Notes under the pieces: generated by a model
Seen by the model: only the letters and a program-made list of their open reading frames with translations
What the model was told of the DNA's origin: nothing
Databases searched by the model: none
Assembly (NCBI GenBank): GCA_027351005.1
Contig: DAIEJF010000073.1
Location: 1-39,340, forward strand
DNA length: 39,340 nt
From: Paracoccaceae bacterium
GTDB lineage: Bacteria; Pseudomonadota; Alphaproteobacteria; Rhodobacterales; Rhodobacteraceae
Reading direction: 5' to 3'
Translations under genes and position numbers: made by a program
Part shown: in pieces, positions 1-39,340 of the stretch
Layout: each line of letters starts with the position of its first letter
Numbering within the stretch: position 1 is the stretch's first letter

Positions 1-1197
1 GTCCAGATAGGATGTGTTCGTGGCCAGGATCGCGGTCTTGGGCAGGGCTGCGTCCAGGGCGGCGAACACCGCCCGCTTGACCGCCAGATCCTCGAACACC
101 GCCTCGATCGCCAGATCGGCGGGGGGCAGGTTGCCATAGCCGATGTGAAAGCGGACACGCGCCGCCTGTTCGGCCTCGGCGGTCTCGGCGGTGACCTTGC
201 CGCGGCTTATGGCCTCGGCATAAAGCCGGGCGACGTTGGCGCGGGCGCGCGCCTCGCCCGCGGCATCGGTTTCCACCAGCGCCACCGTCACGCCGACGCC
301 CGCCAGCGCATAGGCGATGGCCGCCCCCATCGTGCCGCCGCCCACCACCACGGCCGAGCCCACCTCGGCCCCGTCCTTGCCCCGTCCCATGGCCGCGCGT
401 TCGGCGAAGAACACATGCTGCAGCGCCGCCGCCTGATCCGAGGTTTTCAGCGCGAGGAAGGTCTCGCGTTCCTGCAGCAGCCCGTCGGCCAGAGGCAGGG
501 TGCAGGCGGCCTCGATCAGGTCGATGGCCTTTTGCGGGGCGATCTGGCGCGGGCTGCGCCGTGCCGCCTGCTGTCGCGCGGCGGCTAGGGCCGTGGCATC
601 GGTGGCCGGGGCGGGCAGGGTGCCGGTGGCCGCGCGGGCGGGCAGGGTCAGGGCGTGCGCGGCGGCAACCGGGTCGGCGGCCAGCGCATCGACAAGGCCG
701 ATGGTCTGCGCCTCGGTCGCGCCGATCACCCGGCCCTCGGGGATCAGCGACAGGGCGGCGGCGAGCCCCACCAGACGTGGCAGGCGCTGCGTGCCGCCCG
801 CCCCCGGCACCACCCCCAGCGTCACTTCGGGCAGGCCCAGCGTGGCACCGGGGGCCGCCACCCGCGCGGCGCAGGCAAGCGCCAGTTCCAGCCCGCCACC
901 CAGCGCCGCGCCGTTGATGGCGGCAACGACCGGGACGGGAAACGCCTCGATCCGGGCCACGATGTCGGGCAGGTGGGGCGGCTGCGGTGCGGCGTCGAAC
1001 TCCTTCGCATCGGCCCCGGCCACGAAGGCCCGCCCCGCCCCGGTCAGCACCACGCGCCCCGCGCCCGCCGCCGCCGCAGCATCGAGCGCGGCCACCAGCC
1101 CCGTGCGCACAGCGCGCAAGATGACATTGACCGGCGGGTTGTCGATGGTGATCAGCGCGACGCCATCGGTGAGCGAGAGGCGGACCGGATCAGACAT
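1..1197 (-). CDS. Bifunctional enoyl-CoA hydratase / 3-hydroxyacyl-CoA dehydrogenase (FadB/FadJ-like), C-terminus cut by window edge
   Basis: My own reading of the minus strand gives an open frame from ATG at 1197 to base 1 (399 codons). The ORF track omits it because the stop lies outside the window. The N-terminal ~190 residues are a crotonase domain: oxyanion-hole segments [13 protein letters not shown] and [13 protein letters not shown], and the second catalytic Glu region [19 protein letters not shown]. From about residue 290 a Rossmann NAD-binding domain begins ([21 protein letters not shown]), typical of 3-hydroxyacyl-CoA dehydrogenase. Family members are about 700 residues, so roughly 300 are missing to the left. 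It hydrates enoyl-CoA and oxidises 3-hydroxyacyl-CoA in beta-oxidation. It lies just downstream of pcaIJF but has its own promoter-like site and is separated from pcaF by a hairpin. It may supply 3-oxoadipyl-CoA to the thiolase (inference). GAGGT precedes the ATG. Confidence 0.93.
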
Positions 1198-1220
1198 TTT
1201 AAACCTCAAATGTTTTGCCG

Positions 1221-1249
1221 ACCATCGCCAAGGCCGCCCCGCTTGTCAA
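1221..1249 (-). promoter_or_regulatory. Candidate sigma-70 promoter of the FadJ-like gene
   Basis: On the minus strand a perfect -35 TTGACA (1249-1244) is followed 17 bp later by GATGGT (1226-1221), a weak -10. The ATG at 1197 then lies about 20 nt past the -10, after a short AT-rich leader containing GAGGT. This is the best promoter match I found in the left part, but the -10 is poor. Confidence 0.45.
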
Positions 1250-1269
1250 CGGTGGGGGCAAGACGCAAA

Positions 1270-1294
1270 CGGCCCGCCGGGTCAGGGCGGGCCG
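1270..1294 (-). terminator. Hairpin downstream of pcaF, probable terminator of the pcaIJF operon
   Basis: A 9-bp perfect stem, CGGCCCGCC / GGCGGGCCG, with a 7-nt loop lies about 50 nt past the pcaF stop. On the minus strand it is followed by TTTGCGTCTT, a short and imperfect T-rich tail. The strong stem and its position fit intrinsic termination. The weak tail leaves open partial read-through into the FadJ-like gene. Confidence 0.55.
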
Positions 1295-1341
1295 CTGCGC
1301 ATGGCCTTGTGCGCGGCCGCCCCGCGAGGTCTTGCGTCGGT

Positions 1342-2544
1342 TCAGACCCGCTCCAGCGCCACGGCGATGCCCTGGCCCACGCCGATGCACATGGTCGACA
1401 GCGACCGCCGCCCCCCTGTCAGCGCCAGTTCCAGCGCCGCGGTGCCGGTGATGCGGGCGCCCGACATGCCCAGCGGATGACCCAGCGCGATGGCCCCGCC
1501 GTTGGGGTTTACCCGCGGATCGTCATCCGCGATGCCCAACAGGCGCAGGGTGGCCAGGCCCTGGCTGGCAAAGGCCTCGTTCAGCTCGATCACGTCGAAA
1601 TCGGCAGGCGTCAGGCCCAGCCGCGCCATAAGCTTCTGGCTGGCCGGGGCCGGGCCGATGCCCATGATGCGCGGGGCCACGCCTGCGGTGGCGCCGCCCA
1701 GGATGCGGGCGATGGGGGTCAGACCATGCGCCCGCGCCGCCGCTTCCGAGGCGATGATGAGCGCCGCGGCGCCATCGTTCACGCCGCTGGCGTTGCCTGC
1801 CGTCACCGTGCCGCCCTTGCGGAACGGGGTCGGCAGCTTGGCCAGCGCCTCGATCGTGGTCGCGCGGGGGTGTTCGTCGCGGTCGACCACCAGCGGATCA
1901 CCCTTGCGCTGCGGGATGCTGACCGGCACGATTTCCCGGCCCAACCGCCCGTTGGCCTGCGCCGCCGCTGCGCGGGACTGGCTGCGCAGCGCGAAGGCAT
2001 CCTGATCCGCGCGACTGATGTGGTAGTCTTCGGCTACGTTCTCGCCCGTCTCGGGCATGGAATCGATGCCGTATTGCGCCTTCATCACCGGGTTGACGAA
2101 GCGCCAGCCGATGGTCGTGTCGTGGATCTCGGCGTGGCGGGAAAAGGCGCTGTCGGCCTTGGGCATCACGAAGGGCGCGCGGCTCATGCTTTCGACGCCA
2201 CCTGCGATCATCAGACTGGCCTCGCCCGCCCGGATCGCCCGCGCAGCCGTCAGCACTGCATCCATCCCCGACCCGCAAAGCCGGTTCAGCGTGGCACCCG
2301 GTACCGACAGCGGCAGCCCCGCCAGCAGCAGCGCCATGCGCGCCACGTTGCGGTTGTCTTCTCCCGCCTGGTTGGCACAGCCGAAGATCACGTCATCCAC
2401 CGCGGCCCAGTCCACGCCCGCGTTCCGGGCCATCAGCGCCTTCAGCGGCGCCGCGCCCAGGTCATCGGCCCGAACGGGTGCAAGCGCCCCGCCGAACCGG
2501 CCGATGGGGGTGCGGATATAGTCGCAGATGAAGGCTTCGGTCAT
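1342..2544 (-). CDS. pcaF: 3-oxoadipyl-CoA thiolase (acetyl-CoA acyltransferase)
   Basis: This 400-residue thiolase starts with the MTEAFICDYIRTPIGRFGG signature typical of PcaF/PaaJ-type enzymes. The nucleophile Cys lies in NRLCGSGMDAV (about residue 90). The C-terminal catalytic motifs are NPNGGAIALGHPLGMSGAR (His) and CIGVGQGIAVALE (second Cys). It cleaves 3-oxoadipyl-CoA with CoA to succinyl-CoA and acetyl-CoA, the last step of the beta-ketoadipate and phenylacetate routes. The start is 1 bp past the pcaJ stop, so it is the third gene of a tight pcaI-pcaJ-pcaF operon. A generic acetyl-CoA acetyltransferase is the alternative, but the neighbours strongly favour PcaF. Confidence 0.93.
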   Translation of the reverse strand: MTEAFICDYIRTPIGRFGGALAPVRADDLGAAPLKALMARNAGVDWAAVDDVIFGCANQAGEDNRNVARMALLLAGLPLSVPGATLNRLCGSGMDAVLTAARAIRAGEASLMIAGGVESMSRAPFVMPKADSAFSRHAEIHDTTIGWRFVNPVMKAQYGIDSMPETGENVAEDYHISRADQDAFALRSQSRAAAAQANGRLGREIVPVSIPQRKGDPLVVDRDEHPRATTIEALAKLPTPFRKGGTVTAGNASGVNDGAAALIIASEAAARAHGLTPIARILGGATAGVAPRIMGIGPAPASQKLMARLGLTPADFDVIELNEAFASQGLATLRLLGIADDDPRVNPNGGAIALGHPLGMSGARITGTAALELALTGGRRSLSTMCIGVGQGIAVALERV

Positions 2545-2545
2545 G

Positions 2546-3217
2546 TCACAGCTCCGGTACGGTCAGGTCGGCCACGGGGCCGGTCAGGTGCAGCCTGGCG
2601 CCTGTCTGCGCCTGAAGCGCCTCGAAGGTCAACGCCGCCAGCTTTTCGCGCAGCACGAAGCGGCCGCCCTCGATGTCGATCACCGCAAGCGAGGTATAGA
2701 CCCGCGTCACACAGCCCACCCCGGTCAGCGGCAGGGTGCAGCGTTCCAGCAGCTTGGGCGCGCCTTCCTTTGTCACATGGTCGGTGATGACCGCCACACG
2801 CTTGGCCCCATGCACAAGGTCCATCGCGCCGCCCACCGCAGGCACACCCTTGGGCCCGGTCGACCAGTTCGCCAGATCGCCCGTTTCGGCCACCTGGTAG
2901 GCGCCCAGGATTGCCACATCCAGATGCCCGCCGCGCACCATGGCAAAGCTGTCGGCGTGGTGAAAGAAGGCGGCACCGGGCTTCAGCGTCACCGCCTTCT
3001 TGCCCGCGTTGATCAGATCCCAGTCCTCTTGGCCCGAAGGCGGTGCCTCGCCGAAGTTCAGGATGCCGTTTTCGGTGTGAAAGATCGCCTGGCGGCCCGG
3101 CGGCTGGAATTTGGCCACCATCTCGGGGAAGCCGATGCCAAGGTTGACATAGGCGCCATCGGCGATGTCCTGCGCGGCGCGCCAGGCGATCTGGGCGTTG
3201 GAAAGCTTTGGCGACAT
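2546..3217 (-). CDS. pcaJ: 3-oxoadipate CoA-transferase subunit B
   Basis: This 223-residue beta subunit of a family I CoA-transferase contains the catalytic glutamate motif HTENGIL (about residue 49) and the glycine-rich YVNLGIGFPEMV near the N-terminus. With PcaI it moves CoA from succinyl-CoA to 3-oxoadipate. The ORF track gives a frame running far upstream. I take the ATG at 3217 because it overlaps the pcaI stop by one base (TGATG), the usual coupled arrangement, and because the protein then begins MSPKLSNAQIAWRAAQDI, as expected for the family. The upstream 318 codons of the track ORF are a shadow of pcaI. Confidence 0.94.
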   Translation of the reverse strand: MSPKLSNAQIAWRAAQDIADGAYVNLGIGFPEMVAKFQPPGRQAIFHTENGILNFGEAPPSGQEDWDLINAGKKAVTLKPGAAFFHHADSFAMVRGGHLDVAILGAYQVAETGDLANWSTGPKGVPAVGGAMDLVHGAKRVAVITDHVTKEGAPKLLERCTLPLTGVGCVTRVYTSLAVIDIEGGRFVLREKLAALTFEALQAQTGARLHLTGPVADLTVPEL

Positions 3218-3936
3218 CAGTGAACGGCCCCCGCCCGGTTCAGCGTTTCTTCCTGCTGCGGGTCGGGCACGGCCACGACCTTCTGGACAAAGATGCCCGG
3301 CGTCACCACCGTTTCGGGGTCGATCCCGCCGGGGGCCACGATCTCGCGCGCCTGCACGATGGTTTCGGCCGCGGCCATGCACATCAGCGGGCCGAAATTG
3401 CGCGAGGCGGCGCGGTAGGTCAGGTTGCCCATCGTGTCGGCGCGTTCGGCCTTCACCAGCGCCACGTCGGCCTTCAGCCAGCGTTCCTGAACATAGGGGC
3501 GGCCGTCGAACTCCTCGATCTTCTTGCCCGTCGCCAGTTCGGTGCCGTAGCCGGTCGGCGTGTAGAAGGCGGGGATGCCCGCCCCGCCCGCCCGGATGCG
3601 TTCGGCCAGGGTGCCCTGCGGCACCAGTTCCAGCTCGATATTTCCGGCCAGGTACCGTTCGGTGAACACCACCGGATCGGCCGAGCGCGGGAACGAACAG
3701 ATCAGCTTGCGGACCATCCCCGCCTCGATCAGCGCGGCAAGGCCGACATGGCCGTTGCCTGCGTTGTTGTTCACCACGGTCAGCCCGGAGGGGTGGCCGG
3801 TGGCGCGATAGCGGTCGATCAGGGCGTGGATCAGCTCGATCGGGGCGCCTGATCCGCCGAAACCGCCGATCATCACCGTCGCGCCGTCGGCGATGGTGGC
3901 GACGGCTTCCGCCAGCGTTGCGATGGTCTTGTCCAT
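3217..3936 (-). CDS. pcaI: 3-oxoadipate CoA-transferase subunit A
   Basis: This 239-residue alpha subunit of a family I CoA-transferase has the CoA-binding glycine motif VMIGGFGGSGAP near residue 22 and the family signature VVNNNAGNGHVGLAALI. It pairs with PcaJ to activate 3-oxoadipate. The start is ATG 3936, preceded by GGAGG at 6-nt spacing on the minus strand. The longer track ORF would run through the divergent regulator and is rejected. It is the first gene of the operon. Transcription should start in the 146-bp gap facing the IclR regulator, where the candidate operator lies. Confidence 0.94.
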   Translation of the reverse strand: MDKTIATLAEAVATIADGATVMIGGFGGSGAPIELIHALIDRYRATGHPSGLTVVNNNAGNGHVGLAALIEAGMVRKLICSFPRSADPVVFTERYLAGNIELELVPQGTLAERIRAGGAGIPAFYTPTGYGTELATGKKIEEFDGRPYVQERWLKADVALVKAERADTMGNLTYRAASRNFGPLMCMAAAETIVQAREIVAPGGIDPETVVTPGIFVQKVVAVPDPQQEETLNRAGAVH

Positions 3937-4020
3937 TCCGGCCTCCGGTTGCGGAAGGGTCTGCCCCGGCGCAGTCGTCCTGCGGGCCGTTGCGGTCAAA
4001 GACATTGCCAATGCCCGTGT

Positions 4021-4035
4021 CGGGGGCAAGCCCCG
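4021..4035. promoter_or_regulatory. GC-rich dyad in the pcaI leader/promoter region
   Basis: CGGGG-GCAAG-CCCCG forms a 5-bp inverted repeat around a 5-nt centre, midway between pcaI and the IclR gene. It could be an RNA hairpin in a long pcaI leader or simply GC-rich chance. Function unknown. Confidence 0.2.
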
Positions 4036-4039
4036 GCGC

Positions 4040-4089
4040 GCGCATGTTGATCTTTGTTCGCATCCCGCGCATTCCTGTGCGCATGTTGA
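4040..4089. promoter_or_regulatory. Candidate IclR-family (PcaR/PobR-type) operator between pcaI and its regulator
   Basis: Two exact copies of GCGCATGTTGA (4040-4050 and 4079-4089) bracket TTTGTTCGCATCCCGCGCAT (4053-4072). Three CGCAT repeats occur at 4059, 4068 and 4080. From memory, operators of PcaR/PcaU/PobR are built of repeated ~10-bp GTTCG/CGnAC elements, and the TTTGTTCG half here fits that pattern. The site ends at the proposed regulator start, so it could serve both autoregulation and pcaI control. The repeats are seen directly; the binding role is inferred. Confidence 0.5.
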
Positions 4090-4841
4090 ACAGGACCGAT
4101 ACGATCGCATCGCTGGGCAAGGGGCTGCGGGTCCTGGAATGCTTTGGCGCCGACCATCCGCGCCGGTCCATCGCCGAGGTGGCCGAGGCGACGGGGCTGG
4201 ACCGGGCGACGGCACGACGCTGCCTGCTGACGTTGTTCGAGCTGGGCTATGCCGCCTATGACGGCAAGTATTTCACGCTGACGCCGCGTGTGCTGCGGCT
4301 GGGCACCGGGGCGCTGGCCGCGCTGCCACTGCCGCAGATCGTGCAGCCCTGGCTGGACCAGTTGAGCGAGCAGATCGGCCAATCCTGTTCCGTCTCGATC
4401 CTTGATGAGACCGAGATCGTCTACATCGCCCGGGCGGCGCAGCGGCGGGTGATGTCGATCGGGCTGATGCCCGGCTCGCGGTTGCCTGCGCATTGCACCT
4501 CGATGGGCCGCGTGCTGCTGGCTGCGCTGCCCGAGCCCGCGGCGCGCGCCATCATCGAGGCGTCGGATCTGTCGCCGCGCACCCGCCATTCCCGCACCGA
4601 CCCGGCCGAAATCATGGCCGAGATCGCCCGCGTGCGGGCTGCGGGGCATGCGCTTGTGGACCAGGAGGTGGAACTGGGTCTGCGCGCCCTTGCGGTGCCG
4701 GTACTGGATGTGCATCGCCGGGTCGTGGCTGCGCTGAATGTGGGGATGGCGGCGGTGCATGGCGACCCGGCGGCGGTGCTGGCCGCCTACCTGCCCGCAC
4801 TGCAGCGGGTGCAGGATGGCCTGCGGCGGGTGCTGCGATAG
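4083..4841 (+). CDS. IclR-family regulator, PcaR/PobR type
   Basis: The protein has 252 residues from ATG 4083. An N-terminal winged helix-turn-helix (SLGKGLRVLECF, then SIAEVAEATGLDRATARRCLLTL) is followed by the IclR effector domain (GSRLPAHCTSMGRVLLAALPE and the C-terminal GLRALAVPVLDVHRRVVAALNVG). The C-terminal half and divergent placement next to pcaIJF match the beta-ketoadipate regulators PcaR/PcaU/PobR. The effector is probably beta-ketoadipate or protocatechuate, which the sequence does not settle. The track start at 3918 lies inside pcaI and is rejected. ATG 4044 is possible but would place the operator repeats inside the gene. No clear ribosome-binding site precedes either ATG. 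Confidence 0.88.
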   Translation: MLNRTDTIASLGKGLRVLECFGADHPRRSIAEVAEATGLDRATARRCLLTLFELGYAAYDGKYFTLTPRVLRLGTGALAALPLPQIVQPWLDQLSEQIGQSCSVSILDETEIVYIARAAQRRVMSIGLMPGSRLPAHCTSMGRVLLAALPEPAARAIIEASDLSPRTRHSRTDPAEIMAEIARVRAAGHALVDQEVELGLRALAVPVLDVHRRVVAALNVGMAAVHGDPAAVLAAYLPALQRVQDGLRRVLR

Positions 4842-4957
4842 CGGATGCGCCCGCCCCGGACGTGCCGAAAGGCTTGCACTTTCAGGTGGGTTCATGGAGA
4901 AATGGGCGACTTTCCGCGCAGGGGGCGCGGGCCTGGCCACAAGGACACCCTTTGCCG

Positions 4958-5485
4958 ATGACCGCCGCTTCGCTTTTCCGGGCCGTGGCCGCGACCTGTG
5001 CGCTGGCTGCAACGGGGGCGGGTGGGGCACCCTTCGCCGACCCGCTTGCCGCCGCGCCCGCCGCGCTGAAGGTCAGCCTGACATTGCCGCCGGGCTTCGG
5101 CGTGCTGCCGGGGTCGGCCGCGCTGCATGTGCAGGCCCGAAACGACCTGACCGGCGAAACCGTCACCGCGACCGACGGCCTTGCGGTGCTGGGCGCACCG
5201 GGCGAGATGGCCGAGATGGAGCTTGCCACCCCCGCCGCGGCCGAGCTGTCGCGGCTGGAGACCACCGTGGCCGCCTGGCGCGCGGCCAAGGCCAACCCGG
5301 TGGCGCAAATCTCCGTCACCTTCACGCCCTGCCGCCTGCACGACGGGGCCGATCCGGCCGGGCCGATCGACATGACCCTGCGGTTGGCCTCGGGCGGGCC
5401 GCGGTTTGCGCTGGTTCAGCCGGGCACCACGCTGGCCGGGTTCTTGAACGCCACGGCGCCCGCGATCGCAGACTGCCCCAGCTAA
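4958..5485 (+). CDS. Secreted hypothetical protein
   Basis: The protein has 175 residues with a plausible Sec signal peptide (MTAASLFRAVAATCALAATGAGGAPFA). I do not recognise a domain. The mature part is Ala/Pro/Thr-rich with predicted short strands, and it has two cysteines, one in TFTPCRLH and one in the C-terminal ADCPS, that could form a disulfide. I chose ATG 4958 because the signal peptide begins there; the longer track frame is a shadow of the IclR gene. Its TAA stop overlaps the TAG of the convergent tetR gene through a shared CTAA. No clear link to its neighbours. Confidence 0.6.
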   Translation: MTAASLFRAVAATCALAATGAGGAPFADPLAAAPAALKVSLTLPPGFGVLPGSAALHVQARNDLTGETVTATDGLAVLGAPGEMAEMELATPAAAELSRLETTVAAWRAAKANPVAQISVTFTPCRLHDGADPAGPIDMTLRLASGGPRFALVQPGTTLAGFLNATAPAIADCPS

Positions 5486-6111
5486 GCCTGACGCGTGCCG
5501 TAACGCGCCAGGAACATGTCGACCGCGCCCGCCGAGGTGCGGTCGATGTCGCGCGCCGCGCAGCCGCCGTTGCGGGCGAAGATGGCGCGGGCGTGGATGT
5601 CGGCCTTGCACAATTCCGCGAACTGGTCGGCGGCCAGGTCGAAATCGTCGATCTGAAGCTCGCCCCGAGCCGTTGCCGCGCGCAGGTAACTGACCAGACG
5701 CTGGCGCACCAGAAGCGGACCCGACTCGTAGAAGGCGCGGCCCAATTCGGGGAAACGGTCGCTTTCGGCCACGCAGATGCGGAACATCCGCTGCCCGAAT
5801 TCCGAGGTGACGAAACCCGCCAGCCGCCTGGCCGCCGCCGTCAGCACATCGCGCGGGGGGGCGGTCATGTCCTGCAACTCGATCGCCGATGCCGCCTGCC
5901 GGGCGCATTCGCTGCGCGCAACCTCTAGAAACAACAGCCGTTTGTCAGGAAAGTAGCTGTAAAGCGTGGCCTTCGAGACACCGGCCTCGCGGGCGATGTC
6001 GTCAACACTCGCGCCTTCGAAGCCGTCGCGCAAGAACACCGTCCGGGCGCCTTCAAGCACCTGGTCGTACTTGCGGCCCCGCTTCACTTTTGCGGCTGCA
6101 GTGGCCATCAC
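5482..6111 (-). CDS. TetR/AcrR-family transcriptional repressor
   Basis: The protein has 209 residues. The N-terminal HTH is clear (GASVDDIAREAGVSKATLYSYFPDKRLLFLEV, residues about 34-66). The C-terminal ligand domain resembles the AefR-like group (FGQRMFRICVAESDRFPELGRAFYESG). The start is GTG 6111 or the adjacent ATG 6108; GGGGAG on the minus strand lies 8 nt before the GTG. It diverges from mbfA across about 134 bp, so it could regulate itself and perhaps mbfA. A loose dyad, AACCGGACAGTT, just upstream could be its own operator (inference). The ligand cannot be told from sequence. Confidence 0.87.
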   Translation of the reverse strand: MMATAAAKVKRGRKYDQVLEGARTVFLRDGFEGASVDDIAREAGVSKATLYSYFPDKRLLFLEVARSECARQAASAIELQDMTAPPRDVLTAAARRLAGFVTSEFGQRMFRICVAESDRFPELGRAFYESGPLLVRQRLVSYLRAATARGELQIDDFDLAADQFAELCKADIHARAIFARNGGCAARDIDRTSAGAVDMFLARYGTRQA

Positions 6112-6196
6112 GTCTCGTTCTCCCCTGCGCGATCCTAAACCGGACAGTTCGTCTCGGGCAAGGATGCCTGTTGCCGCATGTGCAATGTCCCTTGCC

Positions 6197-6239
6197 TTGA
6201 CGCTTTGTCCTGTTAGTTTGGAATCGTTCTAACTTGGAG
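6197..6239 (+). promoter_or_regulatory. Irr/ICE-like palindrome in the mbfA promoter
   Basis: Immediately before mbfA lies TTTGGAA-TCG-TTCTAAC (6217-6233), close to the TTTAGAA-N-TTCTAAA style of the iron-control element bound by the haem-dependent Irr regulator. An outer inverted repeat GTTAG (6212-6216) / CTAAC (6229-6233) overlaps it. A good -35, TTGACG, is at 6197-6202, and the Shine-Dalgarno TTGGAG (6234-6239) abuts the palindrome, so a bound repressor would cover the start of the transcript. Irr control of mbfA is established in alphaproteobacteria including Rhodobacter; the match here is imperfect. Confidence 0.5.
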
Positions 6240-6245
6240 CCACAT

Positions 6246-7223
6246 ATGATCCCCGGAGTTTCGAGCCGCCGTCGTTTTTCCGACCTGTCGGAACAAGAGA
6301 TTCTCGCGCTGGCGATTTCATCCGAAGAAGATGACGCGCAGATCTACCGCACCTACGCGGCGCGTCTGCGGGGCGAATTTCCGGGCTCTGCCGCCGTCTT
6401 CGATGGCATGGCGCAAGAGGAAGACCAGCACCGCCGCCGCCTGATCGAATTGCATCAGGCGCGGTTCGGCGATGTCATTCCGCTGATCCGGCGCGAGCAT
6501 GTCGCGGGCTTCTATGCCCGCCGCCCCGTCTGGCTGGTGAAGAACCTGTCGCTGGACACCATCCGCGACGAGGCGGCTGCGATGGAGCGGCAGGCCGAGG
6601 TGTTCTACCGCCGCGCCGCGGCGCAAACCGCCGATGCCGCCACACGCAAGCTGCTGGGCGATCTGGCGGCGGCCGAGGCCGGGCACGAACACAAGGCCGA
6701 CGCATTGAAAGGCGAACATCTGGGGGAAGAGACCCGGTCCGAGGAAGACCACGCCGCGCGGCGGCAGTTCATCCTGACCTGGGTGCAGCCGGGGCTGGCG
6801 GGGCTGATGGATGGCTCGGTCTCGACGCTGGCGCCGATCTTCGCGACCGCCTTCGCGACCCAGAATTCGCACACCACGCTCTTGGTGGGCATGGCCGCCG
6901 CGGTGGGGGCAGGCATCTCGATGGGCTTCACCGAGGCCGCGCATGACGATGGCGTCTTGTCGGGGCGCGGCTCGCCGATCAAGCGGGGGCTGGCCTCGGG
7001 GATCATGACGGCGGTTGGCGGTCTTGGTCACGCGCTGCCCTACCTGATCCCGGATTTCTGGACGGCGACGACGCTTGCGATGGTCATCGTGTTCTTCGAG
7101 CTTTGGGCGATCGCCTGGATCCAGAACAAGTACATGGACACGCCCTTCCTGCGGGCTGCCTTGCAGGTGGTGGTGGGCGGCGCGCTGGTCTTTGCCGCGG
7201 GCTCGCTGATCGGGGCGGGATGA
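6246..7223 (+). CDS. mbfA: MbfA: membrane-bound ferritin-like iron exporter
   Basis: The protein has 325 residues from ATG 6246; the TTG at 6234 used by the track is part of the ribosome-binding site TTGGAG. The first ~165 residues are a ferritin-like (erythrin) domain with di-iron motifs (SSEEDDAQIYRTYAARL, EEDQHRRR, ERQAEVFYRRAA, EAGHEHKADAL). The rest is a VIT1-type membrane domain (ADHDD-like FTEAAHDDGVLSGRGSP and several hydrophobic helices). MbfA exports ferrous iron and protects against iron and peroxide stress. The length and domain order match the family. A candidate Irr box sits directly upstream. Confidence 0.93.
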   Translation: MIPGVSSRRRFSDLSEQEILALAISSEEDDAQIYRTYAARLRGEFPGSAAVFDGMAQEEDQHRRRLIELHQARFGDVIPLIRREHVAGFYARRPVWLVKNLSLDTIRDEAAAMERQAEVFYRRAAAQTADAATRKLLGDLAAAEAGHEHKADALKGEHLGEETRSEEDHAARRQFILTWVQPGLAGLMDGSVSTLAPIFATAFATQNSHTTLLVGMAAAVGAGISMGFTEAAHDDGVLSGRGSPIKRGLASGIMTAVGGLGHALPYLIPDFWTATTLAMVIVFFELWAIAWIQNKYMDTPFLRAALQVVVGGALVFAAGSLIGAG

Positions 7224-7234
7224 CGGGGGCCTGA

Positions 7235-7921
7235 ATGGGCGACGAATATCAACCGATCCCGCTGCCTGACAGGGCGCAGCTTGCGCCCGCAGAGCAGCTT
7301 GCCGCCGCGCAGGCGTTCCGCGACCACATGCGGCGGCGCCATTCGGTGCGCGACTTCGCCCCGACCCCCGTGGCCGAGGAGGTGATCGCCGCCTGCATCG
7401 CGGCCGCGGGGCTTGCGCCCTCGGGGGCGAACCATCAGCCATGGCATTTCGTGGCCATCTCGGACCCGGCCATCAAGGCGCAGATCCGCGCCGCCGCCGA
7501 GGCCGAGGAACAGACCTTCTACGCCGGCGGGGCGGGCGACGAATGGCTTGCGGCGCTGGAGCCGATTGGCACCGGTGTGTCCAAGCCGCATCTGGAAATC
7601 GCGCCCTGGCTGATCGTGGTTTTCGCGCAGCGTTGGGGGGAAACCGCGGACGGGCGGCGGTTCAAGAACTATTACGTTCCCGAAAGCGTCGGCATCGCCA
7701 CCGGGTTCCTGATCGCCGCGATCCATGCGGCGGGGCTCGTGTGCCTCGAGCACACCCCGAACCCGATGAAGTTCCTGCCCGCGCTCTGCGGGCGCCCGGC
7801 GTCGGAAAAGCCGGTGATGATCCTGCCGGTCGGCTATCCGGCCGACGGGGCGACCGTGCCCGCCGCCGCCAAGCGAAAGAAGCCCCTGGCCCAGATCATG
7901 ACCGTCCTGCGGGCGCCCTGA
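7235..7921 (+). CDS. FMN-dependent nitroreductase-family protein, iodotyrosine-deiodinase (IYD)-like
   Basis: The protein has 228 residues. FMN-binding signatures are RRRHSVRDFAPTPV (about residues 33-46), APSGANHQPWHF (61-72) and the C-terminal PVGYPADGATVPAAAKRKKPLAQIM. The last closely mirrors the end of animal IYD (PVGYP...ATVP...KRKPLDQIM). The zwitterion-binding triad of IYD, Glu-x3-Tyr then Lys 21 residues on, is present as E92, Y96 and K117 with identical spacing. It may reductively dehalogenate halotyrosines or reduce a related aromatic (inference from the triad). It lies 11 bp after mbfA and may share its transcript. A generic nitroreductase is the fallback call. Confidence 0.85.
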   Translation: MGDEYQPIPLPDRAQLAPAEQLAAAQAFRDHMRRRHSVRDFAPTPVAEEVIAACIAAAGLAPSGANHQPWHFVAISDPAIKAQIRAAAEAEEQTFYAGGAGDEWLAALEPIGTGVSKPHLEIAPWLIVVFAQRWGETADGRRFKNYYVPESVGIATGFLIAAIHAAGLVCLEHTPNPMKFLPALCGRPASEKPVMILPVGYPADGATVPAAAKRKKPLAQIMTVLRAP

Positions 7922-7990
7922 CCCCTTGCCCTTTGCCCCTTCGGCCCCTATCCCGCAGGATGAGGCGCGGCGACGGGGGAAACGGCGAAG

Positions 7991-8920
7991 ATGATCGAAG
8001 TCCTGTTTCGCGTGTTGCCGTTCTTTGCGCTGGTCGGCGTGGGCTATCTGGCCGGGCGCACCCGCTTCATCAGCGAGATCGGCACGGCGGCGATCACCAA
8101 GTTCGTGTTCTACTTCGCCCTGTCGGCCATGCTGTTCAAGTTCGCCTCGAACCTGTCGCTGGCCGAGATCTATTCCACCCCCTTCGTTCTGGCCTATCTG
8201 CTGGGCTGCACCGCGGTTTACCTTGTCGCCTTCGCGGTGGCGCTGGCGCGGCGGATCACGCTGTCCGAGGCCGCGGTCGAGGCGCAATGCGCCGCCTGCG
8301 GCAACACCGGCTTTCTGGGCCTGCCGCTGATGATCGCCATCTTCGGCGAAAAGGCGGCCGGGCCGCAGATGATGGTGCTGACGGTGGACATGATCGTGTT
8401 CTCCTCGCTCATCACGCTCATCATCACCGGGGCGCGCGAAGGGCGGATCAGCCTGCGGGTGGTGCGGCGTCTGGGTCTGGGGCTGGTGCAGAACCCGATG
8501 ATCGTGTCGATGGCGCTGGGTCTTCTGTGGGCGGCCACCGGGGTGGCGGTGCCGCGGCCGGTCAATGATTTCATGGGTATCCTTGGCGGGGCGGCGACAC
8601 CCGGTGCGCTGTTCGCGATCGGCGCGTCGCTGGCCGCGCGGTCGGCCGAACGGGTGCAGGTGGCGGCGTGGCTGTCGTTCTGCAAGCTGGTGCTGCATCC
8701 GGCCGCGGTGGCGGTGGGGGCGCTGGTGCTGTTTCCGGTGGAACGCTTTGCCGCGCATGTGATGATCGCCGCGGCAGCCCTGCCGGTCGCGGGAAACACC
8801 TATATCCTGGCACAGCATTACGGGGTCGCACCGCAGCGCGTTTCGGCCTCGATCCTGATTTCCACGGCGGTGTCGGTGCTGACCCTTTCCGCGGTCATCG
8901 CCTGGGCGACCGCCGCCTGA
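7991..8920 (+). CDS. AEC-family (auxin efflux carrier-like) permease
   Basis: The 309-residue, highly hydrophobic protein has about ten transmembrane segments in the two-bundle AEC arrangement. The conserved polar segment CAACGNTGFLGLPLMIAIFGE lies mid-way in the first half, and the second half ends with LPVAGNTYILAQHYGV and a final helix. Bacterial AEC proteins carry small organic anions such as malate or malonate; the substrate here is unknown. The gene lies 70 bp after the IYD-like gene, in a spacer with no clear terminator. Confidence 0.87.
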   Translation: MIEVLFRVLPFFALVGVGYLAGRTRFISEIGTAAITKFVFYFALSAMLFKFASNLSLAEIYSTPFVLAYLLGCTAVYLVAFAVALARRITLSEAAVEAQCAACGNTGFLGLPLMIAIFGEKAAGPQMMVLTVDMIVFSSLITLIITGAREGRISLRVVRRLGLGLVQNPMIVSMALGLLWAATGVAVPRPVNDFMGILGGAATPGALFAIGASLAARSAERVQVAAWLSFCKLVLHPAAVAVGALVLFPVERFAAHVMIAAAALPVAGNTYILAQHYGVAPQRVSASILISTAVSVLTLSAVIAWATAA

Positions 8921-8932
8921 GAAAGGACGAAA

Positions 8933-9763
8933 ATGAAGACGATTTCGGAAAACCGGGCCTTTGGCGGCGTGCAGGGGGTCTACAGCCACAGCTCTGACGC
9001 CTGCAAATGCGACATGACCTTTGCCCTGTTCCTGCCCGAACAGGCGCAGGAAGGGCCCGTGCCGCTGCTGTGGTTCCTGTCGGGGCTGACCTGCACGCAT
9101 GAGAACGCAATGCTGAAATCGGGCGCCCAGACCTGGGCGGCCGAGCAGGGGATCGCCGTGGTGTTCCCCGATACCTCGCCGCGCGGTCCGGGCGTTGCCG
9201 ATGATCCGGCCTATGATCTGGGGCAGGGCGCGGGGTTCTACCTGAATGCGACCGAGGCGCCCTGGGCGCCGCATTTCCGGATGTGGGATTATCTGGCCGA
9301 CGAACTGCCGCGGCTTCTGTTCAATGCCTTCCCGCTGGAAGAGGGCCGACAGGCGATCACCGGCCATTCCATGGGCGGGCATGGCGCGCTGACGCTGGCG
9401 ATGGCGTTTCCGGGCCGCTTCCGCTCGGTTTCGGCCTTCGCGCCCATCGCAAACCCCACCGCGTCGGATTGGGGCCGCAAGCAGTTCGCGGCCTATCTGG
9501 GGCCCGACGAGGCCAAATGGGCCGCGCATGACGCCACCCTGATGATGAAGAAGCGCGGATTTGACGGCCCGCTGCTGATCGACCAGGGCTCCAGCGACCA
9601 GTTCATCGACCTTTTGCGCCCCGAGGCGCTGGTCGAGGCGATCGCGCGCCGCCGCCAGCCCGCCAGCTTCCGCATGCAGAAGGGCTATGACCACAGCTAC
9701 TTCTTCGTCGCAACGTTCATGGAATCGCATGTCGATTTCCACGCCGAGGCGCTGTTCGCGTGA
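8933..9763 (+). CDS. fghA: S-formylglutathione hydrolase
   Basis: The protein has 276 residues and is full length for the esterase D family. The nucleophile elbow is [29 protein letters not shown] near residue 50 and the C-terminal [16 protein letters not shown] carrying the catalytic His are diagnostic of FghA. It hydrolyses S-formylglutathione to formate and glutathione in glutathione-dependent formaldehyde oxidation. The partner dehydrogenase (adhC/flhA) is not in the window. AAGGA precedes the ATG. It is the first gene of a run of five genes joined by 4-bp overlaps. Confidence 0.95.
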
Positions 9764-10215
9764 TCTACGTCGATGCCGACGCCTGCCCGGTGAAGGACGA
9801 GGCCGAGCGTGTGGCGACCCGGCACCGCGTCGGGCTGGCCTTCGTGTCGAATGGCGGGCTGCGGCCCTCGGCCAATCCGCTGGTGCAGATGGTCTATGTT
9901 TCCGACGGGCCGGACGTGGCCGACAAGTGGATCGCCGAGCGTGCCGGGCGCGGTGATGTGGTGGTCACCGGGGACATTCCGCTGGCCGCGAGATGCATCG
10001 CCGCCGGGGCGCGGGTGGTGCGCCACAACGGCGAGGTCTTCACCCCCGCCAACATCGGCAGCATCCTGGCCACGCGCGATCTGATGGCCGACCTGCGCGC
10101 GGCAGATCCGTTCCGGCAGGGCGGGGGCAAACCCTTTACAAAGGCCGACCGCTCGCGTTTTCTGGAGGCGCTCGACCGCGAGGTGACCGCGGCACGGAAA
10201 GAGGCGCAGCCATGA
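9760..10215 (+). CDS. YaiI/YqxD family (DUF188) protein
   Basis: The protein has 151 residues and shows the whole DUF188 pattern: [21 protein letters not shown] at the N-terminus, [27 protein letters not shown] in the middle, and [22 protein letters not shown] at the end. The family has a PIN/NYN-like nuclease fold with conserved acidic residues, but its cellular role is not known. The start is GTG 9760, sharing GTGA with the fghA stop, so translation is probably coupled. Confidence 0.9.
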
Positions 10216-10835
10216 CCCGGCCCGCGGCGGTCGTCTTCGACATCGGCAACGTGCTGATCGAATGGCAGCCCGAACGGTATTACGACCGGGTGATCGGCGC
10301 GCCCCGCCGCCGGGCGCTGTTCGCCGAGGTTGATCTGCACGCGATGAACGAACGCATCGACCGTGGCGCCGACTTCCGCGCCGTGGTCGAGGAAACCGCC
10401 GCCCGCTGGCCTGATCATGCCGATGCGATCCGGCTCTGGCACGACGACTGGGCCGAGATGGCGGCGCCCGAGATCCCGCTCTCTGTCCGCCTGATGCGGC
10501 GCCTGCGCCTGCGCGGGGTGCCGGTGTTCATCCTGTCGAACATCGGTACCGCCACCTGGGAGATCGCCTGCCGCCGTTATGCCTTCCTGACCGAGGCCGA
10601 CCGGGCCTATGTCTCGGGGCGGATGGCGGTCACCAAACCCGACCCCGCCATCTATGCGCAGGTCGAGGCCGATTGCGGCCTGCCGCCCGCGGCGCTGCTC
10701 TTTGCCGATGACCGGGCCGACAACATCGCCACGGCCGCCGCGCGGGGCTGGCGCACGCATCTGTTCGACGGGCCCGAAGGCTGGGCGCGGCGGCTGGTGG
10801 CCGAGGGGCTGCTGACAGAGGAGGACGCAGGATGA
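10212..10835 (+). CDS. HAD-family hydrolase (YihX-like, subfamily IA)
   Basis: The protein has 207 residues from ATG 10212, which overlaps the previous stop by ATGA. HAD motif I is [11 protein letters not shown], with Gly at the second-Asp position as in YihX-type sugar phosphatases. Motif II is [10 protein letters not shown] and motif III KPDPAIY, followed by the acidic motif [19 protein letters not shown]. It probably hydrolyses a small phosphate ester; the substrate is unknown. The track ORF begins further upstream in a shadow frame and is trimmed here on the overlap and the family start. Confidence 0.9.
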
Positions 10836-11749
10836 ACATCGCCATGATCGGCCCCGAGGTGGAAGGCCGCCTGCGCTGGCAGGGGCTGACCGATGCGCTG
10901 GAGGCGGGCCACCGCCTGCCGCGCGCGATCATCGGGGACACCCTGCTGGCGCAGGGCAACCGGCGGCTTCTGTCGCGTTCGGCCTGGATCGCGGGCATGG
11001 GGCTGGCGGTGAAGTCGGCCACCATCTTCCCCGACAACCCGGCGCTGGGCCGTGCCTCGGTCAACGGCGCGGTGACGCTGTTCTCCGAGGCCACGGGCGA
11101 ACTGGAAGCGCTGGTGGATTTCACCCTGGTGACCAAGTGGAAGACGGCGGGCGACAGCCTGCTGGCCGCGCGGCGCCTTGCCCGGCCTGACAGCCGGGTG
11201 ATCCTGCTGGTGGGGGCGGGGGCCGTCGCGCGCTCGATGGTCGAGGCCTATGGCGCGGCCTTTCCGGGGGCGCAGTTCATGGTCTGGAACCGCAGCGCCG
11301 AAGGCGCCAGCCGCTTTGCCGCGCAGGTGCCGGGCATGACGATCGCACGCGACCTGGCCGAGGCGGTGGCCGCGGCCGACATCATCTGCACGGCCACCAT
11401 GTCCACCGCGCCGCTGATCCGGGGCGACTGGCTGAGCCCCGGCACCCATCTGGACCTGATCGGCGCCTATACGCCAGAGATGCGCGAGGTCGACGACCGC
11501 GCCCTGCAACGCGCGCGGCTTTTCGTCGATGCGCGCGAGACCACGCTGGACCATATCGGCGAACTGAAGATCCCGCTGGCGCAGGGCGCGATCCGGCGCG
11601 AGGACGTGCTGGGCGATTTCTACGACATCGCCGGTGGCGGGTTCCGCCGCGGCTCTGCGTCCGAGATCACCATCGCCAAGAACGGAGGCGGCGCGCATCT
11701 GGACCTCATGACGGCGCGCTACATCCTGGGGGTTGCACGCGGCACATGA
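10832..11749 (+). CDS. Ornithine cyclodeaminase / mu-crystallin family protein
   Basis: The protein has 305 residues. The family Lys motif TLVTKWKTAGDSLLAARRLAR is followed by a Rossmann NAD-binding site, LLVGAGAVARSMVEAYGAAFP, and the conserved LIGAYTPEMREVDDRALQRARLFVD. Members include ornithine cyclodeaminase, ketimine reductases, pyrroline-2-carboxylate reductase and the iminosuccinate reductase BhcD of Rhodobacterales. No bhcABC genes are adjacent, so the substrate is open. It is coupled to the HAD gene by ATGA and to the next gene in the same way. Confidence 0.85.
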   Translation: MNIAMIGPEVEGRLRWQGLTDALEAGHRLPRAIIGDTLLAQGNRRLLSRSAWIAGMGLAVKSATIFPDNPALGRASVNGAVTLFSEATGELEALVDFTLVTKWKTAGDSLLAARRLARPDSRVILLVGAGAVARSMVEAYGAAFPGAQFMVWNRSAEGASRFAAQVPGMTIARDLAEAVAAADIICTATMSTAPLIRGDWLSPGTHLDLIGAYTPEMREVDDRALQRARLFVDARETTLDHIGELKIPLAQGAIRREDVLGDFYDIAGGGFRRGSASEITIAKNGGGAHLDLMTARYILGVARGT

Positions 11750-12675
11750 TCTGGATCGCGCTTGTCGTCCTGCTGCTGGTGCTTGTGGCACTGCCGTCGC
11801 TGGCCGAGGCACGCCGCCCGCCGATCGACGCGCGTCGGCGCCGCAAGGCATCGGGCGATGTCGTGCAACTGTCGATGGGACAGACCTATTACGAATGGCG
11901 CGGCGCGGCGCGGGGGCCGGTGGTGGTCTGCATCCACGGCCTGACCACGCCAAGCTATGTCTGGACGCCACTGGCCGTGGCGCTGACGGCGCTGGGCGTG
12001 CGGGTCCTGACCTATGATCTATATGGCCGCGGGCTGTCGGACCGGCCGCAGGGGCCGCAGACGCGGGCCTTCTTCGTGACCCAGCTTGACGAATTGCTGA
12101 CGGCGCTGGAAATCCGGCGCGGTGTGACGCTGATCGGCTATTCCATGGGCGGCGCGATTGCCACGGCCTTCGCGCAGGACAGGCCCGAACGGGTCGACCG
12201 GCTGGTGCTGTTGGCCCCCGTGGGGCTGGGCCACCGGATGAACCGCTTCCTGACCTTCTGCGCCCGGGTTCCGGTGCTGGGCGACGCGCTGATGCGGCTG
12301 TTCGGCGGGCTCGTGCATCGCCGCGGGGTGGACCGCAGCCTGCCGCCGAACCCTGACGTGCCCGACATGGCGCAGCGCATGGCCGCCGAGATGGGGGTGC
12401 GCGGCACGTTGCCCGCGGTGCTGTCGTCGCTGCGCGGGATGATGGCCGAGGACATGGCACCGACCCATCGCGCGCTGGCAGTGACGAGCCTTCCCGTTCT
12501 GGCGATCTGGGGCGAGGCCGACCGCGTCATCCCGCTTTCCGGCATGGGGCGGCTGGTGCAGATCAATCGCAATGCCCGGCAGGTGGAACTGCCCGGCGCC
12601 ACCCATGCGCTGCCCTATACGCATCCCGATGCGATCATGGGGGCGCTGACCGAATTCCTGCGCGAGACGGTCTGA
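11746..12675 (+). CDS. Membrane-anchored alpha/beta hydrolase
   Basis: The protein has 309 residues. An N-terminal hydrophobic helix (IWIALVVLLLVLVALPSLAEA) reads as a signal anchor, followed by an alpha/beta hydrolase fold. The oxyanion motif is VVCIHGLTTPSYVW, the nucleophile elbow GYSMGGAIA, the acid WGEADRVIP and the His near GATHALPYTHPD. Substrate unknown; it could be an esterase or C-C hydrolase. It is the last gene of the overlapping run (ATGA with the cyclodeaminase-like gene) and ends 7 bp before the convergent MFS gene. Confidence 0.85.
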   Translation: MIWIALVVLLLVLVALPSLAEARRPPIDARRRRKASGDVVQLSMGQTYYEWRGAARGPVVVCIHGLTTPSYVWTPLAVALTALGVRVLTYDLYGRGLSDRPQGPQTRAFFVTQLDELLTALEIRRGVTLIGYSMGGAIATAFAQDRPERVDRLVLLAPVGLGHRMNRFLTFCARVPVLGDALMRLFGGLVHRRGVDRSLPPNPDVPDMAQRMAAEMGVRGTLPAVLSSLRGMMAEDMAPTHRALAVTSLPVLAIWGEADRVIPLSGMGRLVQINRNARQVELPGATHALPYTHPDAIMGALTEFLRETV

Positions 12676-12682
12676 CCTGGCC

Positions 12683-13924
12683 TCAGGCGGTCCGCAGCTC
12701 CATCGGGCGTTCCCTGACCGGCAGATGGACCAGCGCCGAGAACGCGCCGACGCCGATGCCGACCCACCAGACCAGCGTGTAATTGCCGTAGATGTCGTAA
12801 AGCCGCCCGCCCAGCCAGACGCCCATGAAGCTGCCAAGCTGGTGCGAGAAGAACACGATCCCGTAAAGCGTGCCCATGTAGCGCACCCCGTAGATCTGCG
12901 CGACCAGCCCCGAGGTCAGTGGCACCGTCGCCAGCCACAGCGCCCCCATCGCCAGCGCGAACAGAACCACCGTAGCGGGCGTCATCGGCGTCAGGATGAA
13001 GGCCGAGGCGACCATGGTGCGCAGCAGATAGACCCCCGCCAGCAGGTATTTCTTGGAATACCGCTTGCCGAGCCACCCCGCCAGCAGCGTGCCGCCGATG
13101 TTCGCGACACCGATGAAGGCGATCGAGGCCGCCCCAAGCGCCGAGGTGGTCGAGATGCCAAAGGCCGCCAGCGGCCCGCGCGGATCGATCGCACCGCAGA
13201 CCTCGGTGACGAAAGCAGGGAAATGCGCGGTGATGAAGCCAAGCTGATAGCCGCAGGAGAAGAAGCCAAGGAAGATCAGCGTGAAGCTCGGGTCGCGGAA
13301 GGCGCGGGCGACGACGGTCTTCATCGGCTCTGCCGCGCCCGCGGCCTGCGGATGCACGGGTGCGTGCAGGAAGGGCAGCAGCAGAAGGCTGCTCAGGATC
13401 GCGGCGGCAAAGACCAGGAATACGGTTGCGACCGGCAGATGGGCCAGCAGCACTTCTGCGGCCAGCGGGCCGATCACCTGCCCCAGCGAGCCCGCGGCGG
13501 TAGCCAGCCCCAGCGACAGGCTGCGGTGTTCCGGCGCCGCACTCCGCCCGATCAGCGCCAGGATGGTGCCAAAGCCGATGCCCGCGATACCGAAGCCCAC
13601 CATCACCTCGTAAAGCTGGTAGGCCGCGGGCGTCGTGGCCCCCGAGGTCAGCACCAGCCCGCCCGCATACAGAAGCGCCCCCAGCGTCAGCGCCTTGCGG
13701 TCGCCGATCTTTTCCGCCAGCGCGCCGAAGATCGGCTGGCCCACGCCCCAGGCCAGGTTCTGGATCGCGATGGCCAGCGAAAAGGCCGACCGGTCCCAGC
13801 CGTGAAGCTGGGCAATCGGAAGCTGGAACACCCCGAAGCTGGACCGGATGGCGAAGCTGAGGATCAGCACCACACTGCCTGCAATCAGAAGCGGGGTGAA
13901 CAGCGGGCTACGGGTTGCGGACAT
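12683..13924 (-). CDS. MFS transporter (monocarboxylate/oxalate-formate-like)
   Basis: The protein has 413 residues and about 12 hydrophobic helices. The cytoplasmic loop 2-3 motif is GALAEKIGDRKALTLGALLYAGG, and the central loop separates two six-helix halves. The pattern (FGVFQLPIAQLHGWDRSAFSLAIAIQNLAWGVGQPIFG) resembles the OFA/monocarboxylate branch. The substrate is unknown, probably a small carboxylate. It is divergent from zapE across 114 bp and convergent with the alpha/beta hydrolase. Confidence 0.88.
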   Translation of the reverse strand: MSATRSPLFTPLLIAGSVVLILSFAIRSSFGVFQLPIAQLHGWDRSAFSLAIAIQNLAWGVGQPIFGALAEKIGDRKALTLGALLYAGGLVLTSGATTPAAYQLYEVMVGFGIAGIGFGTILALIGRSAAPEHRSLSLGLATAAGSLGQVIGPLAAEVLLAHLPVATVFLVFAAAILSSLLLLPFLHAPVHPQAAGAAEPMKTVVARAFRDPSFTLIFLGFFSCGYQLGFITAHFPAFVTEVCGAIDPRGPLAAFGISTTSALGAASIAFIGVANIGGTLLAGWLGKRYSKKYLLAGVYLLRTMVASAFILTPMTPATVVLFALAMGALWLATVPLTSGLVAQIYGVRYMGTLYGIVFFSHQLGSFMGVWLGGRLYDIYGNYTLVWWVGIGVGAFSALVHLPVRERPMELRTA

Positions 13925-14038
13925 CGGCGTCTCCTTCGCGGCGGCGCAAGATGCGGCGCCCCCGCGGTTCCGTCAATCGGTCTTTCGTGGCGGGGCGCAT
14001 CACCTTTCCTGATGGAAGCGCCCGCGCTATAGGGCGGC

Positions 14039-15115
14039 ATGCGCAAGACCCTGACCGAGATCTACGATACCCGGGTGGCGGATGGCCGCCTGCGCCCCGA
14101 TGCCGCCCAGCGGGCCGTGCTGCCGGCGCTGGAAAGCCTGCGCGGCTGGCTGGAGGACACCTCGGCCCGCCGTCGCGGCCTGCTGGGCGGCCTGTTCTCG
14201 CGTCCGCCCGCGCCGCCGAAGGGGCTCTACCTCTGGGGCGGGGTGGGGCGCGGCAAGTCCATGCTGATGGACCTGTTCATGGAAGCGACCGAGATCGAGC
14301 GCAAGCGGCGGGTGCATTTCCACGCCTTCATGCAGGAAATCCAGCGCGGTCTGGAAGCCGCGCGGCGAAGCCATGCCGAGGACGCGCTGCTGCCGGTGGC
14401 CGATCAGGTCATCGCCTCCACGCGGCTTTTGTGCTTCGACGAGATGCAGATCACCGATATCGCCGACGCGATGATCGTGGGGCGTCTGTTCCAGAAGCTG
14501 TTCGACGCGGGCGTGGTGGTGGTGACCACCTCGAACCGGGTGCCGGACGACCTTTACAAGAACGGGCTGAACCGCGCGATCTTCCTGCCATTCATCGACC
14601 TGCTGAAGGACCGGATGGAGGTGCGCGAACTGATCAGCGCCACCGATTACCGCCAGCACCGGCTGGCGGGCGCGCAGGTCTGGTTCGCGCCTGCGGGTGC
14701 CGCCGCCAAGGCCGCGCTCTCGCAGGTCTGGACCGACCTGACGGGCGGTGGCGGGCAGCGGCTGCACCTGACGGTGAACGGGCGCGATCTGGTGCTGGAG
14801 CAGGTGCACAACGGCGTCGCCCGCGCCACCTTCTGGGAGCTGTGCGCCCGCCCGCTGGGCCCGGCCGATTACCTTGCGCTGGCCGGGGCGGTGCGGGTGC
14901 TGGTGCTGGACGACATCCCCTATCTCTCGGCCTCGAACTACAACGAGGCCAAGCGCTTCGTGACGCTGATCGACACGCTTTACGAGGCCCGCGTGCGCCT
15001 GATCGCCTCGGCCGCCGATGCGCCTGAACGGCTTTATGTGGAAGGCGAGGGGTCGTTCGAATTCGCCCGTACCGCCAGCCGGTTGCGTGAGATGCAGGGG
15101 GCGGACTGGGGTTAG
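14039..15115 (+). CDS. zapE: Cell division ATPase ZapE
   Basis: The protein has 358 residues, the normal length for ZapE/AFG1. Walker A is LYLWGGVGRGKSMLMDLF, followed by the family FHAFMQEIQ, Walker B LLCFDEMQITDIADAMI and a sensor region VVVTTSNRVPDDLYKNGL. The C-terminal FWELCARPLGPADYLALA and DDIPYLSASNYNEAKRF are also typical. ZapE binds the FtsZ ring and uses ATP hydrolysis during constriction. A -10-like GCTATAGG lies shortly before the ATG. Confidence 0.95.
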   Translation: MRKTLTEIYDTRVADGRLRPDAAQRAVLPALESLRGWLEDTSARRRGLLGGLFSRPPAPPKGLYLWGGVGRGKSMLMDLFMEATEIERKRRVHFHAFMQEIQRGLEAARRSHAEDALLPVADQVIASTRLLCFDEMQITDIADAMIVGRLFQKLFDAGVVVVTTSNRVPDDLYKNGLNRAIFLPFIDLLKDRMEVRELISATDYRQHRLAGAQVWFAPAGAAAKAALSQVWTDLTGGGGQRLHLTVNGRDLVLEQVHNGVARATFWELCARPLGPADYLALAGAVRVLVLDDIPYLSASNYNEAKRFVTLIDTLYEARVRLIASAADAPERLYVEGEGSFEFARTASRLREMQGADWG

Positions 15116-15145
15116 GGGGATCGGGTTTGTCGCGCCCGGTCGGGT

Positions 15146-15162
15146 TCATCGGGCACCGATGA
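15146..15162. terminator. Perfect stem-loop between convergent zapE and a hypothetical gene
   Basis: TCATCGG-GCA-CCGATGA forms a 7-bp perfect stem with a 3-nt loop in the 71-bp gap. Neither strand has a T-run after it, so it is not a canonical intrinsic terminator. It is, however, the only convergent junction in the window with space for one, so a bidirectional 3'-end structure is plausible. Confidence 0.35.
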
Positions 15163-15186
15163 CGCAGCCGGGCCCCGCCCCCCGCC

Positions 15187-15561
15187 TTACCCCGCCGTTT
15201 CCACGCAATGCCGACGAAAGGCGCGTTTCAGCATGTCGAGTTCGGCGCGCAGCAGGTCCACCTCGGCGCGGATGTCGTCATCCAGCGCGGCGCCGGCAAG
15301 GATGGCGAAACTGCCCAGACGGGCGCCAGTGCGGCGGTCGCGGATCAGGATCGTCTGCACCCCGTCCGTCAGGGCCGCCAACGGCACGGGGATGCGCAGC
15401 GCCCAGGTGCCGGGGCGGGCGGGGTCGGCGGCGATCTCGACCCCCGGCACCGGGGTTTCCAGATGCGTCACCTCAAGCTCTGGCGCCTGGGGGGTGCCGG
15501 TCAGCGTGCCGTGCCAGATGCCGGCCTGCAGGCGGGTGGCGGTCAGCGTCGGCTCGGGCAT
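15187..15561 (-). CDS. Hypothetical protein, Rhodobacterales type
   Basis: The protein has 124 residues and no domain that I can name. The N-terminal two thirds alternate hydrophobic and polar residues like a small beta-sandwich (LTATRLQAGIWHGTLTG, WALRIPVPLAALTDGVQTILI). The last 35 residues form an amphipathic helix that could be a coiled coil (DDIRAEVDLLRAELDMLKRAFRRH). It lies 9 bp downstream of the next gene and is likely cotranscribed with it. Confidence 0.65.
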   Translation of the reverse strand: MPEPTLTATRLQAGIWHGTLTGTPQAPELEVTHLETPVPGVEIAADPARPGTWALRIPVPLAALTDGVQTILIRDRRTGARLGSFAILAGAALDDDIRAEVDLLRAELDMLKRAFRRHCVETAG

Positions 15562-15570
15562 CGCAGGCTC

Positions 15571-16344
15571 CTAGAGGTCGGCGCGCGGGCGGCGGCAGAA
15601 GGTGACGTCGCGCAGGGTGATCTGGTTCATCTCGGGCCCCTCGAAGATCAGGTCGACCCACATCCGTTCCACCCGCTTTTCGTTCATGCGGGTATAGGCC
15701 AGGTCGAATTCCACCATCGCCTCGGATTCCCCCAGCGGCAGTTCGCGCACAACCTGTTCCACGTTCGGGCCGTGCTTCACGTTCAGCCGGGCAAAGATTT
15801 CCAGCGGCTTTTCGGTTTCCACGATGGTGTCCAGCCGGATCAGGTGGCGCAGCTTCAGCCCCTCGACCGCGGCGGGCGGCAGGTCGATCGCCAGCGACAG
15901 GAAGCTGCCGTCAAAGCGGAACACGTCCAGCCGGACGCCGAAGGGGGCCAGGTCGGTTTCGCGCTGGTTGCGGACCTGGCGGAAGGTCAGTTCGCTGACC
16001 TGGCAGTCGTGGAAGACGGTGGTTCCGGGGCCGATCTCGGTCTTGCTGTCCACCGCGGCCAGGCCCGGTGCGGGCAGCGGGCCGCGCCAGGGGTCGGGGC
16101 GCCAGGCCCAGTCGGCGGTCGCAGGCTTGCGCATGGCGTTGGAACCGACGCGGGGCAGCCCAAGCCGCCCTTCGGCCACATGCAGCACCCGGTCGATCTG
16201 CCGCTTCAGGGCGCGTGCGCGGCCACGCATCGCCTTCAGTTCGGGCAGGTCGGCGGCCTCGGCCCCGTCGGCCAGCACGGTCCAGCGCCGGAGCGCCCTG
16301 CGCTGCAGCACCCGGTCCAGCAACACGTCGAACTTCCGGCCCAT
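15571..16344 (-). CDS. Hypothetical protein (possibly DUF6478)
   Basis: The protein has 257 residues. From memory it resembles a conserved Rhodobacteraceae family annotated DUF6478, which I cannot verify. It starts with a basic amphipathic helix (KFDVLLDRVLQRRALRRW). A central domain rich in strands reads like a jelly-roll or carbohydrate-binding sandwich (TTVFHDCQVSELTFRQVRNQRETDLAPFGVRLDVF). The repeated hydrophobic strands and the phrase LRHLIRLDTIVETEKPLEIFARLNVKHGPNVEQ suggest a structural protein rather than an enzyme. Its partner is the 124-residue protein downstream. Confidence 0.68.
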   Translation of the reverse strand: MGRKFDVLLDRVLQRRALRRWTVLADGAEAADLPELKAMRGRARALKRQIDRVLHVAEGRLGLPRVGSNAMRKPATADWAWRPDPWRGPLPAPGLAAVDSKTEIGPGTTVFHDCQVSELTFRQVRNQRETDLAPFGVRLDVFRFDGSFLSLAIDLPPAAVEGLKLRHLIRLDTIVETEKPLEIFARLNVKHGPNVEQVVRELPLGESEAMVEFDLAYTRMNEKRVERMWVDLIFEGPEMNQITLRDVTFCRRPRADL

Positions 16345-16449
16345 GTTCCCCCGAGGCGCGTCGCCGGATCCGCGACGATCGGCACGCAGTGTTCCTTGAA
16401 CAACGATTATCGTGTGAAAAGAATGAACGCGCCATCCCCAGCGACGGGC

Positions 16450-17106
16450 TTAGCCCGTGGGGGTCGCCGCTGCGGGGGGCCCGCCCGGGCTGGCGCCGCG
16501 CACGGCCGACACGAACTGTTCCAGCAGGCGCAGCCCTGCGGTGTCGGTGAACGGGGCCTGCGGCACCGCGATGACGCTGAGTGCCACGATATGCCCGTTC
16601 AGGTCGAACAGCGCGCGCCAGTAGTCAGGCGCCACTGCCTGCCCCGGAAAGGCCGAGGTGTCGCGGGCATGGATCACCATCACGCCATCCACATGCGAGA
16701 TGCCCATCACCCGTACCGTCTGGGCATTGGCCGAACGGCTGAGCGCCTTGCGCCCTTCGGCCGAGCGGAAGAAGCCGGTCAGTTCGCGCTCCGATCCCGC
16801 GACCGTGCCGCCCGCCGCCCCGGCAGAGACGGCGGCCGTCAGCACCGCGCGCGAGGTCGGCGTATCGGTGGTCTGCTGGCCGGTGATCGCGGCACAACTG
16901 CCCAGCAGGACGAAGGGGGCGGTGGCTTCGGGGTGGCTGGCTTCGGGGTCTATGCAGAAGCCGGGGGGGCCGGCCACCACCACCTTGCCGTCCGAGACCG
17001 AAAGGCTGTGGGTTCCGTCGCCCACAAGACCGTCGCACCCGGCCAGAAGGGCAAGGGCGGCAAGGGCTGCGGCGTGCCGCATGGCGCGGGCCTTCGGCAC
17101 CCTCAT
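16450..17106 (-). CDS. Putative lipoprotein
   Basis: The protein has 218 residues from ATG 17106, which has GGAGG 6 nt upstream on the minus strand; the ORF track starts 115 codons earlier with no such support. The N-terminus is a lipoprotein signal (basic MRVPKARAMRH, hydrophobic core, lipobox LLAGC with Cys24). The mature part includes GPPGFCIDPEASHPEATAPFVLLGSCAAITG, whose two Cys may pair, and a C-terminal domain of unknown function ending in a Pro/Ala-rich tail. Probably periplasmic and membrane-tethered; role unknown. Confidence 0.72.
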   Translation of the reverse strand: MRVPKARAMRHAAALAALALLAGCDGLVGDGTHSLSVSDGKVVVAGPPGFCIDPEASHPEATAPFVLLGSCAAITGQQTTDTPTSRAVLTAAVSAGAAGGTVAGSERELTGFFRSAEGRKALSRSANAQTVRVMGISHVDGVMVIHARDTSAFPGQAVAPDYWRALFDLNGHIVALSVIAVPQAPFTDTAGLRLLEQFVSAVRGASPGGPPAAATPTG

Positions 17107-17476
17107 GCCGGGCCTCCGCTGCCGACGGGGCAGGTTGCGACCGGCGTCTGGATTCCTGCATTCTGCAACGGAGCATTCTCCCGGAACCTTGGCTGACTGG
17201 ACATAGCGGCGCCCTTGCCCCCAGACAAGGCGTTCCGCCCGCAGCCGGCGGCGGGCTGCCGGGGTCGGCAGGCACATGGCGATGTCATCGGCATCCTTTC
17301 TGGCGCGTCCCTTCTGGTTGGCGGGTGGCGGGACGGTTGCGCCGAAGCCGGACAAAACAAGGGAATTGGTGGTGCCAGAGTGTGGCAATGGCCGGTTGCG
17401 CGCCCATCCCGATTGCATTCCGGCCCCCCCGGGCGTATCTGGACGCTTCACTGGTCACCCCAAGGCGGCAGACTCG
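17107..17476. other. 370-bp non-coding region between the lipoprotein gene and accD
   Basis: No reading frame here has convincing start signals or family similarity; upstream extensions of the accD and folC frames in the ORF track are shadows. It should hold divergent promoters for the lipoprotein gene and accD. The only structure I see is the inverted repeat TGCCA-N5-TGGCA at 17373-17387, about 90 bp before accD. Confidence 0.5.
17373..17387. promoter_or_regulatory. Inverted repeat TGCCA-N5-TGGCA upstream of accD
   Basis: A perfect 5-bp dyad with a 5-bp spacer lies in the accD promoter region. Its geometry fits a dimeric regulator site. No regulator can be assigned, and short dyads are common in GC-rich DNA. 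Confidence 0.25.
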
Positions 17477-18403
17477 ATGAACTGGATTTCCAACTACGTC
17501 CGGCCCAAGATCAACTCGCTGTTCTCGCGCCGGGAGGTGCCCGAGAACCTGTGGACCAAGTGCCCCGAATGCGGCACGATGCTGTTTCACCGCGAATTGG
17601 CCGACAATCTCAACGTCTGCTCGAACTGCGATCACCACATGGCGATCAGCCCGCGCGAACGGTTCGCCCGGCTGTTCGACGGCGGCGTCTTCGTCGAGGT
17701 GAAGGTGCCCGAACCCCTGGCCGACCCGCTGCATTTCCGCGACCAGAAGCGGTATCCCGAGCGGATGAAGGCGGCGCAGAAGGCCAGCGGCGAGAAGGAA
17801 GCGATGCTGGTCGCCGAGGGCGAGATCGGCCGCACCCCGATCGTGGCCGTGGCGCAGGATTTCAGCTTCATGGCGGGGTCCATGGGGATGTATGTCGGCA
17901 ACGCCATCATCGCCGCGGCCGAGACGGCGGTGAAGCGCAAGGCGCCGATGGTGCTGTTTGCCGCCGCGGGCGGGGCGCGCATGCAGGAAGGCATCCTGAG
18001 CCTGATGCAGATGCCGCGCACGACGGTCGCGGTGCAGATGCTGAAGGAAGCGGGGCTGCCCTATATCGTGGTGCTGACCCATCCCACCACGGGCGGGGTG
18101 ACGGCCTCTTACGCGATGCTGGGCGACGTGCAGATTTCCGAGCCGAACGCGCTGATCTGCTTTGCCGGGCCGCGGGTGATCGAGCAGACGATCCGCGAGA
18201 AGCTGCCAGAGGGGTTCCAGCGCGCCGAATACCTGCTGGACCACGGCATGCTGGACCGGGTGACGCATCGCAAGCAGTTGCGCGACGAGCTGATCGCGCT
18301 GGTGCGGCTGCTGACGGGCAAGCCGCCCGCGGTGAAGGGCGACCTGCCCGCGCCCAAGGCCGACACCGCGTCCGCCGCAACGCCCGAGGCCGGAAAATCG
18401 TGA
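17477..18403 (+). CDS. accD: Acetyl-CoA carboxylase carboxyltransferase subunit beta
   Basis: The protein has 308 residues from ATG 17477; the track ORF is 67 codons longer with no family support. The N-terminal zinc ribbon has C29, C32, C48 and C51 (KCPECGTML, VCSNCDHH). The carboxyltransferase core has FMAGSMGMYVGNAI, FAAAGGARMQEGILSLMQM and HPTTGGVTASYAMLGD. With AccA it transfers the carboxyl from biotin-BCCP to acetyl-CoA to form malonyl-CoA. A Pro/Ala-rich tail ends the protein. It is coupled to folC by a GTGA overlap, a conserved pairing in many proteobacteria. Confidence 0.97.
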   Translation: MNWISNYVRPKINSLFSRREVPENLWTKCPECGTMLFHRELADNLNVCSNCDHHMAISPRERFARLFDGGVFVEVKVPEPLADPLHFRDQKRYPERMKAAQKASGEKEAMLVAEGEIGRTPIVAVAQDFSFMAGSMGMYVGNAIIAAAETAVKRKAPMVLFAAAGGARMQEGILSLMQMPRTTVAVQMLKEAGLPYIVVLTHPTTGGVTASYAMLGDVQISEPNALICFAGPRVIEQTIREKLPEGFQRAEYLLDHGMLDRVTHRKQLRDELIALVRLLTGKPPAVKGDLPAPKADTASAATPEAGKS

Positions 18404-19692
18404 GCGCGACCCCTTTGGCGGCCGGGGCCGCATCGGATGTCATCCTTGACCGGCTGATGTCGCTGCATCCCAAGATCATCGACCTGACGCTGGACCGGGT
18501 GACGCGCCTTCTGGATGCGCTGGGCAACCCGGAACGGGCGCTGCCGCCGGTGGTCCATGTGGCGGGCACGAACGGCAAGGGCTCGACCCAGGCGATGATC
18601 CGGGCGGGGATGGAGGCGGCGGGCAAGACCGTGCACGCCTATACCTCGCCGCATCTGGCGCGGTTCCACGAACGGATCCGGGTGGCGGGCGAACTGATTT
18701 CCGAACCCGATCTCGCGGCGCTTCTGGAAGAATGCGAACGGGTGAACGCGGGCCATCCGATCACCTTCTTCGAAATCACCACCTGCGCGGCCTTCCTGGC
18801 CTTCGCGCGCACCCCGGCCGATGCGCTGCTGCTGGAGGTGGGGCTGGGCGGGCGGCTGGATGCCACCAATGTGGTGGAACGCCCGGCGCTGACCATCATC
18901 ACCCCGGTGTCTCTGGATCACCAGCAATACCTGGGTGAAACGGTGGGCGAGATCGCCGGGGAAAAGGCCGGGATCCTGAAGCGCGGCGTGCCCTGCGTGG
19001 TGGGGCCGCAGACCGACGAAGGCCTTGCCGTGATCGAGGCGCGCGCGGCGCGGCTTGGCTGCCCGCTTTACGTCCACGGCCAGCATTGGCATGTGCGCGA
19101 GGACGCCGGGCGGCTGATCTTCGAGGACGAGACCGGGCTTCTGGACCTGCCGCTGCCGAACCTGCCGGGGCCGCACCAGATCGAGAACGCGGGTGCGGCG
19201 CTGATGGCGCTGCGCCATCTTGGCCATGACGGGGCCGCCTGCGAGGCGGCGGTGACGAAGGCCTACTGGCCCGCCCGGATGCAGCGCCTGCGGCGCGGGC
19301 CCCTTGCCGAAAGCGCGCCGGGGGTTGAACTGTGGCTTGACGGCGGGCACAACCCCGCGGGGGGCGAGGCCGTTGCGGCCACGCTGGCCAGAATGCCGAA
19401 GCGGCCCACCTGGCTGATCTGCGGGATGCTGTCGACCAAGGACATCGGCGGCTACCTGCGGCCGCTGGCGCCCCATGTGCGCCGCCTTCACGCGGTCACG
19501 ATCCCGGGCGAACACGCCACCCTGACGGCCGAGCAGACTCAGGCCGCGGCACATGCCGCGGGCATGGAGGCCGTGACGGCGCCCAGCGTCGCCGCCGCCC
19601 TGGCCGGGATCGCCGCCGAAGACCCGCAGGCGCGGGTGCTGATCTGCGGCTCGCTCTACCTTGCGGGCACGGTGTTGCGGGAAAACGGGTAG
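18400..19692 (+). CDS. folC: Bifunctional folylpolyglutamate synthase / dihydrofolate synthase
   Basis: The protein has 430 residues from GTG 18400, overlapping the accD stop by GTGA. The Mur-ligase-type P-loop is HVAGTNGKGSTQAMI near residue 50, followed by YTSPHLARFHERI and FEITTCAAFLAF. The FolC signature LLEVGLGGRLDATNVV and the metal/ATP segment ITPVSLDHQQYLGET come next. The C-terminal domain has LDGGHNPAGGEAVA. It adds glutamate to dihydropteroate and to folates. It ends one base before the convergent carbonic anhydrase stop. Confidence 0.96.
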   Translation: MSATPLAAGAASDVILDRLMSLHPKIIDLTLDRVTRLLDALGNPERALPPVVHVAGTNGKGSTQAMIRAGMEAAGKTVHAYTSPHLARFHERIRVAGELISEPDLAALLEECERVNAGHPITFFEITTCAAFLAFARTPADALLLEVGLGGRLDATNVVERPALTIITPVSLDHQQYLGETVGEIAGEKAGILKRGVPCVVGPQTDEGLAVIEARAARLGCPLYVHGQHWHVREDAGRLIFEDETGLLDLPLPNLPGPHQIENAGAALMALRHLGHDGAACEAAVTKAYWPARMQRLRRGPLAESAPGVELWLDGGHNPAGGEAVAATLARMPKRPTWLICGMLSTKDIGGYLRPLAPHVRRLHAVTIPGEHATLTAEQTQAAAHAAGMEAVTAPSVAAALAGIAAEDPQARVLICGSLYLAGTVLRENG

Positions 19693-19693
19693 A

Positions 19694-20344
19694 TCAGACC
19701 GGAACGAAGGCGCCCGCGGCGGGGTCGTAGTATTCGAGCCCGCCGTCCACCAGTTCCGTCCAGAGCCCGTGCAGCGTCAGGTTTTCCGCCTCGACCGCGG
19801 CGCGGACGAAGGGGAAGGTCATCAGGTTTTCCAACGAGATCAGCACCGCCTGCTTTTCCAGTGCCTGCAGGCGGGCGTGATCGTCGGCCACGTCCTTCAC
19901 CCGTTCGTAACCGGGGCGCAGAATGTCCATCCAGCGACCGACAAAGCTCGATTTCTCTTCCAGTTCGGGCGCCAGCCCCGCGCACATCCGATAGCAGCCG
20001 TTCACCCCGCCGCAGCTGGAATGGCCCAACACGATCAGATGCGCGACCTTCAGCGCCGTCACCGCGAATTCCACCGCCGCCGAGGTGCCGTGGTATTCGC
20101 CATCGGGGTTCGAGGGCGGCACAAGGTTTGCGATGTTGCGGTGGATGAAGAATTCGCCTTCGTCCGCGCCGAAGATCGAGGTCACATGCACCCGGCTGTC
20201 GCAGCACGAGATCACCATCGCGCGCGGGCGCTGACCCTCGGTTGCCAGGCGGCGGTACCAGGCCTTGTTCTGTGCGAACGTGGTTGCCTTCCAGCCGTGG
20301 TAGCGCTGGACCAGATAGGCGGGAAGCGGCCGGGCCTCGGGCAT
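19694..20344 (-). CDS. Beta-class carbonic anhydrase
   Basis: The protein has 216 residues. The zinc ligands are C47 in ISCCDSRV (CxDSR motif, with the D49/R51 dyad), H108 and C111 in VLGHSSCGGVNG. DEGEFFIHRNIANLVPP is the conserved loop after the first motif. It interconverts CO2 and bicarbonate in the cytoplasm and can feed carboxylases such as the adjacent acetyl-CoA carboxylase (inference from position only). It is convergent with folC, with a 1-bp gap. Confidence 0.95.
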   Translation of the reverse strand: MPEARPLPAYLVQRYHGWKATTFAQNKAWYRRLATEGQRPRAMVISCCDSRVHVTSIFGADEGEFFIHRNIANLVPPSNPDGEYHGTSAAVEFAVTALKVAHLIVLGHSSCGGVNGCYRMCAGLAPELEEKSSFVGRWMDILRPGYERVKDVADDHARLQALEKQAVLISLENLMTFPFVRAAVEAENLTLHGLWTELVDGGLEYYDPAAGAFVPV

Positions 20345-20484
20345 GGGCGGGTCTCCTTCGCGGGGTCTCGCGCCTGTCTATGGACGTTTTAGCCCAAGTT
20401 CGAGGCATTTTTCGCTGCGATGCAACGAAATCTTCAGCCTGCCGCGCGAGGTTGGCGCCGGGTGTTGCGACTGTGGGAGTGGTG

Positions 20485-20862
20485 ATGGTGTGCAGGGTGA
20501 TGATGCTCTGCCCGGTGGAAGAGGTATGCCTCGATCCCGGGCGGATGGCCGCGCTTGCGGCGGAATTCGGGGCGGCCGGGGCGGAAAGCCTGGTGCAGCG
20601 CGCGAAGGGCGAGATGGCGCTGCTGATGTCCTCGCTTGTCGCCTATTCGGCGGAAGCGGCCTATGCGGCCTTCGCCCGCGGCCTGCGCAGCCTTCGGCGG
20701 CTGGCCGAACATGTGGGCATGCCGGGGCTTGCGCGGGCGGCGCAGGCGGTGGCCGACTGTGTGGCGCGGGGCGATTCCACCGCCCTGGCGGCGACCTGGG
20801 CGCGGCTGCTGCGGCTGGCTGAACGTGGGCTGGCCGGAAGCTGGGGCCAGCGCGCGGTCTGA
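20485..20862 (+). CDS. Small helical protein resembling an Hpt domain without the phospho-His
   Basis: The protein has 125 residues from ATG 20485, with GGGAG 5 nt upstream; ATGs at 20500/20503 are alternatives. It is almost entirely helical. The stretch ARGLRSLRRLAEHVGMPGLA, then VADCVARGDSTALAATWARL, parallels Hpt domains, where AHTLKGxxxNLGxxxLxxLC is followed by a helix pair. The phosphorylatable His position is occupied by Gly/Leu. It may be a degenerate Hpt fold or an unrelated four-helix protein. It is divergent from the carbonic anhydrase and stands alone. Confidence 0.6.
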   Translation: MVCRVMMLCPVEEVCLDPGRMAALAAEFGAAGAESLVQRAKGEMALLMSSLVAYSAEAAYAAFARGLRSLRRLAEHVGMPGLARAAQAVADCVARGDSTALAATWARLLRLAERGLAGSWGQRAV

Positions 20863-21111
20863 ACCGCAGGTCGCGGCAGCATCGGCAGTCGCGGGCGGGG
20901 TCTCCGTTCGGCAGAGGTGACGCGGGAACCCTGCAAGGCTGCATTTTGGCCCGATCGCGCCGCATCGTGCGCGCTGTGTCGATACATGGGGATTTGCGGC
21001 GGGGGCCAGGTGCGGCCTTCGCGCAGTCTTGCGGTCAGGGCGCTGTCGCCAGGGGTTGCGGCCGGGCGGCAACGGGCTAGGCTCCGGGGCGATGCATGAA
21101 TCCCGGATGCC
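20863..21111. other. 249-bp gap before the aminopeptidase gene
   Basis: No convincing gene, RNA or terminator seen. The short track ORF (20917-21099) has no start signal or recognisable sequence and is treated as chance. The region presumably holds the promoter of the M17/NlpC pair. Confidence 0.4.
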
Positions 21112-22491
21112 ATGATGCCCCTTGCCCCTGCCGACACCCCCGATGCCCTTGCCCTGTACCTTGTGACGAAAGAGGCGCTGGACCCCTGGCGCGCCGGTTT
21201 GCCCGCTGACACTGCCGCCTGGCTCTCTGCCACCGGCTTTGCCGCCGGGGCGGGCGAGCTTGCGCTGATCCCCGGAGCCGCAGGGGCGCTGGCGGGTGCG
21301 GTGCTGGGGCTTGGCGATGCAAGGGCGCGGGCGCGCACGCGGTTCCAGGTGGCCAAGGCCGCCACCACGCTTCCCGCCGGGCCCTGGCGCATCGCCACAC
21401 CGCTGGACCCCGAGGCGGCCGAAGAGGCGGCGCTGGGCTGGCTTCTGGCGCAATACCGGTTCGATCGCTATCGCGCGGGCCGCACCGCCCCCGCGGCGCT
21501 GGTGCCCCCCGCGGGGGTGGACGTGGCGCGGTTGCAGGCGATCGTGGCGGGCGAGACGCTGACGCGCGATCTGGTGAACACTCCGGCGTCAGACATGGGC
21601 CCGGCCGAGTTGCAGCAGGCGTTCGAGGCGCTGGCCGCGCGGTTCGGTGCGCAGGTGCAGGCGACGGTCGGCGACGACCTGCTGGCCGCGAATTTCCCGA
21701 TGATCCATGCCGTTGGCCGTGCCTCGACCCGCGCGCCGCGGCTGCTGGACATGCGCTGGGGCGAGACCGGGCCGCGGCTGACGCTGGTGGGCAAAGGCGT
21801 CTGCTTCGATACCGGCGGGCTCGATATCAAGCCGTCCTCGGGCATGTTGCAGATGAAGAAGGACATGGGCGGGGCCGCCACGGTGATGGGGCTGGCGCAG
21901 ATGGTCATGGCGCTTGGCCTGCCGGTGCGCCTGCGGGTGCTGGTGCCTGCGGTGGAAAACGCGATCAGCGGCAACGCCATGCGCCCGCGCGACATCCTGA
22001 CCAGCCGCAAGGGCCTGACGGTCGAGATCAACAACACCGATGCCGAAGGGCGGCTGGTGCTGGCCGATGCGCTGGCGCTGGCGGATGAAGAGACGCCCGA
22101 TCTCGTGGTCTCGATGGCCACGCTGACCGGCGCGGCGCGGGTGGCGGTGGGGCCGGATCTGGCGCCATTCTACACCGACAGCGAGGCCCATGCCGCCGCA
22201 CTGGCGCAGGCGGCGGCGCAGGTGCGAGACCCGGTCTGGCGGATGCCGTTCTGGGAGCCCTACGAGGCGCTGATCGAACCCGGCATCGCCGATCTGGACA
22301 ACGCCCCGTCGGGCGGGTTCGCGGGCTCGGTCACAGCGGCGCTGTTCCTGCGGCGCTTCGTGGCGGCGCCCTACATGCATTTCGACATCTTCGCCTTCTC
22401 GCCCAGCGATGCGCCGGGGCGGCCGAAGGGGGGCGTGGGGCAGGGCGCGCGGGCGCTCTTGCAGGCGCTGCCGCAGATGCTGGGCCTGTGA
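21112..22491 (+). CDS. M17-family leucyl aminopeptidase
   Basis: The protein has 459 residues. The catalytic C-terminal domain is complete: GKGVCFDTGGLDIKPSSGML (K228, D233), MKKDMGGAATVMG (D251), and the signature NTDAEGRLVLADAL (D310, E312, R314), which binds the two metals. The N-terminal ~150 residues are divergent, as in the shorter alphaproteobacterial group. It removes N-terminal residues from peptides in the cytosol. The start could be either of two adjacent ATGs (21112, 21115). It overlaps the NlpC gene, a pairing that suggests joint processing of peptides, possibly murein peptides. Confidence 0.93.
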   Translation: MMPLAPADTPDALALYLVTKEALDPWRAGLPADTAAWLSATGFAAGAGELALIPGAAGALAGAVLGLGDARARARTRFQVAKAATTLPAGPWRIATPLDPEAAEEAALGWLLAQYRFDRYRAGRTAPAALVPPAGVDVARLQAIVAGETLTRDLVNTPASDMGPAELQQAFEALAARFGAQVQATVGDDLLAANFPMIHAVGRASTRAPRLLDMRWGETGPRLTLVGKGVCFDTGGLDIKPSSGMLQMKKDMGGAATVMGLAQMVMALGLPVRLRVLVPAVENAISGNAMRPRDILTSRKGLTVEINNTDAEGRLVLADALALADEETPDLVVSMATLTGAARVAVGPDLAPFYTDSEAHAAALAQAAAQVRDPVWRMPFWEPYEALIEPGIADLDNAPSGGFAGSVTAALFLRRFVAAPYMHFDIFAFSPSDAPGRPKGGVGQGARALLQALPQMLGL

Positions 22492-23321
22492 TGGACCGGC
22501 GCGAAACGCCCGCGAACGGCCGGGTGGCGCATCTCTCGCTGCGTGGGCAGGTCGAGGCGGCGGATTTCGTGGAGGGAGAGGCGGCGCGGGTGGCCATGCC
22601 CCTGACCGACCTTTGCGCCGCGCCCGGGGGCGCGCGGGATCGCCAGGTTCTGATGGGCGCGCGGGTGACCGTGCTGGAGCGGCACGGAGGCTGGGCCTTC
22701 GTGCAGGCGCGGGCCGACGGCTATGTGGGCTATGTGGTCGAAGGTGCGCTGGGCCCCGACGCGGCGGCGACCCATCGCGTTGCGGTGGCGGCCACGCATC
22801 TTTACCCCGCCGCCAACCTCAAGCTGCGCGAGGTGGCCGCGCTGTCGTTCGGGGCGCGGCTGACGGTGGTCGGGTTGACCGACCGCTGGGCCGAAACCGA
22901 CGCGGGGCTCTTTGTCCCCGCGATGCATCTGGCGCCCGAGGGCACGGTCGAGCCCGACCCCGTGGCAGTGGCCGAGCTGTTTCTGGGCACGCCCTACCTC
23001 TGGGGCGGGAATTCGCGCGCGGGTATCGACTGTTCGGGGCTGGCGCAGGCGGCCTGCCTGGCCTGCGGCATTCCCTGCCCGGGCGATTCCGACCTGCAAC
23101 GGGCGCGGGTCGGGCGGGCGCTGAGCGACAATGAACCCGGCCAGCGCGGCGATCTGGTGTTCTGGAAGGGCCATGTGGCCATCATGACCGATGCGGCCAC
23201 GATCCTGCACGCCAACGGTGCGGCGATGGCGGTTACGCGCGAGGATTACGCCGCCGCCTGCGCCCGCATCCTGGCCGCGGGCGACGGGCCAGTGCTGGCC
23301 CGCCGCCGCCCGCGCGGCTAG
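22488..23321 (+). CDS. NlpC/P60-family (C40) peptidase with SH3-type domain
   Basis: The protein has 277 residues from GTG 22488 (GTGA overlap with the aminopeptidase), or ATG 22491. Two SH3-like segments fill residues about 15-155 (VLERHGGWAFVQARADGYVGYV, then LKLREVAALSFGARLTVVG). The C40 domain follows with C182 in GIDCSGLAQ, H229 in KGHVAIM and H241 in ILHANG. Such enzymes cut gamma-D-Glu-meso-DAP bonds in murein peptides. I see no signal peptide, so it probably acts in the cytoplasm, fitting peptide recycling with the adjacent aminopeptidase (inference). Its TAG stop shares CTAG with the convergent ThDP gene. Confidence 0.92.
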   Translation: MMDRRETPANGRVAHLSLRGQVEAADFVEGEAARVAMPLTDLCAAPGGARDRQVLMGARVTVLERHGGWAFVQARADGYVGYVVEGALGPDAAATHRVAVAATHLYPAANLKLREVAALSFGARLTVVGLTDRWAETDAGLFVPAMHLAPEGTVEPDPVAVAELFLGTPYLWGGNSRAGIDCSGLAQAACLACGIPCPGDSDLQRARVGRALSDNEPGQRGDLVFWKGHVAIMTDAATILHANGAAMAVTREDYAAACARILAAGDGPVLARRRPRG

Positions 23322-24982
23322 CCCTGCGCCTTCTCGCCCGCGGCGCGGGCCTGGCTGACGCTCATGCCGGTCGACAGCATCTCGGGGTCGAGCGTGAGTT
23401 CGATCACCGCCAGCGTTCCGGCAGCTTGTGCCCGGGCGAAGGCGGCGGGGAAGGCAGTGCCGTCCGTCACCACCTCGCCATGGCCGCCATAGGCCCGCGC
23501 CAGCGCGGCGAAATCGGGATTGAACAGGTTCGTCCCCGAGACCCGGCCGGGGTAGTGGCGTTCCTGATGCATGCGGATCGTGCCGTAGCGCCCGTTGTTC
23601 GCCACGATCACGATGACCGCCGCGCCGTATTGCTGCGCGGTCGACATCTCGTTCAGGGTCATCTGGATGTCGCCATCGCCCGCAAGGCAGACGACGGTGC
23701 GCCCCGGATGTTCCAGCTTGGCCGCCACCGCGGCAGGCAGGCCATAACCCATGCTGCCCGAGGTGGGTGCAAGCTGGGTGCCGTAGCGGCGGAAGCGGTA
23801 GTAGCGGTGCAGGAAGGCCGCGAAATTGCCCGCGCCATTGGTCAGCATCGCATCATCGGGCAGATGCGCGGCCAGCCAGCCCACAACCTGTTCCATCTTC
23901 ACCGCGCCCGGGGTTTCCTGCGGGCGCTGCCAGGCCTCGTATTCGGCCCGGCCCGCGGCCGTCCAGGCGGCCCAGAGCGGGTTCGCGGGGCGGTTCAGGC
24001 GGGCGAGTTCCGCGATCATCTGCGGCGCGGGCACCGCCACCGCCAGATCGGGGCGGAAGACGCTGCCCAGCTCGTCCGGGTCAGGGTGGACGTGGATGAT
24101 CTGCGGCAGCGGCCCGGCAGGGTCGAGGATCTCGTACCCGCCGGTCGGAATGTCGCCCAGGCGCGAACCCAGCACCAGAAGGCAATCCGCCGCCTTCAGC
24201 CGCGCGCCCAGCTTCGGGTTCATCCCCACGCCCAGATCGCCCACATAGCCGGGGTGGGTGTTGTCCATCCGGTCCTGCCTGCGGAAGGTGACAGCGACGG
24301 GCAGGCCCGTGCCTTCCGCAAAGCGCGCAAGATCGGCCGCCGCCTGCTCTGACCACTGCGATCCGCCCACCACCACCAGCGGGCGTTCGGCACGCTCCAG
24401 TGCCGCCATCACGGCGGCGACCTGCGCGGGCGACACGGCGGGGGGCCGCGGCGCGGGGGGCGCGATGTCGGGCACGTCGGCCTCGGCGCTCAGCATGTCT
24501 TCGGGCAGGGCCAGCACCACCGGACCGGGGCGGCCCGAGCAGGCAAGATGGAAGGCGCGGCTGATGTATTCGGGCAGCCGTTCGGTCTGGTCGACCTCGG
24601 CCACCCATTTCGCCAGTGTGCCGAAGACGCTGCGGTAGTTCACCTCCTGGAATGCCTCGCGGTCGCGGTGGTTGCGGGCGATCTGGCCCACGAAGACGAC
24701 CATCGGGGTCGAATCCTGCCTGGCCACATGGATGCCCGATGACGCGTTCGTCACCCCCGGGCCGCGTGTGACGAAGAGCACGCCGGGCTGCCCCGTCATC
24801 TTGCCATGTGCCTCGGCCATCATGGCCGCGCCGCCTTCCTGGCGGCAGACGATGTTCTGGATCCCGGAGTCGTAAAGCCCGTCGAGCGCGGCAAGGAAAC
24901 TTTCGCCGGGAACCGAGAACACCCGCCGCACGCCCTGAAGCGCCAATTGATCCGCAAGGATCTTTCCGCCGTGCCGCCGCAT
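23318..24982 (-). CDS. Thiamine-diphosphate-dependent enzyme (acetolactate synthase-like)
   Basis: The protein has 554 residues from ATG 24982, which has GGAGGG about 5 nt upstream on the minus strand; the track ORF adds 53 unsupported codons. The activating Glu is E27 in FSVPGESFLAALDGL. The central domain is Rossmann-like. The C-terminal ThDP/Mg site is LAGDGDIQMTLNEMSTAQQY...NNGRYG. It belongs to the POX/ALS group. No small regulatory subunit is nearby, so it is probably not the biosynthetic acetolactate synthase; decarboxylation or ligation of another 2-oxo acid is likely. Convergent with NlpC, sharing CTAG. Confidence 0.88.
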   Translation of the reverse strand: MRRHGGKILADQLALQGVRRVFSVPGESFLAALDGLYDSGIQNIVCRQEGGAAMMAEAHGKMTGQPGVLFVTRGPGVTNASSGIHVARQDSTPMVVFVGQIARNHRDREAFQEVNYRSVFGTLAKWVAEVDQTERLPEYISRAFHLACSGRPGPVVLALPEDMLSAEADVPDIAPPAPRPPAVSPAQVAAVMAALERAERPLVVVGGSQWSEQAAADLARFAEGTGLPVAVTFRRQDRMDNTHPGYVGDLGVGMNPKLGARLKAADCLLVLGSRLGDIPTGGYEILDPAGPLPQIIHVHPDPDELGSVFRPDLAVAVPAPQMIAELARLNRPANPLWAAWTAAGRAEYEAWQRPQETPGAVKMEQVVGWLAAHLPDDAMLTNGAGNFAAFLHRYYRFRRYGTQLAPTSGSMGYGLPAAVAAKLEHPGRTVVCLAGDGDIQMTLNEMSTAQQYGAAVIVIVANNGRYGTIRMHQERHYPGRVSGTNLFNPDFAALARAYGGHGEVVTDGTAFPAAFARAQAAGTLAVIELTLDPEMLSTGMSVSQARAAGEKAQG

Positions 24983-25088
24983 GTCGCCCTCCGTCCGTCC
25001 GGGCGCCACCGTGGCCCAAGCGGTGCCGGGGGGCAAGGGCTTGCGCCCCGCGGCAGGCCCCCTATCGTGGCGCCGGATGGAGGATCGC

Positions 25089-25628
25089 ATGACCCTGACC
25101 CTGTTCGGCATTCCCGGCGCGTTGCGCGCCGGCTCGCTCAATCGCAGGCTTCTGGCCGAGGCGCGGCGGCTGTTCGGCCCGGCTGCCTATGCCGAGGCCG
25201 ATCTGCGCCTGCCCTGGTACGATGGCGACCTTGAGGCCAGCCAGGGCATCCCGCCAGAGGTGCAGCATCTGGCCGATCAGATCGCCGCGGCGGATGCGGT
25301 GGTGATCGCGACGCCCGAATACAATCGCGCACCGCCCGGCGTGCTGAAGAACGCGCTCGACTGGGTCAGCCGGACCAAGGGGCGCCCGTTCCGCGACAAG
25401 CCGCTGGCCATCGTCTCGGCCGCCGACGGGCCGGGGGGCGGCGACCGGGCGCAATATGCGCTGCGGCTGATGATGGTCGCGTTCCGCCCGCATCTTCTGC
25501 AAGGCCCCGAGGTTCTGCTGCCCGACGCGGGCAAGGCCTTCGATGCCGAAGGGCGGCTGGTGAACCCGGCCAAGGAAAAGGCGCTGGCCGAACTGATGGC
25601 CGATCTGCGCAAGGCGGCAGGCGGATGA
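25089..25628 (+). CDS. NADPH-dependent FMN reductase family protein
   Basis: The protein has 179 residues from ATG 25089, with GGAGG 5 nt upstream; ATG 25077 is weaker. The flavodoxin-like fold shows the phosphate loop IPGALRAGSLNRRLL and the flavin-contact motif VIATPEYNRAPPGVLKNALDWVS, as in ChrR/SsuE-type quinone or chromate reductases. The physiological acceptor is unknown. It overlaps the next gene by ATGA and is divergent from the ThDP gene across about 106 bp. Confidence 0.92.
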   Translation: MTLTLFGIPGALRAGSLNRRLLAEARRLFGPAAYAEADLRLPWYDGDLEASQGIPPEVQHLADQIAAADAVVIATPEYNRAPPGVLKNALDWVSRTKGRPFRDKPLAIVSAADGPGGGDRAQYALRLMMVAFRPHLLQGPEVLLPDAGKAFDAEGRLVNPAKEKALAELMADLRKAAGG

Positions 25629-26416
25629 CGGCGGACGCGGCGGGGCTGGGGGCAGAGGTTCAGGCCGACGCGATGGACCCGGTGCGTGCCCTGGCGCTGG
25701 CGGCGGTCCTGGGCCACCCCTGGGCCCCCGCCCAGCCGCTGCCCCCCTTCTTTCACCGCGTCTATTTCTGGGAGGTGAGGCTGGACGGCGATCTTGGCCG
25801 CGATGGCCACCCGCGGGTGGGCGGGCTGATCCCCGATTTCGGTCTGCCGCGGCGAATGTGGGCCGGCGGTCGGCTGGAGTTTCACCGGCCGCTCTTTTCC
25901 GGGCAACCGGCCGAACGCAGGACGGTGCGCGACAGTGCCGTGCGCAAGCAGGGCCGCAGCGGCCCACTGGGCTTCGTGACCCTGCGCCACGAGATCTGGC
26001 AGAACGGTGCGCCTTGCGTGACCGAGTGGCAGGATCTGGTCTACCGCGAAGAGGCCCGCCCCGATGCGCCCCACGCCGCGCCCCCGCCTGCGCCCGACGT
26101 GGCTGACGAGACGCGCAGCCGTGCCTTCGATCCGGTGGGGCTGATGCGCTATTCCGGGCTGACGATGAACGGCCACCGCATCCACTATGACGCCGACTAT
26201 GCGCGCGACGTGGAAGGGTATCCCGGCCTCGTGGTCCATGCGCCGCTGCTGGCGCAGGTGATGATGCTGATGGCGCCGCAGCCGCTCAAGACCTTCCGCT
26301 TTCGCGCCGTGGCCCCGCTGTGCCTGCCCGCCGAAGCGGTGTTCGGGCGGCGTGGCAACCGCTTCTGGGTCGCGGGCCCCGGCGGGGGGCTGCGGATGGA
26401 AGGCGAGGCGGGCTAG
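25625..26416 (+). CDS. MaoC/HTD2-like hot-dog dehydratase (mesaconyl-C4-CoA hydratase-like)
   Basis: The protein has 263 residues. The N-terminal half carries FFHRVYFWEVRLDGDLGRDGH and GLPRRMWAGGRLEFHRPL, typical of FAS1-like dehydratase halves. The C-terminal half has FDPVGLMRYSGLTMNGHRIHYDADYARDVEGYPGLVVHAPLLAQ, with the conserved Asn/His/Tyr of HTD2 and mesaconyl-C4-CoA hydratases. It probably hydrates or dehydrates an acyl-CoA or acyl-ACP. The coupled FMN reductase gives no clear pathway. The ATGA overlap decides the start. The end shares CTAG with the convergent glycosyltransferase. Confidence 0.82.
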   Translation: MTADAAGLGAEVQADAMDPVRALALAAVLGHPWAPAQPLPPFFHRVYFWEVRLDGDLGRDGHPRVGGLIPDFGLPRRMWAGGRLEFHRPLFSGQPAERRTVRDSAVRKQGRSGPLGFVTLRHEIWQNGAPCVTEWQDLVYREEARPDAPHAAPPPAPDVADETRSRAFDPVGLMRYSGLTMNGHRIHYDADYARDVEGYPGLVVHAPLLAQVMMLMAPQPLKTFRFRAVAPLCLPAEAVFGRRGNRFWVAGPGGGLRMEGEAG

Positions 26417-27633
26417 GGCGCGGCGCGGGCGTAAAGCGCAAGCAGCGCCTCGGCCCAGTCGTCGGGCGTGCTGGCAAGCGCATTGGCCCGGTCCACGGCC
26501 CTGCGGCTCATGGCGGCCACCTCGGTGTCGGGCAGGTCGCGCAGGCGGGCGATGGCCGCCGTCAGCGTTTCGGGGTGCCGCATGTCGCAGGTGAAGCCCA
26601 GACCCCGCGCCACCACCTCGCGCGACAAGAGCGACGAGTCGGGCAGGATCACCGGCAGGCCGCTTTGCAGCGCCTCGGCCACCACCAGCCCGAAAGGTTC
26701 GCCGTGGCGCGAGGCCATCGCCACCCCGCGTGCGCGCTGCACCAGCGCGCCGATCTCGGCGCGGTCCTTCCAGCCGGTGAACGTCACCTCGGGATGGGCG
26801 CGGGCCAGGCTTTCGCGCAGGCTGCCCTCGCCCACCACCGTCAGGGGCATGCCCGCCGCACGGGCCGCGGCGATCAGGGCGGGGACCCCCTTATCCTCCT
26901 CGACCCGGCCGATGTAGAACAGGCTGCGGTTCGCCTCGGCCCGCACCCGCGTGGCGCTGTAGGCCGTCACCGGGTTGCGCAGCGTCACCATCCGTGCCGG
27001 ATCAAGCCCCGCAAGGCCAAGGATCGGCGCCATGTCGGGGTGAATGATGGCGATGGCCGCCCAGGGCAGGCGCTGGTCGAAGGCGCGAGCCAGCGCCGCC
27101 CCGCGCGCCGCGCGCCACAACTTGTGGGGGTAGCTGCGCTTGTCGCAATTCGTCGTCAGACAGTCCAGCCCCAGAGGGGTGCGTCGGCAGGGCGTTGCCG
27201 TCCGGTAGTCGGTAAAGACGCCGTTCGGGCAGGCCAGGAAGAAATCATGCGCATGCACCACGGTGCGCCGGGCCACCGGCTGCAAGGCGGCAAAGACCGA
27301 GGGCGACAGGATCTGGGCCCAGCCGTGCAGGTGGTAGACGGTGCCCGGCGTATCCGTCCTGGCGATCCAGGCGGCCAGCCGGTCGCGGGCGGCCCGGTTC
27401 CACAGGCCCGCGGTCAGCGCCTGGCCGCGGGGCTGGTCGAGCAGCCGCGCGCCCCCAGCCGCCACCACCTCGATCCCCGCCGCGGCCAGGGTGGGGTTGT
27501 CGCCCGCATCGCCGCAGAACAGCGTCACCGGCACGCCCCGCGCGCGCAGCAGCCGCGCCGACAGCAGCGCCAGCCCGGTGGCCCCGCCGCGCGCGGTGCT
27601 GGCATCGTTGAGGATCACAAGACGGTCGAACAT
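26413..27633 (-). CDS. Glycosyltransferase family 4
   Basis: The protein has 406 residues with a GT-B fold. The acceptor half starts MFDRLVILNDASTARGGATGLALL. The donor half contains RVEEDKGVPALIAAAR, VTFTGWKDRAEIGALVQRA and the EX7E motif GEPFGLVVAEALQSGLPVI. A Cys-rich segment (HAHDFFLACPNG, CRRTPLGLDCLTTNCDKRSYPHK) sits mid-protein, as in several GT4 enzymes of exopolysaccharide loci. It probably adds a sugar to a lipid-linked repeat unit at the inner membrane. It marks the left end of the polysaccharide locus and is divergent from the pyruvyltransferase gene. Confidence 0.9.
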   Translation of the reverse strand: MFDRLVILNDASTARGGATGLALLSARLLRARGVPVTLFCGDAGDNPTLAAAGIEVVAAGGARLLDQPRGQALTAGLWNRAARDRLAAWIARTDTPGTVYHLHGWAQILSPSVFAALQPVARRTVVHAHDFFLACPNGVFTDYRTATPCRRTPLGLDCLTTNCDKRSYPHKLWRAARGAALARAFDQRLPWAAIAIIHPDMAPILGLAGLDPARMVTLRNPVTAYSATRVRAEANRSLFYIGRVEEDKGVPALIAAARAAGMPLTVVGEGSLRESLARAHPEVTFTGWKDRAEIGALVQRARGVAMASRHGEPFGLVVAEALQSGLPVILPDSSLLSREVVARGLGFTCDMRHPETLTAAIARLRDLPDTEVAAMSRRAVDRANALASTPDDWAEALLALYARAAP

Positions 27634-27807
27634 CGGGGTGCGGGTCTGGTTACGGGCCTTGGCGGGCTAGCGGGCAAAGCGGGTGAAATTGTGACATGCT
27701 GCGGCATTGTTCTGACCATGGCACCGATCCGGGCGATTGGTGCGGCAAAGCTGAATGATCGCCGCGCCTGCCCGTGCTATGCCGCGCAAAGGCAAAGGGG
27801 AAGCGCG

Positions 27808-28998
27808 ATGAAGGTGGTGCAGTTCGGCCTGCGGTTCAGCCCGAATGTGGGCGACGGCATCATCGCCGACTGTCTGGCCCACGCGATTCGCAAGACCGTG
27901 CCCGGCGCCCGGGTCGAGATGCTGGACCTGTCGGGCCGCGGCGCCTTCGGGCAGGTGGTGGTCAGGAACCGGGCGCTGGCATTGCGGGTGCTGGGCTGGT
28001 TGCCCCCGTCCCTGCGGCGGGCGGTGGTCAGGGCACGGATCGGCCGGATGCTGGACCGGGCCGAACCCGGCTGGGCGCGGGTGGTCAAGGGGGCCAATCT
28101 GGCGATCCTGGGCGGCGGGCAGATCCTGGCCGATGCCGATCTGAACTTTCCGCTGAAGGTCGCGCGGGCGGTGAAGGTGGTGAAGGCCGCGCGGGTGCCG
28201 CTGGTGCTGCATGCGGTCGGGGTGCAGGGCGGCTGGTCGGCCGAGGGGCGGGCGCTTTTTGCCACCCTGCTCGGTGCCGACCTGCGGCAGGTGGGACTGC
28301 GCGATGAGGGCTCGCGCCGGGCCTGGCTGGCCGAGATCGGGGGGCAGGGGCCCGCGCCGGTGCTGACGCGCGACCCCGGGCTGCTGGCGGCGGCCTGCTA
28401 CGGGCCGGTTCAGCCGACGGATCGCGTCGGGATCTGCGTCACCGATCCCGCGATCCTGCGCTATCACGCCGATGCGGCGGTCGCCGGGGCCGGGGTGGCG
28501 GGGGTCGGCTTTTTCCGCGATCTGGTACAGGCGGTGGCCGCGGCGGGGCACCGGGTCACGCTTTTCTGCAATGGCGCGGCCGAGGACCGGGCCGCGCTTG
28601 ATGCGGTGATCGGTGATCCGGCGGTAGCGGCGATGGTGCTGGCCGGAACCGTGTCGTTGACCCCCCCGCCCGAGACGCCGCGCGATCTGGCGCTGGCCAT
28701 CGGCGGGATGCGCGCGGTGGTAGCGCACCGGCTGCACGCCTGCATCGTGGCCTGGTCCTACGGGCTGCCGGTGGTGGGCCTTGGCTGGGACCGCAAGGTG
28801 GAAAGCTTCTTTGCCTCGGTCGGGGCCGCGACCTTCTTCGCGGGCGAGGCGGCGACGACCGCCGCGGCGGTGGTGCAGCGGCTGGACGCGGCGCTGGCCG
28901 CACGGCCCGACCCGGCGCTGCGGGCGCGGGTGCTGGCCGAGACCGAGGCCGCGGTGCTGGCGGCGGTTCAATCCGCCCTGCGCAGCGTGAAGCGGTAG
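27808..28998 (+). CDS. Polysaccharide pyruvyltransferase family protein
   Basis: The protein has 396 residues from ATG 27808 (AGGGGA upstream); the track frame begins far earlier over the antisense glycosyltransferase and is rejected. The N-terminus VVQFGLRFSPNVGDGIIADCL and the motif AILGGGQILAD match the family. The signature VVAHRLHACIVAWSYGLPVVGLGWDRKVESFF is complete. It likely transfers pyruvate from phosphoenolpyruvate to a sugar of the repeat unit as a ketal, giving an acidic polymer. Its 3' end overlaps the convergent glycoside hydrolase gene by 31 bp. Confidence 0.9.
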   Translation: MKVVQFGLRFSPNVGDGIIADCLAHAIRKTVPGARVEMLDLSGRGAFGQVVVRNRALALRVLGWLPPSLRRAVVRARIGRMLDRAEPGWARVVKGANLAILGGGQILADADLNFPLKVARAVKVVKAARVPLVLHAVGVQGGWSAEGRALFATLLGADLRQVGLRDEGSRRAWLAEIGGQGPAPVLTRDPGLLAAACYGPVQPTDRVGICVTDPAILRYHADAAVAGAGVAGVGFFRDLVQAVAAAGHRVTLFCNGAAEDRAALDAVIGDPAVAAMVLAGTVSLTPPPETPRDLALAIGGMRAVVAHRLHACIVAWSYGLPVVGLGWDRKVESFFASVGAATFFAGEAATTAAAVVQRLDAALAARPDPALRARVLAETEAAVLAAVQSALRSVKR

Positions 28999-30629
28999 GC
29001 GGTGGCATCGCCCGTGGGGGTGCCGTTGGGGCCCACGGCGAATTCCAGCACATCCCCCGCCGCGAGATGCAGGGGCGCGGTCTTGCGCAGCGCCGCCGCG
29101 GTGATGATCGCGCCATCCACCGGCGTGCCGTTCAGCGTCAGGTCATAGCGGATGCCATCCGCGCTGCGAGGTCCGGGGGAAAGCTGCGCCTCGGCCGTCA
29201 CGGTCATGGCATCGGGCGCGGTGAAGCGGTGCAGGATCACCACGGGGCCGCCCGCATGGGCGCCGGGCAGCAGGATGTCGGCCGTCAGCCGGGCGAATGT
29301 GGTGCCAGGCACACCCAGATAGGGGGTCCAGGGCGCGCCCTGCCGGTCCTGCCCGCCGTGGGTCTCCAGCGGCACGACCCGCCCGCCGATCCGGGCCAGC
29401 CGGGCAAAGGGGTCGGCGGGTTGGCCCGGCACGCCGGGATAGGCGAACTGGTCATAGCTGTCGGCGATGACGGTCTGCGGCCCCAGCGACAGATCGCGCC
29501 CCAACGCCAGCGGGGCGTCGCCCCGGATCACCAGCGGATCGGTTTCCGACAGCCTGAGCGGCCCCCTCAGGGGCGCGCCGGTGGGGTCGGTGGCGCTGAG
29601 GTCGGCGCGGTGCAGCGTGACGGTGCGGGGTGCGCCCCAGATCACCAGCGTGCGCCCGCCGAAGAGGCAGGCATAGGTGAACGGGTCGGGGGCGGCATCG
29701 GCCACGGGCGCGCCTTCCATCGTCGCGGCGATCTGCCGGTAGGCATGGCCCACCGCGGTGGCCTTGCCCGCGGCGTCGATCAGGGGCGCAAGCCCGTCGC
29801 CGCGCGGGTTCAGCGGATACCACACGGCCCGTTCCACCCCCGACAGCGCCATCTGGCAGTAATCGCGCACGAGCAGGCCGGGCGCGCGGTTGGGGTCGGG
29901 CTCGCCGAACTCGGTCACGTCCAGCGGAAGGGTGGCGGCGCCGGGCAACTGGCGGAACACGGCCACCTGCCGCAGAAGCTGTTCGGGCGGGGTGGTGTAG
30001 GTGTGCAGCGCCAGCGCATCCATCGCCTGCGCCGCGCCCGCGTCGAACATCGGCGCCAGATAGCCCACCGGGATCGAATGCACGCCGCCGCCCAGAATTC
30101 GCACCTGCGGGTTCACCGCCGTAACCGCCGCCTGCACCGCGCGCAGGATGGCCAGCGTATCCAGCGCGCGTTCGGGCAGCGGCGCGGCCTTCACCGGGCC
30201 GGTGACGAAATTGGCGCTGTTCCATTCGTTGCCGACCTCGACCGCGGTGATGGCGGGGAAGCGTTTCACGGTTTCCGCCGCGGCATGGGCAAAGGCCGCG
30301 ATGCCCGCCGGGGTGTAGGGCGTCACGCCGCCATCCCAGGCGGGGTGGCCGTTGTTCACCGTCAGGCTCATGGTCATCCCGTTGGCGGCCAGCAGGTCGG
30401 GAAAGGTGGTCTCGCCCGTGGTGAAGCGGAAGCCCTTCGGCCCTTCCACCTCGTCCCAGTAGACCGCATCGCGAAAGTTCCGCACCCCCAGCGCCAGCGC
30501 CCCGGCGAAAAGCCCCGGCGCCCAGTGCTGCCCGAAGTTCGAGGCCGCGCCAAGTTCCGGCCCCCTCAGGTCCAGCGCGGCGGCGGGCAGGGCAAGGGTA
30601 GCGAGCAGCAGGGCAAGGCGGGCGGGCAT
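28968..30629 (-). CDS. Secreted clan GH-A glycoside hydrolase (GH39-like)
   Basis: The protein has 553 residues with a signal peptide (MPARLALLLATLALPAAALD). The catalytic domain covers roughly residues 20-340. The acid/base Glu is E135 in EVGNEWNSANF and the nucleophile is probably E240 in LPLDVTEFGEPD, the two sites expected for clan A. The C-terminal ~200 residues look like a beta-sandwich module. It probably cuts or trims the polymer made by this locus in the periplasm. Convergent overlap with the pyruvyltransferase gene; divergent from the membrane polymerase gene. Confidence 0.84.
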   Translation of the reverse strand: MPARLALLLATLALPAAALDLRGPELGAASNFGQHWAPGLFAGALALGVRNFRDAVYWDEVEGPKGFRFTTGETTFPDLLAANGMTMSLTVNNGHPAWDGGVTPYTPAGIAAFAHAAAETVKRFPAITAVEVGNEWNSANFVTGPVKAAPLPERALDTLAILRAVQAAVTAVNPQVRILGGGVHSIPVGYLAPMFDAGAAQAMDALALHTYTTPPEQLLRQVAVFRQLPGAATLPLDVTEFGEPDPNRAPGLLVRDYCQMALSGVERAVWYPLNPRGDGLAPLIDAAGKATAVGHAYRQIAATMEGAPVADAAPDPFTYACLFGGRTLVIWGAPRTVTLHRADLSATDPTGAPLRGPLRLSETDPLVIRGDAPLALGRDLSLGPQTVIADSYDQFAYPGVPGQPADPFARLARIGGRVVPLETHGGQDRQGAPWTPYLGVPGTTFARLTADILLPGAHAGGPVVILHRFTAPDAMTVTAEAQLSPGPRSADGIRYDLTLNGTPVDGAIITAAALRKTAPLHLAAGDVLEFAVGPNGTPTGDATAYRFTLRRAD

Positions 30630-30663
30630 CGGGGGTCCTATCGTTTCGCGCCATGGTATTCAG

Positions 30664-30692
30664 TTTTTCCACCGCGTCCCGCTCGTTTTTCC
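30664..30692. promoter_or_regulatory. Direct repeat TTTTTCC x2 (22 bp apart) in the divergent polysaccharide promoter
   Basis: TTTTTCC occurs at 30664-30670 and 30686-30692, two helical turns apart, between the divergent hydrolase and polymerase genes. It stands out against the GC-rich background. It could bind a regulator on one DNA face or be promoter T-tracts; no known motif assigned. Confidence 0.3.
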
Positions 30693-30735
30693 GGGCCGGG
30701 CGGCTATGCTGCGCTGCCGTTAGCCGTGAGGCCCG

Positions 30736-32157
30736 ATGCAGGTCGTTCTCAGTACACCGCTTGCCCTTCTGGTGGTGATCGCGCTTGCGATGAAGGGGCC
30801 CCATCGCGGGTTGTGGCTGTTCATGGCCACGACCCCCTTCGGCGCGGCCGCGGCCTTCAACCTGCCTGCGCTGGGCGGGGCCTCGATCATGATGATGGAT
30901 CTGGCGGCGGTGATGATGTTCACCGTGCTGTGGCTGCAGCCGCAATCGACCTCGCGCATCCTTGGCACGATGCGACCCTGGCTGCCGGGGTTCTTCCTGA
31001 TCCTGATGATCTTGTTCTCGGCCGTCTCGGCGGTGCTGTTTCCGCGGCTTTTCGGCGACATGACGCAGGTGTTCAGCATCGCGCGGACCAACAACGCGAC
31101 CGGCATCGTCGCGGTCGGGCTGCACCCGACCTCTGGCAACCTGACGCAGTTGTTCCGCATCCTGCTGGACGGGATCACCTTCTTCGCGCTGGCCACGGTG
31201 CTGCGGGAACGGCCTGACACCGCCATCGTGGTGCGGGCGATGGCGGTGGCGGCGCTGGTCAATGTGGCGTTGGGCTGGCTGGACGTGCTGGCCGGGACGG
31301 GGGCGGGGGCGGCCCTGCTGGCGCCGATACGCACCGCGAATTACGCGATCCTGTACGACGTGGCGATGGCCGGGTTGAAGCGGATGATCGGCGGGTTTTC
31401 CGAGGCGTCGTCCTTCGGCTATTTCACGCTGGGCATGTTCGGCTTCTGGCTGGTCTACTGGCTGCGGGCCGCGCCCTCGCGGCTGGCGGGATGGACGCTA
31501 GCGATGACCACCATCGTGTTGCTGCGCTCGACCTCGTCCTCGGCCTATGTGTCGATGATCGCCTTCCTTCTCACCCTGGGTGGCATCGCCGTGGCCCGGC
31601 ACCTTGGCCACAGCGTCGAACGGCGGCTGCTGGCCGTGGCGGTCTGGTGCGCGGTGGCGGGCTGGCTGGCGCTGCTGGCGATCGGCGCGGGCTATGTGCT
31701 GCTGGACCCGGTGAAGGCGTTCCTGGACCGCGCACTGTTCGACAAGCTGGAGACCGCGTCCGGGTTGGAGCGGATGCGCTGGAACCTGCAGGCGTACCGG
31801 AACTTCCTCGAGACCTCGATGATGGGCGCGGGCCTTGGTTCGATGCGCGCCTCGAACTGGCTGCTGGCCTGTCTGGGCAGTATCGGGGTGGTGGGCACCG
31901 GGTTGTTCCTGGCCTTTCTGGGCACGGTCTTTGCCGCCCCGACCCAACCGGGCGACCGCGACAGGGCGGCGGCGATCGACGGGATGAAGGCGGGATGCCT
32001 GGCCATGTTCATCTCGGCCATGCTGACCCAGCCAACCCCCGACCTTGGCATCGCCTTCTTCGCGATGGCGGGCCTTGGCGTGGGCCTGTCGCGCGGTGCG
32101 GCGGTCGAATCGAGCCGCATCAAAGGGCGGCGGAACTTGTATCAAATGGCGCAATAA
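30736..32157 (+). CDS. O-antigen ligase / Wzy-like polysaccharide polymerase membrane protein
   Basis: The 473-residue hydrophobic protein has about ten to twelve transmembrane helices and one larger periplasmic loop (VKAFLDRALFDKLETASGLERMRWNLQAYRNFLETSMMGAGLGSMRASNW). This is the Wzy_C-type arrangement found in polymerases and ligases. The loop residues FSEASSFGYFTLGMFGFW also fit. It probably polymerises lipid-linked repeat units at the outer face of the inner membrane. The Shine-Dalgarno GTGAGG precedes the ATG. It is followed by the Wzc-like gene after a 185-bp leader. Confidence 0.85.
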   Translation: MQVVLSTPLALLVVIALAMKGPHRGLWLFMATTPFGAAAAFNLPALGGASIMMMDLAAVMMFTVLWLQPQSTSRILGTMRPWLPGFFLILMILFSAVSAVLFPRLFGDMTQVFSIARTNNATGIVAVGLHPTSGNLTQLFRILLDGITFFALATVLRERPDTAIVVRAMAVAALVNVALGWLDVLAGTGAGAALLAPIRTANYAILYDVAMAGLKRMIGGFSEASSFGYFTLGMFGFWLVYWLRAAPSRLAGWTLAMTTIVLLRSTSSSAYVSMIAFLLTLGGIAVARHLGHSVERRLLAVAVWCAVAGWLALLAIGAGYVLLDPVKAFLDRALFDKLETASGLERMRWNLQAYRNFLETSMMGAGLGSMRASNWLLACLGSIGVVGTGLFLAFLGTVFAAPTQPGDRDRAAAIDGMKAGCLAMFISAMLTQPTPDLGIAFFAMAGLGVGLSRGAAVESSRIKGRRNLYQMAQ

Positions 32158-32175
32158 TCTTGCGATGACGGCCAG

Positions 32176-32212
32176 ATTGTAAGGTTGGCGCGATCAAATC
32201 AACTAATTGTAA
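32176..32212 (+). promoter_or_regulatory. Direct repeat ATTGTAA x2 upstream of the Wzc-like gene
   Basis: ATTGTAA at 32176-32182 and 32206-32212, spaced 30 bp start to start (about three helical turns), sits in the only AT-rich patch of the region. It is probably part of the promoter or a regulator site of the Wzc-like gene. The regulator cannot be named. Confidence 0.35.
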
Positions 32213-32286
32213 AGCATTCGTTTGACCGCCGCCTTGATTCTGCCCAAGTTCAGCCTCGTGGAGTGAGGTTTCGCCGACGGGCGGGG

Positions 32287-32296
32287 GTACCGGTAC
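32287..32296. promoter_or_regulatory. Perfect palindrome GTACCGGTAC in the Wzc-like gene leader
   Basis: A 10-bp perfect palindrome about 50 bp before the start codon, downstream of the ATTGTAA repeats. A regulator site or transcript structure is possible. Confidence 0.25.
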
Positions 32297-32325
32297 GGGT
32301 CTCGGAACAGCGCTTCGTTGCGCCA

Positions 32326-32341
32326 CGGAGGATATCCTCCG
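32326..32341 (+). promoter_or_regulatory. Perfect 16-bp palindrome covering the Shine-Dalgarno of the Wzc-like gene
   Basis: CGGAGGATATCCTCCG is a perfect palindrome ending one base before ATG 32343. It contains GGAGG, the only good ribosome-binding sequence for this gene. As RNA it can fold into a 6-bp CGGAGG/CCTCCG stem with an ATAT loop, hiding the ribosome-binding site. It could also be a DNA operator. Structure seen directly; control is inferred. Confidence 0.55.
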
Positions 32342-32342
32342 C

Positions 32343-34556
32343 ATGAGAGACACCATGAACAGCAGGTTGCTGCCCTTCGAGACAGCCGCAGCGGCCGCGC
32401 GCCGTCGGCTTCCACCGCCGACAGACCTCCCGGACAGGGTGGACCTGCGCGATCTTTTCGCGCTGATCTGGCGCAAACGCCGGATCATCTTCGCGGCAAC
32501 CGGTGCAGGCCTTGTGCTGGCGCTGGCGGTCAGTTTCCTGATGACCCCGCTTTATGCCTCGGTGTCCAAGGTGATGATCGAATCGCGCGTGCCGCAATTG
32601 GCGCGTTCGCAGCAGGTGGTGCAGGACCTTGCGGTGAACGACCAGGCGGTGAACAGCGTGGTGTCGGTCATCACGTCCAACGTGCTGATCGGAAAGGCCA
32701 TCGACGAGATCGGCCTGCCGGCGCTCGATGCGCTGGACCCGGCCAACGCGCCGCCGTCGCTGATGGCGCGCGTCAGTGGCGCGATCAGGTCGATCTTTCC
32801 CAGCCCGCCCGCAGGCCCCAGCCTGATGACGCCGGAAGAGGCCAAGCGCCAACGGCTGACCGCGGTGATCCAGAAGAACCTGAAGGTCACGCGCGAGTTG
32901 CAGGCCAATGTGATCGACATCCAGATGGCGCTGCCCGACCGGGTGCTGTCGGCCCGGATCGCGAACGCGCTGGCCAATGAATTCATTGCAAGCCAGGTGG
33001 ACACCCGGCGCGACACCGCCGGCAATGCGACGCGCTGGCTGGAACAGCGGCTGGCCGAAACCCGCAGCCAGGTCGAGCAGGCGGAAGCCGCGGTCGACAC
33101 CTATCGGGCGGCGCATCTTCTGAGCGACGGCGGCACGCTGGACGGGGCGACGCAGCAGTTGGGCGAGCTGAACAACCAGCTTGTGATCGCCCATGCCGAC
33201 CGGGTGACGGCCGAGGCGGCCTACAACCGCCTGCAGGAGGTGATCGCCAAGAACGGCATGACCGGCGTGCGCGACATCGTGACCTCGCCCACGCTGGATG
33301 CGCTGAACAGCCAGGTGATGGATCTGCAACGGCAGGATGCGATCTGGGCGGCGAACTATGGCCCGCAGCACCCCGAACGGGTGCGTCTGGCGGGCGAAAT
33401 CAAGGGCGTGCAGGACGACATCGCCCGCGAGGTGCAGAAGATCGTCGAACAGAAGAAAAGCGACATGGCGACGGCGGCGCTGCGGGAAACCACGATGCGG
33501 CAAAGCATCGCCGCGATGGAACAGCGGGTGGTCGAACTGTCGCAAAGCAACATCGGGCTGGGCCAGTTGCAGCGCGTGGCAGAATCTGCCCGCACCGCCT
33601 ACAACGACCTGCTGTCGCGCCTGAACGAGACCCGGACCGAACAGCAATTGCAAAGCCCGGATTCGCTCCTGATCGAGCGGGCGACGGTGTCGCGGCTGCC
33701 CTCTTCGCCCAAACCCCTGCTGATGGCGGCCGTGGGGGGGATGCTGGGGCTGGTGCTGGGCTTTGGCGTGGTCTTCTTTCAGGAAATGACCTCGGCCAGT
33801 TTCACCCGCGCGGTGGAACTGGAACGCGAGACGGGGCTGCCGGTGCTGGCCGCGTTGCCGCAGGGCGAATGGAACAGCCCGCTGGGGGCCTGGAGCGAGC
33901 TGTCGCGGCGCCCCTACGGCCTTTACGCCGAACGCATCCGGCATCTGCGGACCGCGCTTCTGATGAAGGACGGGCGTGGCGAGGCACGGGCCATCCTGCT
34001 GGCATCTTCGGTGCCCGACGAAAGCAAGACGACCACGACGCTGGCGCTGGCGCGAATGGCGGCGCTTGCCGGGCGCAAGGTGCTGGTGGTGGATGGCGAC
34101 CTGCGGCGCTCGACGCTCAGCCAGACCTTCGGCTGGACGATGACCCATGACTTTGCCGACTTCATCGCCAATGGCTGTTCGCTGAGCGAGGCGATCCTGC
34201 GGGATGAACGGCTTGGCTTCGACGTGCTGGCCTGCGCGCGGCCGCGCCCGGATGCGGCCGACCAGCTTTCGGAAACCTGGCTGGCGCCGATGATCGCGTC
34301 GCTGAAGCAGGCCTATGACCTGGTGCTGGTGGACGCGCCCGCGATGCTTGCCGTGGCCGATGCGCTGGTGCTGGCACAGGCGGTGGATGAAAGCCTGTAT
34401 CTGGTGCGCTGGCGGTCGACCGAACGCGGCGATGTTGCCAAGGGGCTGTCCCAGTTCGCCGAGGCGGGCGTCCCGGTCAGCGGCCTGGTGCTGACCCTGG
34501 TCGATCCCAAGACCGGCGCGGATGTGCATGCAGGTGATTATGACTATTCGCGCTGA
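32343..34556 (+). CDS. Wzc/ExoP-type polysaccharide co-polymerase with tyrosine-autokinase-like domain
   Basis: The protein has 737 residues (ATG 32343, or ATG 32355 inside the same frame). The order is: cytoplasmic N-terminus; TM1 (IIFAATGAGLVLALAVSFL, about residue 50); a Wzz periplasmic domain with long coiled coil (residues about 200-420); TM2 after the Pro-rich LPSSPKPLL (about 460); and a cytosolic BY-kinase-like domain. Walker A' (KVLVVDGDLRRS) and Walker B (LVLVDAPAML) are present. The P-loop is altered: PDESKTTTT, with Ser561 where Gly precedes the Lys. The tail has only two tyrosines (DYDYSR). It controls chain length and export of the polymer. Confidence 0.9.
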   Translation: MRDTMNSRLLPFETAAAAARRRLPPPTDLPDRVDLRDLFALIWRKRRIIFAATGAGLVLALAVSFLMTPLYASVSKVMIESRVPQLARSQQVVQDLAVNDQAVNSVVSVITSNVLIGKAIDEIGLPALDALDPANAPPSLMARVSGAIRSIFPSPPAGPSLMTPEEAKRQRLTAVIQKNLKVTRELQANVIDIQMALPDRVLSARIANALANEFIASQVDTRRDTAGNATRWLEQRLAETRSQVEQAEAAVDTYRAAHLLSDGGTLDGATQQLGELNNQLVIAHADRVTAEAAYNRLQEVIAKNGMTGVRDIVTSPTLDALNSQVMDLQRQDAIWAANYGPQHPERVRLAGEIKGVQDDIAREVQKIVEQKKSDMATAALRETTMRQSIAAMEQRVVELSQSNIGLGQLQRVAESARTAYNDLLSRLNETRTEQQLQSPDSLLIERATVSRLPSSPKPLLMAAVGGMLGLVLGFGVVFFQEMTSASFTRAVELERETGLPVLAALPQGEWNSPLGAWSELSRRPYGLYAERIRHLRTALLMKDGRGEARAILLASSVPDESKTTTTLALARMAALAGRKVLVVDGDLRRSTLSQTFGWTMTHDFADFIANGCSLSEAILRDERLGFDVLACARPRPDAADQLSETWLAPMIASLKQAYDLVLVDAPAMLAVADALVLAQAVDESLYLVRWRSTERGDVAKGLSQFAEAGVPVSGLVLTLVDPKTGADVHAGDYDYSR

Positions 34557-35730
34557 CCTGCCGCTGCCCCGCCTGCTGCGACCCGTCGGATCGGGCGGAA
34601 ACCGGGTTGCGCTGGTGCATTACTGGCTTGTCTGGATGCGCGGCGGTGAAAAGGTGCTCGAGGCGCTGTGCCGGATGTTCCCGGATGCCGACATCTATAC
34701 CCATGTGCATGTACCGGCCCGGATCAGCGACACGATCAACGCGCATCGGGTGCAGACCACACGGATCGGGCGTCTGCCCTTCGCCGGGCGGCTGTACCAG
34801 AAGTACCTGCCGCTGATGCCGCGGGCGCTGGAAGAGGTGGATCTGACTGGCTACGACCTTGTCATCTCGTCGGAATCCGGGCCGGCCAAGGGGGTGATCC
34901 CGCCGCCTGACGCGCCGCATCTGTGCTACTGCCATTCGCCGATGCGCTACCTGTGGGATCAGTACACCGTCTACCGCGACACCGCCGGGCCGCTGATGCG
35001 GCTGGTGATGCCGCGGCTGGCGCATGACCTGCGGGCCTGGGATATCGCCAGTGCCGCCCGTGTCGACGGCTTCGTGGCCAATTCCAGCCATGTAGCGAAC
35101 CGCATCAACAAGTACTGGCGGCGCGAGTCCGACATCGTGCATCCGCCGGTCGCGGTTTCGCAGTTCGCGCCGGTGTCGCGCGGCGCGGCGGACGATTTCT
35201 ACCTGTGGGCCGGGGAACTGGCGCCCTACAAGCGGCCCGATCTCGCGGTCGAGGCGTTCACGCGGATGGGCAGGAAGCTGGTGGTGATCGGCGGGCCGGA
35301 CAAGACCAGCCGCGCGCTGGCCGATACGGCGGGGCCAAACGTCACCTTCCTGGGCCAGGTGCCCTTTGCGGTGCTGCGCGATCATCTGGCGCGCTGCAAG
35401 GCGCTCATCTTTCCGGGCGAGGAGGACTTCGGGATCGTCCCGGTCGAGGCCATGGCCTCGGGCCGTCCGGTGATCGCCTATGGCCGCGGCGGGGCGCTGG
35501 ATACGGTGGTGGACGGCAAGACCGGCCTTCTGTTCCACGATCCCTCGGTCGACGGGCTGATCGAGGCGGTCAGGGCCTTCGAGGCGGAAGGGCTGGACCG
35601 GCTGGATGCCGGACCGCTGGTGGCCCATGCCCGCCGCTTTGACGAAACCGCGTTCCGCCGCGGCATTGCGGCCAGTCTTGCGCGGCTGGGGGTGGACATC
35701 GGGCCGGTCTGGCTCAGCCGGGCCAGTTGA
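34540..35730 (+). CDS. Glycosyltransferase family 4 (exopolysaccharide locus)
   Basis: The protein has 396 residues from ATG 34540, preceded by AGGTG, overlapping the Wzc-like gene by 17 bp; the track start at 34522 is a possible alternative. The N-terminal domain has VALVHYWLVWMRGGEKVLEAL. The GT-B donor domain has LWAGELAPYKRPDLAVEAF, VTFLGQVPFAVLRDHLARCKALIFPGEEDFGIVPVEAMASGRPVIAYGRGGALDTV, which contains EX7E. It resembles mannosyl- or rhamnosyltransferases of O-antigen and EPS clusters; the donor is unknown. Its 3' end overlaps the convergent CocE-like hydrolase by 17 bp. Confidence 0.9.
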   Translation: MTIRADLPLPRLLRPVGSGGNRVALVHYWLVWMRGGEKVLEALCRMFPDADIYTHVHVPARISDTINAHRVQTTRIGRLPFAGRLYQKYLPLMPRALEEVDLTGYDLVISSESGPAKGVIPPPDAPHLCYCHSPMRYLWDQYTVYRDTAGPLMRLVMPRLAHDLRAWDIASAARVDGFVANSSHVANRINKYWRRESDIVHPPVAVSQFAPVSRGAADDFYLWAGELAPYKRPDLAVEAFTRMGRKLVVIGGPDKTSRALADTAGPNVTFLGQVPFAVLRDHLARCKALIFPGEEDFGIVPVEAMASGRPVIAYGRGGALDTVVDGKTGLLFHDPSVDGLIEAVRAFEAEGLDRLDAGPLVAHARRFDETAFRRGIAASLARLGVDIGPVWLSRAS

Positions 35731-37471
35731 ACAGCGTCAGGCTGGACGGCGCGGCGATGGTGATCCGCGCCCGGTGCGGCACCGTTTCCCGGTTCGGGTC
35801 GGCGCTGCCGCCGTTCAGGTTGCGCGCCAGCCGCGGAAAGCTTGACCCCGCCACATCCAGCCGCAGCCGGTGGCCGGCTTTCACCAGCCAGGCGATGTCG
35901 CGCAGGCGCACCGTCACGGTGGCCGGCTGACCCGGCACCATCATCCGCGGCGCGCCATAGCCGTCGCGATAGCGCAGCCGCAGCGCGCCGGTCTGGAGCA
36001 TCAGCGACCTGCCATCGGGCGCCACATCGGTCAGGGTCAGCACCAGGTCGGTATCGGGCACGTCCGTTTCCACCGTCAGCCGCGCGCTGATCGGCCCGGC
36101 GATACGCAGGGGGGCCGCCAGCGGGGCCGAGGTATAGGCCAGCAGGTCTGCCCGGGCCTCGACCGGGCGCTGATCCAGCGGGCCCGCACGGGCGGCGGGG
36201 TCGCCGGTGCAGCAGATCGCGCCTCCCAGCGACGGGACGGGGTGCATCGGGTCCGAGGTGAAGCTGCGGCGGCCCGTGCTGTCGCCGGGGGCAAGCGTTT
36301 CGCCCGCCAGCGCATAGGTGACCGCCCTGGCCTCTGCCGGCGGCCAGGCGGTCGCGTCGCGCCAGACATCCTCGGCCAGAACATAGACGCGGTAGGGCGG
36401 CAGGGCGGGTGGCGGCGCGCCCTTCAGGTGCTGGCCCATGAAGGCGACAAAGAGGTCATCGAAGGGTTGCGGACGGCCGGTCACCGGCAGGTCGCCCAGC
36501 TTGCCGGATGCAAAGGCCTGCGTCAGGTCGCAGTGCAGCCCCGGCGCGATCAGGACATGGGCGCCGGGCATCTTTCCGGCCAGCGTCAGGGTGGCGCTGA
36601 CGTTCGGGTCATACCAGGTGTCGACCAGCAGCGCCGGCGTCTGGAACCTGTCGGCATCCGAGACAAAGCCCGCCCGCGCCCCATAGCCCGGATCGGAAAA
36701 GCCATCCAGCAGCGCCTCGTAATCCGTGGGGTCGGGCCGGGTCTGCCGCAGCGCGTCGCGCACCGGCAGGGTCGCCAGGCCGCGGGCATAGTCGATCGGG
36801 CCGGTGTCCATATGGGCGGGCGTCTTGCCGCCCCAGCGAGCAAACCAGCCATAGCCCGAGGCAAGCTGGAACACGCCCCCTTCGAACAGCCCGAAGAAGC
36901 CGTATGTGTCGGCCGCGGTGCCGACCGCCCCGCCCGCGCCGATGGGGATCATCGCCGCCAGATGCGCCGGGCGGCGGGCGGCCAGGATCACCTGCGCCTC
37001 GCCCAGCGCCGAACAGCCGATGGTGCCCACCTTGCCGGACGACCAGGGCTGCGCCGCGATCCAGTCGAGCGTCGCGGCGCCGTCCGCGGCCTCCATCGGG
37101 TAGGGCGCGAAGGTGCCGGCAGAGCCGTAGCGGCCGCGCATGTCTTGCACCAGCACGGCATAGCCACGCGCGGTGAACAGCGCGACCCAGTGCCGCGCTT
37201 CGGCGTAGAAGGTCTTGCCATAGGGCAGCCGCACGAGGATGGCGGGCACCGGTCCGGTGGCGTCCTTTGGCAGGTAGACATCGGTGGCCAGCCTTACCCC
37301 GTCGGCCATGCGCAGCGGCACGTCGGCCAGCCGTGTGGCGGGCAGGCTGCGGACAAAGGCGCCAAAGGCCCAGCGGTCGCGCAGAAGGTCCGCCTGCCGG
37401 TGCAGTGGCGCGCGGAAGGCCAGGCCCGCGGCCAGCAGCGCCGCGCCCAGAAGGATCAGCCCGGCCCGCAT
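35714..37471 (-). CDS. Membrane-anchored CocE/NonD-family (S15-like) hydrolase
   Basis: The protein has 585 residues. An N-terminal anchor (AGLILLGAALLAAGLAF) is followed by the alpha/beta hydrolase core. VLVQDMRGRYGSAGTF is the family hallmark, the nucleophile is S154 in TIGCSALGEAQ, the acid is near LLVDTWYDPNV and the His in IAPGLHCDL. The C-terminal jelly-roll is typical (ARLTVETDVPDTDLVLTLTDVAPDGRS, DIAWLVKAGHRLRLDVAGSSFPR). The family includes acyl esterases and X-Pro dipeptidyl peptidases. Located between EPS and NRPS genes, it might remove acyl or peptidyl groups outside the inner membrane (inference). Confidence 0.87.
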   Translation of the reverse strand: MRAGLILLGAALLAAGLAFRAPLHRQADLLRDRWAFGAFVRSLPATRLADVPLRMADGVRLATDVYLPKDATGPVPAILVRLPYGKTFYAEARHWVALFTARGYAVLVQDMRGRYGSAGTFAPYPMEAADGAATLDWIAAQPWSSGKVGTIGCSALGEAQVILAARRPAHLAAMIPIGAGGAVGTAADTYGFFGLFEGGVFQLASGYGWFARWGGKTPAHMDTGPIDYARGLATLPVRDALRQTRPDPTDYEALLDGFSDPGYGARAGFVSDADRFQTPALLVDTWYDPNVSATLTLAGKMPGAHVLIAPGLHCDLTQAFASGKLGDLPVTGRPQPFDDLFVAFMGQHLKGAPPPALPPYRVYVLAEDVWRDATAWPPAEARAVTYALAGETLAPGDSTGRRSFTSDPMHPVPSLGGAICCTGDPAARAGPLDQRPVEARADLLAYTSAPLAAPLRIAGPISARLTVETDVPDTDLVLTLTDVAPDGRSLMLQTGALRLRYRDGYGAPRMMVPGQPATVTVRLRDIAWLVKAGHRLRLDVAGSSFPRLARNLNGGSADPNRETVPHRARITIAAPSSLTLFNWPG

Positions 37472-37539
37472 GATGCCCCCCTTTTCCCCGGCGGTAGCCC
37501 CGGCCTATGCTGCCCCCGTCGGAGGCGGAGGGCGGGCAG

Positions 37540-38208
37540 GTGGACGTGGTGGTTGATCTGTGGCTCTGGCCGCTGGGGCAGGACCCAGGCGACGGGCCGC
37601 TGTCGCCCGCCGAGCGGGCGCGGGCCGCGCGGTTCCTGCGCCCCGCCGATGCGGTGGCCTATCGCGCCGCCCATGCGGGCCTGCGCGCGATCCTGGGGGC
37701 GGTGACCGGCACCGACCCGGCGGCGCTGGCGTTCCAGACCACGGCGCAGGGCAAGCCGGTGCTGCCGGGGGGGCCTGCGTTCAACCTCAGCCATGCGGGC
37801 GGCTGGGCCGCGCTGGCCGTGGCGCCGGTGGCCGTGGGCGTCGACATCGAGGCCCATCGCCCGGTGGAACCCGAGGTGGCGGCGCGGTTCTTTTCCGCCG
37901 CCGAACAGGCCGCGCTGGCGCCGCTGGCGGGGGTGGCGTGGCGGCAGGCGTTCTTCCGCATCTGGACCCGCAAGGAAGCCTTCGTGAAGGCGCTGGGCGT
38001 GGGCCTGTCGCATCCGCTGGACAGTTTCGATGTGACCGCGGGTGCCTCTGCGCAGCTTGTCCGCCATGCCACGGGCCGGGCCGCGGACTGGGCGCTGATC
38101 GACCTGCCGCTGGGCACCGGCTGGGCCGGGGCGGTGGCGGTGCAGACCGGCGGTGGCCCGGCGCGCATTGTCTTGCGCGCCGGGGCGATGCCGCTGCCCG
38201 GTCACTGA
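37540..38208 (+). CDS. 4'-phosphopantetheinyl transferase (Sfp type)
   Basis: The protein has 222 residues from GTG 37540, which has GGAGGG 7 nt upstream; the track ATG at 37507 lacks a ribosome-binding site but is in frame and cannot be excluded. Sfp motifs are FNLSHAGGWAALAVAP, VGVDIEAHRPV (Mg-binding Asp and Glu), and FFRIWTRKEAFVKALGVGL (catalytic Glu/Lys). It loads phosphopantetheine from CoA onto the Ser of carrier domains. Its convergent partner (7-bp overlap) is an NRPS with such a domain, a natural substrate. Confidence 0.92.
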   Translation: MDVVVDLWLWPLGQDPGDGPLSPAERARAARFLRPADAVAYRAAHAGLRAILGAVTGTDPAALAFQTTAQGKPVLPGGPAFNLSHAGGWAALAVAPVAVGVDIEAHRPVEPEVAARFFSAAEQAALAPLAGVAWRQAFFRIWTRKEAFVKALGVGLSHPLDSFDVTAGASAQLVRHATGRAADWALIDLPLGTGWAGAVAVQTGGGPARIVLRAGAMPLPGH

Positions 38209-39340
38209 CCCGCCTGTTCGGCCAGGAAGGCGTCGATCTCGCGCGCGAGGTCCGCGGTGCCGTAGTCCTGCCCGCGGTGCACCCGGATGTCGTCGATATA
38301 GACCGTCTTCAGCGGGCCGGTGACCACCTGTTCCCAGCCGATCGAGGGCGCGAAGGGCCAGCCGCGCGGGGTGATGCGGGTGATGACATGCAGCACCGGC
38401 GCGGCAAAGGGCTTCGGCCGGTAGCGGTTGCGGGCATGCGAGATGTAGGCCACGAACCGTTCCTGTTCGGGCTCCAGATCGGTCGCGCGCACCTTGTCGA
38501 TCAGGCGCAGCGCCTTGAGCAGGTGCAACAGCCCGCTCTTGCGCAGGATGCGGTAGCTGCCCAGCATGGCGGCCAGCGTCAAGGTGCCTTCCCTCACCAT
38601 CCGGCGCTTGTTCTGGAAGGCGTGCAGGCGTTCCAGCCAGCGGCTCAGGGGGCTGGCCTTCAGCCGTTCGACATAGCCCGGCTCCCACACGTCCTTGAGG
38701 ATCACGGCGCGCACGGTTTCGCCCTGCGCCTGAAGGACGCGGGCGGTTTCCAGCGCGATGTTGCCGTGCACGCAGACGCCGAACAGCACATAGGGGCCGT
38801 GCGGCTGCACCTTTCGGGCGACCCGGGCATAGTCTTCGGCGATCTGTTCGAAACTGCGCTCGGTCTGGTCGATGCCGCGCGTGCCGTCGAACAGGCGGAT
38901 GCAGGTGGCGGGGTGCCGATCCGCCATGTGGCCCAGCGCCGAGACCATGATCGCCACGTCGTTGACCGCAAGGATTGGCTGCGCCGTCCCCTCGGTCTGC
39001 AGGGGCTCGATCCGCCAGTCGTCCTCGATCACCGGGGCGGCGGGGCGCAGTTCGGCCGCGATCCGGGTGGCCAGCGCGTCAAGGGTCGGGTGTTCGTAGA
39101 GAACCCGCACCCCCAGCGCCACGCCGAAGGCCTGCCGGATGCGCGCCATCAGCCGCACCGCCAGCAGCGAATGCCCGCCCTGGTCGAAGAAGCTGACGCC
39201 GCGGGCGGGCTGGGCGCGGCCCAGCAGGTCGGCCCAGAGGGCAGCAAGGCGCACATGCACCTCGGCCGGGTCGGGGGCGGCGGGGCCTTCCGGGGTCGCG
39301 GGCGCCGTGGCCGCCACGGGCGGCGGCGGGGGCGGCGGTG
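38202..39340 (-). CDS. Nonribosomal peptide synthetase, C-terminal carrier and thioesterase domains (5' end beyond window)
   Basis: The track starts at GTG 39317, but the frame stays open to 39338 and encodes a run of prolines, so this is an internal linker and not the start. After PPPPPPP-VAATAPATPEGP comes a carrier domain: LAALWADLLG, FFDQGGHSLLAVRLMARIR (phosphopantetheine Ser encoded at 39168-39170) and LYEHPTLDALATRIA. A type I thioesterase of about 260 residues follows. The nucleophile elbow reads LFGVCVHGNIALETARVL, with Cys (codon 38772-38774) in place of Ser. The terminal part IRVHRGQDYG may hold the catalytic His. Adenylation and condensation domains should lie to the right of the window. 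The product is unknown; the context suggests a link to the polysaccharide. Confidence 0.88.
   Translation of the reverse strand, partial: PPPPPPPVAATAPATPEGPAAPDPAEVHVRLAALWADLLGRAQPARGVSFFDQGGHSLLAVRLMARIRQAFGVALGVRVLYEHPTLDALATRIAAELRPAAPVIEDDWRIEPLQTEGTAQPILAVNDVAIMVSALGHMADRHPATCIRLFDGTRGIDQTERSFEQIAEDYARVARKVQPHGPYVLFGVCVHGNIALETARVLQAQGETVRAVILKDVWEPGYVERLKASPLSRWLERLHAFQNKRRMVREGTLTLAAMLGSYRILRKSGLLHLLKALRLIDKVRATDLEPEQERFVAYISHARNRYRPKPFAAPVLHVITRITPRGWPFAPSIGWEQVVTGPLKTVYIDDIRVHRGQDYGTADLAREIDAFLAEQAGQ

Follow-up and report, generated by a model that had tools for sequence, protein, structure and literature searches.

A hybrid peptide-polyketide assembly line set within a Wzx/Wzy-type exopolysaccharide locus of Rhodobacterales

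What is a non-ribosomal peptide synthetase (NRPS) doing among the genes for an exopolysaccharide? The peptides made by such enzymes, like polyketides, have almost always been examined as free molecules. The question is raised by a stretch of DNA of 39,340 nucleotides from a Paracoccaceae bacterium (the window), which is the whole of contig C263 in a 3.35-Mb draft genome of 326 contigs. The original prediction, made by reading the window, listed nine genes at 26413-39340. All nine are present, with a codon structure typical of high-GC DNA:

26413..27633, minus strand: GT4 glycosyltransferase (GT4a; PF00534) at the left edge of the polysaccharide block, found in nearly all linked loci
27808..28998, plus strand: polysaccharide pyruvyl transferase (PF04230, E 1e-20), optional in relatives
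28968..30629, minus strand: PslG-like secreted glycoside hydrolase with an N-terminal hydrophobic signal (AlphaFold2 model), optional in relatives
30736..32157, plus strand: Wzy-like polymerase/ligase membrane protein with ~8 hydrophobic segments, conserved in position
32343..34556, plus strand: Wzc-like chain-length protein with a tyrosine autokinase domain (Wzz, GNVR and AAA_31; TIGR01005)
34522..35730, plus strand: GT4 glycosyltransferase (GT4b; PF00534), 51-97% identical in linked relatives
35714..37471, minus strand: CocE/NonD-type hydrolase with an N-terminal hydrophobic segment (TIGR00976, PF02129, PF08530), accessory
37507..38208, plus strand: Sfp-type 4'-phosphopantetheinyl transferase (PPTase; PF01648)
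38202..39338, minus strand: peptidyl carrier (PCP) and Cys-thioesterase (TE) domains (PF00550, PF00975), the C-terminal part of a C-(A remnant)-PCP-TE terminal module

Gene structure, Pfam and NCBIfam matches and a model of the glycoside hydrolase bear out this inventory. The predicted "unbroken, tightly packed series" holds as regards packing, with genes that overlap or almost touch, but not as the layout of a single operon; because both strands are used, the nine genes are a compact block. The start of the pyruvyl transferase is most likely at 27808. The glycoside hydrolase had no match in the Pfam search. Its model, built from ten relatives, had a pLDDT of 88, and the best PDB matches (5bx9 and 9g17) are PslG from the Psl polysaccharide system of Pseudomonas. 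Residues N134-E135 and E240 are invariant. The Wzy-like protein likewise had no Pfam or NCBIfam match; it is polytopic and keeps its place in the block. The best conserved enzyme of the block is GT4b.

The last gene of the window runs off contig C263 inside the NRPS, and its reading frame continues into contig C188 via an exact 30-bp overlap of low-complexity, poly-proline sequence. This join is safe because a close relative, G183, carries the whole block on a single contig in the same order, with 91-98% identity and an intact terminal-module gene. Reading to the right, which had been proposed as a way of counting adenylation (A) and condensation (C) domains, gave the following features:

G000:C188, about 2-1680, minus strand: N-terminal part of the terminal module (C domain and a small C-terminal part of an A domain)
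C188:1681-11286: hybrid NRPS/PKS of 3202 amino acids, A-PCP-KS-AT-ACP-aminotransferase-C-A-PCP, upstream of the terminal module
C188:11451-12935: Wzx flippase (PF13440, PF01943)
C188:13256-14008: ExoY sugar transferase (PF02397, E 1e-60)
C188:14207-15136: GT2 glycosyltransferase

The continuation thus adds a hybrid with two A domains and one C domain, and the C domain and A remnant of the terminal module. The only two condensation domains of the genome are both on this contig, and the assembly line is the genome's sole NRPS. As far as the contig can be read past the GT2 gene, it holds ordinary chromosomal genes. The line has polysaccharide genes on either side and is therefore central to the layout of a Wzx/Wzy-type polysaccharide locus. 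The locus resembles known Wzx/Wzy exopolysaccharide loci in its ExoY-type transferase, Wzx, Wzy-like protein, Wzc-like kinase, GT2 and GT4 enzymes, pyruvyl transferase and PslG-like hydrolase, and differs from them in the addition of an NRPS/PKS line of three modules and a PPTase to serve it, which the papers searched do not describe for such loci. A siderophore or known lipopeptide synthetase was considered and rejected, as the block is free of genes for iron uptake and the line reached the cut-off of none of the named NRPS families.

Relatives of the line were collected by means of its thioesterase. A thioesterase domain search of 397 genomes of the family gave eight at ≥43% identity, the source genome included, and in the other seven the line or its terminal module lies amid Wzc, GT4b and further polysaccharide genes (the G092 and G140 loci were read on short contigs). 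A profile of the thioesterase, run against 395 genomes of the order, added seven genomes. These were found by the profile alone, and all seven are linked to polysaccharide genes, as are the plasmid records of Rhodobacter sp. CZR27, Loktanella salsilacus and Jannaschia sp. M317. Thus 18 of the 18 loci examined that carry this type of thioesterase have the line among polysaccharide genes, comprising the source genome, 14 other Rhodobacterales genomes and the three plasmid records (ten genus groups plus the plasmids). The expectation that the NRPS would stay beside the exopolysaccharide genes across Rhodobacterales is borne out in the loci examined, and these relatives do not carry it as a separate conserved cluster of its own; the exceptions are two genomes with scattered genes, G254 and G349.

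The 18 loci are related by descent and do not represent 18 independent events. A stronger argument for linkage than their number is that the genes have been rearranged. Several orders occur, namely that of the focal locus, one with ExoY and Wzx after the terminal module (G313, G006, G789 and Loktanella), that of G856 and that of CZR27. The aminotransferase recruited a further linked genome, G252, in which ExoY, CocE and GT2 adjoin the aminotransferase and Wzy is ~17 kb away on the same contig; linkage by this route covers G252, with the two best remaining relatives, G143 (aminotransferase 64%) and G017 (54%), left out. The CocE hydrolase had been proposed as the reverse or trimming enzyme of the system. 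That role was rejected, since no match was found in at least eight linked loci (G324, G781, G960, G313, G789, G801, G961 and Jannaschia), and the hydrolase is optional.

The association recurs outside the order. In Azorhizobium oxalatiphilum the line (hybrid 49% identical) is set in a polysaccharide locus that also encodes nucleotide-sugar enzymes, GT4b (42%), ExoY (55%), a Wzy-like protein (32%), GT2 (46%), Wza and Wzc, and further along DegT, GT25 and a flippase; several of these genes were named by reading the sequence. In G670, which belongs to another family of the same class, the line is accompanied by Bac_transf, Wzz, Wza, GT4, a flippase and WecG, and these polysaccharide genes are largely of different lineages. 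The association has therefore been formed, or kept, with different polysaccharide machinery. Another recruited relative, Methylocapsa aurea L121, was dropped, its alignment covering no more than a C-A-PCP-TE module of its 21-kb locus.

These data bear on the proposal, raised as the alternative in the original prediction, that a natural-product cluster and an exopolysaccharide cluster are adjacent by chance or as selfish passengers. The two parts are separable: the line lies apart from the sugar genes in G349, and in G254 the hybrid, PPTase, ExoY and GT2 are on one contig, the terminal module and flippase on a second and the rest on a third. Nevertheless, all 18 loci with this thioesterase type are linked, the gene orders are rearranged and the association recurs outside the order. 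As a control, we used a thioesterase-alignment scan of genome contigs, in which the matches listed were mostly unrelated NRPSs and which also found Azorhizobium. Among the matches listed were about 25 other Rhodobacterales NRPS/PKS loci, and in none of these did a homologue of Wzc, GT4b or Wzx lie within 10 kb. The conservation data refute chance adjacency for practical purposes, and we give it a negligible probability.

The layout of the line is A1-PCP, KS-AT-ACP-aminotransferase and C-A2-PCP, followed by a separate C-(A remnant)-PCP-TE protein. The suggestion that the system might activate a single amino acid does not fit such a full hybrid with three modules. The focal line has the active-site motifs TACS in the KS, GHSVGE and HAFH in the AT (HAFH being the malonyl motif) and HHxxxDG in both C domains. 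A class III aminotransferase lies between the ACP and the C domain (PF00202 at 1750-2069 of P0001), with the PLP lysine motif present. Domain and motif searches of the hybrid found no ketoreductase, dehydratase or methyltransferase. With a malonyl AT and none of these domains, one malonate is predicted to be added and its keto group transaminated. In McyE-type PKS/NRPS proteins of microcystin and nodularin synthesis, a KS-AT-ACP-aminotransferase-C-A-PCP module forms a β-amino acid and carries a C-methyltransferase and a Glu-activating A domain. The focal hybrid shares this domain order; it differs in its amino-acid-loading A-PCP starter, its lack of a methyltransferase, its Gly rather than Glu code and its polysaccharide context.

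The A2 code is DILQLGMVW (glycine) in the focal genome, with close variants in all relatives read. A1 carries the α-amino-acid Asp, and its code differs between lineages, being DGFMLVFVD in the focal genome and DAFWLGGTF in Azorhizobium and G670; the latter lies near the valine code. No A core is present in the terminal module of any aligned Rhodobacterales member or of Azorhizobium. The terminal module of G670 keeps an A domain with the glycine code DILQLGMIW, and glycine is the predicted ancestral specificity of module 3 from these codes. The missing activity is probably supplied in trans, with A2 loading the terminal carrier. In yersiniabactin synthetase, one A domain serves several carriers. 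The focal terminal module is similar in having no A domain of its own, and differs in that the line has an ordinary C domain, glycine and an A-domain remnant, with a Gly-coded A domain kept in the relative G670. The predicted product is a variable starter amino acid extended by one malonate to give a β-amine, then by Gly and probably a second Gly, and our best reading of the domains and codes is that the line makes a short β-amino-acid/glycine peptide. The chemistry of the terminal C domain is uncertain because its second His, kept in the focal line, is replaced in 9 of 22 relatives.

The thioesterase has a Cys nucleophile (GVCVHGN in the window), and Cys is found at the same position in all 22 relatives read. 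The modeled fold of this domain matches PCP-TE structures that include EntF, SulM (8w2d) and ObiF1 (6n8e). The PPTase of the cluster is the only Sfp-type enzyme in the genome, the other match being an AcpS-like protein. The cluster's enzyme is the sole Sfp-type one in all nine line-bearing genomes tested, and three line-less genomes tested each had a single PPTase match, AcpS-like; the AcpS-like reading is based on frame length.

How might such a product be related to the polymer? We put at roughly one in two the probability that a Wzx/Wzy-type exopolysaccharide is made by the locus together with a dedicated short peptide-polyketide that is joined to the lipid-linked repeat unit before flipping, an attachment that we infer. 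The cluster's own PPTase would serve the line, which would build an acyl chain X-(β-amino C2)-Gly-(Gly). On the cytoplasmic side, the Cys thioesterase would pass this chain to a sugar in the repeat unit carried by undecaprenyl, at an amino or hydroxyl group. A matching Wzx would flip the decorated unit, Wzy would polymerize it, Wzc would control export and the PslG-like hydrolase could trim the polymer. The peptide might alter the charge and cohesion of the polymer. More tentative is the fuller proposal that the thiotemplate line, the Cys thioesterase and a matching Wzx together give a peptidylated exopolysaccharide by what may be a general route for placing non-ribosomal peptides on surface glycans.

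The main rival is a free secreted product, such as a signal, an antibiotic or a metal ligand, that is not attached to the polymer; its genes would be inherited together with those of the polymer and co-regulated with them for life on surfaces. The starter specificity that varies between lineages would be unusual for a fixed polymer decoration and fits a diversifying small molecule. SulM and ObiF are PCP-TE proteins with a Cys nucleophile that release free products with a strained ring, and the focal PCP-TE is like them in its nucleophile and, among other structures, in its fold. On the other hand, a domain search of the block found no dedicated exporter for a free product and no resistance gene, and the line is tightly set among polysaccharide genes, both in differing gene arrangements and outside the order. 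Even in G254, despite the scatter, the hybrid remains with ExoY and GT2 and the terminal module with a flippase. We therefore consider a free molecule unlikely, although less so than the other alternatives.

The polysaccharide genes also occur without the line. A Wzy-based search found many genomes in which Wzc, GT4b, Wzy, the hydrolase, the pyruvyl transferase, GT4a, GT2 and ExoY lie together, in full or in part, and the line is absent. Such line-less cores are present in at least ten genomes, and ten gave no condensation-domain match at all. The peptide is therefore not essential for the polymer, a point that suits a free molecule. Taken with the separated genes of G254 and G349, these cores show the line to be a module added on to a polymer that is itself widespread.

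A tree of 31 flippases bears on the proposed attachment to the repeat unit. All 17 flippases from linked loci, together with that of G353, are split from most line-less flippases and from the two of the scattered genomes by a branch of length 1.14 with support of 99/96. The label for presence of the line changes 2 times on this tree, against 10.5 in shuffles. The GT4b, Wzc and ExoY trees each have 6 label changes, with linked and line-less loci mixed, and the GT2, GT4a and Wzy trees sort partly by presence of the line. G353 is an exception to the flippase sorting, and G254 and G349 carry the other flippase type. Wzx proteins prefer their own repeat unit, including its terminal side-branch residues (PMC6436433). 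A flippase lineage that changes with the line is what would be expected if the flipped unit carries the peptide, and it speaks against a free product. This is support rather than proof because the flippase often adjoins the line, GT2, GT4a and Wzy also sort in part and two long-branch rows of the tree are unsure. Joint inheritance with the neighboring line could explain the sorting.

In the open literature we found no account of an NRPS/PKS inside such a polysaccharide locus, a statement that is provisional as most subscription journals were not covered. With the same proviso, the coupling of polymer and peptide is without published precedent there, and the nearest is the rkp-1 region of the rhizobial K-antigen, in which the synthase RkpA serves a surface polysaccharide and a lipophilic product has been proposed (PMC3557214). 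The two systems are alike in having a synthase dedicated to a surface polysaccharide. They are unlike in gene set and in product, which is lipophilic in rkp-1 and predicted to consist of amino acid and glycine in the focal locus. A second comparison is the Dlt system, which D-alanylates teichoic acids by moving a carrier-bound amino acid to a surface polymer with a single A domain and MBOAT transfer. A similar movement is proposed here, although the line of the focal locus has several modules and the block contains no gene for an MBOAT protein.

The rkpA case also suggests that the product could be a special anchor, primer or cap, placed at the chain end or on the lipid carrier to hold the polymer on the cell or to stop its growth; a role of this kind has been proposed for the lipophilic rkp-1 product, which gives a precedent for a synthase that serves the carrier or anchor of a capsule (PMC3557214). 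The PPTase and line do form a module separable from sugar assembly. However, the ExoY-type undecaprenyl sugar transferase of most linked loci makes a normal lipid carrier available, and a short polar product is predicted rather than a lipid. We regard such a role as distinctly improbable.

If the peptide is joined to the repeat unit, some cryptic NRPS/PKS clusters that are now counted as orphan natural products would make parts of surface polymers, and their lack of an observed free product would be accounted for. The locus might then serve to engineer polysaccharides that bear peptides, and to study the handling of glycolipid acceptors by thioesterases and flippases. The carriers are mostly aquatic and soil bacteria. 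The focal block has no Wza gene; two Poly_export genes are found elsewhere in the genome, and Wza is encoded within the block in CZR27 and Azorhizobium.

The block of polysaccharide and assembly-line genes is also plasmid-borne, on NZ_CP023550, NZ_CP072995 and NZ_CP081160, and is therefore probably transferable between strains. Another Rhodobacterales plasmid, NZ_CP081154.1 of Aliiroseovarius sp. M344 (L203), carries an NRPS/PKS that is adjoined by an exosortase of the XrtD type and by a VPLPA-CTERM protein. This NRPS/PKS is of the MupA/Atu3671 monooxygenase type and is distinct from the line of the polysaccharide locus.

The second His of the HHxxxDG motif in the terminal C domain was replaced by Gln, Arg or Asn in 9 of 22 relatives, despite conservation of the rest of the domain. 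In the Azorhizobium oxalatiphilum locus L120, the terminal module is followed by a hydrolase gene:

11084-12181 (L120), alpha/beta hydrolase

The same arrangement was observed in genome G017 (locus L022), and the two hydrolases are possible substitutes for the CocE-type hydrolase of the window.

Aminotransferase identity was 43-49% in Rhodobacterales open frames of seven genomes (G022, G064, G121, G145, G197, G067 and G298). These frames form a more distant set and may represent other lines forming β-amino acids.
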